Position numbers and translations under genes: made by a program. The notes beneath the pieces were generated by a model, which saw nothing but the letters and a program-made list of their open reading frames with translations, did no database searches and was not told the origin of the DNA. From Coprobacter fastidiosus (lineage in GTDB: Bacteria; Bacteroidota; Bacteroidia; Bacteroidales; Coprobacteraceae), in the NCBI RefSeq assembly GCF_030296935.1, contig NZ_AP028032.1, positions 2,480,001-2,544,000 of the forward strand: a stretch of 64,000 bases of DNA. The letters are read 5' to 3'. Shown here piece after piece: positions 1 through 64,000 of the stretch. How positions within the stretch are numbered: position 1 is the first letter of the stretch; each line of letters opens with the position of its first letter.

Positions 1-140
1 TTGTAGGACATACTTTCGCAGTTCACAATGGTAATAAATTTATTCCCGTGTATGTTACTGAAAACATGGTAGGACACAAGTTAGGTGAATTTGCACCTAC
101 TCGTAATTTCCGTGGTCATGGCGGTAACAAAAAGAAATAA
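1..140 (+). CDS. rpsS: 30S ribosomal protein S19 (uS19), 5'-truncated by window
   Basis: Only the last 45 codons are present; the reading frame enters at base 3 and stops with TAA at 138-140. The peptide contains [20 protein letters not shown] and a basic RNFRGHGG tail, typical of the uS19 C-terminus, which sits in the 30S head near the P-site tRNA. It lies 47 bp before rplV, the standard S19-L22-S3 order of the S10 operon. Confidence 0.95.
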
Positions 141-187
141 GGGTCAGTCGGGAATTTGAGAATTTCAAATAAAAAACAGAATTAAAA

Positions 188-598
188 ATGGGTGCAAGAA
201 AAAAAATATCAGCCGATAAAAGAAAAGAAGCCCTGAAAACAAAGTACTTTGCTAAATTGAACAATGTACCTACTTCGCCCCGTAAAATGCGTTTGGTTGC
301 AGATATGGTGAGAGGCATGGAGGTATTTAAGGCTTTAGGAGTACTGAAGTTTTCTTCTAAAGAAGCTTCTGCAAGACTGGAAAAATTATTGCGTTCTGCT
401 ATTGCTAACTGGGAGCAGAAGAATGAACGCAAAGCTGAAAGCGGAGAGCTTTACATTTCAGAAATCTACGTGGATTCTGCTGCAATGCTGAAAAGACTTC
501 GTCCTGCTCCTCAAGGTAGAGGATATAGAATTCGTAAGCGTTCGAACCACGTAACTTTGTTTGTTGACACAATGAGTAAAAACGATAACCAAATTTAA
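188..598 (+). CDS. rplV: 50S ribosomal protein L22 (uL22)
   Basis: A 136-residue protein that lines the peptide exit tunnel through its long beta-hairpin. The conserved core begins at about residue 25 ([19 protein letters not shown]) and ends with the hairpin sequence [19 protein letters not shown] lysine-rich N-terminal stretch of about 20 residues makes it longer than the usual ~110. It is 5 bp upstream of rpsC and clearly co-transcribed. Confidence 0.97.
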
Positions 599-603
599 GC
601 AGG

Positions 604-1335
604 ATGGGACAGAAAGTAAATCCGATAAGTAACCGTTTAGGAATCATCCGTGGATGGGATTCTAACTGGTATGGCGGCAAAAATTATGGAGACACGTTGC
701 TGGAAGACAGCAAAATCCGTAAATATTTGAATGCCCGTCTTGCAAAAGCAAGTGTATCACGTATTGTGATAGAACGTACATTGAAATTGATCACTATAAC
801 CGTGTGCACAGCACGTCCGGGTATCATCATCGGTAAAGGCGGTCAGGAAGTTGATAAACTGAAAGAAGAGCTGAAAAAGATTACCGATAAAGATGTTCAG
901 ATCAATATCTATGAAGTGAAGAGGCCTGAATTGGACGCAACGATCGTTGCTAGTAACATCGCTCGCCAGATAGAAGGCAAGATCGCTTATCGCCGTGCCG
1001 TTAAAATGGCTATCGCCTCTACCATGCGTATGGGTGCAGAAGGTATCAAAGTCCAAGTTTCCGGCCGTTTGAATGGAGCAGAAATGGCGCGTTCCGAAAT
1101 GTATAAAGAAGGACGTACTCCTTTGCATACATTGCGTGCCGATATCGATTATGCTCTGGTAGAAGCTCTCACTAAAGTGGGGTTGATCGGTGTTAAGGTT
1201 TGGATTTGCCGTGGAGAAATTTACGGAAAGAAAGATCTTGCTCCTTCATTTACCAGCTCGAAAGAGACTCGCGGTAATAATGGCGGTGGCATGGGAGCTA
1301 AAAAAGGCTTCAAAAAACAAAAAAGTAATCGTTAA
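604..1335 (+). CDS. rpsC: 30S ribosomal protein S3 (uS3)
   Basis: A 243-residue protein of the 30S mRNA entry site. The type-2 KH domain is visible at about residues 40-110 with the [11 protein letters not shown] loop, followed by the C-terminal domain ([26 protein letters not shown], residues ~160-185, split here as a motif description). The tail is glycine- and lysine-rich. It starts ATGGGACAGAAAGT 5 bp after rplV. Length is normal for the family. Confidence 0.97.
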
Positions 1336-1355
1336 ACGAATTGAATTAACAGAAG

Positions 1356-1787
1356 ATGTTACAACCGAAGAAGACAAAATTCAGAAGACAACAGAAAGGG
1401 CGTATGAAAGGTTACGCTCAGCGAGGTAATCAGTTGGCCTTCGGTTCTTTTGGTATAAAATGTTTGCAATCGAAATGGATAACCGGACGTCAGATAGAAG
1501 CTGCACGTATTGCTGTTACCCGTTATATGCAGCGTCAAGGTCAAATCTGGATCAGAATATTTCCGGATAAGCCTATTACCAAAAAACCGGCTGAGGTGCG
1601 TATGGGTAAAGGTAAAGGTTCGCCCGAAGGTTTCGTGGCTCCTGTAACTCCGGGAAGAATCCTTATCGAAGTTGAAGGAGTACCTTTTGATGTTGCTAAA
1701 GAAGCGTTGCGTTTGGCAGCACAAAAGCTTCCTGTGACTACGAAGTTTATTGTTCGTCGTGACTACGATGCTAATCAAAATGCGTAA
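1356..1787 (+). CDS. rplP: 50S ribosomal protein L16 (uL16)
   Basis: A 143-residue protein that helps position tRNAs at the peptidyl transferase centre and is needed late in 50S assembly. It opens [19 protein letters not shown] and carries the functional loop [12 protein letters not shown] near residue 80, which contains the arginine that is hydroxylated in some bacteria. It follows rpsC by 20 bp. Overlapping frames in this stretch are shadows. Confidence 0.97.
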
Positions 1788-1794
1788 TTAAGTT

Positions 1795-1992
1795 ATGAAA
1801 ATTGCAGAAATTAGAGAATTAAGTACCAAGGAATTGGTCGAAAGAATCGAAGCGGAAGCTGTGGCTTTGAACCGGATGGAGATTAATCACAGTATTTCTC
1901 CTTTGGATAATCCTGCACAAATAAAACTTACTCGCAGGATGATTGCGCGCATGAAAGGTGAGTTGCGCCAGAGAGAACTTAACAAACAATAA
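1795..1992 (+). CDS. rpmC: 50S ribosomal protein L29 (uL29)
   Basis: A 65-residue two-helix protein on the 50S surface by the tunnel exit, part of the docking site for signal recognition particle and trigger factor. It shows the family pattern [18 protein letters not shown] at the start and [16 protein letters not shown] at the end. It starts 7 bp after rplP in the usual position before rpsQ. Confidence 0.95.
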
Positions 1993-2005
1993 CCAATTGA
2001 GCCTG

Positions 2006-2263
2006 ATGGAAACAAGAAACTTAAGAAAAGAAAGAGTCGGGGTGGTTACCAGTAACAAAATGGATAAAACCATTACTGTTGCCGTTAAATGGAAAGAAAA
2101 ACACCCTATTTATGGTAAATTCGTAAATAAAACGAAAAAATACCATGCTCATGACGAAAAGAACGAGTGCAACATTGGTGATACTGTGAAGTTGATGGAA
2201 ACTCGCCCTTTGAGCAAAATGAAAAGATGGAGATTAGTTGAAATAATCGAAAGAGCTAAGTAA
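2006..2263 (+). CDS. rpsQ: 30S ribosomal protein S17 (uS17)
   Basis: An 85-residue OB-fold protein, a primary binder of 16S rRNA. I place the start at the ATG at 2006 ([20 protein letters not shown]). A longer in-frame reading from 1958 would overlap rpmC and adds residues not seen in the family. The OB-fold motifs [13 protein letters not shown] and [20 protein letters not shown] are present. It is 13 bp after rpmC. Confidence 0.95.
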
Positions 2264-2265
2264 TT

Positions 2266-2631
2266 ATGATACAACAAGAGTCAAGACTTACAGTCGCAGA
2301 TAACAGCGGCGCTAAAGAAGCACTTTGTATCCGTGTATTGGGAGGAACAGGAAGACGTTACGCATCGGTAGGTGATATTATCGTTGTTGCTGTTAAAAGC
2401 GTAGTTCCCTCGAGCGACATTAAGAAAGGTGCCGTATCTAAAGCAGTTATCGTGCGTACTAAAAAGGAGATCCGTCGTCAAGATGGTTCTTATATTCGTT
2501 TCGACGATAACGCGTGTGTATTGTTGAATGGGGCTGGTGAGATCAGAGGTAGCCGTATTTTCGGACCGGTGGCGAGAGAATTGCGTGCAACCAATATGAA
2601 AATCGTTTCATTAGCACCTGAAGTACTTTAA
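2266..2631 (+). CDS. rplN: 50S ribosomal protein L14 (uL14)
   Basis: A 121-residue beta-barrel protein at the subunit interface, which forms bridge B8 and binds the silencing factor RsfS in bacteria. It starts [20 protein letters not shown] and contains [10 protein letters not shown] near the C-terminus. It starts 2 bp after the rpsQ stop, a spacing that suggests translational coupling. Confidence 0.97.
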
Positions 2632-2651
2632 TAGTATAAAAAAGAGAATTA

Positions 2652-2972
2652 ATGAGTAAATTACACATTAAAAAAGGCGATACAGTGTACGTTAATGCCG
2701 GTGAAGACAAGGGTAAAACCGGTCGGGTATTGCGCGTTCTTGTGAAAGAAAACCGTGCTGTCGTAGAAGGTATCAATATGGTGTCGAAGCATACCAAGCC
2801 TAATGCCAAGAATCCTCAGGGAGGTATAGTAAAAATGGAAGCCCCCATTCATATTTCGAATTTGAACTTACTTGATCCGAAGAGCAATAAAGCGACTCGT
2901 ATCGGTCGTCGGGTAAACGAAGCGGGTGTTTTAGTGCGTTATTCTAAAAAATCAGGAGAGGAGATTAAGTAA
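2652..2972 (+). CDS. rplX: 50S ribosomal protein L24 (uL24)
   Basis: A 106-residue assembly-initiator protein of the 50S subunit. The KOW motif is near the N-terminus ([20 protein letters not shown]), followed by the [13 protein letters not shown] signature. Its TAA stop overlaps the ATG of rplE by one base (TAATG at 2970-2974), typical of translational coupling. Confidence 0.96.
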
Positions 2973-3529
2973 TGAGCAATACTGCAAATCTTAAAAACGA
3001 TTATAAAGAAAGAATCGTCCCCATTTTGATGAAGGATTTCAATTACAGTTCTGTTATGCAGGTTCCGGTTTTGAAAAAAATCGTGATTAACCAAGGTTTA
3101 GGACAAGCTGTTGCTGATAAGAAAATCATTGAAACTGCAATTGCCGAATTGACTGCAATTACGGGACAGAAGGCTATAGCTACTCTTTCTCGCAAAGATA
3201 TCTCGAATTTTAAATTGCGTAAAAAAATGCCTATCGGGGTGATGGTGACTTTGCGCCGTGAGAAGATGTATGAATTCTTGGAACGTCTCGTTCGTGTGGC
3301 TTTGCCTCGTATTCGTGACTTTAAAGGTATTGAGGGAAAACTCGACGGTAGAGGTAATTATACACTCGGAATTCAGGAACAAATTATTTTCCCTGAAATA
3401 AATATCGATAGTATTAGCAAAATTCTGGGAATGAATATTACCTTTGTAACTTCTGCTCAGACAGATGAAGAAGGTTATGCTTTATTGAAAGAATTCGGCT
3501 TACCTTTTAAAAACGCAAAAAAGAACTAA
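2972..3529 (+). CDS. rplE: 50S ribosomal protein L5 (uL5)
   Basis: A 185-residue protein that binds 5S rRNA in the central protuberance and contacts the P-site tRNA. Conserved blocks include [34 protein letters not shown] and [19 protein letters not shown]. It overlaps the rplX stop by one base. Confidence 0.97.
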
Positions 3530-3532
3530 GAT

Positions 3533-3802
3533 ATGGCAAAAGAATCAATGAAGGCCCGTGAAGTGAAGAGAGCTAAACTGGTTGCCAAATATGCTGCAAA
3601 GAAAGCTCAGCTTAAGGCTGAAGGCAACTATGAAGCACTTCAATTACTGCCTAAAAATGCTTCTCGCGTACGTTTACATAATCGTTGCAAATTGACCGGA
3701 CGTCCCAAAGGATATATGCGTCAGTTTGGAATTTCTCGTATTCAGTTCCGTGAAATGGCATCAGCAGGTTTAATTCCGGGTGTTAAAAAAGCAAGCTGGT
3801 AA
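3533..3802 (+). CDS. rpsN: 30S ribosomal protein S14 (uS14), zinc-free long form
   Basis: An 89-residue protein of the 30S head. The conserved C-terminus is [19 protein letters not shown]. It is the long form without the two CxxC pairs of the short zinc-binding S14: a single Cys remains in HNRCKLTGR. It therefore should not need zinc. It follows rplE by 3 bp. Confidence 0.96.
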
Positions 3803-3821
3803 TTATTTTTTAGTGTTAAAT

Positions 3822-3844
3822 ATTGTCCGGATGTCCGGATCAAT
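3822..3844 (+). promoter_or_regulatory. Hairpin in the rpsN-rpsH gap, possible translational control site
   Basis: The 58-bp gap between rpsN and rpsH holds ATTGTCCG-GATGTC-CGGATCAAT, which can fold as two 4-bp helices separated by a bulged T. It has no U-tract and lies 16 bp before the rpsH start. uS8 is an autoregulator in enterobacteria, though its site there is at rplE, so a control role here is only an inference. Confidence 0.35.
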
Positions 3845-3860
3845 TTAAACAATCATTTTT

Positions 3861-4256
3861 ATGACAGATCCAATAGCAGATTATCTTACAAGATTGAGAA
3901 ATGCGATTAAGGCTCAGCACAGAGTTGTTGAAGTTCCTGCCTCAAACTTGAAAAAAGAAATCACGAAAATCCTTTTTGATAAAGGTTACATTCTTAATTA
4001 TAAGTTTGTAGAAGATGGTCCTCAAGGTTCAATTAAGATAGCTTTGAAATATGACCCGGTAAATAAAGTAAACGCAATCAAGAAACTTGTTCGAGTTTCT
4101 ACTCCCGGTTTGCGTCAGTACACAGGTTATAAAGATATGCCCCGCGTATTGAACGGTTTGGGTATAGCAATTCTTTCTACCTCTAAAGGTGTAATGACAG
4201 ATAAAGAAGCCAGAGAGTTGATGATTGGTGGTGAAGTAATGTGTTATATCTATTAA
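3861..4256 (+). CDS. rpsH: 30S ribosomal protein S8 (uS8)
   Basis: A 131-residue primary 16S rRNA-binding protein of the central domain. It begins MTDPIADYLTRLRNAIKA and ends with the classic ILSTSKGVMTDKEAREL and GGEVMCYIY. The length is typical. It is preceded by an AT-rich gap containing a small hairpin. Confidence 0.97.
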   Translation: MTDPIADYLTRLRNAIKAQHRVVEVPASNLKKEITKILFDKGYILNYKFVEDGPQGSIKIALKYDPVNKVNAIKKLVRVSTPGLRQYTGYKDMPRVLNGLGIAILSTSKGVMTDKEARELMIGGEVMCYIY

Positions 4257-4257
4257 A

Positions 4258-4264
4258 AAGGAGG
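4258..4264 (+). promoter_or_regulatory. Strong Shine-Dalgarno site of rplF
   Basis: AAGGAGG ends 6 nt before the rplF ATG at 4271 and matches the CCTCCTTT end of the 16S gene in this window. It starts 2 bp past the rpsH stop. It decides the rplF start over the longer in-frame reading from 4241. Such strong sites are rare in this phylum and are not seen before most neighbouring genes. Confidence 0.8.
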
Positions 4265-4270
4265 TTTATT

Positions 4271-4825
4271 ATGTCAAGAATAGGAAAATTGCCCATAAAT
4301 ATACCTTCAGGTGTAACAGTTACTGTTAATGGAGACCAAGTTAATGTTAAGGGCCCGAAAGGAGAATTGTCGCAAGTTATTACTGGTGGAATTACTGTAA
4401 CAACAGCCGACGGACAAGTCGTTGTCAGCAGACCTAGCGATGATAAAGAACACCGAGCTTTACACGGATTGTATCGTGCTTTGATCCACAATATGGTAGT
4501 AGGAGTATCGGAAGGATACAAAAAAGAGTTGGAATTGGTAGGTGTGGGTTACCGTGCTGCCAATAATGGCCAGGTTCTAGACCTATCATTAGGTTACTCT
4601 CATAATATTTATTTGAAATTACCGAAAGAGATCAAAATTGAGACCAAGTCTGAGAGAAATAAAAACCCGTTGATTATTCTCGAATCTTGCGATAAACAAC
4701 TGATCGGACAAGTATGTTCCAAGATCCGTTCTTTCCGCAAGCCTGAACCTTATAAAGGTAAAGGTATTAAATTCGTTGGTGAGGTGATCCGTAGAAAATC
4801 GGGTAAATCGGCTGGTGCTAAATAA
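4271..4825 (+). CDS. rplF: 50S ribosomal protein L6 (uL6)
   Basis: A 184-residue protein with two similar domains that supports the sarcin-ricin loop region of the 50S subunit. It starts MSRIGKLPINIPSGVTV and contains VKGPKGELS and, at the C-terminus, EPYKGKGIKFVGEVIRRKSGK. The start is fixed by an AAGGAGG site 6 nt upstream. Confidence 0.97.
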   Translation: MSRIGKLPINIPSGVTVTVNGDQVNVKGPKGELSQVITGGITVTTADGQVVVSRPSDDKEHRALHGLYRALIHNMVVGVSEGYKKELELVGVGYRAANNGQVLDLSLGYSHNIYLKLPKEIKIETKSERNKNPLIILESCDKQLIGQVCSKIRSFRKPEPYKGKGIKFVGEVIRRKSGKSAGAK

Positions 4826-4846
4826 TTCACGTAAATTGGTATTATC

Positions 4847-5188
4847 ATGACAACGAAGATAGAAAGAAGAATAAAGATTAAAACCCGCATACGTGGTAAA
4901 ATTTCAGGTACAGCAGAATGTCCTCGTATGACTGTTTTTAGAAGTAATAAACAAATATATGTGCAACTTATCGATGACTTGGCTGGCAAGACAATTGCCT
5001 CTGCTTCTTCAAAAGGTCTTGAAGGCGGAGCCAAGAAAGAGTTGGCTGCGCAAGTTGGTCAGCTGATCGCTAAGAAAGCACAAGAAGCAGGTGTTACTTC
5101 AGTCGTATTTGATCGTAACGGTTACCTGTATCATGGACGAGTTAAAGAGTTAGCAGATGCTGCACGTAACAGTGGACTTAAATTTTAA
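4847..5188 (+). CDS. rplR: 50S ribosomal protein L18 (uL18)
   Basis: A 113-residue 5S rRNA-binding protein of the central protuberance. Family motifs seen are [27 protein letters not shown] and the C-terminal [20 protein letters not shown]. Its stop overlaps the rpsE start (TAATG). Confidence 0.97.
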
Positions 5189-5712
5189 TGAACATGACAG
5201 GAAAAAATAATAGAGTAAAGTCAACTAACGACTTAGAGTTGAAAGACAGATTAGTAGCTATTAACCGTGTGACAAAAGTTACAAAAGGTGGACGTACTTT
5301 CAGTTTCTCTGCTATTGTTGTAGTAGGTAATGAAGACGGTATCGTTGGTTGGGGACTAGGAAAAGCCAGTGAAGTAACTGCTGCTATTGCTAAAGGTGTG
5401 GAAGCTGCAAAGAAGAACTTAATTCAAGTCCCTGTTCGTAAAGGTACTATTCCTCATGAACAATTGGCTAAATTTAGTGGAGCATTAGTATATTTGAAAC
5501 CTGCATCTCACGGTACTGGAGTGAAAGCCGGTGGTGCTATGCGTGCTGTACTTGAGAGTGTTGGTATTACCGATGTGCTTGCTAAGTCAAAAGGTTCTTC
5601 AAATCCTCATAACTTGGTAAAAGCTACCATGGTTGCTTTGGGTGAATTAAGAGATGCTTGTACTGTAGCTCAAAATAGAGGTGTATCATTAGAAAAAGTG
5701 TTTAAAGGTTAA
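5188..5712 (+). CDS. rpsE: 30S ribosomal protein S5 (uS5)
   Basis: A 174-residue protein of the 30S body at the mRNA entry side, involved in decoding accuracy. The double-stranded-RNA-binding-like domain ([19 protein letters not shown]) is followed by the S5 C-terminal domain ([15 protein letters not shown]). The ATG at 5188 overlaps the rplR stop; a second in-frame ATG at 5194 is an equally plausible start. Confidence 0.97.
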
Positions 5713-5715
5713 TTT

Positions 5716-5720
5716 GGAGG
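5716..5720 (+). promoter_or_regulatory. Strong Shine-Dalgarno site of rpmD
   Basis: GGAGG lies 7 nt before the ATG at 5728, just after the rpsE stop. It is the second clear Shine-Dalgarno site in this operon and supports the short rpmD frame as a real gene. Confidence 0.75.
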
Positions 5721-5727
5721 TTGGATA

Positions 5728-5901
5728 ATGAAAACTATCAAGATTAAACAAGTAAAAAGTAGAATTAAATGTCCTGCTGTTCAGAAAAGAACACTTGATG
5801 CACTGGGATTGAAAAAACTCAATCATGTTGTTGAACATACTGCGACTCCTCAAATCTTGGGAATGGTAGCAAAAGTGAAACATTTGGTTGTAGTAGAATA
5901 A
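5728..5901 (+). CDS. rpmD: 50S ribosomal protein L30 (uL30)
   Basis: A 57-residue protein, short but of normal bacterial length: MKTIKIKQVKSRIKCP, then KRTLDALGLKKLNHVVEH and ILGMVAKVKHLV. It sits between rpsE and rplO, its canonical position, and has a GGAGG site 7 nt upstream. It binds the 50S subunit near the GTPase-centre side. Confidence 0.94.
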   Translation: MKTIKIKQVKSRIKCPAVQKRTLDALGLKKLNHVVEHTATPQILGMVAKVKHLVVVE

Positions 5902-5928
5902 TTCATAGATTGATAAAAAATTAGCAAT

Positions 5929-6375
5929 ATGAACTTGAGTAATTTAAAACCTGCAGAAGGTTCTACAAAAACAAGAAAAAGAATTGGTCGTGGACCGGGT
6001 TCGGGTTTGGGTGGAACTTCTACAAGAGGTCATAAAGGTGCCAAATCAAGATCGGGATATAAAAAGAAAGTCGGTTTTGAAGGAGGACAAATGCCATTGC
6101 AACGTCGTGTCCCCAAATTTGGTTTTAAGAACATTAACCGTGTAGAATATAAAGCTATCAATCTTGAGACTCTCCAAGCTTTGGCTGAAGCTAAGAAATT
6201 GGAGAAAATCGGAATTGAAGCGTTGGTTGAAGCCGGTTTTGTTTCAGAAAATCAATTGGTTAAAATTCTTGGTAAAGGAGCAATTTCTGCGAAATTGGAA
6301 GTGGAAGCTCACGCTTTTTCCAAATCGGCCGAAGCTGCTATTGTTGCCGTAGGTGGAACCGTAGTTAAACTCTAA
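5929..6375 (+). CDS. rplO: 50S ribosomal protein L15 (uL15)
   Basis: A 148-residue late-assembly protein of the 50S subunit. The glycine/arginine-rich N-terminal extension that threads into 23S rRNA is evident (RKRIGRGPGSGLGGTSTRGH), followed by KVGFEGGQMPLQRRVPKFGF and the C-terminal globular domain. It lies 4 bp before secY. Confidence 0.97.
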   Translation: MNLSNLKPAEGSTKTRKRIGRGPGSGLGGTSTRGHKGAKSRSGYKKKVGFEGGQMPLQRRVPKFGFKNINRVEYKAINLETLQALAEAKKLEKIGIEALVEAGFVSENQLVKILGKGAISAKLEVEAHAFSKSAEAAIVAVGGTVVKL

Positions 6376-6379
6376 TCTC

Positions 6380-7711
6380 ATGAGAGCAATAGAAACTATA
6401 AAAAACATATGGAAGATTGAGGATCTGAGAAATCGGATTCTCACTACCATTTTATTGGTTATGGTATACCGTGCGGGTACTTATGTGGTATTGCCGGGTA
6501 TCGATCCGCAGTTCTTAACGCAGTTGCAAGCCCAGACAAGAGGTGGTCTTATGGCATTGTTGGATATGTTTTCCGGAGGGGCGTTTTCTAATGCTTCTAT
6601 CTTTGCCTTAGGTATTATGCCTTATATCTCGGCATCTATTGTAATACAGTTATTGGGTATGGCTTTACCCCATTTCCAGAAACTTCAGAGAGAAGGTGAG
6701 AGTGGTCGTCGTAAGCTGAATCAGTACACCCGTTATTTGACAGTTGCCATCCTTTTGATCCAGGGTCCGTCTTATTTGGTCAACCTTCGGGTACAAATGG
6801 CTGGTGCTTTCCCTGCGGACTTTTTCTTTATAGTTTCTTCTACAATCATTCTTGCCGCTGGCAGTATGTTTATAATGTGGCTGGGTGAACGTATTACCGA
6901 CAAAGGTATCGGTAATGGTATTTCATTCATCATCTTGGTCGGAATTATAGCACGTCTTCCGCAAGCTCTTACGCAAGAATTTATTATGCGTACAGCTACT
7001 ACATCCGGAGGTTTGGTGATGTTTTTGGCCGAGATCGTTTTCCTTTTGTTTGTGATTTCGGCATCTATCCTGTTAGTACAAGGTACTCGTAAAGTTCCTG
7101 TACAATATGCAAAACGTGTGGTTGGAAATAAACAATATGGAGGTGCAAGGCAGTATATTCCTTTAAAAGTGAATACTGCCGGTGTTATGCCTATTATTTT
7201 TGCACAGGCTATCATGTTTATTCCTATAACCTTGGTAGGCTTCTCTACTTCGAATGCAACTAGTGCATTCATGCGTTCTTTCATGACGAATACAGGTTTT
7301 TGGTATAATTTCGTGTTTGCGTTTTTAATTATAGTATTTACATATTTCTATACTGCTATTACGGTGCAGCCGAATCAGATGGCAGAAGATATGAAACGTA
7401 ATAACGGATTTATTCCGGGAGTAAAACCGGGGAAAAGAACAGCAGAATACTTAGACTCTATCATGTCTCGTATTACATTGCCAGGTTCTATTTTTTTAGC
7501 GATTGTTGCTATTATGCCGGCTTTTGCTCAGATCATCGGAATCAGTGCTGAATTCTCTCAATTCTTTGGGGGTACATCTTTGCTTATCCTTGTTGGTGTC
7601 GTTCTTGATACTTTGCAACAAATCGAAAGCCATTTGATGATGCGTCATTATGATGGACTTTTGAAATCGGGTAAGATTAAAGGTCGTTCGGGCTCGATTG
7701 CCGCATATTAA
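6380..7711 (+). CDS. secY: Preprotein translocase channel subunit SecY
   Basis: A 443-residue inner-membrane protein with about ten transmembrane segments, forming the Sec channel for export and membrane insertion. Typical features are VYRAGTYVVLPGID after the first helix, the plug-region LLDMFSGGAFSNASIFALG, and the cytoplasmic loop with the NNGFIPGVKPGKRTAEYLD motif near residue 345. It sits between rplO and map as in most spc operons. Confidence 0.97.
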   Translation: MRAIETIKNIWKIEDLRNRILTTILLVMVYRAGTYVVLPGIDPQFLTQLQAQTRGGLMALLDMFSGGAFSNASIFALGIMPYISASIVIQLLGMALPHFQKLQREGESGRRKLNQYTRYLTVAILLIQGPSYLVNLRVQMAGAFPADFFFIVSSTIILAAGSMFIMWLGERITDKGIGNGISFIILVGIIARLPQALTQEFIMRTATTSGGLVMFLAEIVFLLFVISASILLVQGTRKVPVQYAKRVVGNKQYGGARQYIPLKVNTAGVMPIIFAQAIMFIPITLVGFSTSNATSAFMRSFMTNTGFWYNFVFAFLIIVFTYFYTAITVQPNQMAEDMKRNNGFIPGVKPGKRTAEYLDSIMSRITLPGSIFLAIVAIMPAFAQIIGISAEFSQFFGGTSLLILVGVVLDTLQQIESHLMMRHYDGLLKSGKIKGRSGSIAAY

Positions 7712-7733
7712 AGATTAGGAGTTTAAGACTAAA

Positions 7734-8516
7734 ATGATTTATCTTAAAACAGACGAAGAAATAGAGTTGTTGCGTGAAAGTAATCTCTTGGTCGGAATGA
7801 CATTGGGCGAATTGGCCAAATGGATTGCTCCGGGGATTACAACGCTGAAACTCGATAAGATTGCAGAAGAATTTATTCGTGATCATGGTGCTGTTCCCGG
7901 CTTTTTGGGGTATGGTGGTTTTCCGAATACGTTATGTGTTTCTGTTAATGAACAGATTGTTCATGGAATTCCGTCGAATTATGAACTTAAAGACGGAGAT
8001 ATCGTTTCTATAGATTGTGGAACGCTAAAGAACGGCTTTAACGGAGATTCTGCTTATACTTTCTGCGTAGGGGAGGTCGCTTATGATGTGAGGCGTTTAT
8101 TAAAAACGACTAAAGAGTCTCTTTATTTGGGTATAGAGCAAGCTGTCGAAGGTAAACGTGTCGGAGATATAAGCAACGCTGTACAAACATATTGCGAGAA
8201 AAAAGGTTATTCGGTTGTCAGAGAGCTTTGTGGACATGGTGTCGGAAAGCGATTGCATGAAGATCCTGAAGTCCCTAATTATGGACGGCGAGGATGTGGC
8301 CCTTTATTAAAAAGTGGTATGGTCATTGCTATTGAACCGATGATTAATCTTGGATCGCGTAATATTGTTATCGAAAGAGATGGGTGGACTACTCGTACGC
8401 GGGACAGAAAACCTTCGGCTCATTTTGAGCATACGGTTGCTGTTCGGGAGGGAAAAGCTGATATTCTGTCGTCTTTTAAATATGTCGAAGAAGTTTTAGG
8501 CGAAAAATCAATTTAA
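7734..8516 (+). CDS. map: Methionine aminopeptidase type I
   Basis: A 260-residue cytosolic dimetal enzyme that removes the initiator Met from new proteins. The five metal ligands are visible: Asp in VSIDCGTL, Asp in NGDSAYTF, His in CGHGVGKRLHEDP, Glu in IAIEPMINLG and Glu in FEHTVAV. The substrate-side His is in EQIVHGIP. It lies 22 bp after secY and 9 bp before infA, as in many Gram-positive and Bacteroidota clusters. Confidence 0.96.
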   Translation: MIYLKTDEEIELLRESNLLVGMTLGELAKWIAPGITTLKLDKIAEEFIRDHGAVPGFLGYGGFPNTLCVSVNEQIVHGIPSNYELKDGDIVSIDCGTLKNGFNGDSAYTFCVGEVAYDVRRLLKTTKESLYLGIEQAVEGKRVGDISNAVQTYCEKKGYSVVRELCGHGVGKRLHEDPEVPNYGRRGCGPLLKSGMVIAIEPMINLGSRNIVIERDGWTTRTRDRKPSAHFEHTVAVREGKADILSSFKYVEEVLGEKSI

Positions 8517-8525
8517 AGTTAATAT

Positions 8526-8744
8526 ATGGCAAAACAGGCAGCAATAGAACAAGATGGAGTAATTGTAGAGGCATTGTCAAATGCAATGTTCAGAGTAGAA
8601 TTGGAAAACGGACATGAAATTACGGCTCACATCTCAGGGAAAATGAGAATGCATTATATAAAAATCCTTCCCGGGGATAAAGTGAGAGTAGAAATGTCGC
8701 CCTATGATTTGTCAAAAGGAAGAATTGCTTTTAGATATAAATAA
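8526..8744 (+). CDS. infA: Translation initiation factor IF-1
   Basis: A 72-residue OB-fold protein that occupies the 30S A-site during initiation. The sequence is near-canonical: [21 protein letters not shown], then [19 protein letters not shown] and [16 protein letters not shown]. It lies between map and rpmJ. Confidence 0.97.
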
Positions 8745-8755
8745 TACAAAAAGAT

Positions 8756-8872
8756 ATGAAAGTAAGAGCATCATTGAAAAAGCGTACGCCAGATTGCAAG
8801 ATCGTAAGAAGAAATGGCCGCTTGTATATTATTAACAAGAAAAATCCTAAGTATAAACAACGTCAAGGATAA
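8756..8872 (+). CDS. rpmJ: 50S ribosomal protein L36 (bL36), zinc-ligand-poor form
   Basis: A 38-residue gene: it starts [19 protein letters not shown] and ends KYKQRQG, the family's hallmark ends. Of the usual C-C-C-H zinc set (positions 11, 14, 27, 33) only Cys14 remains; Thr, Asn and Tyr replace the others. It is therefore the zinc-independent form. It starts 11 bp after infA. Confidence 0.93.
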
Positions 8873-8905
8873 TTTATTATTTTTGCAAAATAATTTTTCT
8901 ATTAT

Positions 8906-9286
8906 ATGGCTATAAGAATAGTTGGAGTAGACTTGCCGCAAAATAAAAGAGGCGAAATCGCGTTGACCTATATTTATGGAATAGGCCGTAGCGCGTCAAA
9001 TACCATTTTGTCAAAAGCCGGTATTGATAAAGATATCAAAGTTAAAGATTGGACTGATGAACAGTCGGCTAAGGTTCGTGAAATTATCGGAGCGGAATAC
9101 AAAGTTGAAGGAGATCTTCGTTCTGAAGTACAATTGAACATTAAGCGTCTTATGGATATCGGATGCTATCGTGGTATTCGTCATCGTAACGGCTTGCCTG
9201 TGAGAGGTCAAAGTACAAAAAATAATGCCCGTACACGTAAGGGTAGAAAGAAAACAGTTGCTAACAAGAAAAAAGCTACTAAATAA
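8906..9286 (+). CDS. rpsM: 30S ribosomal protein S13 (uS13)
   Basis: A 126-residue protein of the 30S head that contacts the P-site tRNA and forms intersubunit bridges B1a/b. It shows [15 protein letters not shown], the [11 protein letters not shown] helix-hairpin and the [20 protein letters not shown] tail that reaches the tRNA. Expected neighbour of rpmJ and rpsK. Confidence 0.97.
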
Positions 9287-9295
9287 TAAGTAAGT

Positions 9296-9685
9296 ATGGC
9301 AAAAAAGACAGTCGCAGCAAAGAAAAGAAATGTAAAGGTCGATGCAGTCGGTCAAGCACATATTCATTCTTCGTTCAACAACATTATTGTATCGCTTGCC
9401 AATGGAGAAGGCCAAGTTATATCTTGGTCGTCTGCCGGTAAGATGGGATTCAGAGGATCAAAGAAAAACACTCCTTATGCCGCTCAAATGGCCGCTCAGG
9501 ATTGTGCAAAAGTCGCTTTTGACCTCGGATTGAGAAAAGTAAAAGCTTATGTGAAAGGGCCGGGTAACGGCCGTGAATCTGCTATCCGTACTATTCACGG
9601 AGCAGGTATTGAAGTAACTGAAATTATTGATGTTACTCCGCTTCCGCATAATGGATGTCGTCCTCCTAAAAGAAGAAGAGTTTAA
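9296..9685 (+). CDS. rpsK: 30S ribosomal protein S11 (uS11)
   Basis: A 129-residue protein of the 30S platform, adjacent to the 3' end of 16S rRNA. Core motifs are [41 protein letters not shown] and the C-terminal [16 protein letters not shown]. It is 9 bp after rpsM. Confidence 0.97.
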
Positions 9686-9804
9686 TCTCTTTTTTAATTG
9701 AATTTGAATCTCGAATGGTGAATAGATTGCACTTTTTCTCCTCTCTGCAATCGCGGCTGCACCAATCCGGGTTCGTTAAACTATAAATTTTAAAAGATTT
9801 AGAA
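9686..9804 (+). promoter_or_regulatory. 119-nt leader before rpsD, with a small hairpin
   Basis: This is the longest gap inside the ribosomal cluster. GATTGC at 9725-9730 can pair with GCAATC at 9747-9752 around a pyrimidine-rich loop (CTTTTTCTCCTC), followed by a GC-rich stretch. uS4 controls its own synthesis through mRNA structures in both E. coli and Bacillus, so a uS4-responsive leader is plausible but not demonstrated here. No promoter consensus was recognised. Confidence 0.35.
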
Positions 9805-10410
9805 ATGGCAAGATATACCGGACCTAAAACAAGAATTGCCCGTAAATTTGGTGAGGCTATTTTTGGACCAGACAAAGTATTGTCTAAAAAGAATTATCCT
9901 CCCGGACAGCATGGCGCAAATAAGAGAAGAAAAACTTCTGAATATGGTATTCAGCTTCGTGAGAAGCAAAAAGCTAAATATACTTATGGAGTATTGGAAA
10001 AACAATTCCGTAATTTATTTGAAAAGGCTTCTCGTACCAAAGGTATTAAAGGTGAAGTATTGTTGCAATTGCTCGAAGCAAGATTGGACAATGTAGTGTA
10101 CCGTTTGGGTATGGCTCCTACGAGAGCTGCTGCTCGTCAGTTGGTGTCTCACAAACACATTATTGTCGATGGTAAAGTTGTAAATATTCCTTCTTTCTCG
10201 GTAAAACCGGGTCAAATCGTTGGTGTTCGTGAAAAAGCAAAATCTTTGGAAGTAATTGCTGATGCATTATCAGGATTTAATCACAGTAAATATCCTTGGA
10301 TAGAGTGGGATGAAGCTTCAAAGAGCGGTAAATTCTTACATTTACCAGAGAGAGCAGATATTCCTGAAAACATCAAAGAACAGTTGATCGTAGAATTGTA
10401 TTCTAAATAA
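9805..10410 (+). CDS. rpsD: 30S ribosomal protein S4 (uS4)
   Basis: A 201-residue primary 16S-binding protein that nucleates assembly of the 30S body. It begins [17 protein letters not shown], has the S4 RNA-binding domain at about residues 93-155 ([35 protein letters not shown]), and lacks the N-terminal zinc cysteines. It is located in the alpha operon between rpsK and rpoA. Confidence 0.97.
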
Positions 10411-10421
10411 TAATTGATTCC

Positions 10422-11414
10422 ATGGCAATATTAGCATTTCAAAAACCCGATAAAGTATTAATGTTGGAGGCGGACGCATTCTTCGGCAAGTTTGAATTTC
10501 GTCCGTTGGAGCCCGGTTATGGTGTTACGGTCGGTAATGCCCTACGCCGTATTCTCCTTTCTTCACTTGAAGGCTTTGCAATAACATCGATACGAATCGA
10601 TGGTGTTGAACATGAGTTTTCAACAGTTCCTGGAGTAATCGAGGATGTAACCAATATCATCCTTAACCTGAAGAAGGTGAGATTTAAACAGATAGTGGAA
10701 GAAATCGAGAATGAAAAAGTAACGATTACTGTTTCGGGTTCGGAAGTGTTCAAAGCTGGAGACATTGGTAAATACCTTACTGGATTTGAAGTTCTCAATC
10801 CTGATTTGGTAATTTGTCACATGGATTCAAACGCGAGTTTCCAGATAGACATTACTATTAACAAAGGGCGTGGTTATGTTCCTGCTGAAGAAAATCGTAA
10901 CCCGAATGATGAAGTTAATGTAATTCCTATCGATTCTATTTTTACTCCGATCCGGAATGTAAAATATACGATAGAGAACTTCCGCGTAGAACAGAAGACG
11001 GACTACGAGAAACTGGTATTGGAAATTACGACCGATGGATCGATCCATCCGAAAGATGCTTTGAAAGAAGCCGCTAAAATCCTTATTTATCATTTCATGT
11101 TATTCTCTGATGAGAAGATCACTTTGGAGACTACCGATGTTGATGGAAATGAAGAGTTTGATGAAGAAGTTCTGCACATGCGTCAGTTACTGAAGACCAA
11201 ACTTGTCGATATGGATTTGTCGGTTCGTGCATTGAATTGCCTTAAATCCGCCGATGTTGAAACTTTAGGCGAATTAGTGGTATTCAATAAGACCGATTTA
11301 TTGAAATTCAGAAATTTCGGGAAGAAATCTCTTACCGAATTGGACGAATTGTTGGCTAATCTGAACCTTTCGTTCGGAATGGACATCTCGAAGTATAAAT
11401 TAGATAAAGAGTAA
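10422..11414 (+). CDS. rpoA: RNA polymerase alpha subunit
   Basis: A 330-residue subunit that nucleates the core enzyme. The N-terminal dimerisation domain contains [20 protein letters not shown] and [20 protein letters not shown]. The C-terminal DNA- and activator-binding domain occupies about residues 250-320 ([32 protein letters not shown]). It is followed 4 bp later by rplQ. Confidence 0.98.
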
Positions 11415-11418
11415 AACG

Positions 11419-11925
11419 ATGAGACATAATAAAAAATTTAATCATTTAGGTCGTACGAAATCTCATAGAGACGCGTTATTGTCTAACATGGCCTGTTCTT
11501 TGATTAGCCATAAAAGAATTTTCACTACTTTGGCTAAGGCAAAGGCTTTGAGAATGTACGTCGAACCCCTTATCAATAGAGCAAAAGACGATACAACTGC
11601 TTCAAGACGAGTTGTATTCAGCTATCTTCAAAATAAAGAAGCTGTTACTGAGTTGTTTAAAGAAATCTCAACGAAGATTGCCGATCGTCCAGGTGGATAT
11701 ACTCGTATATTGAAGACCGGTAACCGTATTGGTGATAACGCCAAGATGTGTTTTATTGAACTCGTTGATTACAACGAAAATATGTTAAAAGAAAAAGCAG
11801 CCAAGAAAACTACGCGTACTCGTCGTTCTAAGAAAAGTGCGGCTGTAGCTCCTGCGACTGCTGAGACATCAGCTGAAACACCTGCGGCAGAAACTGCAGC
11901 AACTGAAACTCCAGCTGCTGAATAA
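11419..11925 (+). CDS. rplQ: 50S ribosomal protein L17 (bL17) with Ala/Thr/Glu-rich tail
   Basis: The first ~125 residues are standard bL17 ([53 protein letters not shown]). The tail starts with a basic patch ([14 protein letters not shown]) and then a low-complexity stretch of repeated PA-ET-AA units to residue 168. The family is usually about 115-130 residues. Such tails occur in Bacteroidota bL17; their role is unknown. Last gene of the cluster. Confidence 0.95.
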
Positions 11926-11950
11926 TAGAAATTCGATATTTTATATTGTA

Positions 11951-11985
11951 AAGCTCTGTGCATTTTCTGTACAGAGCTTTTTTTA
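11951..11985 (+). terminator. Rho-independent terminator of the ribosomal cluster
   Basis: AAGCTCTGT pairs with ACAGAGCTT across a short loop and is followed by a T-run (TTTTTTTA). It lies 25 bp after the rplQ stop and ends the S10-spc-alpha unit. Confidence 0.85.
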
Positions 11986-13760
<1,775 letters not shown>

Positions 13761-13776
13761 AGGATATGATTAGTAC

Positions 13777-13810
13777 AAAAGTCGATAAGATTTTTTCTTA
13801 TCGACTTTTT
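13777..13810. terminator. Bidirectional terminator between eno and the DUF1460 gene
   Basis: AAAAGTCGATAAG pairs perfectly with CTTATCGACTTTT around a T6 loop and has a T-run on both strands. It serves eno on the + strand. The stop codon of the convergent DUF1460 gene lies inside its right arm. Confidence 0.85.
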
Positions 13811-14673
13811 GTATTTTCTATGATGCGTAGAACTCTTATACCGGATTGTGATTTATGTTGCTGTAATTGCTTATTTAGAGGGATACTTTCAATAATTACT
13901 TGTTTTTTGTTTAGGGATGCATGCAAAAGGTGGAGTTTGCCATTCACCCGATAAGCAAATCCTACGTGAGAAATATCTAATCCTTTTATCGATGTTGTAA
14001 TAGCGATAATATCTCCATTATGTATTTGGCTGATGTTATGTGAATTCAAACTGTCTTTAGGAATATATCGTACAGTCATATTGCTTAATAGCTTTTCAGT
14101 ATTTTTGATTTCTTTCAAAAAAAATGCATTTTCTGTTAATGGAGTATATTTGTCGGCATGAGAAGACATGAAGTTTATCGACTGTTTTTGTATTAAACTT
14201 CCTTCTTTGGGAGTTACTTCTTTAATAATACCTTTTTGTATATTGTTTTGTATCCAATCACTAAAGTAGTGTAGTCTTGAGGGATATTCATTAATAATAC
14301 CATTTCGATAGCGGATTTTTTGAAGATTGGAACAATAATCTCTGAAAGAGTATGTATTATTTTGTACAGAAAGAATCAATGCTGTTACAGTTTCTACAAA
14401 TGTCGTACAATCCATTTCTCTTAAATTTACGACAAGTTGCTCTTTCCCCTTCTTTTCCAATGTCTTGCTTACGTAAGGTGTTCCTATAAATAAATTCCCA
14501 ATTTGTACAACCTGCTTTTCAACAGAAGATAAAGATTGTTTATTTGTGAATTGTTTTAAAAGACTTTCTGTTAGAATACTGTCTTTTGTAGTGTATAAGG
14601 TGTTTATTTCTTGGGCTTGCAGATAAAAAATGGAATATCCTGTAAAAAAAATATATAAAAGGAATTTATTCAT
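13798..14673 (-). CDS. DUF1460 family cell-wall hydrolase-like protein
   Basis: A secreted protein of about 291 residues with a signal peptide (KFLLYIFFTGYSIFYLQAQ). The DUF1460 pattern is clear: GTPYVSKTLE, then MDCTTFVETVTALI with the candidate nucleophile Cys, and SHVGFAYRVNGKLHLLHASL with the His. Families of this fold (NlpC/P60-like) cleave peptidoglycan peptides; this one has no confirmed substrate here. I prefer the ATG at 14673 over 14691, because a TATATTTG -7 box at 14698-14705 predicts transcription starting near 14691. Confidence 0.85.
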   Translation of the reverse strand: MNKFLLYIFFTGYSIFYLQAQEINTLYTTKDSILTESLLKQFTNKQSLSSVEKQVVQIGNLFIGTPYVSKTLEKKGKEQLVVNLREMDCTTFVETVTALILSVQNNTYSFRDYCSNLQKIRYRNGIINEYPSRLHYFSDWIQNNIQKGIIKEVTPKEGSLIQKQSINFMSSHADKYTPLTENAFFLKEIKNTEKLLSNMTVRYIPKDSLNSHNISQIHNGDIIAITTSIKGLDISHVGFAYRVNGKLHLLHASLNKKQVIIESIPLNKQLQQHKSQSGIRVLRIIENTKSR

Positions 14674-14697
14674 AATTGAGTGTCGTTTCATTTTTTA

Positions 14698-14705
14698 CAA
14701 ATATA
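14698..14705 (-). promoter_or_regulatory. -7 promoter element of the DUF1460 gene
   Basis: On the minus strand this reads TATATTTG, an exact TAnnTTTG match. No good TTG was seen at -33. It places the transcript start near 14691 and so favours the downstream start codon at 14673. Confidence 0.5.
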
Positions 14706-14881
14706 CTTCTTTCTTGTTATATAACATTTGAATTATTTATTCATTTGCACTTGATTGGACGTGAAGATGATCTCAGTTTTATGTAGCTTTTTATTCGAAA
14801 AAAAGTTTTGTATATAATAGAGTTATTTGCAGGCAGTTATAGAAATATTTATTGTAGGTATATAAAAAAGGCCAAAAAAAA

Positions 14882-14913
14882 TTTGGAGGTAAGAGTTAAA
14901 GTTCTTACTTTTG
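14882..14913 (+). promoter_or_regulatory. rRNA operon promoter (TTTG-N20-TACTTTTG)
   Basis: TTTG at 14882-14885 and TACTTTTG at 14906-14913 are separated by exactly 20 bp, matching the primary sigma consensus of the Bacteroidota. It lies about 213 bp upstream of the 16S gene, leaving a leader of roughly 205 nt. It is the best promoter in the window. Confidence 0.85.
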
Positions 14914-15126
14914 CACACGCTTTTCGGGAGAGAGGGGCAGTAATAGAAAAAAGAGGGATTTTTTTTGGAGAATAAGAATGAAACCCTTAGATTTGCAGTC
15001 CGTTTCTGAATGAGAAAAGCAAGCGATCCTTGAAGAAATTACAATAGACAAAAAAAGTAGTACGAGACGAGTAAAAGTCTCCGTCACGAGCCAGCAGGTT
15101 GTGAAAAAGAAGTAAAAAGAAATCAT
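14914..15126 (+). other. 16S rRNA leader
   Basis: Transcribed leader between the promoter and mature 16S. It is rich in A/G runs (AAAAAGAGGGATTTTTTTTGG) and contains no open frame worth calling. It should carry the 5' half of the processing stem for 16S maturation, although I did not resolve the pairing partner. Confidence 0.5.
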
Positions 15127-16655
<1,529 letters not shown>

Positions 16656-16771
16656 CTGGAGCGACCTGCAAAAAAGGGCTAAAAGAGGAGATTATGTTCT
16701 CGTACTACGAAGGTCTATTGAAAGAGATACAATAAATAAGAGACAGCCACCGTTCCGGCAGGCGATTTGCC

Positions 16772-16845
16772 AGTCCTATAGCTCAGTAGGTTAGAGCGCT
16801 ACACTGATAATGTAGAGGTCGGCAGTTCAAATCTGCCTGGGACTA
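16772..16845 (+). tRNA. tRNA-Ile (anticodon GAT)
   Basis: A full cloverleaf: acceptor AGTCCTA/TGGGACT, D arm GCTCAGTAGGTTAGAGC, anticodon arm CTACA-CTGATAA-TGTAG giving GAT, T arm GGCAG-TTCAAAT-CTGCC, and discriminator A. CCA is not encoded (ACCT follows). It sits in the 16S-23S spacer, as is usual. Confidence 0.97.
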
Positions 16846-16861
16846 CCTGACAGAAGGTTAG

Positions 16862-16935
16862 GGGGGATTAGCTCAGCTGGCTAGAGCACCTGCTTTGCAA
16901 GCAGGGGGTCAACGGTTCGAATCCGTTATTCTCCA
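16862..16935 (+). tRNA. tRNA-Ala (anticodon TGC)
   Basis: A full cloverleaf: acceptor GGGGGAT paired with ATTCTCC using two G-U pairs, D arm GCTCAGCTGGCTAGAGC, anticodon arm CCTGC-TTTGCAA-GCAGG giving TGC, T arm AACGG-TTCGAAT-CCGTT, and discriminator A. The 3' CCA is absent from the gene. It lies 16 bp after tRNA-Ile in the same spacer. Confidence 0.97.
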
Positions 16936-17059
16936 CGAAGAAGAGATCATTGACATGTTGAAACGAAAGTAAATCGAATAAAAAAAACGAACGAGTATAA
17001 CGCCGGTATATACGATACCGCACGTGAGATCGTCAGAAAAGATTTCACGAGCACGGCGA

Positions 17060-19931
<2,872 letters not shown>

Positions 19932-20021
19932 GCTGCGAGAGCGGTATATTATGTACGATGGCGTTATACGGGATGCAGTTTAGTGAAAAGATTTACGGAC
20001 GAATCGACATGTCAAAGGAAA

Positions 20022-20133
20022 TTCAGGTGGTTATAGCGTCAGGGATCCACCTCTACCCATACCGAACAGAGAAGTTAAGCCTGACCACGCCGATGGTACT
20101 GCGTAAAAGTGGGAGAGTAGGTAGCCGCCGATT
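20022..20133 (+). rRNA. rrf: 5S ribosomal RNA
   Basis: About 112 nt, from TTCAGGTGGTTATAGCG to GTAGCCGCCGATT. The ends pair (TCAGGTGG with CCGCCGA), and the core contains CCATACCGAACAGAGAAGTT and GCCGATGGTACTGCG. It follows the 23S gene by about 90 bp and closes the operon. Confidence 0.95.
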
Positions 20134-20142
20134 TTAGATAGG

Positions 20143-20180
20143 AAGGGGGAGACGAGAAAAGATCGTCTCCCCTTTTTTTA
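20143..20180 (+). terminator. Terminator of the rRNA operon
   Basis: GGGGAGACGA pairs with TCGTCTCCCC around GAAAAGA, with extra A/G-T pairs at the base and a run of seven Ts. It is a strong GC-rich hairpin 10 bp after 5S. Confidence 0.93.
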
Positions 20181-20711
20181 TCCCCCCCTCTTTCTCCCCT
20201 TTGTATCATCCTCTCCCTTGTCCGGAGATCAAGGAGTAGATATTCTTGTCTTCTTGAAAAAGATGATTCGGGTCAACGCAAAAATCAGAGGGATTCGTAA
20301 TTTAAGCATAAATTTTAGTTAGCCTGAACAGAAGTAAATCCTTGTCCTTTACACCTCTGAACTTTGCACGGAAACTCTTTATTTTAGCATTAATGTTGAT
20401 GAACAATATGCTTGTTAATTTTGTTTTTTATAGAAAGTTCGTACAGTGTAGTTCCGGTTTTAAGTTCCAGTTTCAATTTTAATATTGGGAGTGTTTAATG
20501 TTGTTTCCTTTTTGGCTCTTTTTACTTCGTTTTAAGGGAATTTCTATTTTTGAAATAGAGAGTTTATCTTTTAATAGATAAAACTTCTTTTAGAAAGGAA
20601 ATATTGAGTTGTGTGACTTGAATAATCTTTGTCTCTTATTCTTTAGAATTTGTTTTATGCCGATTATCTGTAAAATATTCTTATCTTTATTAATTTATAA
20701 AAAGTAATGAA
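20181..20711. other. Intergenic region after the rRNA operon
   Basis: About 530 bp of AT-rich sequence without a credible frame or RNA gene. TATCTTTA near 20680 is one base off the -7 consensus and could serve the small gene at 20712. Nothing else was recognised. Confidence 0.5.
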
Positions 20712-20912
20712 ATGAAATTGAGTATGCGTGTAGTTCTGCTAACTGTCGGTATTTTGATAGGTAGTGTTGCCGGATTGTTATATTGGAAATTTGTCGGATG
20801 TGAATCAGGTTCATGTCCTATTTCTTCTTCTCCCTATATCAGCACATTATATGGTGCAATTTTGGGAGGATTGTTGTTTAGTATATTCAGAATAGAGAAG
20901 AAAGATAAATAG
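20712..20912 (+). CDS. Small membrane protein, DUF6132-like
   Basis: 66 residues: a first transmembrane helix (VVLLTVGILIGSVAGLLYW), a short segment FVGCESGSCPISSSPY with two cysteines, and a second helix (ISTLYGAILGGLLFSIF), ending in a charged IEKKDK. This helix-CxSGxCPI-helix pattern is what I know as DUF6132, common next to redox or sulfur-transfer genes in Bacteroidota. The two Cys hint at a redox or metal role, which is untested. It stands alone here. Confidence 0.75.
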   Translation: MKLSMRVVLLTVGILIGSVAGLLYWKFVGCESGSCPISSSPYISTLYGAILGGLLFSIFRIEKKDK

Positions 20913-21202
20913 CGAGTAAATTTTCTCTTTTGCATTCTTTTTCGGATTTAAATACATATTTTTATTTCATCTTTTTTAGTAATCTGTTTAAAATTGTCTT
21001 TGTATTTTTATAGTCCCTTAATCCTTTCTTAAGAGGGGAGACTATCCCTATGAATATGATAATTGAGTCTTTTCCCGGGAGAGATATAACATATTTATTT
21101 ACAGACTATAGCATCTTTGGAAGCATCAACAAAAATTCCCCTCTGGAGAGAGGCAAGGGTGTGTCATAAAGAGCATATCATATCCTGTCTGTTACATCCC
21201 AT
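20913..21202. other. Intergenic region
   Basis: About 290 bp between the DUF6132-like gene and the terminator of the glycan locus. AT-rich; no gene or RNA element recognised. Confidence 0.4.
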
Positions 21203-21244
21203 AAAAAATCTCCTTGTCCGGAATATTGCACCAGACAAGGAGAT
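21203..21244 (-). terminator. Terminator of the DUF5010-like gene
   Basis: On the minus strand ATCTCCTTGTC pairs with GACAAGGAGAT around a 15-nt loop and is followed by TTTTTTAT. It lies 26 bp beyond the stop of the gene at 21270 and ends the glycan locus. Confidence 0.85.
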
Positions 21245-21269
21245 ACATGGAAAACATGAGAGAAAATAA

Positions 21270-24137
21270 TTATCTTGATTTTATTATTTTTATTTTCTCA
21301 GGACCGGCAGAATATTCTACGGTAAGAATATATACGCCTTGTGTCCATTGTGAGGCTTCGTTAATAGTAATTTCATTTGTACCGGAATGAACACTTTCTT
21401 TTTTGGTTAATAATACTTTTCCATTCAGGTCGTGAACAATAAGTGTAATATCTTCTTCATTGTAAGCATTTACTGTTACTTTGATGCGATCTTTAAACGG
21501 ATTCGGAGCTACATTTACAGATGCTTTTACTTCTACCGGTGTAACGCTTGTATAAATCGGATTTATCTGGAATGCTGTAATGTCTTGGAATCCGCTCATT
21601 TCGTATTTCCATGGGTATCCGTCAACGTCTAATAACCAAGCATAATCTACACCAACACTGACATCTTTAAATCCTTCATTAACATATTGCCATTCTCCGA
21701 ATCCCGAATCACTCATACGATAAACTTTGTTATCTTCGGTTATACCCCAGACTTCTTCATTTCCGGCGCTTAATTTGATGATTTTGTATGGATTCTTGAT
21801 GACTTCCCACCCGCTTTTGCGTTGTGCAGACATACGAACGATTTCTCCTTGCGGGTTGAAACCCCATACCGAATTGACATCGGCAGTTATTGAGGTGAGT
21901 TCTCCCGGAACTTTTGTCCAAGGCTTGCTTCCCGAATGGTTGCGGTAATATACGTTATTTTGGTCATCTATACCCCATACCATAGACATCGTTGCTGCTA
22001 TATCGACAATTTTGATATTAGGATCAGATTTATCAGACCATCCGTTCGATACTTCACAAGGTTGGTTACCCGGTAATGCTGCGCAATATGGTTTTCCTGA
22101 AGCGGAAAGTGCCCAAACGGTATTGCTTCCGAAAGATATTTTTTTTGTAGCCATATATTGGCTTGCTGGTTTCCAGTTTTTTATCGGATGTCCGTCGATT
22201 TCATTACAATAAATATCACTTCCACATACCATCCATACGTCTCTCAGACCGGCAGCAATACTGTTAGCCGGTTTATCAAGGCCTTCTATATATTGTTTGC
22301 TTAATTCCGATAAATGATGAAGCGGACGGAATATGCTCAGGTCTACTTCTAAGTTGGCATCAAAATAGTCTTTATCTTTTTCCGATTCTTTATACCAGGC
22401 GAGACGGTAACTTCCTCCGGCGTTTCCCGGTTGTGCACTATGATATTCATCGCATCCTTCAGCTTCCAATATGATAGATTTTGATTCTCTATCCGCAAAT
22501 TCGCGTACGAGGTTCATATATTGGTTCGGGAACCGGTGTTCCGGATGGTCGCTTCGGTGCCATACCGAACCTTCCCGCCAGTCGCTCCAGGCTTCCAATA
22601 CGATCCATTTTGCTCCTACTTCATGACCCTCTTCAAAGATGTGTCGAATACGAGGAGTTTCACCATCTTCCAAAAGAGAACTGACGTGTGTATCGAATTC
22701 CGGTTTCCAGCTATTGTAAAGCATTCCGTTTTTTACCCATGTACCTTCATTAGTTTCCGGATTCCAGTTGGTATGCACAAGGTTCATCATCGGTTGGCGA
22801 CCACCGTTGAAAGCAAAAGCGAATTTTCTGGCATCACGGTGCGTTACGATCTGGCAACGGTTTTCCATATCTGCCCATCCGAACCAACCTTGTAATCCCC
22901 AAGCAATGTACTTCATTTTAGCATCACCTTTGTTTAAGAAGTTATCGGCAAGGATAAATGCCGGAACGAGGTCGAAATCTTCTTTCATCCGTTGCTTGAT
23001 ATATAAGAAAAATTCCGACCATTGTTTGCTACTATATTGGTACTGTTCCATATTGGCATCGGCACTCCACCATTGCATCGGTACACATTTTACACCTGCA
23101 CCTTCTTGAAATGAATCTCTATCGCTGAGTTCATCCGGAGTGGTAAAGAATAGCATTTCCCGAGGTACGGTTTCATACCATTTCTTTATGGCATATTCAT
23201 ATACGAATTTTTGGTGTTCGGGGTTTGCTACATCGAATTTTTCTCCTAAATATTTTTCTACTGCCAATGGGAAAGGAGCATTATCTATAAAATAGGCGAT
23301 TTTGATATTATCTCGAGCGTTCGGGTTTCTTTTTATTGCTTCTACCATGTATTTTAAACCTGCGCAAGGTAAGCCTCCGGGTCCGGTAGCATATCCACGG
23401 TCTTCAATATCATATTCTTCGGCACCTCCATCTGGTTCTCCTCGCCCATGAGCGAAAATTACTTCGACTTTCGATTCAACCATTTCCGAAATATAGATAT
23501 CTGCAGCTTCTTGTGTATAGCCTAAATTGAAATTATAGATCGACTGTTTGTTCCATGAGATAACCTGATTGCGGCTGTATTGAGCCTTTTCCGGAGCTGC
23601 TGAAGTCCATGTCGCATCATCGCCGCTGTCACCGCCTTTTGCCAATTCCCGGGTAGTTCCTGCATGGCCACCGATAGCAAAAGTGTGCATTCCGTCGTTC
23701 CAGTTGTTTTCGAAATCAATATCCGTATCAAGGACATTGTCAGAAGTATTGTCATCTTTGCGAATAAAAACCATATCACAATTGACATTTCCGGTTTCGA
23801 ATACTAATTTCAAATCATAATAACCTTCTTCCAACTGTTTGTGGCCTAAATGTGCCAGATCAAATGTGTTGGTGTAATTGTACGGTGCTTCTACTCCGTT
23901 TTTCAACGTACCTCCGTTAATTTCCAAATGTACGGTCTGGCCTTCACCATTTCCTACTATGCGACCGGTGAAACGGTAGTGACCAGCCGATAACCATACT
24001 TTTTTGTACTGAATCCAATCTCCCGGCTGTGTATTGCCCACATACCAGTTATTCGTCGATTCCTTAACTTCAGCATAGGAAGTTAAAGAATACATCCCCA
24101 ACAAGGCAATAAAGATGTGTCGTAAGATGTGTTTCAT
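21270..24137 (-). CDS. Secreted DUF5010-like putative glycoside hydrolase with tectonin propeller
   Basis: 955 residues in four parts. (1) Signal peptide and a carbohydrate-module-like beta-sandwich, about 25-130. (2) A catalytic-looking region, about 140-600 (VEVIFAHGRGEPDGG, WGLQGWFGWADMENRCQIVT, KWIVLEAWSDWREGSVW), resembling DUF5010 and the GH71/GH99 clan. (3) Six propeller blades, about 640-865, each with a VWGI/VWAL...W pattern (tectonin type, a lectin-like fold). (4) A C-terminal sorting-like domain (VNVAPNPFKDRIKV to IKIIKSR). It is the last gene of the SusCD locus but lies beyond a terminator-like hairpin. Enzyme activity and substrate are inferred only. Confidence 0.7.
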   Translation of the reverse strand: MKHILRHIFIALLGMYSLTSYAEVKESTNNWYVGNTQPGDWIQYKKVWLSAGHYRFTGRIVGNGEGQTVHLEINGGTLKNGVEAPYNYTNTFDLAHLGHKQLEEGYYDLKLVFETGNVNCDMVFIRKDDNTSDNVLDTDIDFENNWNDGMHTFAIGGHAGTTRELAKGGDSGDDATWTSAAPEKAQYSRNQVISWNKQSIYNFNLGYTQEAADIYISEMVESKVEVIFAHGRGEPDGGAEEYDIEDRGYATGPGGLPCAGLKYMVEAIKRNPNARDNIKIAYFIDNAPFPLAVEKYLGEKFDVANPEHQKFVYEYAIKKWYETVPREMLFFTTPDELSDRDSFQEGAGVKCVPMQWWSADANMEQYQYSSKQWSEFFLYIKQRMKEDFDLVPAFILADNFLNKGDAKMKYIAWGLQGWFGWADMENRCQIVTHRDARKFAFAFNGGRQPMMNLVHTNWNPETNEGTWVKNGMLYNSWKPEFDTHVSSLLEDGETPRIRHIFEEGHEVGAKWIVLEAWSDWREGSVWHRSDHPEHRFPNQYMNLVREFADRESKSIILEAEGCDEYHSAQPGNAGGSYRLAWYKESEKDKDYFDANLEVDLSIFRPLHHLSELSKQYIEGLDKPANSIAAGLRDVWMVCGSDIYCNEIDGHPIKNWKPASQYMATKKISFGSNTVWALSASGKPYCAALPGNQPCEVSNGWSDKSDPNIKIVDIAATMSMVWGIDDQNNVYYRNHSGSKPWTKVPGELTSITADVNSVWGFNPQGEIVRMSAQRKSGWEVIKNPYKIIKLSAGNEEVWGITEDNKVYRMSDSGFGEWQYVNEGFKDVSVGVDYAWLLDVDGYPWKYEMSGFQDITAFQINPIYTSVTPVEVKASVNVAPNPFKDRIKVTVNAYNEEDITLIVHDLNGKVLLTKKESVHSGTNEITINEASQWTQGVYILTVEYSAGPEKIKIIKSR

Positions 24138-24247
24138 ATCTATTTTTTTATGTGTATTATGTATAATTTTACTCTTTCGAGACTATTTGCGAAAATTTTT
24201 CGATTGTTCTATTTGCTCAGTCCGAAAAACAGAATTTGCATAAGAGG

Positions 24248-24283
24248 AATAAAAAGAGGCACATAAAAGCACCTCTTTTTATT
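24248..24283 (-). terminator. Hairpin terminator after the GH99-like lipoprotein gene
   Basis: AATAAAAAGAGG pairs with CCTCTTTTTATT around CACATAAAAGCA, with T-rich flanks on both strands. It lies 12 bp after the stop at 24295. It probably separates the last gene of the locus or lowers its expression. Confidence 0.7.
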
Positions 24284-24294
24284 CAAGTAGATTG

Positions 24295-25629
24295 TTATTT
24301 TACTTTAAATTGATCTTTTACCATATCGAGATATAGAAGTCCATAACCTTTTCCATACGACGGGTCAGTCGGCTCTATTCCCGAATCGTATGTCCAATCA
24401 TTAAATGAATCGATCAATACCATTGGATTTGTTCCAAGATTCATTTTTGCGAGGTTACACATTGTCCAGAATCGTTCTTGAGTTTTAGGCATCCATGGAT
24501 AATTGGAGTTATTCTCGCTTGCTACGTATTGAGAATAACCGGGAGAAGCTGAAGGAACGAAATCGACGTTATAGTGCGACCAGAAATATTCTTTGTTATA
24601 TTTATAGTTTTCATTTACGAACTGGTCAAACATGATTACCCGTTCTTGTTGATTACCCCCTACTGCACACATATTTTTCATAGTTACGGCATCAACTTTA
24701 CCTGATAAATAAAAATAGTGGAATCGTGCAGGAGGAGTCCATGCTCCTTGTTGAGCAATAAGATACATCTCTTTTCCGGTGTGTTTGCGCACCGTATCTC
24801 GGATTGCCGTGTACATGTGATAAGAGTCGCTGCTGTACAGTTTGTTAGCATCCGCTATTACGACGACAGGACGTCCACCTGTATGGTAATAGTTCGGATC
24901 AGAGAAATAATCCGAAATCCGTTTGAAATAACTGCAAATACGATCAGCTCGGGATATCAATGTATCGACACGCGTTGTCACGACAATGTCCATTCCTGGA
25001 TTATTTATATCCGGAATCGTATCTAAGACTGGATATGTTTTTCTCGTCTTTGCAACGGTTTCTACGAGGTTATTTTGATTTAAATCGGAACATACACTGT
25101 TCATGTTAACCATTAAAGCAAATTTTACACCGTTTAGCTCTACTTTCGGCAATGTATCGTTCTTTCCGCATACCATATCGATGAATGCAGTATCCCGTCC
25201 GATATTTAACGGATAGATGTCGTTGGCATTTTCGTTGACTCCGGGGAGAACCATAAAGTCAATGCGGCCATAGTTACACCATTCTATGATTTTCTGCATG
25301 GCTCGTGCACCGATTGTATCTGCGGCCAAATGGTATTTACCCGGTTCTGTTTCTTCCGGAATATCATGCCAAGGTTTTGTATTTGGACCGAGTTTGCCGG
25401 CAGCAAGGTCCTGTTCTTGCGTGATGCGTGTCCACTGGTCTATATTGGTTTCCAGTGGAGCTTGCGGATTGTAGAGATATACTCCTACCGGAATATCTTG
25501 TGTTACTTTTACCTCCTCAATTTCATAGTTCAACCAATAATCATCGATCGAAGGGTTGTCGTCTTTACAGGAAGTAACAATGATACCCGCTGATAGCAGG
25601 CTGTATATTAATAATTTATTTACTTTCAT
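24295..25629 (-). CDS. GH99/GH71-like lipoprotein in the SusE position
   Basis: 444 residues with a lipoprotein signal (LLSAGIIVTSC, Cys lipobox near residue 21). After a short spacer it has VGVYLYNPQAP, IDFMVLPGVNEN, GRPVVVIADANKLYS and, near the C-terminus, VLIDSFNDWTYDSGIEP followed by YGKGYGLLYL. This recalls the C-terminal active-site strand of GH99/WbsX-like barrels. It follows susD where a SusE/SusF surface glycan-binding protein would be expected, so it may be an enzyme or a binding protein built on an enzyme fold. It lies 30 bp after susD. Confidence 0.65.
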   Translation of the reverse strand: MKVNKLLIYSLLSAGIIVTSCKDDNPSIDDYWLNYEIEEVKVTQDIPVGVYLYNPQAPLETNIDQWTRITQEQDLAAGKLGPNTKPWHDIPEETEPGKYHLAADTIGARAMQKIIEWCNYGRIDFMVLPGVNENANDIYPLNIGRDTAFIDMVCGKNDTLPKVELNGVKFALMVNMNSVCSDLNQNNLVETVAKTRKTYPVLDTIPDINNPGMDIVVTTRVDTLISRADRICSYFKRISDYFSDPNYYHTGGRPVVVIADANKLYSSDSYHMYTAIRDTVRKHTGKEMYLIAQQGAWTPPARFHYFYLSGKVDAVTMKNMCAVGGNQQERVIMFDQFVNENYKYNKEYFWSHYNVDFVPSASPGYSQYVASENNSNYPWMPKTQERFWTMCNLAKMNLGTNPMVLIDSFNDWTYDSGIEPTDPSYGKGYGLLYLDMVKDQFKVK

Positions 25630-25659
25630 GTAGTTTTATATTTTACTGTAAATACTAAA

Positions 25660-27687
25660 TTAGTCTATCAAATAACCGCTTTTAAGTACTGATATAAGTT
25701 CGTAATCCAACGCTTTGACCAGAGCTTTATCTTCGTTTGTTTCTCCGGATACTTTTTTAGCATAGTCAACTAATTCTTCATAGGTTGTTCCATACAGGTG
25801 CTCAAAGTATTCGGCACGGAAGAAGATTACTTTTGTTCCCAAATACAACTCGTCGGCGGTATCAATTGCCGGATCTTTTTTCGCAAATCCCAAACTGGTC
25901 CAAATATTATCACCCCATCTGTCAGGACGGGCATACGGACTTGTTTTTTGCAGATTATCCACGGCTTTATAGTATTCGGTTTTGTTTTGATAAGTTTCTG
26001 ATAACGGATATATCATACGTTCTGTCCAAAAGTTGTAGACTGTATTTAATCCATCTACGTTGGAAGATGCTCCACCTGAAATAAACGGTGGCCAACCCAT
26101 GGAACGGGTACGGCGTTCAAGATTCCAACCTTCTATACCGTTAAAGAAATCGGCAATATAACGTTGCTTATAGATTTGTTCTAACTGCCCTTCTTGTCCG
26201 TTTGAACCTGTAATTTTAGCTTGGTATAAACCTCGACTATCCTTAAATCCGACTTTATCCGTACCCCATTTAATACCGTCTTGAGCCAAATATTCTTCAA
26301 CTCCGGAAATATCATATTGGGCAAATGAGGCACGAATACCGTCTTCGTAATATTCTTGAGCGCTCTTGCTGCCTAATCCGAACAATACTTTAGCTTCGGC
26401 TTTCAAGAAGCAGGCATCTGCCCAATTTAAGATACGGAATTTGGCGTCGATCTTGATAAATTCTTCTTTGACATAAGAGGGATTATATACACTTCGTGTA
26501 TTTAATGGGTCTGTTGTTCGTTCGGTTGTACTTCCGGGACGGTAAGCGGCTTCCCAAGTAGATGGCATTCTAACCTGCTCACGCATCGGAACATAAGGAA
26601 CCGAATGCCCTACGATAACAGAATCTCGACGGAAATCGTTCATCCCGTCCATGGTATGATTAAGCCAATCAGTACAATTTAATACATCGCAAACATGAGG
26701 ACGAGTGATCGTATCCCGAACCTGGAATTGTTTGTCTGCCGCAGTCCCGCGGGCATTCGACTTTTCTACAAAAGCTTCGATACGGGGATCGTTGAAAGTG
26801 AAAAGATACAAAGACAAATATTCAGCCAATGCCGGGAATGTTGAATCACTTAATGTCCCTGTTTCCAATGGTTTTAGCAGGCGATCCCAATAGTAGGAAC
26901 GGTCAGCGGCACGGTCGGTTCCCCATTGCGGCTGTACGATTTCGTCCACCGAGGCAATCAGCCAGTCTTCGTGTTCCATGGCTTTAGCAGCATGTTCTCT
27001 TGCCAGATCCATGCTGAGATTTTGCGACTGCATAGCTACATTCAAACGCAGTGTATTGGCAAATTTTCTCCATTTGGCGATATTTGTTAATGCCGTAGCA
27101 GTATTTGTCGTTATTCCGAAAACGGGATCTTGCATCAACACATCTGCTGTGTAGGGAGTTTCCGGATCGTATAAATTTACAGCATCATCCAATAATTTTA
27201 AAATGTTTGTATAGACTTCGAGTTCCGTATCGTATTTGAAATCTCGTTTGTTGGAATTTCCGACCAGCATAGCATCGCTCATCGGTATGCCACCATACAT
27301 AGATACCATTACATAATATATGTATGCTTTCCATGTTTTGGCAATTGCAGAACGGTTTTCAAAACCTTCCTTTCCTTCATATTCTAATTCACAATCATTT
27401 AAATCTCGTAAGATATCGACATAAAATTTCTTGTAATATCCGTTGCCTTCATCTTGAGAGGGTGTTGTTCTAAAACCTAACACTAAGTAGCGAGCAAACA
27501 AGTTCCCATTCATAAAATTGAATTCGGCTACCGTATTCATTGTCCGGTACACGGTACCGGCAAAGATGTTCGGCAGTTCCGCTTCATACATCTTGTTACT
27601 ATTTGTATTAACTTCTTCAAATTTATCGACGCATCCGAACAGACTTCCGATAAAAACGAGAAGACATATATAGGCTATCTTTTTCAT
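25660..27687 (-). CDS. SusD/RagB-family outer-membrane glycan-binding lipoprotein
   Basis: 675 residues with a lipoprotein signal (YICLLVFIGSLFGC) followed by VDKFEEVNTNSNKMYEA, the start typical of the SusD-like nutrient-binding group. The tetratricopeptide-like helical half includes IAKTWKAYIYYVMVSMYGGI and RDLNDCELEYEG; the C-terminus has SLGFAKKDPAID. It is longer than the common ~550 residues. It lies 18 bp after the SusC gene and should form the lid of that transporter. Confidence 0.93.
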   Translation of the reverse strand: MKKIAYICLLVFIGSLFGCVDKFEEVNTNSNKMYEAELPNIFAGTVYRTMNTVAEFNFMNGNLFARYLVLGFRTTPSQDEGNGYYKKFYVDILRDLNDCELEYEGKEGFENRSAIAKTWKAYIYYVMVSMYGGIPMSDAMLVGNSNKRDFKYDTELEVYTNILKLLDDAVNLYDPETPYTADVLMQDPVFGITTNTATALTNIAKWRKFANTLRLNVAMQSQNLSMDLAREHAAKAMEHEDWLIASVDEIVQPQWGTDRAADRSYYWDRLLKPLETGTLSDSTFPALAEYLSLYLFTFNDPRIEAFVEKSNARGTAADKQFQVRDTITRPHVCDVLNCTDWLNHTMDGMNDFRRDSVIVGHSVPYVPMREQVRMPSTWEAAYRPGSTTERTTDPLNTRSVYNPSYVKEEFIKIDAKFRILNWADACFLKAEAKVLFGLGSKSAQEYYEDGIRASFAQYDISGVEEYLAQDGIKWGTDKVGFKDSRGLYQAKITGSNGQEGQLEQIYKQRYIADFFNGIEGWNLERRTRSMGWPPFISGGASSNVDGLNTVYNFWTERMIYPLSETYQNKTEYYKAVDNLQKTSPYARPDRWGDNIWTSLGFAKKDPAIDTADELYLGTKVIFFRAEYFEHLYGTTYEELVDYAKKVSGETNEDKALVKALDYELISVLKSGYLID

Positions 27688-27705
27688 ATTCTATAATTAT
27701 ATATA

Positions 27706-30700
27706 TTAGAATGATACTTTAATATCGAAACCATAAGTTGCCGAAGGTTGGGCATATCCTTCTTCAAATCCCTGTGCATTTCCGGTAGTACGGGTTGCTT
27801 CCGGATCGATTCCTTTCGGAGTGTTCTGGAATAATATAGCAACGTTACGACCCACAGCAGATACTCTGACGCTTTTCAGCGGAGTTTTTTGTAACCATTT
27901 TTTGGGAATCGTATAACCGATGCTGATCTCTCTCAGTTTGATATAGCTGGCATCATAGATGTAGCGTTTCATACTTGAAGTGTTATTGTGTGTCCAATGT
28001 ACAGTCGGATTTACCCAAGACATATTCGGTTTTCCTGCCCATTCGCCTTCGGACTCGTCATATACGGCATTTTCCATATATATACCTTTGGGACGGTCTC
28101 CATCAGGATAGAGAACAGCATTATTCTTTAAGTCTGCACCTGGAGTTACCGTATTACCAATGTCCATGATACCATGCATTTCATTGTCGGTTTCTCCGAG
28201 AATACGTTTTGCCATCAAAAATTCGGAGCGTCCTTCAAGAGATTGTACGGTTTGCCCGTCGATAGCACCTTGCCAAGCTGTACGGGAAAGGAAATTTCCT
28301 CCTTTTTTGAAATCGATCATCAAGTTGAAGTCGAAGTCCCATACTCGAACTGAGTTTCTCCATCCTCCGATCCAGTCCGGTTGGACGTTTGCCAATACTT
28401 GGTCTGATACATATTTAGGACGACCATCAAGTTGTACGCATATTTTACCGTTTTCGTCCCGTTTGTAGTCATTCCCGTACAAAGTTCCGTAGGGTTCGCC
28501 TACTACGGCGTATAGTTTAACTCCATTTACGCCGCTTCCTAACTCATAACGATCCATTCCATCGATAAGAGAGACGATTTTTGAGTTATTTTTTGCCCAG
28601 TTGAATGTCGTGGTCCATGTTACTAATTTGGTTTGTACCGGAATTGCGGTAACTGTTAGTTCATGTCCCCAGTTTTTAACTTCACCGGCGTTGTACATCA
28701 TTTGCGTATAACCGGATACCGGAGAGATATCTCCACGTATGATCTGATCTTTTGTCCGTTTGTTATAATAAGTATAGTCTATCGACAGACGGCTATCCAA
28801 GAATCGAAGATCTGCACCGATTTCTCCAGATAGTGTTTTTTCAGGTTTCAGATTCGGATTTTTTCGGGTGGATTCTCCGTTATAATAAGCAATTCCATTA
28901 AACAAACCGGCATAGGAGTATCCATTATATAGATTGTCAAAACCGGTATCATTTCCTACTTGAGCAAAAGATCCGCGTAATTTGGCGAATGAAAGAATAT
29001 TTTTATCTATTTCGATCATATCGGTAAATACAAGACCTGCACCGGCAGAGTAGTAGAAATAGGAGCAATTGTCGATCGGTAGGGCCGAAGACCATTCGTT
29101 ACGTGCTGTAAGGTCTAAGTATGCACCTTTATATCCTACGGAAAGCATTCCAAAAACTGCTTCTTTCCATTTGTTGCTTTCTCCTTCGCTGGTCGTCGGG
29201 TTCCCGGCATTGTTGGCAAGACTCGTAAAATCGGCTTTCAATAACTGATTGACTTTAGAATCGGTCTGTTCTGATTTTATCTGTTGATGAGACAATCCTA
29301 AGTTGGCATTGATACTTACATCCCCGAAACGTTGGTTGTACATTAATATTCCTTCATAATTATTGTTCATTGCAATTCGATTACGTACATTGTATTCTCC
29401 GTCGGTATCCCATGGGGAATTGTAGTTGGTAAATGCCCATGCCCGAGTTGTTTGCATATCGGTTGCGGCACGTAATCTCAGCTTCAAATAGTTGGTAAAA
29501 GTTACATTCAATGTAACATTTCCCATAAACCAATGCTTATAGTCTTCATTGGAAAGTTCATTCAATAGCCAGAACGGATTGTTAAATCCCCGTTGTGTTT
29601 TTGCTGTTCCATCCGGATTTTTCCAAGGAATCAATTCGTCCATTGTTGCGTCGCGCGGCAAGTTGGCAACCACCCAAAGTGGATTACGGTTAGAACTTCC
29701 TCGAAATCCACGATTGTCGGCATGTTCATATACGTAACGAGCACCTAAATCCATACTTAAGAAATTCGTGAATTTAGCAGTAGAGTTCAAGTTGAAGTTG
29801 TGACGATCTAAATTGTTGAAATTTTTCAAGATATCATCGGCATGAATATTGGTATAAGAGAAACGGAAACTTCCATTATCCATTACTTTATCGAAAGAGA
29901 CACTGTTGGTAATCGCTTTACCTACTTGGTACATATTTTCGATTGTTTCTTTGGCGGGAGAGTATTGTTTAATTTCGCCATTACGTCCTACTACATCGAA
30001 TCCCAACATCGGGAGTCCCCAACAACGTTGGTCTTGTCCGGCCATATTGGGGTTAAAAATTCCATAGGGAAGGTTTGGATCGTATGAGTAACCGTTACCT
30101 GATGCTGTATAATAATTAAATCCTCTTTCAAAACCTGTATTTTGTCCTGATCCGTATATATTTTGATAAGTAGGATATTGCATCAGGGTACTGAACATCA
30201 TATTGAAGTTATAGCTGACACCTAATCCTGCTTTACGGGTTGCTTTCTTGGTCGTAATCAAAATAACTCCATTCGCACCGTCCGATCCGTATAAAGCGGA
30301 AGCATTTGCACCTTTCAGAACTTCTATACTTTCGATTTCATCCGGACTGATATTATTTGCCGGGTTACCGTAATCGAGGTCACCGCTTTCTCCCATATCG
30401 TTCATAATGGGTACACCGTCGATAACGTATAACGGTTGGTTATTCCCGGACAAAGAGCCGTTACCACGGATAACTACACGTGTAGATGCCAATGGTCCGC
30501 CATTTCCGATTACCTGAAGGCCTGCGACTTTACCGGAGAGCATATCCAGCATGTTCGAAGCTCGCACATCGCTCATCGATTCCGTATTTACTGTTTGTCG
30601 GGCATACGACAAGGATTTTGCATCACGGGTGATACCGAGAGCCGTTACGACGACTTCGTTCAATGCTTTAGAGTTCTCTTTTAACGTAATCCGGAAATTG

Positions 30701-31026
30701 GTTTTATCTCCGATTCTGATTGTTTGAGGCTCAAAGCCTATAAAACTTACCCGTAAGGTCGATTTGGGTGGAACACTTAGAGTAAAGTTTCCTTTGTAAT
30801 CGGTCATCGTTCCTTTAGAGGACCCGACAACAGATACGTTTGCACCCGTAACAGGTTCTCCGGAAGCATCGAGAACAGATCCGGAAATCTTTATTTCAGA
30901 ATTCTGAGCGTGGAGTAGCTGTACGCAGAGGAATAGCCCCACTATCCAAGCAATACGGAAACAAGATGTCCATTGCAAGAAATACGTTAGCGCATTTCTC
31001 CATGTAGTTTTTTTAGGTATTTCCAT
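27706..31026 (-). CDS. SusC/RagA-family TonB-dependent outer-membrane transporter
   Basis: 1,106 residues from the ATG at 31026 (MEIPKKTTWRNALTYF). The longer reading from 31080 adds 18 residues ahead of the signal and runs into the upstream hairpin region. Order: signal peptide, carboxypeptidase-like beta-sandwich (ISGSVLDASGEPVTGANVSV, ~40-120), plug domain (LDMLSGKVAGLQVIGNG, PLYVIDGVPI, VLKGANASALYGSDGANGVI), and the 22-strand barrel ending YGFDIKVSF. It imports oligosaccharides across the outer membrane with TonB energy. It is paired with susD downstream. Confidence 0.94.
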   Translation of the reverse strand: MEIPKKTTWRNALTYFLQWTSCFRIAWIVGLFLCVQLLHAQNSEIKISGSVLDASGEPVTGANVSVVGSSKGTMTDYKGNFTLSVPPKSTLRVSFIGFEPQTIRIGDKTNFRITLKENSKALNEVVVTALGITRDAKSLSYARQTVNTESMSDVRASNMLDMLSGKVAGLQVIGNGGPLASTRVVIRGNGSLSGNNQPLYVIDGVPIMNDMGESGDLDYGNPANNISPDEIESIEVLKGANASALYGSDGANGVILITTKKATRKAGLGVSYNFNMMFSTLMQYPTYQNIYGSGQNTGFERGFNYYTASGNGYSYDPNLPYGIFNPNMAGQDQRCWGLPMLGFDVVGRNGEIKQYSPAKETIENMYQVGKAITNSVSFDKVMDNGSFRFSYTNIHADDILKNFNNLDRHNFNLNSTAKFTNFLSMDLGARYVYEHADNRGFRGSSNRNPLWVVANLPRDATMDELIPWKNPDGTAKTQRGFNNPFWLLNELSNEDYKHWFMGNVTLNVTFTNYLKLRLRAATDMQTTRAWAFTNYNSPWDTDGEYNVRNRIAMNNNYEGILMYNQRFGDVSINANLGLSHQQIKSEQTDSKVNQLLKADFTSLANNAGNPTTSEGESNKWKEAVFGMLSVGYKGAYLDLTARNEWSSALPIDNCSYFYYSAGAGLVFTDMIEIDKNILSFAKLRGSFAQVGNDTGFDNLYNGYSYAGLFNGIAYYNGESTRKNPNLKPEKTLSGEIGADLRFLDSRLSIDYTYYNKRTKDQIIRGDISPVSGYTQMMYNAGEVKNWGHELTVTAIPVQTKLVTWTTTFNWAKNNSKIVSLIDGMDRYELGSGVNGVKLYAVVGEPYGTLYGNDYKRDENGKICVQLDGRPKYVSDQVLANVQPDWIGGWRNSVRVWDFDFNLMIDFKKGGNFLSRTAWQGAIDGQTVQSLEGRSEFLMAKRILGETDNEMHGIMDIGNTVTPGADLKNNAVLYPDGDRPKGIYMENAVYDESEGEWAGKPNMSWVNPTVHWTHNNTSSMKRYIYDASYIKLREISIGYTIPKKWLQKTPLKSVRVSAVGRNVAILFQNTPKGIDPEATRTTGNAQGFEEGYAQPSATYGFDIKVSF

Positions 31027-31086
31027 AAATAAAAATTTAAAATTTGTATTAGTGTGTGATATTGTATAATCGAGGTTCATAGAGAT

Positions 31087-31118
31087 ATAAAGCCGTTAGA
31101 ATGGTCTAACGACTTTAT
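31087..31118 (-). terminator. Intra-locus hairpin between the beta-helix gene and susC
   Basis: On the minus strand ATAAAGTCGTTAGA pairs with TCTAACGGCTTTAT around CCAT, using one U-G pair. The same base pair would be a C-A mismatch if transcribed on the + strand, which suggests a minus-strand RNA structure. The T-tract after it is weak. It may act as a partial terminator or a processing/stability site between the two genes. Confidence 0.6.
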
Positions 31119-31136
31119 ATCTTATCATTGTGTTTA

Positions 31137-33029
31137 TTATTTTATCCAGATTTTCTTTACTGATATTTGATTATTTAAAACAGCTTTTACAATATAGAAT
31201 CCGCTGTTGATATCGGTTATTTCCATGCTGCCGGTTGTTGCTTTTAATATACTTCCGTTCATATTATATAACTGAATGTTTGCATCGTTATTTCCTGTTC
31301 CGACAACGATCTCTCCATTACGGACATAGATTTCGATTTGATCTTTGTCTTCGGTTGTGTTTGCGATACTGGTAAGAGTAGGATCCCATGGATCGGAAGA
31401 GGCATCCATTTCTGCTTCAGTCATTTCGAGAGATCCTACGGCACAAGAATTTCCGGTAATTTTACGAGGATTACCCATTTGGTCTGTTGTGATACCGAAT
31501 TGTGTCAGATATTCAGCGTTACCAAAAGTAAGTCCGGGAGCATTTTCATCTATAAAAGGAACTATATATCTTTTGGGAGCGTAAATAGAGGCGTCATCCG
31601 ACAAACCGGAGGCGTTATGTATATCCCAATCCATGTCTTTTGTACTTCCCGGCATATAATTTACCGTGCAATTTATAGCTGCTCCATCAAGAATAGGATT
31701 GTTGGTCAGTCTGCCGAAATAAGTATTGTATGCTTCAAATTCTCCTTCAGCCATCGCATCTCTTAAGGTCAAATCGGAAGTTGTCATTTTACCACCGTCA
31801 ACAGCATAGTTCCCTTGGAAAAGACAATTATAAATGCGTTTAGTACAATTTGTCTTCGGATTAGTGGCATCGTTCGTAATTAAAAGACCGGCACCATGTC
31901 CACCGTTACCTTGAGTGATATTGTCTACTACCGTACAATTTACCATCGTAAATTCGCTATTTTTAGATGCTGCTCTTAAATTAATTGCAGCACCGTCGTT
32001 GATTGCCTGGTTATAGGCAAAAGTAGAATTTAAGACTTTTACTTTACTAGTATTTTTGGGAGCTATATTGTTGATTAGTAGCCCCCCACACATAGTTGCA
32101 GAGTTGGCGATAAACGAACAATCCTTGATAGTAATATCGTTACCTGCATCATCTCTGTCGGCAGTTTCATTTATGGCAATAGCGCCACCGTTGCCAGAAC
32201 TGTTTCCCATAAACAGACAATGTTCGATAGTTGCTTGAATCGGTTTACCGGCCACTAAACACCAAAACTTGATAGCACCACCCGTACCATTGATTTTGGT
32301 CGTATTTCCCATGAAAGAACAACCTACGGCAACAAGTTTTCCTCCGCACCAGTTTATTGCATTACCTTCCCGGTTTTCGTTTCCTGTAAACGTACAATTG
32401 TATAGGTTCACATCCCCAATTTCATTTTTGTGAATAGCTCCGCCTCGGCCATTGGAATCTGCATAATCTGTAGGTGAATCGGGGTTTGCGTGAGCTACGG
32501 TATTGAACATAAATTTGCAATCTTCGAATGTCGCAACTAAGTTACCTCCGATCCAGAAACCGTTTCCCCCATCGTTGATCAGATCCCGACCATTTTGGAA
32601 AGTAAGATTTTTAAAAGTAAGATTACCTCCTCCGTTCAAGCGGAACAGACGACCTTTGTGTTCCGAATCGAAACCGGATTGCAGGCCTTCACCGATCATC
32701 GTGATATTTTGCCATGCGCCACCCATAATTACAAATCCTTGGTGTCCTTTTGCTCCGGCTTGTTGATGTACATAGCCACTTGTTCTATCGGGTTTTTGAT
32801 TAGGGTCTTGAGACATCATGATCATCCCATTTACATGAATTACATCTCCTGCTTCAATTACGCTATTCAATTGGCTTAAATAAGCTACCGGAGTTTCAGG
32901 AGTTAAACCATCATTCTCGGCAGCTCCGCCATTCTCAGCAGACGCAACATAAAGGTCTTTTGCACTCAAAGAAAAAGCTGAAAACGAAAAAAGTAAGGCT
33001 GTTGCCCACAATTTTGTAGAAGTTCTCAT
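31137..33029 (-). CDS. Secreted right-handed beta-helix protein with C-terminal sorting-like domain
   Basis: 630 residues: signal peptide (LLFSFSAFSLSA), then LYVASAENGGAAENDGLTPE, a start common to Chlamydia-PMP-like and polysaccharide-lyase-like beta helices. About 100-520 is a repeated helix with units such as GGAIHKNEIGDVNLYNCTF and GNGGAIAINE. The C-terminus (EIVVGTGNNDANIQLYNMNG ... VKKIWIK) resembles the type IX sorting domain. No catalytic motif of a known lyase family is evident, so it may bind or cut the glycan of this locus. It is encoded upstream of susC. Confidence 0.7.
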   Translation of the reverse strand: MRTSTKLWATALLFSFSAFSLSAKDLYVASAENGGAAENDGLTPETPVAYLSQLNSVIEAGDVIHVNGMIMMSQDPNQKPDRTSGYVHQQAGAKGHQGFVIMGGAWQNITMIGEGLQSGFDSEHKGRLFRLNGGGNLTFKNLTFQNGRDLINDGGNGFWIGGNLVATFEDCKFMFNTVAHANPDSPTDYADSNGRGGAIHKNEIGDVNLYNCTFTGNENREGNAINWCGGKLVAVGCSFMGNTTKINGTGGAIKFWCLVAGKPIQATIEHCLFMGNSSGNGGAIAINETADRDDAGNDITIKDCSFIANSATMCGGLLINNIAPKNTSKVKVLNSTFAYNQAINDGAAINLRAASKNSEFTMVNCTVVDNITQGNGGHGAGLLITNDATNPKTNCTKRIYNCLFQGNYAVDGGKMTTSDLTLRDAMAEGEFEAYNTYFGRLTNNPILDGAAINCTVNYMPGSTKDMDWDIHNASGLSDDASIYAPKRYIVPFIDENAPGLTFGNAEYLTQFGITTDQMGNPRKITGNSCAVGSLEMTEAEMDASSDPWDPTLTSIANTTEDKDQIEIYVRNGEIVVGTGNNDANIQLYNMNGSILKATTGSMEITDINSGFYIVKAVLNNQISVKKIWIK

Positions 33030-33401
33030 AAGTAAAAATTTAGAGTTAATGAATATTGTGAATTCTGTATTTTCAAGAAGAAGCTAAGTTTTTTGGTAAT
33101 TTAGATCAGGCTCTTCTTAAAACTTGTTACAAAAGAAATTTGGTGATATTAAAAATGCTCAACTACATTGTTACAAACTGTATTAAATTCTTATTAAATT
33201 GATTTTAATATTCCTGATATGAGAATTATAATTTTAGGACTACTATGTTAATAATATAAATACCTGTGAATTAGTGATAAACAATATTATTATAAAAAGA
33301 GACCTATATTGGGGGAACGATTATTGATTCCAGTAATAAAAAGATATATTAAACCGAGAATTTATATTTATATGGTGATACAGAATAGGTCGAGTGTTTT
33401 T
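33030..33401. other. Intergenic region upstream of the beta-helix gene
   Basis: About 370 bp, very AT-rich. No frame, RNA gene or TAnnTTTG box was recognised on the minus strand, although it should contain the promoter of the gene at 33029. The minus-strand sequence just before that start (TAAATTTTTACTTATG) nearly matches the one before susC (TAAATTTTTATTTATG). Confidence 0.45.
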
Positions 33402-33452
33402 AATGAAGTACCCCCTAAAAGTTTTTTATCTACTTTTAGGGGGTACTTCATT
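33402..33452. repeat. Perfect 20-bp inverted repeat, copy 1 of a paired element
   Basis: AATGAAGTACCCCCTAAAAG and its exact complement flank an 11-nt loop TTTTTTATCTA. A related element at 36642-36699, read on the other strand, keeps the loop (CTTTTATCTA) and the AATGAAG and CCCTAAAAG parts of the stem, while the middle of the stem differs with compensating changes. The two copies bracket the gene at 33480-36506 in opposite orientation. This one has a T-run only on the + strand, where no gene needs a terminator. Confidence 0.85.
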
Positions 33453-33479
33453 TTTATATTAAATGGCTTGTGAAATCTT

Positions 33480-36400
33480 TTATTTTTGAATTTTTGTGGT
33501 GTATGTTTTTCCTTCGAGGATAGTTTGTATAATATATATGCCTTTAGGAAAAGCGGATATATTAATTGTTTTATTGAAAGGTATATTTTGTTCTTTATTT
33601 TTTAATGTGCCTATTAAATTCCCTTGTGTATTATAGATTCGTACAATTATTTTTCCGGTTCGAACGGCTTTGATTGAGAGGATATTATTTGCATAAGTTA
33701 TCGTTATCGGAGATTCTATTTTTGTATGTCCCATTCCCATCGGTTTGTAGGAAGGTTTGGTATCGCCGTATTCTGCATTCCCTTTCAGCCATTCGCCGGC
33801 CTGTCCGGCTAAGAACAGATAGTAATCGGTGGGCAGATCATCGTCGATTCCCAAGAATTTACCTTGAGGGTCTGATGAAGTTGCGAATATCGGTGTATTT
33901 TTACTGTTTGCACATTTGAAAATACAGGTCCCTTCATCCAGTTCGTCGAACATGGCTACATAGATCATCTTGGCTCCGGCTTTTTTTGCTTCGGCAATCT
34001 GTCTCCATAAGAAATCGCCTTTCAGGCGAGGTATTTCATCATATTTATCTGCGGTCAGATTTTTTAAGTTTCTCCATGAGAATCCCGGAAAAACTACCGG
34101 GGCATATCCTACATTATTCATTCTACACCATAAAATATCGGTTTTCAGGAATTTTTCCACACGGTCCATGAATCCTGCTATAGAGTTGTAACGTCCGACC
34201 GACCAAGGAGAAATAATATCTGCTGTTTTTAATACTTCGACCAGATCTTTCGTGTCGGGATAGGCGTCGCCTCCTCCGGTTCTCCACTGATAAGATGATC
34301 CCAGTAAGTAGGAAAATTTCTGTTTAGCCCCGTCTAAATCTTGCAGATTGTCCATCATTGTTTTAAACTGGGCGGGAGTACTGCCCTTGCCTTGTAAACC
34401 GATACCCCATAATGCAATCATCGGTTTTCCGTTATGGTGAAGATAGGTAGGACATACAGACGGATCGGAAAGACGGTATTTAGCATTGATGATTTTCCAG
34501 TCATTTAATACTTTATAGATATCTGCCTCAGTAGATAGTCCGCTGCAATCATACATAATCGAAAAGGCTCGATTATATTTTTTTGCTGCTTTTACGGCAT
34601 GTTTCAAAACTTTTCCTATTGCTTGACTTGTTATGGAAGATATGAATCTCTGAATGAAAACGCCATCGATTCCGTATTGTTGCATCCATTTGAAGTGCAG
34701 ATCGACAGTCTCTTCATCGGAAGAACTGAAAAAATAGGCCTGGCTATTGTCGGGGTAAACGAAATCGACCGGATATTTTTTTGTGTATTCGGTCATGTCG
34801 GGCCAAAATTCTATTCCGGCATATCCCGGTTCGAATTTTCCGTCACGGCCGCAGTGAACATATCCGTTGTTTCCGGAGTCATCACCTTTTACAGAAAACC
34901 ATCCTTGATAACCTGCCATTACCAGATTATTATAACTTGGGTATATCGGTGTTCCTTCGGGCTTTGTTCCCGGGTTTAGAGTAGAGACTACTTCGACAGA
35001 ACCGATAGTGCATCGGTTATTGGTAAACGGTCTTGTTTTCCCTTTTTGATCGGTGGTTATGCCGACTTCTTGTAACCATTGGGGATTTCCGTAATTAGAA
35101 GCGAGAGAAGAACTTAGTACCGGAATACATTTTTCGGCCTGAATCTGATCGGAAGTAGATCCTTCGAATTCGGCAAGGGATTCTACTGCCGAAAAATAGT
35201 TGAAGAGGTTGTCTTCCATGTAATATTTTACGTTGATATTATTGTTCCCGTCGCTTCCTATGAAAGAGTTTTTAATGATTAAGTAGGTGGCTTCGGGCGT
35301 ATGACGGAACGACAGATCGGAATTCTGATTTCTGCTGCCGTTGTTTGTCGCATAGTTGTTTTCGATAATACAGTTCAATATTCTTTTCAATACGGTCTGG
35401 CTGGTTGACGAATCGTCGTTATAGAACCGGATTCCTGCCCCATGTCCTGCGTTCCCGGTTGTCGTATTTTCAGTGATGGTACAGTTGATCAGATCGAATG
35501 TTTCTCCTGTTTGACCGGCAAGCAACATGATTGCTCCGGCGTCGTTTGGAGAACTGTTTTTATAGATCGTGGAATTTATCAACTGATAGTCATTGATCGC
35601 TGTTTTTTTATTTTCAAGGGAGATAGCTCCACCTCGTCCTGAATTTTCGGCAAACGTACAACTTTCGATTCGAAGTTTGACGGCATTATTATTTGTAGAG
35701 TTGCTTACGGCTATCGCACCGCCTGCCGAACCGTTGTTTTTGTAAAAGTACGAATTAGAACAAAAAATGGAAACTTGTTTTTCTTCAGGAGTAACCGTGT
35801 TGGCGGTATTGGCTTGTGTAGCGATAGCGCCACCGAGGGTAGCATTCCCTTGCGCGAAAGAACAGTTATCTGTCATCAACTTTCCGGATGCGACGTATAT
35901 AGCCCCTCCGTAAGAAGCGTTGCCCCGAGCGAAACTGCAATTTTTCAGTGTTACGATGGCGTTATCGACCTGAATGGCTCCTCCGTAACGAAGAGTGGAT
36001 GATCCGCAGGCATCGAAATTGCAATTCTCGATGGTGACATTTCCGCCTTCAACACTGATTGCGCCACCACCTATTACCATGGGATTTATATTTTTCAGGG
36101 CATTGGTTATCGAGATGTTTTTGATTGTCAGATTTTCGACGTTTTGCAATAACAGTACCCGTTGCCCTAAAATAAGAGATGTCCCGTCGATACCGGATGT
36201 TTCGGGAGAGATACCTTGTATGACGATATTTTTTTTGTCAGACGGAAATTTGATGCCGAGACAATCATCTTCCATTTGTCCCATTCCGGTTCCCGAAGCT
36301 TCGTTTTGTATGCTTAGTATGTCCAGTATGAAAATTTTATCGTCGTTTTCGAGAACAGTAAATGCTTTTCCCAATGTTGCATAGGGTTCGTTTTGCGAAC

Positions 36401-36506
36401 CGGGATTCGAGTCTTTTCCGAAGGAAGCGACGTAGATTTCTTTTGCTGATGCAAGGTTTGATAGCAGCCCGAAAATGAGTAAGATCGGTAGTCGTAAGTT
36501 TTTCAT
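33480..36506 (-). CDS. Beta-helix / GH71-GH99-like glycoside hydrolase fusion, secreted
   Basis: 1,008 residues. After the signal peptide (LPILLIFGLLSNLASA) comes a beta-helix, about 25-480, with repeated GGAI(S/Y/A)V...C(S/N)F units. From about 525 a TIM-barrel-like domain starts with NLVMAGYQGWFSVKGDDSGN and contains IEFWPDMTEY, QYGIDGVFIQRFISS, RAFSIMYDCSGL, KPMIALWGIGLQG, GFSWRNLKNL and KMIYVAMFDELDEGTC, which I recognise as the GH71/99-like family often labelled xylosidase/arabinosidase. The last ~80 residues are a sorting-like domain ending TTKIQK. It is the first gene of the locus. Confidence 0.78.
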   Translation of the reverse strand: MKNLRLPILLIFGLLSNLASAKEIYVASFGKDSNPGSQNEPYATLGKAFTVLENDDKIFILDILSIQNEASGTGMGQMEDDCLGIKFPSDKKNIVIQGISPETSGIDGTSLILGQRVLLLQNVENLTIKNISITNALKNINPMVIGGGAISVEGGNVTIENCNFDACGSSTLRYGGAIQVDNAIVTLKNCSFARGNASYGGAIYVASGKLMTDNCSFAQGNATLGGAIATQANTANTVTPEEKQVSIFCSNSYFYKNNGSAGGAIAVSNSTNNNAVKLRIESCTFAENSGRGGAISLENKKTAINDYQLINSTIYKNSSPNDAGAIMLLAGQTGETFDLINCTITENTTTGNAGHGAGIRFYNDDSSTSQTVLKRILNCIIENNYATNNGSRNQNSDLSFRHTPEATYLIIKNSFIGSDGNNNINVKYYMEDNLFNYFSAVESLAEFEGSTSDQIQAEKCIPVLSSSLASNYGNPQWLQEVGITTDQKGKTRPFTNNRCTIGSVEVVSTLNPGTKPEGTPIYPSYNNLVMAGYQGWFSVKGDDSGNNGYVHCGRDGKFEPGYAGIEFWPDMTEYTKKYPVDFVYPDNSQAYFFSSSDEETVDLHFKWMQQYGIDGVFIQRFISSITSQAIGKVLKHAVKAAKKYNRAFSIMYDCSGLSTEADIYKVLNDWKIINAKYRLSDPSVCPTYLHHNGKPMIALWGIGLQGKGSTPAQFKTMMDNLQDLDGAKQKFSYLLGSSYQWRTGGGDAYPDTKDLVEVLKTADIISPWSVGRYNSIAGFMDRVEKFLKTDILWCRMNNVGYAPVVFPGFSWRNLKNLTADKYDEIPRLKGDFLWRQIAEAKKAGAKMIYVAMFDELDEGTCIFKCANSKNTPIFATSSDPQGKFLGIDDDLPTDYYLFLAGQAGEWLKGNAEYGDTKPSYKPMGMGHTKIESPITITYANNILSIKAVRTGKIIVRIYNTQGNLIGTLKNKEQNIPFNKTINISAFPKGIYIIQTILEGKTYTTKIQK

Positions 36507-36534
36507 TTTGGTAAGATATTGAATTAATGTAAAG

Positions 36535-36542
36535 CAAAAGTA
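36535..36542 (-). promoter_or_regulatory. -7 promoter element of the beta-helix/GH71-99 gene
   Basis: Minus-strand TACTTTTG, identical to the rRNA operon -7 box. It predicts a start near 36528 and a 5' leader of about 22 nt before the ATG at 36506. No TTG lies at the ideal -33 distance. Confidence 0.5.
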
Positions 36543-36641
36543 GACTCCTGTTCTTAAGAAATACTCGAATAATGTATTAAATACAGATTAAAAAGAGAAT
36601 ATATCGTGTTTAATATCGGAGTTTATAAATAAGACTACCTT

Positions 36642-36699
36642 AAAAATGAAGAGAACCCTAAAAGTTAGATAAAAGACTTTTAGGGTTCTCTTCATTTTT
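36642..36699. repeat. Perfect 24-bp inverted repeat, copy 2; probable argD terminator
   Basis: AAAAATGAAGAGAACCC continues to TAAAAGT and is exactly complementary to the right arm at 36676-36699, with a 10-nt loop. It lies 10 bp past the argD stop, and on the minus strand ends in TTTTTAAGG, so it can terminate the arginine operon. It is the inverted partner of the element at 33402-33452, with a conserved loop and covarying stem. Confidence 0.85.
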
Positions 36700-36708
36700 G
36701 TATAGTTC

Positions 36709-37833
36709 TTAATTCAATACTTTTTTTAAACGTTCTATAAATATATCGGCTTGATCGGTTGTGAGTACCAATGGGGGCAGCAGTCGTATTACATTTGTAC
36801 CTGAAACCCCTGTAAATACTTTCTGTTCAAATAACAGTTTGCTTCTGATCTCTTTTACCGGTTGATCAAATTCAAGGCCTATCATGAGTCCTTCTCCTCG
36901 TACTTCTTTGATCTGAGGAATCTTTTTTAATTCATTGATCAGGTAGTTACCTGTATTGGCCGCATTTTCTACTAAATTTTCTTTTTTCATAATATCGAGT
37001 ACGGCTATTGCGGCGGCACAACCGAGATGATTTCCTCCGAAAGTCGTTCCCAACATCCCGTATGCCGGAGTGAACATGGGGCTTATCAGTACGCCGCCGA
37101 TCGGGAAACCGTTTCCCATCCCTTTTGCCATAGTTATGAGATCGGCTTTTATTCCGGCATATTGATGTGCGAAAAATTTACCACTTCGTCCGTATCCCGA
37201 TTGTATTTCGTCAAGAATAAGGACTACACTGTTTTGAGTACATACTTCCCGGAGTTGTTGCATGAAATCGATTTTGGGAACTTGTATTCCTCCTATTCCT
37301 TGTATTCCTTCGATAATAACCGCACACACATCGCCTTTGGCTATTTCTGTTTTTACGGAGTCGATGTCATTTAGGTTCAGGTAACTGACTTCGAATGTAT
37401 CGTTGATAGGTGCAACGATTTTAGGGTTGTCCGTTACTTTTACCGCTGCCGACGTACGTCCGTGGAAAGCTTTTTTGAAAGCGATGACTTTCTTTTTTCC
37501 TGTGTGGAAAGAGGCAAGTTTGAGAGCATTTTCGTTCGCTTCTGCTCCAGAGTTAATCAGAAATAGCGAATAATCGTCGTATCCTGATTGTTTTCCCAAT
37601 TTATCTGCCAGTTCTATTTGCAAACTGTTGATTACCGAGTTTGAATAGAATATAAGTTTTTGTGCCTGTTCGGTAAGTTTTTGAGTGTAATAGGGATGGG
37701 TGTGCCCCACCGAGATTACAGCATGTCCGCCATACAAGTCGAGGTATTCGTTTCCTTTCGAATCATATGTATAACAACCTTTTCCCTTGACTATTTCTAT
37801 ATCGAAAAGAGGATAAACATCGAATAGTTTCAT
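36709..37833 (-). CDS. argD: Acylornithine aminotransferase
   Basis: A 374-residue PLP enzyme converting N-acyl-glutamate semialdehyde to N-acylornithine. Class III aminotransferase motifs are LFLINSGAEANENALKLA, the VLILDEIQSGYGRSGKFFAH region with the PLP-binding Asp, LITMAKGMGNGFPIGG with the PLP lysine, and GTTFGGNHLGCAAA. It is the last gene of argR-GNAT-argG-argC-argD. In Bacteroides relatives the intermediates are N-succinylated, so the true substrate here may be N-succinylornithine. Confidence 0.93.
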   Translation of the reverse strand: MKLFDVYPLFDIEIVKGKGCYTYDSKGNEYLDLYGGHAVISVGHTHPYYTQKLTEQAQKLIFYSNSVINSLQIELADKLGKQSGYDDYSLFLINSGAEANENALKLASFHTGKKKVIAFKKAFHGRTSAAVKVTDNPKIVAPINDTFEVSYLNLNDIDSVKTEIAKGDVCAVIIEGIQGIGGIQVPKIDFMQQLREVCTQNSVVLILDEIQSGYGRSGKFFAHQYAGIKADLITMAKGMGNGFPIGGVLISPMFTPAYGMLGTTFGGNHLGCAAAIAVLDIMKKENLVENAANTGNYLINELKKIPQIKEVRGEGLMIGLEFDQPVKEIRSKLLFEQKVFTGVSGTNVIRLLPPLVLTTDQADIFIERLKKVLN

Positions 37834-37851
37834 AGTGAATTTTTTATTATG

Positions 37852-38820
37852 TTAAAATGCCGAAGGTTTGAGTTTCAGACCGACGGTTTCTTCCAGACCG
37901 AAAAGTAAATTCATATTGTGAACCGCTTGTCCGGATGCGCCTTTCAGAAGGTTGTCGATCAAAGAGGTAATCAGCAATTTATTCCCGAATTTTTCTAAAT
38001 AAAGTAAACATTTGTTTGTATTTACGACTTGTTTCAGATCGGTATTTTTGTCGCTGATGAACACGAAAGAATGATCGTCGTAATATTCTTCGTAAATTCG
38101 TTTTATTTCATCGAGTTCTACCGGGCAGTCCGTGTAAAGAGTGGCGAAAATTCCCCTTGAGAAATTTCCTCGTACCGGAATAAAATTCAAGTCGGTATCA
38201 AAACTGTTTTGAAGTTGTTTCAGACTTTGTTTTATTTCTGCCAGATGTTGATGTGTAAAAGGTTTATAGATGGAGACGTTGTCATTTCTCCAGCTAAAAT
38301 GAGATGTTGCCGAAGGTTTTTGTCCGGCACCTGTCGATCCGGTTATCGCATGGATGTGTACGGGATTGTTAAGCAGCAAATTTTTTGCCAGCGGGAGCAG
38401 AGCCAGTTGTATGGCGGTAGCGAAACATCCCGGATTGGCAACCCGATTGCACCGGATTATTCGTTTCCGGTTTAGTTCAGGAAGACCGTAAATAAAATCA
38501 TGTTCGGGAGATTCTATCCGGAAATCCATAGAAAGATCTATTATTTTTAATTTTTCGGGAAGGGAATGAGTGTCCATGAATTTTTTTGTGTCTCCATGTG
38601 CTGTACAGAAAAATAACACATCGATCTTATCAAATGGAAACTCGGCGGTAAAAGTCAGGTCTGTTTCGCCGAAAAGTCCTGAATGAACATCTGTAATTTT
38701 ATTCCCGGCATTACTGCTGCTATTGACAAACTCGACCTCAACGTCCGGATGATTTATTAATAAACGAATTAATTCTCCGGCTGTGTAGCCTGCTCCGCCT
38801 ATAATTCCTGCTTTTATCAT
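37852..38820 (-). CDS. argC: N-acyl-gamma-glutamyl-phosphate reductase
   Basis: A 322-residue NADPH enzyme of arginine synthesis reducing N-acylglutamyl phosphate to the semialdehyde. It has the Rossmann start IKAGIIGGAGYTAGELIRLL, the catalytic RVANPGCFATAIQLAL with the Cys, and the GTG-loop equivalent ITGSTGAGQKPSATSHFSWR with the active-site His. It lies 18 bp upstream of argD. Confidence 0.95.
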   Translation of the reverse strand: MIKAGIIGGAGYTAGELIRLLINHPDVEVEFVNSSSNAGNKITDVHSGLFGETDLTFTAEFPFDKIDVLFFCTAHGDTKKFMDTHSLPEKLKIIDLSMDFRIESPEHDFIYGLPELNRKRIIRCNRVANPGCFATAIQLALLPLAKNLLLNNPVHIHAITGSTGAGQKPSATSHFSWRNDNVSIYKPFTHQHLAEIKQSLKQLQNSFDTDLNFIPVRGNFSRGIFATLYTDCPVELDEIKRIYEEYYDDHSFVFISDKNTDLKQVVNTNKCLLYLEKFGNKLLITSLIDNLLKGASGQAVHNMNLLFGLEETVGLKLKPSAF

Positions 38821-38836
38821 ATTATATTATTGGAAT

Positions 38837-38868
38837 AAAGCAGAAAAAGATAAATCCTTTTCTGCTTT
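38837..38868 (-). terminator. Hairpin between argG and argC
   Basis: AAAGCAGAAAA pairs with TTTTCTGCTTT around a 10-nt loop in the 63-bp gap between argG and argC. The minus-strand T-tract is short (TTTATT). It could reduce read-through or protect the argG message rather than fully terminate. Confidence 0.5.
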
Positions 38869-38883
38869 TGGTTTATTAAAAAT

Positions 38884-40086
38884 TTACTTTTTGTTTTTGT
38901 TCAATACCGAATGGTAAATTTTCATTTGGTTACCCAAGATTTTAGTGAATCCTTTTACATCATCAGCTGTCCATGCTTTGTTCACTTCTCCATATTCTCC
39001 GAAATCGGATTTCATAAGATCGAAGTCACTTTCGACACCTACCAAGATATAGCGGTACGGCTTCAGGTCGATGATAACTCGACCGGTGACATTTTGTTGG
39101 GAGCTTTGTAGAAAAGCTTCCATATCCCGCATTACAGGATCGAGGTATTGGGCTTCATGCAAAAACATCCCGTACCATGTCCCGATTTGATCTTTCCAGT
39201 ATTGTTGCCATTTGGTAAGAGTATGTTTCTCGAGCATTTTGTGGGCGTTGATGATTACCATCGGAGCTGCAGCTTCGAAACCTACACGTCCTTTGATACC
39301 TATGATCGTATCGCCGATGTGCATATCTCGCCCGATTGCGTATTTTTCAGTAATTTTTTCGATAGCTTGTATTGCCGCGACTTTGTCATCATATTTTTCT
39401 CCGTTGACTGCAGCGATTTCTCCTTCTTTGAAATCTATTGTTAAAGTTTCTTCGCCTTTTGCAATCATTTGGCAGGGATATGCCGATTCGGGAAGAGTCT
39501 GGTTACTTTTCAACGTCTCTTTTCCTCCGATACTCGTTCCCCATAATCCTTTGTTGATGGAATATTCCATTTTTTTGAAGTCGGCTTCATATCCGTGTTT
39601 TTTCAGATAATCTATTTCATATTCGCGGGTGAGAGTCATGTCTCGTGTCGGAGTAAGTATTTTTATTTCAGGAGCTAATATTTGGAACGTAAGGTCGAAG
39701 CGAACTTGATCGTTTCCTGCACCGGTACTACCGTGAGCGACATAATCTGCTCCGATCTTTTTGGCGTAATTGATAATGGCGATTGCCTGAAAAATACGTT
39801 CCGAACTGACGGAGATAGGATATGTTCCGTTTCTGAGAACATTTCCGAATATCATGTATTTGATACTTTTATCGTAATATTCTTGTGTTATATCGAGAGA
39901 GGCATGTTCGGTCGCTCCCAATTTGTAGGCGCGTTCTTCTATCGATTTCAGTTCTTCTTTACTGAACCCTCCGGTATTTGCGATTGCCGTATATAGTTCG
40001 TAGCCGCAGTCTTCTGTCAGATATTTTGCGCAGAAAGATGTGTCTAATCCTCCGCTGAATGCTAAAACAACTTTTTCTTTTTTCAT
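38884..40086 (-). CDS. argG: Argininosuccinate synthase
   Basis: A 400-residue cytosolic enzyme joining citrulline and aspartate with ATP. The PP-loop AFSGGLDTSFCAKYL is at the N-terminus, followed by YVAHGSTGAGNDQVRFDL and NKGLWGTSIGGKETL. It ends with lysine-rich LNKNKK. Its position in the argR-GNAT-argG-argC-argD cluster agrees. Confidence 0.96.
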   Translation of the reverse strand: MKKEKVVLAFSGGLDTSFCAKYLTEDCGYELYTAIANTGGFSKEELKSIEERAYKLGATEHASLDITQEYYDKSIKYMIFGNVLRNGTYPISVSSERIFQAIAIINYAKKIGADYVAHGSTGAGNDQVRFDLTFQILAPEIKILTPTRDMTLTREYEIDYLKKHGYEADFKKMEYSINKGLWGTSIGGKETLKSNQTLPESAYPCQMIAKGEETLTIDFKEGEIAAVNGEKYDDKVAAIQAIEKITEKYAIGRDMHIGDTIIGIKGRVGFEAAAPMVIINAHKMLEKHTLTKWQQYWKDQIGTWYGMFLHEAQYLDPVMRDMEAFLQSSQQNVTGRVIIDLKPYRYILVGVESDFDLMKSDFGEYGEVNKAWTADDVKGFTKILGNQMKIYHSVLNKNKK

Positions 40087-40112
40087 ATCGAGAGTATTTA
40101 TATTAAATGTAA

Positions 40113-40673
40113 TTATTTATTTTCAGAATGGTGTTCTTCGGCATGCGGGTCGAAGAGCATTCCCGTACACAGGCACATTCTGCGGTTTGTCCGTTGCAAT
40201 ATGTCATAGTTTACACAGCTTTGGCATCCTTTCCAAAAAGCTTCGTCATCTGTAAGTTCGGAGAATGTTACCGGACGATATCCTAATTCTGAGTTGATTT
40301 TCATTACTGCCAGTCCGGTTGTAAGTCCGAAAATTTTTGCATCCGGAAAACGAGATCGGGAAAGTTCGAATGCTTTTCTTTTGATCCGTTTGGCCAGTCC
40401 GTGTCCTCGATATGCCTCTACGACGATAAGTCCTGAATTGGCTACAAACTGTTTGTTACTCCAGCTTTCGATATAGCAAAACCCCGCAAATTTATCTCCG
40501 TCGAGGGCGATAATGGCTTTCCCTTCAAGCATTTTTTGTTTTACGTATTCCGGTGACCGTTTTGCGATTCCGGTACCTCTGACTTTTGCTGCTTTCTCGA
40601 TTGTATCGAGAATTGTTTCTACATACGACAAGTGCTTTTCGCTTGCTACAATTACTTCAATTGTATCTTCCAT
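40113..40673 (-). CDS. GNAT acyltransferase of the arginine operon (candidate N-acylglutamate synthase)
   Basis: 186 residues of a GNAT fold: IIALDGDKFAGFCYIESW, the acyl-CoA-binding motif A VVEAYRGHGLAKRIKRKAFE, and INSELGYRPVTFSEL. The C-terminal part carries four cysteines (KGCQSCVNYD, CLCTG), which could bind a metal. Its location between argR and argG and the absence of a classical argA or argJ in the operon make it a candidate for the first step, acylation of glutamate. I recall genetic evidence for such a role in Bacteroides relatives but cannot verify it here. Confidence 0.7.
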   Translation of the reverse strand: MEDTIEVIVASEKHLSYVETILDTIEKAAKVRGTGIAKRSPEYVKQKMLEGKAIIALDGDKFAGFCYIESWSNKQFVANSGLIVVEAYRGHGLAKRIKRKAFELSRSRFPDAKIFGLTTGLAVMKINSELGYRPVTFSELTDDEAFWKGCQSCVNYDILQRTNRRMCLCTGMLFDPHAEEHHSENK

Positions 40674-40754
40674 TTTCTTTTGTTCTTTGGTCTGTTTTTA
40701 AGTAGAATAAACAGGCGCATCGGGTCATTTTAATATGTTAATATAATATCTCTT

Positions 40755-41240
40755 TTATTCTCCGTCGATAGAAGGTATTATGGTTTTTAGAGTTTCTAAT
40801 ACTTGTGGTCGGGTAATTCCTTCGCGTAAGATTAACAATATCGTATCGTCTCCGGCAATTGTTCCCAATATTTCTTCAGCAGAGTGAGTGTCTATGTCCC
40901 AAGCTATTCCGCTAGCATAACCCGGACGTGTTTTAATAACCGCCAATTGTCCGGAGAATTCGATAGAAAGAAAACCGGATACCGGGCCTGCATAGTGTTG
41001 TTGATTTTTTGCATTGGCCAATCTGCCGATTCCTGCGGTTTCGGGCATAACGTAAAGGTAACCTCCGTCTTTGCCTGCGACTTTAGCGATTTGCAGTTGT
41101 TTTAAATCTCTGGAAAGGGTCGCTTGAGTGAGGTCGAAACCTCTTTCCGTGAGTTGCTTTAGTAAATCTTCCTGACTACTGATTTTGTGTGAAATAATAA
41201 TTTCTTTAATAGCCTGTAGCCTATCGACTTTATTTTTCAT
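40755..41240 (-). CDS. argR: Arginine repressor ArgR
   Basis: 161 residues with an N-terminal winged helix (SQEDLLKQLTERGFDLTQAT followed by LSRDLKQLQIAKV) and a C-terminal oligomerisation/arginine-binding domain with GTIAGDDTILLILRE. It would repress the operon it heads when arginine binds. The start is at the ATG opening MKNKVDRLQAIKEI. Confidence 0.94.
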   Translation of the reverse strand: MKNKVDRLQAIKEIIISHKISSQEDLLKQLTERGFDLTQATLSRDLKQLQIAKVAGKDGGYLYVMPETAGIGRLANAKNQQHYAGPVSGFLSIEFSGQLAVIKTRPGYASGIAWDIDTHSAEEILGTIAGDDTILLILREGITRPQVLETLKTIIPSIDGE

Positions 41241-41750
41241 AAGATTATTCCTTTTTTGAAAGTCTTAAAGTTCCTTTCCTTTTATTTTGTCTGTATTCAA
41301 GATTCGTATTTCGTTTCTTATCGTGTTTTTATGTTTTTAGAAAACACAAAATGCACCGAAATAAGTCTCGGAACAGTATCTGATAAAATTTGAAATAGTC
41401 TCTATATTGAAAGCAATAATTTATTTCTTTGTATAATTATGCTATATTCAGATGCAAATGTAAGAATAAATGTTTTATTATTGCATAAAACTTGAATTTT
41501 TTTTGAATAAATTCGTCATTTTGTCGTTTTATACAAAAAATATTCTGTTGTATGAATTGTGCGATTGAATATTTTTGCGAAAAAATGCAAATGGTCTTGT
41601 CGGGGGAAGTCGTGCGATTCTTAAATTGAAATGAAAATCGAATGTGTATGGTTTTTGGAAAAATGATATAGAAAAGCTACTTGGGATTTAGAGAATTTTT
41701 TTGTTTGGCTGTTGATATTTTTGTCATAAAATCCGTCCGGACTTTTGATC
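41241..41750. other. Regulatory intergenic region upstream of argR
   Basis: About 510 bp between argR and a GNAT gene transcribed the same way. It is AT-rich and must hold the arginine operon promoter. TTGAATAAATTCGTC at 41503-41517 and the TGCATAAAACTTGAAT stretch at 41483-41498 resemble halves of ArgR boxes, but no full box is convincing. No frame or RNA gene was seen. Confidence 0.4.
41455..41462 (-). promoter_or_regulatory. Putative -7 promoter element of the arginine operon
   Basis: Minus-strand TACATTTG matches TAnnTTTG. It would give a leader of roughly 205 nt before argR. The -33 region is weak, and ArgR-box-like sequence lies just upstream, where a repressor would fit. Confidence 0.4.
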
Positions 41751-42185
41751 TCAAAACGGCCTATTTTTCCATTCCATGAAAAGTTCTTCTTCTCCGGTAT
41801 GCGTGTCGATTTCGGATTTTATAATTTTGAAGTCTTGTTTTTGATAAAATCCGATAGCTTTTAGATTCTTTTTATAAACATGCAATTGTAAGACCGGGTG
41901 TCGCTTTTTTGCAATACTTAGCAGTTGTTTCCCTATACCGTGCAATTGCATGTGTTCGGAAACGAAAATTCCTGCAATATAGTTATCGATAAGACCGATG
42001 AATCCTATAACCTTTTTATTTTGGTCTGCAACATATATTTCGGCCTCGGATAGTGCCGATTTTACTTCGTTGAAATTCTCGTACCAATAGTATTCAGGAA
42101 TGAAAGCGTGCGCTTTCAGGTTGGTGTATAACCATAGTTGCATGACATCTTCGATGTCTTTTGCTTTCATTTTCCTTATTTGCAT
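41751..42185 (-). CDS. GNAT family N-acetyltransferase, YiaC/RimI-like
   Basis: 144 residues. GNAT elements are MQIRKMKAKDIEDVMQLW, AEIYVADQNKKVIGFIGL, the acetyl-CoA loop HMQLHGIGKQLLSIAKKRH, and NLKAIGFYQKQDFKII. These small enzymes often acetylate lysines of proteins or amino acids; the target is unknown. It lies 24 bp after the M48 gene and is probably co-transcribed with surE and that gene. Confidence 0.8.
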   Translation of the reverse strand: MQIRKMKAKDIEDVMQLWLYTNLKAHAFIPEYYWYENFNEVKSALSEAEIYVADQNKKVIGFIGLIDNYIAGIFVSEHMQLHGIGKQLLSIAKKRHPVLQLHVYKKNLKAIGFYQKQDFKIIKSEIDTHTGEEELFMEWKNRPF

Positions 42186-42209
42186 GAGTCTTTTATCGAA
42201 CTGAATTTT

Positions 42210-42992
42210 TTATTTTTTGTATTTCATAGCTTCGGGAACTAATTTCTTTAAATTTGCTATTCGAGAGGCATCAGACGGATGGGTGCTTAAAAATTCGGGG
42301 GTGGAAGATCCTTGAGTTGCCATTCTTTCCCAGAATGCAGGCGCTTTCTCGGGATTATAGCCGGCCATTGCCATAAAAATGAGACCCATACGGTCGCTCT
42401 CGGATTCTTGCTTACGGGAATAGGGCAGCATGACACCTACTTGTGTCCCGACACCATATATTTGATTTGCCAAAGCTTGCGCTGCATCCGACTTGTTTTG
42501 CATCAGGGTGTTTAACGCTACTCCGCCATATTGAACGAGCATTTGCTGGCTGATTCGTTCGCTGCTGTGTTTGGCGACGGCATGAGCGATCTCATGTCCG
42601 AGAACGACAGCCAATCCGTCATCATCGAGAGTGTACGGAAGTATGCCGGTATTTACAACCACTTTCCCTCCGGGCATGCAAAAAGCATTCGGTGTATTAT
42701 CGTTAACCAGTACAAATTGCCAATTATAAGAAGCTGCATCGGCAGTCATACCGTTGTTTCGCAAGAAACTCATGACGGCATTTGCAATGCGTTGTCCGAC
42801 ACGTGCGACTTGTAGTGTCTTCATATAGTCTGTTGACACTTTTGCCGTTTTCATGTAATCCGAGAAACTTTGATTACTTAATGCAAGAACCTCTTGATCA
42901 GAGACAAGATTGAGTTGTCTTCGACCGGTCAGCGGTACGCTGCTGCATCCGAGCATTATAAAGAAGATAAACGATATGGCGATTTTTTTCAT
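42210..42992 (-). CDS. M48-family metalloprotease lipoprotein
   Basis: 260 residues with a lipoprotein signal (AISFIFFIMLGC, Cys near residue 16) and the conserved post-lipobox SSVPLTGRRQLNLVSD. The zinc site is VVLGHEIAHAVAKHSSE (HExxH), with the third ligand Glu in ESESDRMGLIFMAMAGYNPE. Related proteins (LoiP/BepA group) act in outer-membrane protein quality control. It lies between surE and a GNAT gene. Confidence 0.92.
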   Translation of the reverse strand: MKKIAISFIFFIMLGCSSVPLTGRRQLNLVSDQEVLALSNQSFSDYMKTAKVSTDYMKTLQVARVGQRIANAVMSFLRNNGMTADAASYNWQFVLVNDNTPNAFCMPGGKVVVNTGILPYTLDDDGLAVVLGHEIAHAVAKHSSERISQQMLVQYGGVALNTLMQNKSDAAQALANQIYGVGTQVGVMLPYSRKQESESDRMGLIFMAMAGYNPEKAPAFWERMATQGSSTPEFLSTHPSDASRIANLKKLVPEAMKYKK

Positions 42993-43001
42993 GAGTCGGA
43001 A

Positions 43002-43787
43002 TTATTCTAAAGATAAAAGATCATTTATTTCCGGAATGGCGGAATAGGCTGTTTGATCACAAGTGCATGGAACTATCGAGATATAACCGTGAGCAAGTGC
43101 CCATTCGTCAGTATCTTCATTCTCGGGTTCTAAATTCATAAAACGGCCGGTCAGCCAATAGTAATCTTTCCCGTGCGGATCGATACGGTGGTCGTATTCT
43201 TCGGTCCAGTAGCCTTGAGCCTGGCGGCAGATGCGTGCACCTTTCGGACGAGGAATTGCCGGAATATTGATGTTTAAACAGACCGAAGGCGGAAGCCCTT
43301 TTTCCAAGACTTTTTTACAACTTTCCCTTACGATCTCCCGGCAGGGCGAAAAATCTGCATCCGGTTCGTGACTGGTAAGAGAGAAACCGATAGAGGGGAT
43401 TCCGATTATACAGCCTTCCAGAGCAGCTCCCATCGTTCCCGAGTAAACAATGCTGACGCCAGAGTTCGAACCGTGATTGATTCCGGATAATAAAAGGTCA
43501 GGCCGGCGGTCGAACAGTTGATTCATAGAAAGTTTTACACAATCGACCGGTGTGCCGTTTGTCCGGTAAAAAGATATGTTCCTGTAATGTTCGATCAAAT
43601 TGAGCCTTAGAGGAATGCCGACAGATAGTGCGCTCGATTGGCCGGAACGGGGACTATCCGGTGCTACGACTACGATGTCGCCCAAATCTTCTATCATTTT
43701 TACCAGTTCGTGAACGCCTTTTGCTTCTATTCCGTCATCATTCGTTACTAAAATAAGCGGTCTTTTTTCTGTGGCTGGGACTTTCAT
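43002..43787 (-). CDS. surE: 5'/3'-nucleotidase SurE
   Basis: A 261-residue metal-dependent phosphatase for nucleoside monophosphates. The signature LILVTNDDGIEAKGVHEL and the downstream SGINHGSNSGVSIVYSGTMG hold the metal site. I choose the ATG at 43787 (MKVPATEKRP): a TACATTTG -7 element at 43818-43825 places the transcript start downstream of the alternative ATG at 43820. Confidence 0.95.
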   Translation of the reverse strand: MKVPATEKRPLILVTNDDGIEAKGVHELVKMIEDLGDIVVVAPDSPRSGQSSALSVGIPLRLNLIEHYRNISFYRTNGTPVDCVKLSMNQLFDRRPDLLLSGINHGSNSGVSIVYSGTMGAALEGCIIGIPSIGFSLTSHEPDADFSPCREIVRESCKKVLEKGLPPSVCLNINIPAIPRPKGARICRQAQGYWTEEYDHRIDPHGKDYYWLTGRFMNLEPENEDTDEWALAHGYISIVPCTCDQTAYSAIPEINDLLSLE

Positions 43788-43817
43788 ATATATTTTAATT
43801 GTCAGGTTCTTTGTATG

Positions 43818-43825
43818 CAAATGTA
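43818..43825 (-). promoter_or_regulatory. -7 promoter element of the surE operon
   Basis: Minus-strand TACATTTG, matching TAnnTTTG, predicts transcription from about 43811 and a 24-nt leader. It also argues for the shorter SurE start. Confidence 0.5.
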
Positions 43826-44079
43826 CAAAATAAACATTTTTCAGACCGCTTTTTTTAACGTGTAGTTTATTCGAGTGCTAAATTAATTGAAAGGCACAGT
43901 AGTATCCGTCAAATTTATTTATCTTTGTCACGATGAGTGAGCACTTTACGTATATTCGGAATCTTATTGATGTTATTAACAATAAAGCCGACTTATCAAC
44001 AATCGGGACATTTTTTTGTGTGCTGATAAATAGCAGAACATAAAAAACGGTTACTTTGCTCCCGATAAAATTTTGTGTT

Positions 44080-44844
44080 ATGGGTAAAGTTATTGCTATT
44101 GCCAATCAAAAGGGAGGAGTGGGGAAAACCACTACTTCGATCAATTTGGCCGCATCATTAGCCGCGTTGGACAAAAAAGTTCTCGTGATCGATGCCGACC
44201 CACAGGCAAATGCTTCTTCAGGACTCGGGGTAGATCCTCGTACGGTTTCTGTATCGATTTATGAATGTCTGATCGGCGGAAATTCTTTGCGTGAGGCGAT
44301 TGTCGGATCTTGTGTTTCAGGATTGGACATCGTGTGTTCGAGAATCGATCTTGTCGGTGCAGAATTGGAACTCTTGAATGTAGAAAACCGAGAGCGAGTG
44401 TTGTCACGGTTACTGGATGAGGTCAAGCGGGAATATGATTATGTTTTGATAGACTGCTCTCCGTCGTTGGGTTTGATAACCGTCAATTCTTTAACCGCTG
44501 CGGATTCGGTTATTATTCCGGTTCAGGCCGAATATTTTGCGTTGGAAGGAATCAGTAAATTATTGAACACAATTAAGATTATCAAATCCAAATTGAATCC
44601 GGCTTTGGAAATAGAGGGCTTTTTGCTGACTATGTACGATGCTCGGCTGAGACTTGCCAATCAAATTTATGAGGAACTGAAAAAGCATTTCAGGGATATG
44701 GTGTTTACTACCGTTATTCAGCGGAATATCCGGTTGAGCGAAGCTCCCAGTCATGGGATTCCGGCGATATTGTACGATCCGGATTCTCGCGGAAGTATTA
44801 ACCACATGCAACTGGCAAAAGAGTTGATCGAAAGAGAGAGTTGA
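44080..44844 (+). CDS. parA: Chromosome partitioning ATPase ParA (Soj)
   Basis: 254 residues from the ATG at 44080 ([20 protein letters not shown]); the in-frame ATG at 44056 adds eight atypical residues. The deviant Walker A KGGVGKTT, switch [12 protein letters not shown] and Walker B-like [12 protein letters not shown] are intact. It binds DNA as an ATP dimer and is driven by ParB bound at parS. parB follows after 51 bp. Confidence 0.95.
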
Positions 44845-44895
44845 TTTTATAAGATAAACCTGTCTTGCCCGGCAGGTATAAAAGGGCGACATACT

Positions 44896-45783
44896 ATGGC
44901 TACATTTAAAAGAAACGCTTTGGGGCGTGGACTCGACGCACTTATTACGATGGATGAGGTGAAAACGGAAGGGTCTTCGTCGATAAATGAAATAGAAATT
45001 TCAAAAATAAAGCCGAATCCGGATCAACCCAGACGGGAATTTGATCAGGAAGCGTTGTCGGAACTGGCTACATCTATTCGAGAATTGGGTATTATACAGC
45101 CGATATCTTTACGTCAGATATCAGACGGAACTTATCAGATCATTGCCGGGGAGCGTCGTTACAGGGCTTCTATCATGGCCGGCCTTAAAACTATTCCGGC
45201 TTATGTGCGTACAGCAGAGGATGAGACGATGATGGAGATGGCGTTGATAGAAAATATTCAACGGGAAGATTTGAATTCTATCGAAATCGCATTGACGTTT
45301 CAGAAATTGATCGAACAGTATAATCTGACTCAAGAACGGTTGAGCGACCGGGTAGGTAAGAAAAGGACGACTATCGCTAATTATCTGCGTTTGTTGAAAC
45401 TGCCGGCTGAAATTCAAATGGGGCTGAAGAACAAATTGCTGGATATGGGACATGCGCGGGCTTTGCTGTCGATTGATGACCCTGCACTTCAGTTGAAAGT
45501 GTATGAATTGATACAAGAGAACGGTTATTCTGTGCGTAAAGTCGAAGAAATCGTGAAAAGTCTTTCCGAAGGACATTCGATAGAAGAAGCGAAAAAGCCG
45601 AAAGTCCCTTCTCGTCCTACTTCACGCGAAGAATATGATATTCTGAAAAAACATCTTTCTTCATTTTTTAATACAAAAGTTCAGTTTACTTGTAATGATG
45701 AAGGAAAAGGAAGGATTAGTATTCCTTTTAAAAATGAAGAGGAGTTGGAACGTTTGATCGCTATCTTTGATAAACTGAAATAG
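44896..45783 (+). CDS. parB: Chromosome partitioning protein ParB (Spo0J)
   Basis: 295 residues. The N-terminal ParA-interaction segment (RNALGRGLDALI) is followed by the CTP-binding ParB domain, about 35-125, with QPRREFDQEALSELA, GERRYRASIMAG and ALIENIQREDLNSIE. The central helix-turn-helix region (LTQERLSDRVGKKRTTIANY) and a C-terminal dimerisation domain follow. It loads on parS near the origin; no parS was found in this window. Confidence 0.95.
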   Translation: MATFKRNALGRGLDALITMDEVKTEGSSSINEIEISKIKPNPDQPRREFDQEALSELATSIRELGIIQPISLRQISDGTYQIIAGERRYRASIMAGLKTIPAYVRTAEDETMMEMALIENIQREDLNSIEIALTFQKLIEQYNLTQERLSDRVGKKRTTIANYLRLLKLPAEIQMGLKNKLLDMGHARALLSIDDPALQLKVYELIQENGYSVRKVEEIVKSLSEGHSIEEAKKPKVPSRPTSREEYDILKKHLSSFFNTKVQFTCNDEGKGRISIPFKNEEELERLIAIFDKLK

Positions 45784-45787
45784 TATT

Positions 45788-46504
45788 TTGACAGGGATAT
45801 ATTACATATACAGACATAAAATACTGGGGATCTTTTTAATTATATGTCTTTTAATTCCGGTGTCGGTTGTCCCGGTATCGGCTCAAATACAGACGGAAGT
45901 TTCTACCGGAAAAGATTCTCTTTATGTCATCGGTACAGAGGGGTCTATCGATGTTGTCGATACTACCGGATTGGAGGTCGACCGTAGAGATAGTGTCGTG
46001 TTCAACCCCGATCCGATGAAAGCCGTTTGGTTATCGGCATTAGTCCCGGGTCTGGGACAGATTTATAATCGGAGATATTGGAAATTGCCGATTGTAATAG
46101 GCGGGTTTATGGGATTAACGTATGCCGTCTCATGGAATGGCCGATATTATACCGATTATTCTCAGGCATATCGGGATGTTATGGATAGTGATCCGACTAC
46201 CGATAGTTATATAAATTTTCTTCCGTATAACCGTAGGAATGATAAAGAATGGATCGAATCGAATACCGAGTGGCTGAAAAGTGCGATGAAACGGAAGAAG
46301 GATTTTTACCGTCGTAATCGGGATTTATGTATTATATCTATGATCGGGGTTTATGTCGTGGCCATGATCGATGCTTATGTCGATGCTCAATTATATCATT
46401 TTGACATTACACCTGATGTTTCGATGCATTTGCTTCCGGCTGTAATGGAGCCTACGCCATTTTCGAGTACCTCATTGGGGTTGCAATGTGCGATAACTTT
46501 TTAA
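45788..46504 (+). CDS. DUF5683 membrane-associated protein
   Basis: 238 residues. An N-terminal hydrophobic segment (ILGIFLIICLLIPVSVVPVSAQ) is signal-peptide-like. The core at about 75-125 is MKAVWLSALVPGLGQIYNRR followed by a hydrophobic stretch and SQAYRD, then a second hydrophobic segment near 190 (IISMIGVYVVAMIDAYVDA). This matches DUF5683, often found between parB and a lytic transglycosylase in Bacteroidota; its function is unknown. No ATG precedes the signal, so the TTG at 45788, 4 bp after parB, is taken as the start. Confidence 0.8.
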   Translation: MTGIYYIYRHKILGIFLIICLLIPVSVVPVSAQIQTEVSTGKDSLYVIGTEGSIDVVDTTGLEVDRRDSVVFNPDPMKAVWLSALVPGLGQIYNRRYWKLPIVIGGFMGLTYAVSWNGRYYTDYSQAYRDVMDSDPTTDSYINFLPYNRRNDKEWIESNTEWLKSAMKRKKDFYRRNRDLCIISMIGVYVVAMIDAYVDAQLYHFDITPDVSMHLLPAVMEPTPFSSTSLGLQCAITF

Positions 46505-46519
46505 AATAATGAATTGATT

Positions 46520-48121
46520 ATGCAGAAAATAGTGCTTATATTTCTTTTTTCGGTTTTGCTATTCCCTGTTTGGGGAACGATAGATGAATCTCAGAAAATC
46601 AAAACAGCTAAAGATACGATTTCAGATCAGGAAATCGTTTTGCCGGAAAGCCTTGAAGCTGATGTCGATAGTCTTCTGTCCAGTTGGTTTTTAAAGAAAT
46701 ATGCCATAATCGATGAAAATTGCATAAGAAGCAGTGTTAATATAGATTATCCGGATTCTGTTTATATTCAGCGTTTGGCGGCTTTACCTACTGTTATAGA
46801 AATGCCGTATAATCAGGTTGTAAAAAGTTATATAACTCTTTATACCGAGAAGCGTCGTGAATTGGTAGAAACGATGATCGGTCTGAGTGCCTATTATTTT
46901 CCTATTTTCGAACAAGCTCTTGAAAAAGCCGGATTGCCTCTTGAATTGAAATATCTGCCGATCATCGAATCGGCTTTGCGTCCGGATGCTGTTTCCCGTG
47001 CAGGAGCTACCGGGTTATGGCAGTTTATGATCGGTACGGCAAAGCCTTTAGGTCTTGAAGTAAATAGTTTGATCGACGAACGTCGAGATCCTGTTCGTTC
47101 GTCAGAGACAGCCGTACGATATTTAAAAGAATTGTACAATATTTATCAAGACTGGCCTCTTGCCATAGCCTCCTATAATTGTGGTCCGGGAAATGTAAAT
47201 AAAGCGATCCGCCGTTCGGGTGGCAAAAAAGACTATTGGGAAATTTATAATTACCTGCCGAAAGAAACTCGGGGCTATGTACCTGCGTTTATTGCGGCTA
47301 ATTATGTGATGCATTATTACCAAGAACATAATATTTGTCCGGTTCTTACCGACCTGCCTTTGACGACCGACACGATACAGATCAGCGATCGTATTCATTT
47401 GAAGCAGATTGCTGATGTTTTGGAGATTCCTATGGACCTATTACGAGGGCTTAATCCGCAATATCGAAAAGATATTATTCCGGGAGATACCCGTTTGAGA
47501 ACGTTGTGTCTGCCTGCGCAGCAGGCTTACGCTTTTATCGATGCGAAAGATTCTATCGTCAATTATCAATCTGAGATATATGGTCGGCGAACAACTGTCG
47601 AACCTGCAGGTTATTATGCTTCGACCGGAGGCGGCAGTTGGGTATATCATCGTGTAAGAAAAGGAGAGTCTCTTTCTGTTATCGCCAATCGTTATGGTGT
47701 TTCTGTCCGGAATCTTCGTAATTGGAATCATTTAAAGAATAATAATATCGTAGCCGGGCGAAGACTGAAAGTTTATCGTGCCGAACTCGCTCGGAAAACT
47801 CCTTCTAAAAAAGTCGAGAAACCGGATAGTATAACTGTCATCTCTAAAGATTCGACTTTTATTGCACAATCTACGAAAGAAGTAAAAAACGAAACTGCCG
47901 TTATTTCTCCGGTTTCGAGTAAGAAGAATATTTCGACGGCACGTAATCCGCGCAATCCTGCCTATGATCGTTATCATTATCATAAGGTCACTCGGGGAGA
48001 GAGTTTATGGACTATTTCGCAACGTTTCCCGGGTGTTACTACTAATTTGTTGAAAAAAATAAATAATTTGCATTCATCCTCCTTGAAGGTCGGTCAAATC
48101 CTTAAAATTCCGGAAGTTTGA
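46520..48121 (+). CDS. MltD-like lytic transglycosylase with two LysM domains
   Basis: 533 residues from the ATG at 46520 (MQKIVLIFLFSVLLFP); a TTG two codons upstream is less likely. After the signal peptide, the SLT domain (~135-255) shows LKYLPIIESALRPDAVSRAG with the catalytic Glu, GATGLWQFMIGTAK and AIASYNCGPGNVNKAI. LysM repeats at about 373-418 (RVRKGESLSVIANRYGVS) and 484-530 (VTRGESLWTISQRFPG) bind peptidoglycan. It cleaves glycan strands in the periplasm to give anhydro-muropeptides. Confidence 0.94.
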   Translation: MQKIVLIFLFSVLLFPVWGTIDESQKIKTAKDTISDQEIVLPESLEADVDSLLSSWFLKKYAIIDENCIRSSVNIDYPDSVYIQRLAALPTVIEMPYNQVVKSYITLYTEKRRELVETMIGLSAYYFPIFEQALEKAGLPLELKYLPIIESALRPDAVSRAGATGLWQFMIGTAKPLGLEVNSLIDERRDPVRSSETAVRYLKELYNIYQDWPLAIASYNCGPGNVNKAIRRSGGKKDYWEIYNYLPKETRGYVPAFIAANYVMHYYQEHNICPVLTDLPLTTDTIQISDRIHLKQIADVLEIPMDLLRGLNPQYRKDIIPGDTRLRTLCLPAQQAYAFIDAKDSIVNYQSEIYGRRTTVEPAGYYASTGGGSWVYHRVRKGESLSVIANRYGVSVRNLRNWNHLKNNNIVAGRRLKVYRAELARKTPSKKVEKPDSITVISKDSTFIAQSTKEVKNETAVISPVSSKKNISTARNPRNPAYDRYHYHKVTRGESLWTISQRFPGVTTNLLKKINNLHSSSLKVGQILKIPEV

Positions 48122-48124
48122 TTC

Positions 48125-48142
48125 TGTGGAAAAATTTCCACA
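48125..48142. repeat. Near-perfect palindrome TGTGGAAAAATTTCCACA
   Basis: This 18-bp palindrome lies 4 bp after the transglycosylase stop and 43 bp before the next promoter -7 box. It has no long T-run, so it is a weak terminator candidate. A protein-binding operator for the pectin cluster is another possibility. Confidence 0.5.
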
Positions 48143-48184
48143 ATTTGTGTCAAAAAATACTCTTTTGAATAGGATTGTGTGTCT

Positions 48185-48192
48185 TATTTTTG
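48185..48192 (+). promoter_or_regulatory. -7 promoter element before the CE12-CE8 gene
   Basis: TATTTTTG matches TAnnTTTG. A TTTG lies 17 bp upstream (48164-48167), slightly closer than the usual 19-21. It predicts transcription from about 48199 and a 16-nt leader. Confidence 0.5.
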
Positions 48193-48214
48193 TGACATGT
48201 TTAAATGTCTATAA

Positions 48215-49879
48215 ATGAAGAACACATCCTACTATATCTTATTTACATTATTTACGTGCATTTTTTGTTCGTTCGATGTCGAGCGCATTCCTGTCATTTA
48301 TATGATCGGAGACTCGACAATGGCCGATAAATCTCTTTCGGGCGGAAATCCTGAACGAGGTTGGGGACAGATGTTCCCCGGATTTTTGACTCCGGATATT
48401 CATGTCGATAACAGAGCTTTGAATGGACGCAGTACGCGGAGTTTCAGAAATGAAGGACATTGGGAACTTGTACGGAAAAAACTTCGTAAAGGGGATTATG
48501 TGTTTATCCAATTCGGGCATAATGATCAAAAAGCTGATACTGCCCGTCATTCAGATGCGGAAACCGACTATAAGATAAATTTAGGGAAATATATAGATGA
48601 GACCCGAAAAGTCGGGGCGATACCGGTACTTTTTACGCCTATTGTCCGTAGAAAGTTTAATCCGAACGGTACATTAGCAGATACGCATGGGAAATATACC
48701 GATGCAGTAAGAACTGTTGCTAAGGAAAAACAAGTTTTATTAATCGATTTAAATAAAATGTCTGCCGGTTTATTGGAAAAGTACGGACCAGAAAAATCTA
48801 CTTTTCTTTTTGTCTGGGTCGAGCCGGGAATTTATGCTGCATTGCCTAAAGGAAAACAGGATAATACTCATCTTAATGTGCGAGGCGCGAGATTAATTGC
48901 CCGTATGGTCGCCGAGGCGATAAAAGAGACTATTCCTGCTCTTGCTCCTCATATCGTGATGTATGATTACGTTGTAGCTAAAGATGGTAGCGGAGATTTT
49001 TTTACTATACAAGAGGCCATTGATGCAGTACCTGATTTCAGGAAAAAAGGGCGTACGACGATCTATATACGGGAAGGCGTTTATAAAGAAAAGGTTATTT
49101 TGCCGGAGAGTAAAATAAATGTTTCATTTATGGGAGAGTCCCGAACTAAGACTATTTTGACTTATGATGATTATGCTTCTAAAATGAATGTATTCGGAGA
49201 GGAGATGTCTACTTCGGGTTCTGCTTCATTTTATGTTTACGCTCCGGATTTTATAGCTGAGAATATGACTTTCGAGAATAGTTCAGGGCCTGTCGGACAG
49301 GCTGTTGCCGTTTTTGTGAGCGGAGATCGTTCTATATTCCGGAATTGTCGTTTTCTGGGCTTTCAGGATACTCTTTATACTTATGATAAAGATAGCCGGC
49401 AATATTACGAAGGCTGCTATATCGAAGGAACGGTCGATTTTATTTTCGGAAAATCTACTGCGTGGTTCGAGAACTGTACAATTCACAGTAAACGTTCAGA
49501 AGGGTATCTTACTGCAGCGGCGACTCCGGCAGGAAAGGCATACGGGTATGTTTTCCATAATTGCCGGTTGACGGCAGATCACTCTGTCGAAAATGTTTAT
49601 TTGGGGCGTCCTTGGCGTCCTTTTGCCCGGACTTTGTTTATTGAATGTGATATGGGTAGCCATATTTCTCCTGAAGGGTGGCATAATTGGAGGAAACCCG
49701 ATGCTGAAAAGACAACTTTTTATGGCGAGTATAAAAGTCGGGGTGAGGGTGGAAATTGTGAAGGTCGGGTTAGCTGGTCGCATCAGCTTACGAATAAAGA
49801 GGCGGATCAGATAACTTTAAGAAATGTATTGGGAGGAAACGATGAGTGGTATCCTCAGATAATAGGAACAGTTAAATAG
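48215..49879 (+). CDS. Rhamnogalacturonan acetylesterase (CE12) - pectin methylesterase (CE8) fusion
   Basis: 554 residues. The N-terminal SGNH esterase, about 25-240, has YMIGDSTMADKSL with the nucleophile Ser, ALNGRSTRSF, FGHNDQK and the Asp-His pair in DNTHLN. From about 250 comes a CE8 beta-helix: VVAKDGSGDFFTIQEAIDA, GPVGQAVAVFV, GFQDTLYTY, GTVDFIFGK and YLGRPWRPFA, with both catalytic Asp and the Arg. It would remove acetyl and methyl esters from pectin in one polypeptide. Signal peptide (ILFTLFTCIFCSF). First gene of the pectin cluster. Confidence 0.9.
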   Translation: MKNTSYYILFTLFTCIFCSFDVERIPVIYMIGDSTMADKSLSGGNPERGWGQMFPGFLTPDIHVDNRALNGRSTRSFRNEGHWELVRKKLRKGDYVFIQFGHNDQKADTARHSDAETDYKINLGKYIDETRKVGAIPVLFTPIVRRKFNPNGTLADTHGKYTDAVRTVAKEKQVLLIDLNKMSAGLLEKYGPEKSTFLFVWVEPGIYAALPKGKQDNTHLNVRGARLIARMVAEAIKETIPALAPHIVMYDYVVAKDGSGDFFTIQEAIDAVPDFRKKGRTTIYIREGVYKEKVILPESKINVSFMGESRTKTILTYDDYASKMNVFGEEMSTSGSASFYVYAPDFIAENMTFENSSGPVGQAVAVFVSGDRSIFRNCRFLGFQDTLYTYDKDSRQYYEGCYIEGTVDFIFGKSTAWFENCTIHSKRSEGYLTAAATPAGKAYGYVFHNCRLTADHSVENVYLGRPWRPFARTLFIECDMGSHISPEGWHNWRKPDAEKTTFYGEYKSRGEGGNCEGRVSWSHQLTNKEADQITLRNVLGGNDEWYPQIIGTVK

Positions 49880-49900
49880 TATAAATATAAAATTATAACC

Positions 49901-52900
49901 ATGAAACAGATGATGAAACGATTCGGATTTTTATTTCTTTTATGTTTGTCGGTGATCGGTTCGATCCGTGCAGAAGAGAAACTTTTGTATTCTACGACAT
50001 TTCAAGATTGGGAATCTTCTTCTGCAAGCGATGATGCAGTCGTTGTACCTGCAAAGACTCATTTTTCGAACGAGGATTTTTCTTTTTCTTTGTCTCAGGT
50101 AGTTGTTTCTCCGACAGGAACAGATTCTAAATTTACCAGTTCTTATGTGACTCCCGGTTATATTCGGGCAGAAAAGAAGGATAATTCTGCTATCGAAATT
50201 TCTGCTTTGGAGTCGGTTACGAAGATCGAATTTGTAGAAGCTGCTACCGGAAATGATCGGGGATTGGGTGTGCAGATAAAGTATGAAGGTCAGTCTGAGT
50301 GGGAAACGATTTTCGATACGCCATTGGACGGGACATACTATTATGATTCTAATAACGAGAAATATAAAGATACACAGGGACATTTGGTCTCTATTTCCAT
50401 TCCGGAAGAAAAACAAAAGAATGTATCTATCCGCTTTTATAATTTGAATGGTTCTCAATATGCATTCCTGCTTAGTCTCGACATTTATGGCGATTATGTT
50501 TCTACGGCCGAACAGGTAACGTTGAGTACAAAAACGAATATCGAAGGTGCGGGGAATATATCTGTTTTTCCGGTATCGGAGACTTATGATATAAATTCGA
50601 CGGTAAAAATTTCTGCAGAGGCTGCTTTTGGATATGAATTCGTAAACTGGACGGATGATGATGGCGGTGCGGTACTGGGAAGCGATCCGGAGTTGGAACT
50701 TGTTTTAAATACCGATCGGAAAATAACCGCTAATTTCAATAAACTGACTTTGTATAAGCTGACTGTTTCTGTCAACGGTTCTCGGTGGGGTAAAATCTCT
50801 TTTTCTCCTGAGGCAGAGGATAATTTTTATCCGGAAGGAACTATCGTGACGCTTTCAGTGGTAGATAACCCTGTGACGATATTCGGAGGCTGGAGCGATG
50901 GTCAGACAGAAAAAGTTCGTACTGTTCAGATAACCGGGAATGTAGAGCTTTCAGCGAATTTCGATCAAAAGGACTTTATTGTAGGCTGGGATTTTAATGA
51001 TGCTGCCAGTGCTGAAAAAAGAAAAGAGATTCCCGCACCGTTCTATTCTGAATCTACGAATCAGGGGTTGCTTTCGGCTTATGAACCGACCGGAGCATCG
51101 GTAAATTGGTTATACCATGCTGCAGAATACACTCCGGCACATGCAAATGCTCGGCTTTGGACGACAGATTTTAGTTCCCGGCGTTATTTTCAGGCTCAGT
51201 TTTCGACTAAAGGATATACGAATATAGAGGTTACATCGCTGATGTCTGGAAGTTATCAAGTATATTCTAAGCAAAAAATGCAGTATTCGTTAGATAATAA
51301 AAATTTTAAAGACCTTGTGACGATAGATCTTTCTTCGGTTTACGGACAGTCGTTGTGGGAAGATTGTATCGGAAAACTTCCTGTTGAAGCGGAGGATCAA
51401 TCTATGGTTTATATTCGTTGGATTGCTGATGAAACAAGCACGATATTGGGTTCGGGGAATGATGGTACGACTTTGGCTAATGTATTCGTGTTTGCCGATC
51501 CTAAGAATGAATATGATCCGGAAGCTCCCGTATTGGCTTCGTCAGTTCCGGCTGAGGGTTCTTCTTCAGCTTCTGCGAATGGAGCATTAATTCTGAACTT
51601 TAACAAAAAAATAAAAGCCGGTACGGGAGATGTCGTATTGAACGGAATCTCTTTAGTCCCTGAATATGGATCTACGTCTGTTACTTTGCCTTATACGAAA
51701 TTAGCGTACAATACCCCTTATTCTGTCGATATTCCGGCCGGTTTTGTAACCAATGTATCGGGGATACCTAATGAAGCGTTCTCAGTAACGTTTACGACAA
51801 TGAGTCGTCCCGACCCGATCGCAAAAGTTTTTGATGTCGTAGTAGCACAGGACGGTTCAGGTGATTATACGTCTGTAAAAGAAGCAATCGATGCCGCACC
51901 TTCCGACCGTACATCTCCGTGGTTGATTTATATTAAAGCGGGAAAATATCAAGGCCATCTTGAAATTGCAAAACCGTATATTCATCTGATCGGGGAGGAT
52001 GCGGAGAGTGTTATTATTTCGGACGACCGAGTCAGCGGGGATAATGATTTGGGCAAGCCTGTCTATTCTCCAACTGACGGGGCTACCGTATATGTCACCG
52101 GAGATAATTTTTATGCGACGGGCATTTCGTTTGAAAACGAATACGGAATAACTGCGCAGGACGGACCTCAAGCCCTTGCTCTGTGTACTTATAGTGACCG
52201 GGCTATCTTGAATAGATGTAAGTTGAGAAGCTATCAAGATACTTACCTTACTTCGAATAAAACGGGGAGACGTCATTTCTTGAACGAATGTTTTATCGAA
52301 GGTGCTGTCGATTATATTTATGGAGCTGGGGATGTATTCTTTAATAAATGTACATTGTATAATACCCGTAAATCGGGAGGATATATCGTTGCACCGAATC
52401 ATAAGAAGGAAGAAAAGTGGGGCTATGTCTTTGATCATTGCGTTATCGACGGAAATGCTGATGTCGAAGGGCTTTATTTCGGCAGACCTTGGCACGATTC
52501 GCCTAAGACGGTATTTTTATATACTACATGCAAAGTCCCTGTTTATGCAAAAGGCTGGTATTTTACGATGGGAGGTATTCCGGAAATATGGGCAGACTAT
52601 AAAACCGTAGATGCATACGGAGATCCGGTCGATGTGTCATTGCGTAATGATTATTATTATTACTATGAAGGAGAAACAATTATAGATGAATCTACCGGAC
52701 AACCGAAAAAAGATGAGAACGGAGTAACCATGAAGGAGAATAAGATTGAAGGTTACGCCAAAAATTCGCTGACTGATGAAGAGGCTGCAGCTTATACGAT
52801 CGAAAATGTAATGAGTGGAAGTGATGATTGGGATCCGGCGATTATGACGGAGAGTGTCGAAGCACCGTCCGGTTTGAAGATAGAAGGTAAGACGTTAAGT

Positions 52901-53320
52901 TGGGAAGCTTCGAAGTATGTCATCTGTTATGTCGTAAAAAAGAATGGATCTACGATAGGTTTTGTAAAGGCAGATGCGGCGGAGTTGGTATATGAGGATG
53001 AGTTGATGCAGTCCGGTGATGAATATACAGTTCAGGGAGTGAGTGAATATGGTATGTTGAGCGAATTGTCGGAAGTTGTTAAGGCTGATGTATCCGGGAT
53101 AGAAACTCTTGATTTACCGGATTACATTGCTTATCGAAACGGTGATGAGATCGTGGTTAGAAATATTCCGGAATCGGCGACAGTAAGCGCTTATTCTTTA
53201 ACGGGTACAATCTTGGCACGGGAAAAAGTATCGGACGGTACTTTCCGGATAAGTACTGTTCAGCCTTGTATTATTCGTATCGTTTCAGAAAAAAAGACAA
53301 GTGTGTTCAAAATGTTGTGA
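49901..53320 (+). CDS. Large multidomain pectin methylesterase (CE8), secreted
   Basis: 1,139 residues: signal peptide (FLFLLCLSVIGSIRA); a beta-sandwich-like region to ~200; two InlB-type repeats, about 205-355 (ISAEAAFGYEFVNWTDDDGG, GGWSDGQTEKV); a second sandwich; an Ig-like Big_5 domain, about 543-640 (ALILNFNKKIKAGTGDVVL); and CE8, about 645-970, with VVAQDGSGDYTSVKEAIDAA, SYQDTYLTS, GAVDYIYGAG and YFGRPWHD. The tail has a fibronectin-like segment and a C-terminal sorting-like domain (IAYRNGDEIVVRN to TSVFKML). The accessory domains suggest surface attachment. It is 21 bp after the CE12-CE8 gene. Confidence 0.88.
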   Translation: MKQMMKRFGFLFLLCLSVIGSIRAEEKLLYSTTFQDWESSSASDDAVVVPAKTHFSNEDFSFSLSQVVVSPTGTDSKFTSSYVTPGYIRAEKKDNSAIEISALESVTKIEFVEAATGNDRGLGVQIKYEGQSEWETIFDTPLDGTYYYDSNNEKYKDTQGHLVSISIPEEKQKNVSIRFYNLNGSQYAFLLSLDIYGDYVSTAEQVTLSTKTNIEGAGNISVFPVSETYDINSTVKISAEAAFGYEFVNWTDDDGGAVLGSDPELELVLNTDRKITANFNKLTLYKLTVSVNGSRWGKISFSPEAEDNFYPEGTIVTLSVVDNPVTIFGGWSDGQTEKVRTVQITGNVELSANFDQKDFIVGWDFNDAASAEKRKEIPAPFYSESTNQGLLSAYEPTGASVNWLYHAAEYTPAHANARLWTTDFSSRRYFQAQFSTKGYTNIEVTSLMSGSYQVYSKQKMQYSLDNKNFKDLVTIDLSSVYGQSLWEDCIGKLPVEAEDQSMVYIRWIADETSTILGSGNDGTTLANVFVFADPKNEYDPEAPVLASSVPAEGSSSASANGALILNFNKKIKAGTGDVVLNGISLVPEYGSTSVTLPYTKLAYNTPYSVDIPAGFVTNVSGIPNEAFSVTFTTMSRPDPIAKVFDVVVAQDGSGDYTSVKEAIDAAPSDRTSPWLIYIKAGKYQGHLEIAKPYIHLIGEDAESVIISDDRVSGDNDLGKPVYSPTDGATVYVTGDNFYATGISFENEYGITAQDGPQALALCTYSDRAILNRCKLRSYQDTYLTSNKTGRRHFLNECFIEGAVDYIYGAGDVFFNKCTLYNTRKSGGYIVAPNHKKEEKWGYVFDHCVIDGNADVEGLYFGRPWHDSPKTVFLYTTCKVPVYAKGWYFTMGGIPEIWADYKTVDAYGDPVDVSLRNDYYYYYEGETIIDESTGQPKKDENGVTMKENKIEGYAKNSLTDEEAAAYTIENVMSGSDDWDPAIMTESVEAPSGLKIEGKTLSWEASKYVICYVVKKNGSTIGFVKADAAELVYEDELMQSGDEYTVQGVSEYGMLSELSEVVKADVSGIETLDLPDYIAYRNGDEIVVRNIPESATVSAYSLTGTILAREKVSDGTFRISTVQPCIIRIVSEKKTSVFKML

Positions 53321-53357
53321 TAGCATTTATTAATTATTAATGTGCGTATTTGTGATG

Positions 53358-53397
53358 AAAGTCCGGAAAGAATCTATACTTCCGGACTTTTATTTTT
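53358..53397 (+). terminator. Terminator after the large CE8 gene
   Basis: AAAGTCCGGAA pairs with TTCCGGACTTT around an 11-nt loop and is followed by TATTTTTTAG. It ends the first transcript of the pectin cluster, 37 bp after the stop. Confidence 0.85.
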
Positions 53398-53495
53398 TAG
53401 AAAGTTTTATAGAAGAGGAATAGCAGGAACAAGGAATAACAATAAATGCACCTATTCTGTTGATTCCTACACATTGTTAAGTGCTGGTCATGTAT

Positions 53496-53503
53496 ATCTT
53501 TGT
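53496..53503 (+). promoter_or_regulatory. Promoter of the pectate lyase transcript
   Basis: TATCTTTG (53496-53503) with TTG at 53475-53477, 18 bp upstream. It predicts a very short leader of about 14 nt before the ATG at 53524. Confidence 0.55.
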
Positions 53504-53523
53504 ATCATTAAAGTTTATTACAA

Positions 53524-56172
53524 ATGAAAAACATATCTATCTGTATTATAATCTCGATACTTTCGTTGGTTTGTGTGCAGGCGCAAACGCCGGCATTTCC
53601 CGGAGCAGAGGGGCACGGTCGTTATACGACCGGAGGACGAGGCGGAACTGTTTATCATGTGACTACGCTTGAAGATACCGGATTGAAGGGAAGTTTACGT
53701 TATGCTGTTGTGCAGAAAGGAGCGAGAACAATCGTTTTTGATGTTGCCGGGACTATTTTTCTGAAAAGTACGTTGAAGATAGCGAATGACGATATTACTA
53801 TTGCCGGACAAACAGCTCCCGGACAAGGTATTTGTATCGCAGGTTGGCCGGTATCCGTGTCGGCGAATAATGTTATTATCCGTTATGTGCGTTTCCGTAT
53901 GGGAAATGAGAGTGGAACAGAGGAAGATGCTTTAGGCGGATGGGGAAAAAAGAATATCATTGTTGATCACTGTTCTATCAGTTGGTCTGTAGATGAGTGC
54001 TGTTCGTTGTACGGGTCTGATAACTTGACTTTACAATGGTGCATTATCTCAGAAAGCCTGCGGACGGCAGGACATGAAAAAGGCACGCATGGATATGGAG
54101 GTAACTGGGGTGGTGCTAAGGCCTCTTATCATCATAACTTATTGGCGCATCATGACAGCAGAGCTCCTCGTTTAGGTCCGAAAGCGGGAACTCAGACACG
54201 AGAATATATGGATTTGAGGAATAATGTAATTTATAACTGGTCGGGTAATGGTTGTTATGGTGGTGAGGGAATGAAAATAAATATCGTAAATAATTATTAT
54301 AAGCCCGGACCGGCAACAAAAAGTGCGGCAACTTCTGCTAAGGTGCGGTATCGGATTGCCGGAATCGGCATTCGTACGGAAAGCTATGTTTCTAAATACC
54401 CTGATTTTGCTCCCATGAAACATGTTTGGGGGAAATATTATGTCGACGGAAATGTTGTCGAAGGTTATTCGGACGTAACGAAAGATAATTGGACGAAAGG
54501 TATTTATGAACAGATCGACAATAATTCTTGTGACGGATTATATACTCAGGTTACAAAAGACACCATTAAATTAGATACTCCTTTGGAAACGGATGTTGTA
54601 ACTACTCATACGGCAACTCAGGCATTGGGGCGTGTTTTATTGTATGCGGGATGCTCTCTTGCAAGGGATGAAGTGGACGCCCGCATAGTGAGGGAGACGG
54701 AGTACGGGATAACGACTTATACCGGAAGCGTTTCTGCGGATGCGAAAAGTAAACCGGGATTAATAGATTTACCAGATGATGTTAAACCGGAAGGGGCGAC
54801 AAGTGCATGGCCGGAGTTGTCGGACGGAGGAGTAACAGAAGCGGAATTGATAGATACGGACGGTGACGGGATTCCCGATGTATGGGAAGAGGCTCACGGA
54901 TTGAATAAAAATAATGCGGCAGACGGAAAGATTGTTAACTCTGAGGGTTATACGAATCTTGAAGTGTATATGAACAGCCTTGTTGCAGAGATTACCGAGA
55001 ATCAAAATAAAGTTGTAGATTATACGCCTATTGTCCCGACTTCTTTGGAGACATTGTTGAAGAATGCTTCTGCCGGAGATGTGCTGGAAGTGACAAGCGA
55101 GGTTATAGGAAAGGAGTTGACGGTAGATAAAAATATCACGATAAAGGCTAAATCGGGCTTGATAGAACCTCCGGTGTTGGAAAAGGTGACTTTTAAAATT
55201 AAAAATGGAGCAAGTATTGCTTTAGATGGCCTTATTTTATTTTATGATCGTACCGATGAAGAACCGACTGACAGCAAATATCTGATCAGCGTCACGGGGG
55301 AAGCTCAGACGATTCCGGAAATTTCGTTTAGAAATTGCGAAATTTACGGATATGGGCGTGGTGCTGTTCGGGCTGATGACAAGACGAATATTGCCGTAAT
55401 CGGTAAGTTGGAAGTCGATAATTCGGTCTTTCATGATATGTGTAAGGCAAGCCCCAATTATTCTGTTTTGGGATTTGCTAAAGCTGAGCTTTCGGAAACG
55501 GAATTGACAAATAGCTCGTTTTTTAATTGTTCGGGGGGAGTTTTTGTAAATGGGGGGGCTGTACCTCTGAATTTCAAAATGAGCAACGTGACGATTTTGG
55601 ATTGCGGGACGGATGCGGATGAGACTCAGACCGGAAATGCGGCAAGAGCGTCTAATGAGATTATTGCTACCGGGGCTTGTACCGGTTCTGTTTATAGATT
55701 GGAGAATTGTATAATTTCAGGATTTGAAACGAAAAAAGTCGTATTGAATGATGAGGCATATATCCAAAATTGCCTGATTGAGAATGAGGTAACCGGTGAC
55801 TTGAAAATCAATACGCGGATTAATGCTTCTGTCATTTCGAAAGACTATGATTCTTATATTTTGACTACTGACTATTTTGTCGGGGATGAAGTGGGTGATT
55901 CTCGATGGACATTGAAATCTTCGGAGACGGGAGGTCTTATTTCGGATTTGGAACAGAATAGCGATATGAGAGTTTGTGTTTCGGGAAATCGGATTCATTT
56001 TGCGGGTATATCGGGTAATGTTACGGTAGATGTATTTGCAATAAACGGGAGCGCTGTTCTGAAAAAAACGGGAGACGGAGAAAGTGTTTCGTTTGAATTG
56101 CCTTCGGGTTTTTATGTTTTGCGTGTGGTTTCGGGCAAACAAGTAAATGTATTTCGTGTGAGTGTAAGGTAA
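53524..56172 (+). CDS. Pectate lyase (PL1 family) with C-terminal beta-helix and sorting-like domains
   Basis: 882 residues. After the signal peptide (IIISILSLVCVQA) comes PL1: PAFPGAEGHGRYTTGGRGGT, LKGSLRYAV, ITIAGQTAPGQG, VDHCSISWSVDECCSLYGS and HHDSRAPRLGP with the catalytic-type Arg. An Asp-rich calcium-like segment TDGDGIPDVWEEAHGL is near 445. About 500-740 is a second helical beta region of the DUF4957/DUF5123 kind. The end (IHFAGISGNVTVDVFAING to FRVSVR) is a sorting-like domain. It would cleave demethylated homogalacturonan by beta-elimination. Confidence 0.88.
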   Translation: MKNISICIIISILSLVCVQAQTPAFPGAEGHGRYTTGGRGGTVYHVTTLEDTGLKGSLRYAVVQKGARTIVFDVAGTIFLKSTLKIANDDITIAGQTAPGQGICIAGWPVSVSANNVIIRYVRFRMGNESGTEEDALGGWGKKNIIVDHCSISWSVDECCSLYGSDNLTLQWCIISESLRTAGHEKGTHGYGGNWGGAKASYHHNLLAHHDSRAPRLGPKAGTQTREYMDLRNNVIYNWSGNGCYGGEGMKINIVNNYYKPGPATKSAATSAKVRYRIAGIGIRTESYVSKYPDFAPMKHVWGKYYVDGNVVEGYSDVTKDNWTKGIYEQIDNNSCDGLYTQVTKDTIKLDTPLETDVVTTHTATQALGRVLLYAGCSLARDEVDARIVRETEYGITTYTGSVSADAKSKPGLIDLPDDVKPEGATSAWPELSDGGVTEAELIDTDGDGIPDVWEEAHGLNKNNAADGKIVNSEGYTNLEVYMNSLVAEITENQNKVVDYTPIVPTSLETLLKNASAGDVLEVTSEVIGKELTVDKNITIKAKSGLIEPPVLEKVTFKIKNGASIALDGLILFYDRTDEEPTDSKYLISVTGEAQTIPEISFRNCEIYGYGRGAVRADDKTNIAVIGKLEVDNSVFHDMCKASPNYSVLGFAKAELSETELTNSSFFNCSGGVFVNGGAVPLNFKMSNVTILDCGTDADETQTGNAARASNEIIATGACTGSVYRLENCIISGFETKKVVLNDEAYIQNCLIENEVTGDLKINTRINASVISKDYDSYILTTDYFVGDEVGDSRWTLKSSETGGLISDLEQNSDMRVCVSGNRIHFAGISGNVTVDVFAINGSAVLKKTGDGESVSFELPSGFYVLRVVSGKQVNVFRVSVR

Positions 56173-56205
56173 AAAGATTGTTTTAGGTTTATTGTGTTTT
56201 TGATT

Positions 56206-58068
56206 ATGAGGTTTTTGGGATCGGTAATACTGTTTTTGTTTTTTACGTTTTCCGTACATGCGAAGGTAAAGATAATTACTATCGGGGATTCTACGATGGC
56301 TGAATATGATCCTTCAACTACCGAAAAGGTGGGTTGGGGGCAAACATTATCTATGTTCGTCTTGTCGGATGCCGCTACGGTAATTGATGATGCTCGAAGC
56401 GGTCGGAGTAGTAAATCTTTTATTTCGGAAGGATTATGGAATGCTTCGAAAGCAAAAATATCTCCGGGAGATTATGTTTTGATACAGTTCGGACATAATG
56501 ATGAGAAGACAAATGTGGAAGGAACCAGTTCTACTATTCCCGAGTTTGAATCGAATTTGAAAATGTTCGTGTCCGAGACAAAGGCTGCCGGGGGAGTACC
56601 CGTATTATTTACCCCTGTTGTAAGATGTAATTTTTCCGGAAATAAGATCTCGGAGACCGGGCGGCATATAACGGCGGACGGAGATTATGCCGCTGCTGTT
56701 CGCGAGGTTGCTGCAGAAACCGGAACTCCTGTCGTCGATCATACCGAGTTGACAAGAGTTTTAGTGGAAGAATATGGCGAGACGAAAGCCCTTTCAGAAT
56801 TATATGCCTCCGGAGACAGAACGCATACTAAGATGAATGGCGCTATTGTTTTTGCCCGATTAGCGGCTGAGGAATTGTTAAGACAGAACATTTTGTCGGA
56901 TTGTCTTTCTGTTGCTCCGTCTTTAATGGTCAGTCCGTCATCGGAGTGTGATTTCGGAATGGTTTATGTCGGTTCTTCATCGGAGTATCTTTTTTCTGTC
57001 AGCGGTTCGTCTCTTGATCCGGCTAACGGTTCGGTGACGATAACTGTTACTGAAGGATATGAAGTTTCTTTGATAAAGGAGGGGGATTATACTTCTTTTT
57101 TGAGGTTGCCTTATGAAAACGGAGAGTTGGCTTATACTTCTTTTTATGTACGTTTTGTCCCTGGTATAGCGGGAGATATAACCGGAACTTTGGCTTTGAC
57201 TACCGGAGCGATGAAAAAAGAGATACTCCTTTCCGGAACGGGATTGGATGCATCGATCGGAGTGCGGTCGGAAGTCGTTTGGAAACTGGATGGAGACGAG
57301 CAATCCGTTGTATCCGGACCAATAGAGGCTCTTCCCGAAAGCTGGAGCAATATGTCCGTTTCGGATTATAACCGTGTGGGTGGTATTTCGGAAAAATCTC
57401 AACGAAACTTGATTTTGGGAGGATCATGGCCTAAAGAAGAGGATGAGGTCGCAGATCGTTATATTCAGTTCGGAATTTCTATACCGGAAGGAAAAACGTT
57501 TACCGTAGATAATATCAGTTTCGTTATTGCCGGTTCGGGAGGAAATGGAATGTGCTATCGGGCGCGTTATTTCAAATCTTCCGATATTTCGGCTGTAATG
57601 ACATTGAGTGAGCAGAAAAATATGTCGAACGGGGTCTTGAACGAAATTTCGGTCAATCCGATGTTGGAGTTATCTGCCGGAGAGATTCTTTATATACGTA
57701 TATATCCTTGGTATTCTTCTGTGGCAAATGGGAAAACGATTTGCTTGAAGGATGTCAAGATTTCCGGCTTGAGTAAGGATATGAGCCCTTCGAATATTTT
57801 GGCAGAGCAATTGTCCCCGGAGATAAGGATCGATAAAACTGCATTTCGGGATAGTCTGACGCTTACTTATATATTAAAGAATAGAACCCGGACAAAAATT
57901 TCATTGATCTCTGCTTCCGGGCAGCTTGTACGTTCTTGGGATCGGGGTGTTCAGAGTGCCGGAATGTACAATTGGAGCATAGGCGGTTCGATGCTGAATA
58001 AGGGAACTTATTTTATTTCTTTGCTAACAGAGCAGGGAAGAAAGACGTTGAAAGTCTTGAAAAAGTAG
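56206..58068 (+). CDS. Secreted SGNH esterase, rhamnogalacturonan acetylesterase-like (CE12)
   Basis: 620 residues from the ATG at 56206 (MRFLGSVILFLFF); a GTG four codons upstream is less likely. The SGNH domain, about 20-235, has ITIGDSTMAEYDPS with the Ser, ARSGRSSKSF, LIQFGHNDEK and the DRTH Asp-His pair. About 240-350 is an Ig-like HYDIN-type segment (FGMVYVGSSSEYLFSVSGSS), then a beta-sandwich, and a sorting-like C-terminus (LTYILKNRTRTKISL to LKVLKK). It should deacetylate rhamnogalacturonan. It lies 33 bp after the pectate lyase gene. Confidence 0.85.
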   Translation: MRFLGSVILFLFFTFSVHAKVKIITIGDSTMAEYDPSTTEKVGWGQTLSMFVLSDAATVIDDARSGRSSKSFISEGLWNASKAKISPGDYVLIQFGHNDEKTNVEGTSSTIPEFESNLKMFVSETKAAGGVPVLFTPVVRCNFSGNKISETGRHITADGDYAAAVREVAAETGTPVVDHTELTRVLVEEYGETKALSELYASGDRTHTKMNGAIVFARLAAEELLRQNILSDCLSVAPSLMVSPSSECDFGMVYVGSSSEYLFSVSGSSLDPANGSVTITVTEGYEVSLIKEGDYTSFLRLPYENGELAYTSFYVRFVPGIAGDITGTLALTTGAMKKEILLSGTGLDASIGVRSEVVWKLDGDEQSVVSGPIEALPESWSNMSVSDYNRVGGISEKSQRNLILGGSWPKEEDEVADRYIQFGISIPEGKTFTVDNISFVIAGSGGNGMCYRARYFKSSDISAVMTLSEQKNMSNGVLNEISVNPMLELSAGEILYIRIYPWYSSVANGKTICLKDVKISGLSKDMSPSNILAEQLSPEIRIDKTAFRDSLTLTYILKNRTRTKISLISASGQLVRSWDRGVQSAGMYNWSIGGSMLNKGTYFISLLTEQGRKTLKVLKK

Positions 58069-58116
58069 AGGAATATTTTTATTTATCAGTCGAAGTAATT
58101 TTAAAACGCTAATTAT

Positions 58117-59334
58117 ATGAAACAAACCTTGAAAGACCTGACGAGAAAGTCCGTATTTTTGTTGATGATGTTATTGGCTTGTTCTGGAATTTTCGCTAAA
58201 TCGAAAACAAAATGGGCAGTGAATCCTGAACTTCCGATGTCGGTAAGGATGTGTCAGTCTGAGATTATTCGTAATCCGGAGGGATGGATGCTCGATTTCT
58301 CTACAAAATTGAAATGGAATTATTGTCATGGACTTGAATGTCAGGCGTTTTTGGATGTTTATGACCGCTATGGAGGAGATTATCTTTATAAATATGTAAA
58401 ACAGTTTGCCGATACGATGATCAACGAGAATGGTCGGATATATGGCTATAAAAAGACAAATTATAATCTGGATCATGTAAATTCGGGAAAGATTTTGTTC
58501 AGACTATATGAACGGGAAAAAGATCCGCGTTATAAAATCGCAATGGATACATTGCGGGCACAGTTGGCTTCCCAGCCTCGTACTTCGGACGGAGGATTTT
58601 GGCATAAAAAAATATATCCGTATCAAATGTGGCTCGATGGAATTTATATGGGATCACCTTTTTATGCTCAATATGCCGCAACATTTAATGAACCGGAAGA
58701 TTTTGCAGATGTTGTAAGTCAGTTTTTGATCATTGCGAAACATACGTATGATAAGAAAACCGGTCTTTATCGTCATGCATGGGACGAGATAAAGGCATTG
58801 CCTTGGTCTGACTTAAAAACCGGGCAAGCTCCGCATGTTTGGGGTAGGGCATTAGGCTGGTATATGATGGCTATTGTAGATGCTTTGGATTTTATTCCGG
58901 AAAATCAACCGGGCAGGGATAAAATGATTTTGATTCTAAATGATCTTGTGAAAATATTGCCGAAATATCAGGATCAACGTACGGGAGCTTGGTATCAGGT
59001 CGTAGATATGCCGGAAAGGGAAGGTAATTATTTGGAAATGTCTTGTACGCCTATGTATGCTTATGCGATTGCTAAAGGTGTGCGTAAAGGATATTTGCCT
59101 GAAAAAAGTTTGTCGATCGCTCAAAAGGCTTATCAGGGTATTTTGGATAATTTTATAGTAGTAGATGATAAAGGTATCGTCTCTTTGACTCGTATTTGCG
59201 GTGTCGCCGGGTTAGGAGGAAGAAAACCTTATCGAGACGGTTCGTTTGACTATTATGTGAATGAAATCGTTAGGGATAATGATCCTAAAGGTGTCGCACC
59301 GTTTATTATGCTCTGTCTTGAAATGGAGAGGTAA
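58117..59334 (+). CDS. Unsaturated rhamnogalacturonyl hydrolase (GH105, YteR/YesR-like)
   Basis: 405 residues with a signal peptide (FLLMMLLACSGIFA). The alpha/alpha-barrel shows WNYCHGLECQAFLDVY, GYKKTNYNLDHVNSGKIL, GGFWHKKIYPYQMWLDGIYM with the catalytic Asp, HVWGRALGWYMMAIVDAL, and GIVSLTRICGVAGLGG near the end. It hydrates and removes unsaturated galacturonic acid from the ends of lyase products, so it works directly after PL1. It lies 48 bp after the CE12 gene. Confidence 0.93.
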   Translation: MKQTLKDLTRKSVFLLMMLLACSGIFAKSKTKWAVNPELPMSVRMCQSEIIRNPEGWMLDFSTKLKWNYCHGLECQAFLDVYDRYGGDYLYKYVKQFADTMINENGRIYGYKKTNYNLDHVNSGKILFRLYEREKDPRYKIAMDTLRAQLASQPRTSDGGFWHKKIYPYQMWLDGIYMGSPFYAQYAATFNEPEDFADVVSQFLIIAKHTYDKKTGLYRHAWDEIKALPWSDLKTGQAPHVWGRALGWYMMAIVDALDFIPENQPGRDKMILILNDLVKILPKYQDQRTGAWYQVVDMPEREGNYLEMSCTPMYAYAIAKGVRKGYLPEKSLSIAQKAYQGILDNFIVVDDKGIVSLTRICGVAGLGGRKPYRDGSFDYYVNEIVRDNDPKGVAPFIMLCLEMER

Positions 59335-59696
59335 GTGAGGAATGCTTTTATTTGTGTTGATTAAATAAACCAAAAGGGCCGTTCTGTTGTTGTTAATGGA
59401 GTCGGCCTTTGGTGTATATTAAAAGTCCTGATTAGAGTTTATTCAAGAAAGGATAAGATTGATTTTCAGAAAATTCGAGGCTGTTTAAGGTGGAAGGGTA
59501 ATAACCCATATTAAATTAAAATAATCTTAATGGCTTGAAAATCGACTTGTTACTATTAGGATAGGCTGTTAAAAAATATTTCTATAAAATTTAAACAGAC
59601 TTTAAATTCAATTTATAAAAATAAAGTCGTATTTTTGCAAAGAACTGTTACTAAAAACGATTTTACAATATTTATTCATTCTAAAATCAACAAGTT
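59335..59696. other. Intergenic region with a hairpin and a promoter element
   Basis: About 360 bp. An imperfect hairpin at 59369-59412 (CCAAAAGGGCCG with CGGCCTTTGG) lies 35 bp after the GH105 stop and may end that transcript, though its T-tract is poor. The rest is AT-rich up to the -7 box at 59630. No frame was recognised. Confidence 0.45.
59630..59637 (+). promoter_or_regulatory. -7 promoter element of the winged-helix gene
   Basis: TATTTTTG matches TAnnTTTG and is followed by CAAAG; start predicted near 59644, with a 5' leader of about 53 nt. No TTG was seen at -33. Confidence 0.5.
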
Positions 59697-59903
59697 ATGG
59701 ACAGAGAAGAAATCGGTTTGAATGCCGGACTCGTATGGAATGCCCTTAATGAAAGCGAAGGTTTAACTTTGAAAGGGCTTAAAAAGGTGACTAAACTGAA
59801 AGATAAGCAGTTATATGCTGCTTTGGGTTGGTTGTCACGTGAAGATAAGGTTACTATCGAGGAAGTTGAAGGTGACCTTTTGGTGAACTTGATCAAATAC
59901 TAA
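59697..59903 (+). CDS. Small winged-helix protein (DUF2582 family)
   Basis: 68 residues: EIGLNAGLVWNALNESEGLT, then LKGLKKVTKLKDKQLYAALG, LSREDKVTIEE and a short beta wing LLVNLIKY. This is the DUF2582 winged-helix family, widespread in Bacteroidota and archaea and presumed DNA-binding. It has its own -7 box and terminator, so it is a separate unit inside the pectin cluster. Whether it regulates that cluster is unknown; conserved housekeeping copies are common, so the location may be chance. Confidence 0.85.
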   Translation: MDREEIGLNAGLVWNALNESEGLTLKGLKKVTKLKDKQLYAALGWLSREDKVTIEEVEGDLLVNLIKY

Positions 59904-59912
59904 TATCTATAT

Positions 59913-59937
59913 AAAGGCTCTGAATAAAGAGCCTTTT
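59913..59937 (+). terminator. Terminator of the winged-helix gene
   Basis: AAAGGCTCT pairs with AGAGCCTTT around a 6-nt loop, followed by a T. It lies 9 bp past the stop. Confidence 0.8.
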
Positions 59938-59963
59938 GCTATTAAGTATTCTGTAGTGTTTGT

Positions 59964-60006
59964 AAAAGAAACGGTTTGGAATGTTTTCCTGGACCGTTTC
60001 TTTTTC
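59964..60006 (+). terminator. Second hairpin with T-run, tandem terminator
   Basis: AAAAGAAACGGT pairs with ACCGTTTCTTTT around a 17-nt loop and is followed by further Ts. It is only 26 bp after the first terminator; the two form a tandem stop that isolates the winged-helix unit. Confidence 0.7.
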
Positions 60007-60238
60007 TTTGTGAGTATTTTTTTTGAGAACAATTTGTTTTATGCTTCTGTTACGTGTGAATTTTTGTTTTCAGAGAATCATATTCGAAAGTATCTCTCCA
60101 AAGTCTGTATATATGATTTTTTATCGGAAAATTTAAACAGCTTCTAAAGAACAGGAAAAAATTAGCCCCTTTTATGTATAATAAAAATGAGAAATTGTAT
60201 ATTGCAGCCTGATTGTATTAATAAATAGAGGATGTTCC
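60007..60238. other. Intergenic region before the second CE8 gene
   Basis: About 230 bp of AT-rich sequence (335 bp from the previous gene). No promoter consensus is clear. An apparent frame over 59956-60147 is low complexity (Phe-rich), overlaps the terminator hairpin and is not called. Confidence 0.4.
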
Positions 60239-61216
60239 ATGAAAACATTTGCTTGCACGTTTTTTTTAAGTTTTGTCCTTGTTTTTTCTATTTATGCCGA
60301 TACCGCTTATCCGGTAATTGTAGTGGCTCAAGATGGTAGCGGAGACTTTATAACTATACAGGATGCTATTAATTCTGTCCGTGATTTTACCCCTGTACCC
60401 CGTGTAATACATATAAAAAAAGGCATTTATTATGAAAAGGTAGAGATTCCTTCATGGAAATGCGACATAACATTAAAAGGTGACGGTCCGGAGGAGACTT
60501 TGATTTATTATGATGATTATTCTTCGTTGCGCCGGATGGGGACATTTCGTACTTATACCTTACAAATACGGGGGAATCGTGTAACGTTGGAAAATCTTAC
60601 GGTAGAGAATCGGGCGGGACGAGTCGGGCAGGCCGTAGCATTGCATGTAGAAGGAGACTGTGTGGCTGTTCGTAATTGTCGGTTGTTGGGAAATCAAGAT
60701 ACATTGTTTACAGGGAATGAGAATAGCCGGCAATATTACGATCGGTGTTATATAGAGGGAACTACCGATTATATCTTCGGTCCGGCGACATGTTGGTTTG
60801 ATCATTGTATTCTTCACAGCAAATCCGATTCTTATATTACTGCGGCATCTACGCCGGAGAATCATAAGAACGGTTATGTTTTTTATAAGTGTAATTTGAC
60901 TGCTGCAGAAGGAGTTGTTAACGTGTATTTAGGTCGTCCTTGGAGACCATATGCCTCGGTGGTATTTTTAGAATGCAGGATGGGAAAACATATTCGTCCG
61001 GAGGGATGGCATAATTGGCGAAATGCAGCAAATGAAAAAACTGCCCGTTATGCCGAGTATGCTTCTGCCGGCGAAGGTGCAGACCCTGAATCCAGAGTTT
61101 CTTGGTCATCGCAATTGGATGAAGATGATGTGTCTTTATATATTCCCGAATCTGTTTTGGGAGGGGATTGGTTTAGAAAAACGTGTGTTGAAAGTGTGTA
61201 TAAAAAATCCTCGTAA
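60239..61216 (+). CDS. Pectin methylesterase (CE8), single domain
   Basis: 325 residues: signal peptide (FFLSFVLVFSIYA) and one CE8 beta-helix with VVVAQDGSGDFITIQDAIN, GRVGQAVALHVEG, GNQDTLFTGN, GTTDYIFGPA and YLGRPWRPYA, keeping both catalytic Asp and the Arg. It is close to the CE8 half of the gene at 48215 (shared ENSRQYYDRCYIEGT-like and RPEGWHNWR segments) and probably arose by duplication. It would demethylate pectin for PL1. Confidence 0.93.
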   Translation: MKTFACTFFLSFVLVFSIYADTAYPVIVVAQDGSGDFITIQDAINSVRDFTPVPRVIHIKKGIYYEKVEIPSWKCDITLKGDGPEETLIYYDDYSSLRRMGTFRTYTLQIRGNRVTLENLTVENRAGRVGQAVALHVEGDCVAVRNCRLLGNQDTLFTGNENSRQYYDRCYIEGTTDYIFGPATCWFDHCILHSKSDSYITAASTPENHKNGYVFYKCNLTAAEGVVNVYLGRPWRPYASVVFLECRMGKHIRPEGWHNWRNAANEKTARYAEYASAGEGADPESRVSWSSQLDEDDVSLYIPESVLGGDWFRKTCVESVYKKSS

Positions 61217-61254
61217 TTTGTCGAAATTTCCCCCTTTTGATTTTGTATGGTGTT

Positions 61255-61262
61255 TATTTTTG
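61255..61262 (+). promoter_or_regulatory. -7 promoter element of the GH43 gene
   Basis: TATTTTTG matches TAnnTTTG; a TTTG lies 15 bp upstream, closer than ideal. It predicts a leader of about 19 nt before the ATG at 61288 and argues against the longer start at 61237. Confidence 0.5.
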
Positions 61263-61287
61263 CACTGCAACTAATTTAATAAGTGCT

Positions 61288-62922
61288 ATGAAGAATATAT
61301 GGACTGCTGTAATTTGCCTATTACTTTGTTGGGGAACAGTTTCTGCACAATCTTATGTCTCGCAAGTATGGGTCTCCGATTTGGGAAACGGAAAGTATAA
61401 GAATCCTGTTTTAGATGCTGATTATTCTGATCCGGACGTTTGTCGGGTAGGCGATGATTATTATATGACATCTTCGAGTTTTGCATGTATACCTGCCCTT
61501 CAGATTCTTCACTCTAAAGATATGGTGAATTGGCGTATTATAGGAACAGCTATTGAACGCTTGCTTCCGGAAGAACGCTTTTCTCAGATGCAACATGGAA
61601 ATGGGGTTTGGGCACCCAGTATAAGATATCATCGGGGAGAGTTTTATATTTATTATGGTGATCCCGACACGGGAATTTATATGGTAAAATCTAAAGATCC
61701 TGCCGGGAAATGGGATAACCCCGTATTGGTAAAAGCTGCTAAAGGGATTATCGATACTTGTCCGTTATGGGATGAAGACGGTAATGCTTATATAGTACAT
61801 GGCTATGCCGGAAGTCGTGCCGGTCTGAAAAGTATTTTGGGATTGATCCGTATGACTCCGGACGGGACACGGGCGATCGGGGAGTCCAGAATTATTTTTG
61901 ACGGACATATTGGCAATGCAACGATAGAAGGTCCTAAATTTTATAAGCGAGACGGCTGGTATTATATTTTTGCTCCTGCCGGAGGTGTACCGACAGGCTG
62001 GCAGACAGTTTTACGGTCTAAAAATATATGGGGTCCGTATGAGTGGAAAATTGTGATGGCTCAGGGAAATACGAATATAAATGGACCTCATCAGGGAGCA
62101 TGGGTAGATACTCCGGATGGAAAAGAGGATTGGTTTTTTCATTTTCAAGATAAAGAAGCGTATGGTCGCGTAGTTCATTTGCAGCCGATGAAGTGGGTTG
62201 ACGGATGGCCTGTAATCGGAGTCGATAAAGATGGGGATGGTTGCGGGAGTCCTGTGTATTCTTATAAGAAACCGAATGTCGGGAAAACTTATTCTATTGA
62301 AACGCCTGCAGAAAGCGATGAATTCGACTCTTTAGAGTTAGGTTTGCAATGGCAATGGCAGGCAAATCCTAAACCGATATGGTATTTTTGTGACGGAGGT
62401 AATAGTTTGTTACGGCTTTACTCTTATTATACCGAAAATCAGGTTAATTTATGGGATGTCCCGAATTTGTTACTACAAAAATTTCCAACGGAAGATTTTA
62501 CGGTGACAACGAAGGTCTCATTTGCGCCTTCTTCTAAATATACTGGAGAACGGACAGGTTTGGTTGTAATGGGGGCAGATTATGCCGTGTTGGCAATTGA
62601 AAATCGTGCGGACGGATTGATCTTGGTACAGAATGTGTGCCGTAAGGCTGATAAGAAAGGAAAGGAAGAGGAAAATGCGTCGGTAAAGTTATCTGATAAT
62701 ACGTTGTTTCTTAGAGTAAAGGTTAAGAAAGATTCCGAGAAAGAAGCTATCTGTTCATTCAGTTATAGTGTAGATGGCAAGAAGTTTATTTCTTTGGGAG
62801 AAAACTTTACGGCGAAACCCGGTAAATGGATCGGTGCTAAAGTGGGATTGTTTATTACTCGTCCTAAAGCCGTCAATGATGGAGGTTGGGTGGATATAGA
62901 TTGGTTTAGAGTAACGAAATAG
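61288..62922 (+). CDS. Glycoside hydrolase family 43 with C-terminal beta-sandwich
   Basis: 544 residues from the ATG at 61288 (MKNIWTAVICLLLCWG, a signal peptide). The five-bladed propeller shows NPVLDADYSDPDVCRVGDDY with the base Asp, GVWAPSIRYHRGEFYIYYGD, GIIDTCPLWDEDGNAY with the pKa-modulating Asp, and NATIEGPKFYKRDGWYYIF with the acid Glu. The C-terminal ~190 residues (ESDEFDSLELGLQWQWQANP) form the GH43 beta-sandwich. GH43 enzymes release arabinose, xylose or galactose from side chains; here pectic side chains are the natural guess. Confidence 0.92.
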   Translation: MKNIWTAVICLLLCWGTVSAQSYVSQVWVSDLGNGKYKNPVLDADYSDPDVCRVGDDYYMTSSSFACIPALQILHSKDMVNWRIIGTAIERLLPEERFSQMQHGNGVWAPSIRYHRGEFYIYYGDPDTGIYMVKSKDPAGKWDNPVLVKAAKGIIDTCPLWDEDGNAYIVHGYAGSRAGLKSILGLIRMTPDGTRAIGESRIIFDGHIGNATIEGPKFYKRDGWYYIFAPAGGVPTGWQTVLRSKNIWGPYEWKIVMAQGNTNINGPHQGAWVDTPDGKEDWFFHFQDKEAYGRVVHLQPMKWVDGWPVIGVDKDGDGCGSPVYSYKKPNVGKTYSIETPAESDEFDSLELGLQWQWQANPKPIWYFCDGGNSLLRLYSYYTENQVNLWDVPNLLLQKFPTEDFTVTTKVSFAPSSKYTGERTGLVVMGADYAVLAIENRADGLILVQNVCRKADKKGKEEENASVKLSDNTLFLRVKVKKDSEKEAICSFSYSVDGKKFISLGENFTAKPGKWIGAKVGLFITRPKAVNDGGWVDIDWFRVTK

Positions 62923-63076
62923 CTTTTAAAAGTTTTATTTGAAGATATTATCAAAAAATCCTATAAAAGTGACAATTTATGCTCATGTTGCCGTTTGTAT
63001 TCGGTGTATTTTTGGGCTTGTAATATGATAGCCGTGTGAAATTGTAAGAGTTCATTTTTAGTTTTTCGATAGAGAA

Positions 63077-63107
63077 GGTTGTCCAGAAAAACGATCGTTT
63101 GATTGGA
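63077..63107 (+). repeat. Direct repeat, copy 1 (palindromic core AACGATCGTT)
   Basis: GGTTGTCCAGAAAAACGATC runs on to GTTTGATTGGA. The second copy begins 116 bp downstream and differs by a one-base insertion in the A-run and three substitutions. The core AACGATCGTT is a perfect palindrome, as expected of an operator for a dimeric regulator. Confidence 0.85.
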
Positions 63108-63192
63108 CTTGAACAGTCTCCGGAGAAATAAAAAATAAAAGATTGAATATGTATGACTTGTAAAGTCGAGTGCGTGGTTATTTTGAGAAAAA

Positions 63193-63224
63193 GGTTGTCC
63201 TGAAAAAACGATCGTTTCATCGGA
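63193..63224 (+). repeat. Direct repeat, copy 2 (palindromic core AACGATCGTT)
   Basis: GGTTGTCCTGAAAAAACGAT runs on to CGTTTCATCGGA. It is 88 bp upstream of the SusC-like start, a position fit for an activator or repressor of the pectin import genes. Confidence 0.85.
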
Positions 63225-63312
63225 TGCCTTTTGTAATACCGGAAAACATATCTTTTTGATAGTTTCATGAATTTAATAAATCATATATCATTAACATTAA
63301 ATCCAAGTACTA

Positions 63313-64000
63313 ATGAACGAAAATCTGAAATTGAGAAGTTTGGGTATTCTTCTGTTGATGTGCTTATTCAGCTTTGGTGCGTATGCTCAGGGACGACAAG
63401 TTTCCGGTACGGTTACCGATGCGAAGGGTGAGCCTCAAATCGGAGTATCTGTCGGAGTGAAAGGTACTACTCAGGGTACTATGACCGATATCGACGGTAA
63501 ATTTAAAATTAAAGTTCCTTCGGATAAGTCGGTTCTGCGTTTTACTTATGTGGGTTTTAAGCCTCATGAAGTTACGGTAGGAAAACAATCGACATTTAAA
63601 ATCGTGCTTCACGAAGAGGCGAAAGATCTTGATGAGGTGGTTGTAATCGGTTATGGTACAGTGCGTAAAGGTGAGTTGACCGGTGCAACGGCTTCTATTA
63701 ATGAGAAGATGTTAAAGGATATTCCTGTAGCGTCTGCAGCCGAAGCCTTGACCGGACGTTTGTCAGGGGTACAAGTGACGACGACGGAAGGTTCTCCTGA
63801 TGCGGAAATACAGATACGTGTACGTGGGGGAGGTTCTATAACTCAAGATAATTCTCCTCTTTATATTGTGGATGGTTTCCCGGTAAATAGTATCGGAGAT
63901 ATCTCTCCTTCGGATATAAAGGATATGCGTGTGTTGAAGGATGCTGCGTCTACTGCTATTTATGGGGCACGTGGAGCTAATGGGGTTATTCTTATTACGA
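63313..64000 (+). CDS. SusC/RagA-family TonB-dependent transporter, 3'-truncated by window
   Basis: The first 229 codons are present and open to the window edge. Signal peptide (LGILLLMCLFSFGAYA), carboxypeptidase-like domain (VSGTVTDAKGEPQIGVSVGV), a VVVIGYGTVRKGELTGA TonB-box-like stretch, and the start of the plug (GRLSGVQVTTTEGSPDAEIQ, PLYIVDGFPV, VLKDAASTAIYGARGANGVI). It follows the pectin enzymes on the same strand, so pectic oligosaccharides are the likely cargo. Its susD partner should lie just beyond the window. Confidence 0.93.
   Translation, partial: MNENLKLRSLGILLLMCLFSFGAYAQGRQVSGTVTDAKGEPQIGVSVGVKGTTQGTMTDIDGKFKIKVPSDKSVLRFTYVGFKPHEVTVGKQSTFKIVLHEEAKDLDEVVVIGYGTVRKGELTGATASINEKMLKDIPVASAAEALTGRLSGVQVTTTEGSPDAEIQIRVRGGGSITQDNSPLYIVDGFPVNSIGDISPSDIKDMRVLKDAASTAIYGARGANGVILIT

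Follow-up and report, generated by a model that had tools for sequence, protein, structure and literature searches.

Layout and borders of the locus

The locus consists of six genes, all intact and all on the minus strand, within a window of 64,000 nucleotides (the whole stretch of Coprobacter fastidiosus DNA that was analysed). In order of transcription, these encode a beta-helix/barrel fusion, a plain beta-helix protein, SusC, SusD, a GH99-like lipoprotein and a CBM35-DUF5010-tectonin protein, an order that, like the coordinates, agrees with the earlier note on this DNA. The intergenic gaps are, in the same direction, 450, 56, 18, 30 and 157 bp, and the short distances thus make a tight block of the beta-helix protein, SusC, SusD and the lipoprotein. 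The locus is bordered on one side by a terminator-like 20-pair palindrome (36647..36694, not assigned to a strand) that separates the fusion gene from the arg operon, and on the other, downstream side by a 16S-tRNAIle-tRNAAla-23S-5S rRNA operon (15127..20133, plus strand). The Bacteroides-type promoter motif TTTG-N18-22-TAnnTTTG was absent from the locus strand, its total in the window being near chance, and sigma-70-like sites were as numerous as in shuffled sequence.

The SusC-type TonB-dependent transporter (27706..31080, minus strand; TIGR04056, E 2.3e-199) and the SusD-type surface lipoprotein (25660..27687, minus strand; PF12741, E 2.1e-42) are adjacent and both lie far above their family cut-offs, which places the locus among SusCD-type PULs. 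The 630-aa beta-helix-like protein encoded next to them (31137..33029, minus strand) ends in a T9SS tail that scores above the NCBIfam cut-off (TIGR04183) and below that of Pfam; it is possibly a surface scaffold or adhesin, and its homologues adjoin the SusCD-lipoprotein genes at L015, L016, L023, L024 and L033. Overall, T9SS sorting tails were recognised on three of the six products, namely the fusion, the plain beta-helix protein and the CBM35-DUF5010-tectonin protein. As the earlier note had observed, no GH92, GH76, GH13, lyase, sulfatase or regulator is encoded within the six-gene locus. Family profile searches gave no periplasmic hydrolase match in any of the six proteins, and since none of them resembles a periplasmic exo-enzyme, final breakdown of an imported glycan would need enzymes from elsewhere.

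The three barrel proteins

The fusion protein (33480..36506, minus strand; 1008 aa) comprises a signal peptide, a beta-helix (about residues 20-510), a barrel (about residues 511-925) and a T9SS type A tail. Judged by sequence, the barrel is a GH99-clan relative, with profile matches to BtGH99 (E 1.3e-8) and human MANEA (E 6.7e-8), and in the HMMER alignment its Glu855 and Glu858 fall on the GH99 catalytic pair (FDEvdEGT over FNEWHEGT, the reference pair being the two Glu of FNEWHEG, or E333/E336 of BxGH99). Both Glu are kept in all 26 members of the barrel family (26/26), five paralogues of the barrel occur in the same genome, and a search of viral contigs returned no relatives. The barrel thus belongs to a conserved family of the GH99 clan that is uncharacterised and has its active-site pair intact, which makes it a clear target for enzyme discovery, and the fusion is the one strong enzyme candidate of the locus, probably endo-acting.

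AlphaFold gave low-confidence models for the fusion and DUF5010 barrels (mean pLDDT values of 50 and 46), so that fold matches serve as support only; for the fusion barrel, GH5, GH1, GH71 and GH99 entries were tied or nearly so. The GH71 profile PF03659 matched neither the three barrels of the window nor the 26 barrel relatives, and the single weak match seen (E 0.025) came from one relative of the lipoprotein. Assignment of any barrel to GH71 was rejected for lack of a supporting family match. Of what had been described as three GH71/GH99-clan-like barrels, two are GH99-related by sequence, and the GH71 label is unsupported.

The fusion barrel could alternatively be GH195-like and the system directed at an alpha-mannan that bears sulfate, methyl or acetyl decorations. 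GH195 is likewise described as a distant GH99 relative, an endo-alpha-1,3-mannanase that is T9SS-secreted and fused to another domain (PMC13063451), and the likeness is drawn from that description. It also comes from the same kind of PUL as OpGH99A, the nearest solved relative of the locus lipoprotein, and sulfatase-like genes often lie near relatives of the barrel (L068, L069, L071, L072, L078, L080 and L089). A decorated substrate would fit the preference of tectonins for O-methylated sugars (PMC5238581) and the deacetylase and esterase of L014 in the source genome, but the locus has no sulfatase and the tectonin ligand is not readable from sequence here, and we rate this alternative as somewhat unlikely.

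The last gene of the locus (21270..24137, minus strand; 955 aa) encodes a CBM35, a DUF5010 barrel (PF16402, 78.6 bits vs. a cut-off of 23.7 bits), a tectonin propeller and a T9SS tail; the protein has a paralogue in L014, and its orthologues in L023 and L033 are 43% identical. Its Asp519 and Glu522 are located where GH99 has its pair, hhalign comparison of the barrel with GH99 gave 21.8% and 0.4%, and the barrel profile had no match in the PDB. The low-confidence model matched MANEA (Z 14.5, 263 residues, 4.0 Å) in a tie with a GH5 mannanase (Z 14.3), and kinship of this barrel with GH99 is unproven. The barrel is a plausible second enzyme, and the protein as a whole may act as surface enzyme and/or lectin.

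The two beta-helix proteins, the CBM35 and the tectonin propeller, together with the small number of enzymes, would also suit adhesion to a glycosylated surface rather than nutrition, through beta-helix and lectin-like T9SS proteins and with the SusCD importer kept for another ligand. We consider such a role improbable, however, given that the fusion barrel's two catalytic Glu do not vary across its 26 relatives and that close relatives carry full hydrolase sets.

In the SusE position lies a 444-aa lipoprotein (24295..25629, minus strand) which, as read from sequence, has the surface traits of a SusE/SusF-position protein, i.e., a lipobox and acidic residues after the cysteine (Cys-Lys-Asp-Asp). 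Its nearest solved relative is OpGH99A (PDB 5ngw, E 8.6e-33; profile E 6.7e-50), whose structure was reportedly solved without its role being known and which, by the title of its paper, is said to be a GH99-related protein without catalytic machinery. The lipoprotein shares both this kinship and this loss: Asp411 and Tyr414 stand where the GH99 catalytic pair would be, and none of the 16 family members aligned has both Glu of the FNEWHEG pair. At the first catalytic site Glu is missing throughout (0/16), replaced by D/N/Q/H/R/K, and two members (L031 and L032) keep the Glu of the second. In all 16 loci with the upstream side covered, the lipoprotein gene directly follows SusD on the same strand.

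The lipoprotein is thus most likely not an enzyme, since by motif all 16 members are catalytically dead, and the proposal of three candidate enzymes at this locus is not supported. It looks like a former GH99 enzyme that would now serve as a surface glycan-binding protein. That it still is an enzyme, with catalytic residues at other barrel positions, might be argued from the catalytic nature of the GH99 fold family, from Glu419 (in IEPT, just downstream of the site pair), which is invariant among the members, and from the second-site Glu of L031 and L032. Yet the first site varies freely, Glu419 aligns with the IEP Glu, which GH99 carries besides its two catalytic residues, and OpGH99A is titled as lacking the machinery. 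The other 18 putative enzymes of the mannan PUL were, moreover, inactive on the mannan when tested (PMC13063451), and we see little chance of a catalytic lipoprotein. The fixed place after SusD across distant Bacteroidota suggests a testable role for such dead GH99 relatives, namely glycan capture for the SusCD importer.

Partner enzymes elsewhere in the genome and proposed function

In relatives, the SusCD-lipoprotein genes lie beside GH92, GH43, GH2-PA14, GH2 and DUF5010 genes, in neighbourhood counts that are biased in that most relatives were found via the lipoprotein; at G720, a locus found through DUF5010 alone, the barrel (49%) and a GH92 (66%) also adjoin. The relatives' GH92 share 56-75% identity with the L014 copy (44% for that of L031), and the corresponding values are 52-53% for GH43, 63% for GH2-PA14 and 43-60% for GH2. 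Orthologues of these partner enzymes are encoded in the source genome outside the locus (L014, L017 and L018), the GH43 of L014 having weak PDB matches only. Chief among these places is an orphan enzyme cluster without SusCD, at about 1.320-1.339 Mb, with GH92, GH43, GH2-PA14, GH31, an esterase, a deacetylase, a DUF5010 paralogue and a kelch sensor-like protein. Two further SusCD-lipoprotein loci (L015 and L016) have no recognised enzyme within the 19.5 kb examined. Genome-wide, we counted 12 GH92, no GH76 and no GH99 above the Pfam cut-off.

The toolkit is therefore not single-clan, as the earlier note had nearly made it, since partners known from relatives (GH92, GH43, GH2 and DUF5010) are encoded elsewhere in the genome. 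From orthology and synteny we infer that the dispersed loci may work together; a search for promoter or regulator sites common to them gave none. The picture of a PUL sufficient in itself, whose three enzymes of the GH71/GH99 clan would digest a single alpha-glycan (yeast mannan or alpha-1,3-glucan, for example) without outside help, would agree with the adjacency and clear bounds of the six genes and with the GH99 relationship of two of the three barrels. We find it hard to uphold and very doubtful, however, with the catalytic pair absent from all 16 lipoprotein members, no periplasmic enzyme encoded, other families nearby in relatives with enough flank, neither GH76 nor above-cut-off GH99 in the genome, and no GH71-specific barrel signal. 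On the last two points, yeast mannan and alpha-1,3-glucan are also unsupported as targets. An alpha-mannose-containing target is plausible, given the GH92 alpha-mannosidases that accompany the SusC-SusD-lipoprotein core in relatives.

In our preferred reading, which we hold to be somewhat more probable than its opposite, the six genes make up one module of a dispersed system that uses an alpha-mannose-containing heteroglycan, the module responsible for capture at the surface, the first cut and import. SusC and SusD would form the importer, with the lipoprotein, its GH99 fold deprived of the catalytic pair, binding glycan at the surface. The T9SS-anchored fusion would cut internally through its GH99-clan barrel, its beta-helix acting as scaffold or binding part, and the DUF5010-CBM35-tectonin protein, also sorted by T9SS, would act at the surface as a second enzyme, a lectin or both. 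Final breakdown would fall to enzymes encoded elsewhere, chiefly in the orphan cluster. An alpha-mannose-containing heteroglycan is the most likely substrate on these sequence-based grounds, and given an enzyme set with GH43, GH2, GH31 and a deacetylase, mannose may be a side chain only. A galactofuranoside was also weighed as the target on the basis of published work, and no test supported it.

It is tempting to go further, though here we stay somewhat short of an even chance, and to speculate that the GH99-fold lineage is a dedicated non-catalytic binding subunit travelling with its own SusCD, that three enzyme-poor capture modules in this genome feed one shared, dispersed enzyme set, and that the YQGWF-type barrel is an uncharacterised GH99-clan hydrolase family acting on alpha-mannose-containing heteroglycan. 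Transporter, first cut and final digestion appear here to be spread over several places in the genome, a warning that the chemistry of a PUL should not be read from its own genes alone.

Comparison with known systems

Searches of the open-access literature (one library) turned up no published PUL whose six genes stand in this order. Gut alpha-mannan PULs combine SusCD with GH76, GH92 and GH99, and in outline share SusCD and an alpha-mannose theme with the present system, whereas the source genome lacks both GH76 and a true GH99. Compared with GH99 itself (BtGH99, 4acy; BxGH99, 4ad1; human MANEA, 6zdc), the fusion barrel can be aligned along the C-terminal third, with both catalytic Glu retained. 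It differs as a distant relative, at 16-20 bits (19.9 bits for the barrel alone) against the Pfam cut-off of 33 bits, and in its fusion to two other parts, a beta-helix and a T9SS tail. The GH71 alpha-1,3-glucanases are likewise TIM barrels, tied with GH99 and GH5 in the poor-model fold comparison.

The lipoprotein resembles OpGH99A, from a sulfated-mannan PUL of Ochrovirga pacifica, in profile and in the absence of both catalytic Glu, but that marine PUL has sulfatases, GH195 and GH92 (PMC13063451), and the present locus contains neither sulfatase nor GH92. Loci of Bacteroides finegoldii, B. faecis and B. congonensis (L026, L028, L029 and L030) share the SusC-SusD-lipoprotein core with the present locus and likewise encode a protein with DUF5010 and CBM35. 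They differ in having GH2, GH92 and a sensor-like gene alongside, and in lacking the fusion, the beta-helix protein and the tectonin.

The locus and its SusE-position lipoprotein

The locus described in the earlier note is confirmed: six intact genes on the minus strand of positions 21270-36506 encode, in order, a beta-helix/barrel fusion, a plain beta-helix protein, SusC, SusD, a lipoprotein and a CBM35-DUF5010-tectonin protein, with intergenic gaps of 450, 56, 18, 30 and 157 bp. The locus lies between an arg operon with its 20-pair palindrome and an rRNA operon, so that no hidden gene extends it. Both beta-helix proteins, fused and plain, and the DUF5010 protein carry T9SS sorting tails, and SusD and the lipoprotein each show, by sequence reading, a lipobox followed by acidic residues; from these targeting signals, all six products are predicted to sit in the outer membrane or on the cell surface, and none looks periplasmic. 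Genes resembling a T9SS gldK-gldL-gldM-gldN block, by our reading, lie by a GH92 locus (L096:2759-7952), consistent with these tails. The “single-clan toolkit” proposed earlier did not hold: we read this as a SusCD locus reduced to predicted capture, first cut and import, in which a catalytically dead GH99 relative is the likely binding subunit. Elsewhere in the window, 48215-62922 (plus strand) holds a pectin-type cluster without SusCD (three pectinesterase-domain proteins, GH88, GH43, GDSL esterases and a beta-helix protein).

The one solved relative of the lipoprotein (24295-25629) is OpGH99A (5ngw; phmmer E 8.6e-33), which a three-member lipoprotein profile recovers at E 6.7e-50, GH99 enzymes lying far behind. 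The catalytic pair of GH99 sits within FNEWHEG. In an alignment of 16 family members taken from Bacteroidales and Chitinophaga-type genomes, the first catalytic position never holds Glu (0/16) but D, N, Q, H, R or K; Glu occupies the second in only two members, and none combines both, the kind of variability expected once catalysis is lost. At all 16 loci whose upstream side was covered, the gene comes straight after SusD and on its strand. We read the lipoprotein as a likely surface glycan-binding protein, the binding subunit of the locus. A very weak match (G223, 49.7 bits) with no SusCD nearby probably falls outside the family. Pfam labels 15/16 members PF14307 Glyco_tran_WbsX (“glycosyltransferase WbsX”); the solved relative being a GH99-type protein, such annotations will mislead. 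The system is rare and patchy, the lipoprotein family occurring in 4/295 genomes of the order (1/5 of the genus) and DUF5010 in 2/393 of the order and 1/395 of the phylum.

Two glycosidase-like barrels

A 26-member profile of the fusion barrel (fusion gene at 33480-36506) finds BtGH99 (E 1.3e-8), human MANEA (6.7e-8) and BxGH99 (7e-7); the “family 71” in the PDB name of BxGH99 is a naming artefact and no sign of GH71 kinship. The invariant motif FDEvdEGT aligns on FNEWHEGT of GH99, so both catalytic Glu are retained in 26/26 members. Against Pfam GH99 the window barrel scores 19.9 bits, below the 33-bit cut-off, which makes it a GH99-clan relative rather than a GH99 member. In Foldseek, its low-confidence model (mean pLDDT 46) matches MANEA and BtGH99 first, but VIA-align gives GH5, GH1, GH71 and GH99 entries nearly equal scores. 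Another such fusion immediately follows SusC-SusD-lipoprotein in G247.

Copies of the beta-helix module are spread over the genome (L020:7594-10695, L021:7675-10881, L015:16805-18673, L016:2970-5117 and window 33480-36506) with differing C-terminal parts, such as the GH99-clan barrel in the window, an esterase-like SASA domain at L021 and a stretch matching no assigned family at L020. In other genomes, three barrel genes have stop codons inside the matched stretch: L067:9563-10822, split in two frames, is probably a pseudogene, and at L083 and L098 the stops may only lie upstream of the start.

The DUF5010 protein exceeds the DUF5010 cut-off and also carries CBM35 and tectonin domains. D519 and E522 are invariant in eight aligned members, in a motif resembling the GH99 pair; sequence profiles found no link between this barrel and GH99. 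A low-confidence model ties MANEA (Z 14.5, 263 residues, 4.0 A) with a GH5 mannanase (Z 14.3); we class the barrel as glycosidase-like without assigning a clan. The propeller matches Tectonin 2 (5fsb, E 1.4e-20), a lectin preferring O-methylated sugars (PMC5238581).

Proposed dispersed partners and neighborhoods in relatives

Enzyme genes that adjoin the SusC-SusD-lipoprotein core in relatives lie in this genome at L014 (about 1.320-1.339 Mb), which holds GH31, deacetylase, GH43, GH2-PA14, a DUF5010-tectonin paralogue (39%), esterase, GH92 and a sensor-like gene; no SusCD was seen in the roughly 19 kb to its left or 11 kb to its right. Barrel paralogues occur beside GH92 and GH2 (L017), with GH2 genes (L018) and with another SusCD (L019). 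Two more beta-helix-SusC-SusD-lipoprotein loci (L015, L016) contain no recognised enzyme.

Other species show the same gene sets around the core. In Bacteroidia bacterium PG1894_40 (L033) and Candidatus Symbiothrix (L023), a beta-helix protein and then a CBM35-DUF5010-tectonin orthologue come after SusD and lipoprotein (~50% identity); both loci include a GH35-like DUF5597 protein, and L033 additionally SusC and a GH43. The window lipoprotein branches with these two and apart from its own paralogues, which suggests an old origin or separate acquisitions for the three modules of this genome. GH92 lies by the core at L024, L025 and L027 (63-65% to the L014 copy), L024 adding GH43 (52%) and GH2-PA14 (63%). 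DUF5010 adjoins the core in Bacteroides faecis, B. congonensis and B. finegoldii, and GH2, GH92 and a kelch sensor-like gene by the core were confirmed in the first two. G720, found via DUF5010 alone, has a barrel (49%) and GH92 (66%) alongside, making the association independent of lipoprotein-based sampling.

A family of kelch-repeat proteins of ~840 aa with signal peptides, encoded by these loci and by their relatives (L014:16067-18595, L018:4902-7415, L020:4702-7230, L093:6126-8636), probably comprises membrane sensors or regulators, with no DNA-binding domain recognised in them. Further GH92-rich loci of the genome are L092:5538-14766 (three copies) and L093:10751-15290 (two, adjoining a SusC).

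Substrate and known systems

Alpha-mannose is suggested by the 12 GH92 genes of the genome together with GH92 by the core in relatives, and the lack of any GH76 or over-cut-off GH99 found in the genome argues against a yeast mannan route. A decorated heteroglycan is suggested by GH43, GH2, GH31, esterase and deacetylase; we infer an alpha-mannose-containing decorated heteroglycan as substrate. Sulfatase-like genes often neighbor barrel relatives, and the fusion barrel might be akin to GH195. Among known systems, GH195 is only distantly related to GH99; it acts as an endo-alpha-1,3-mannanase in the type of marine PUL from which OpGH99A also came (PMC13063451).
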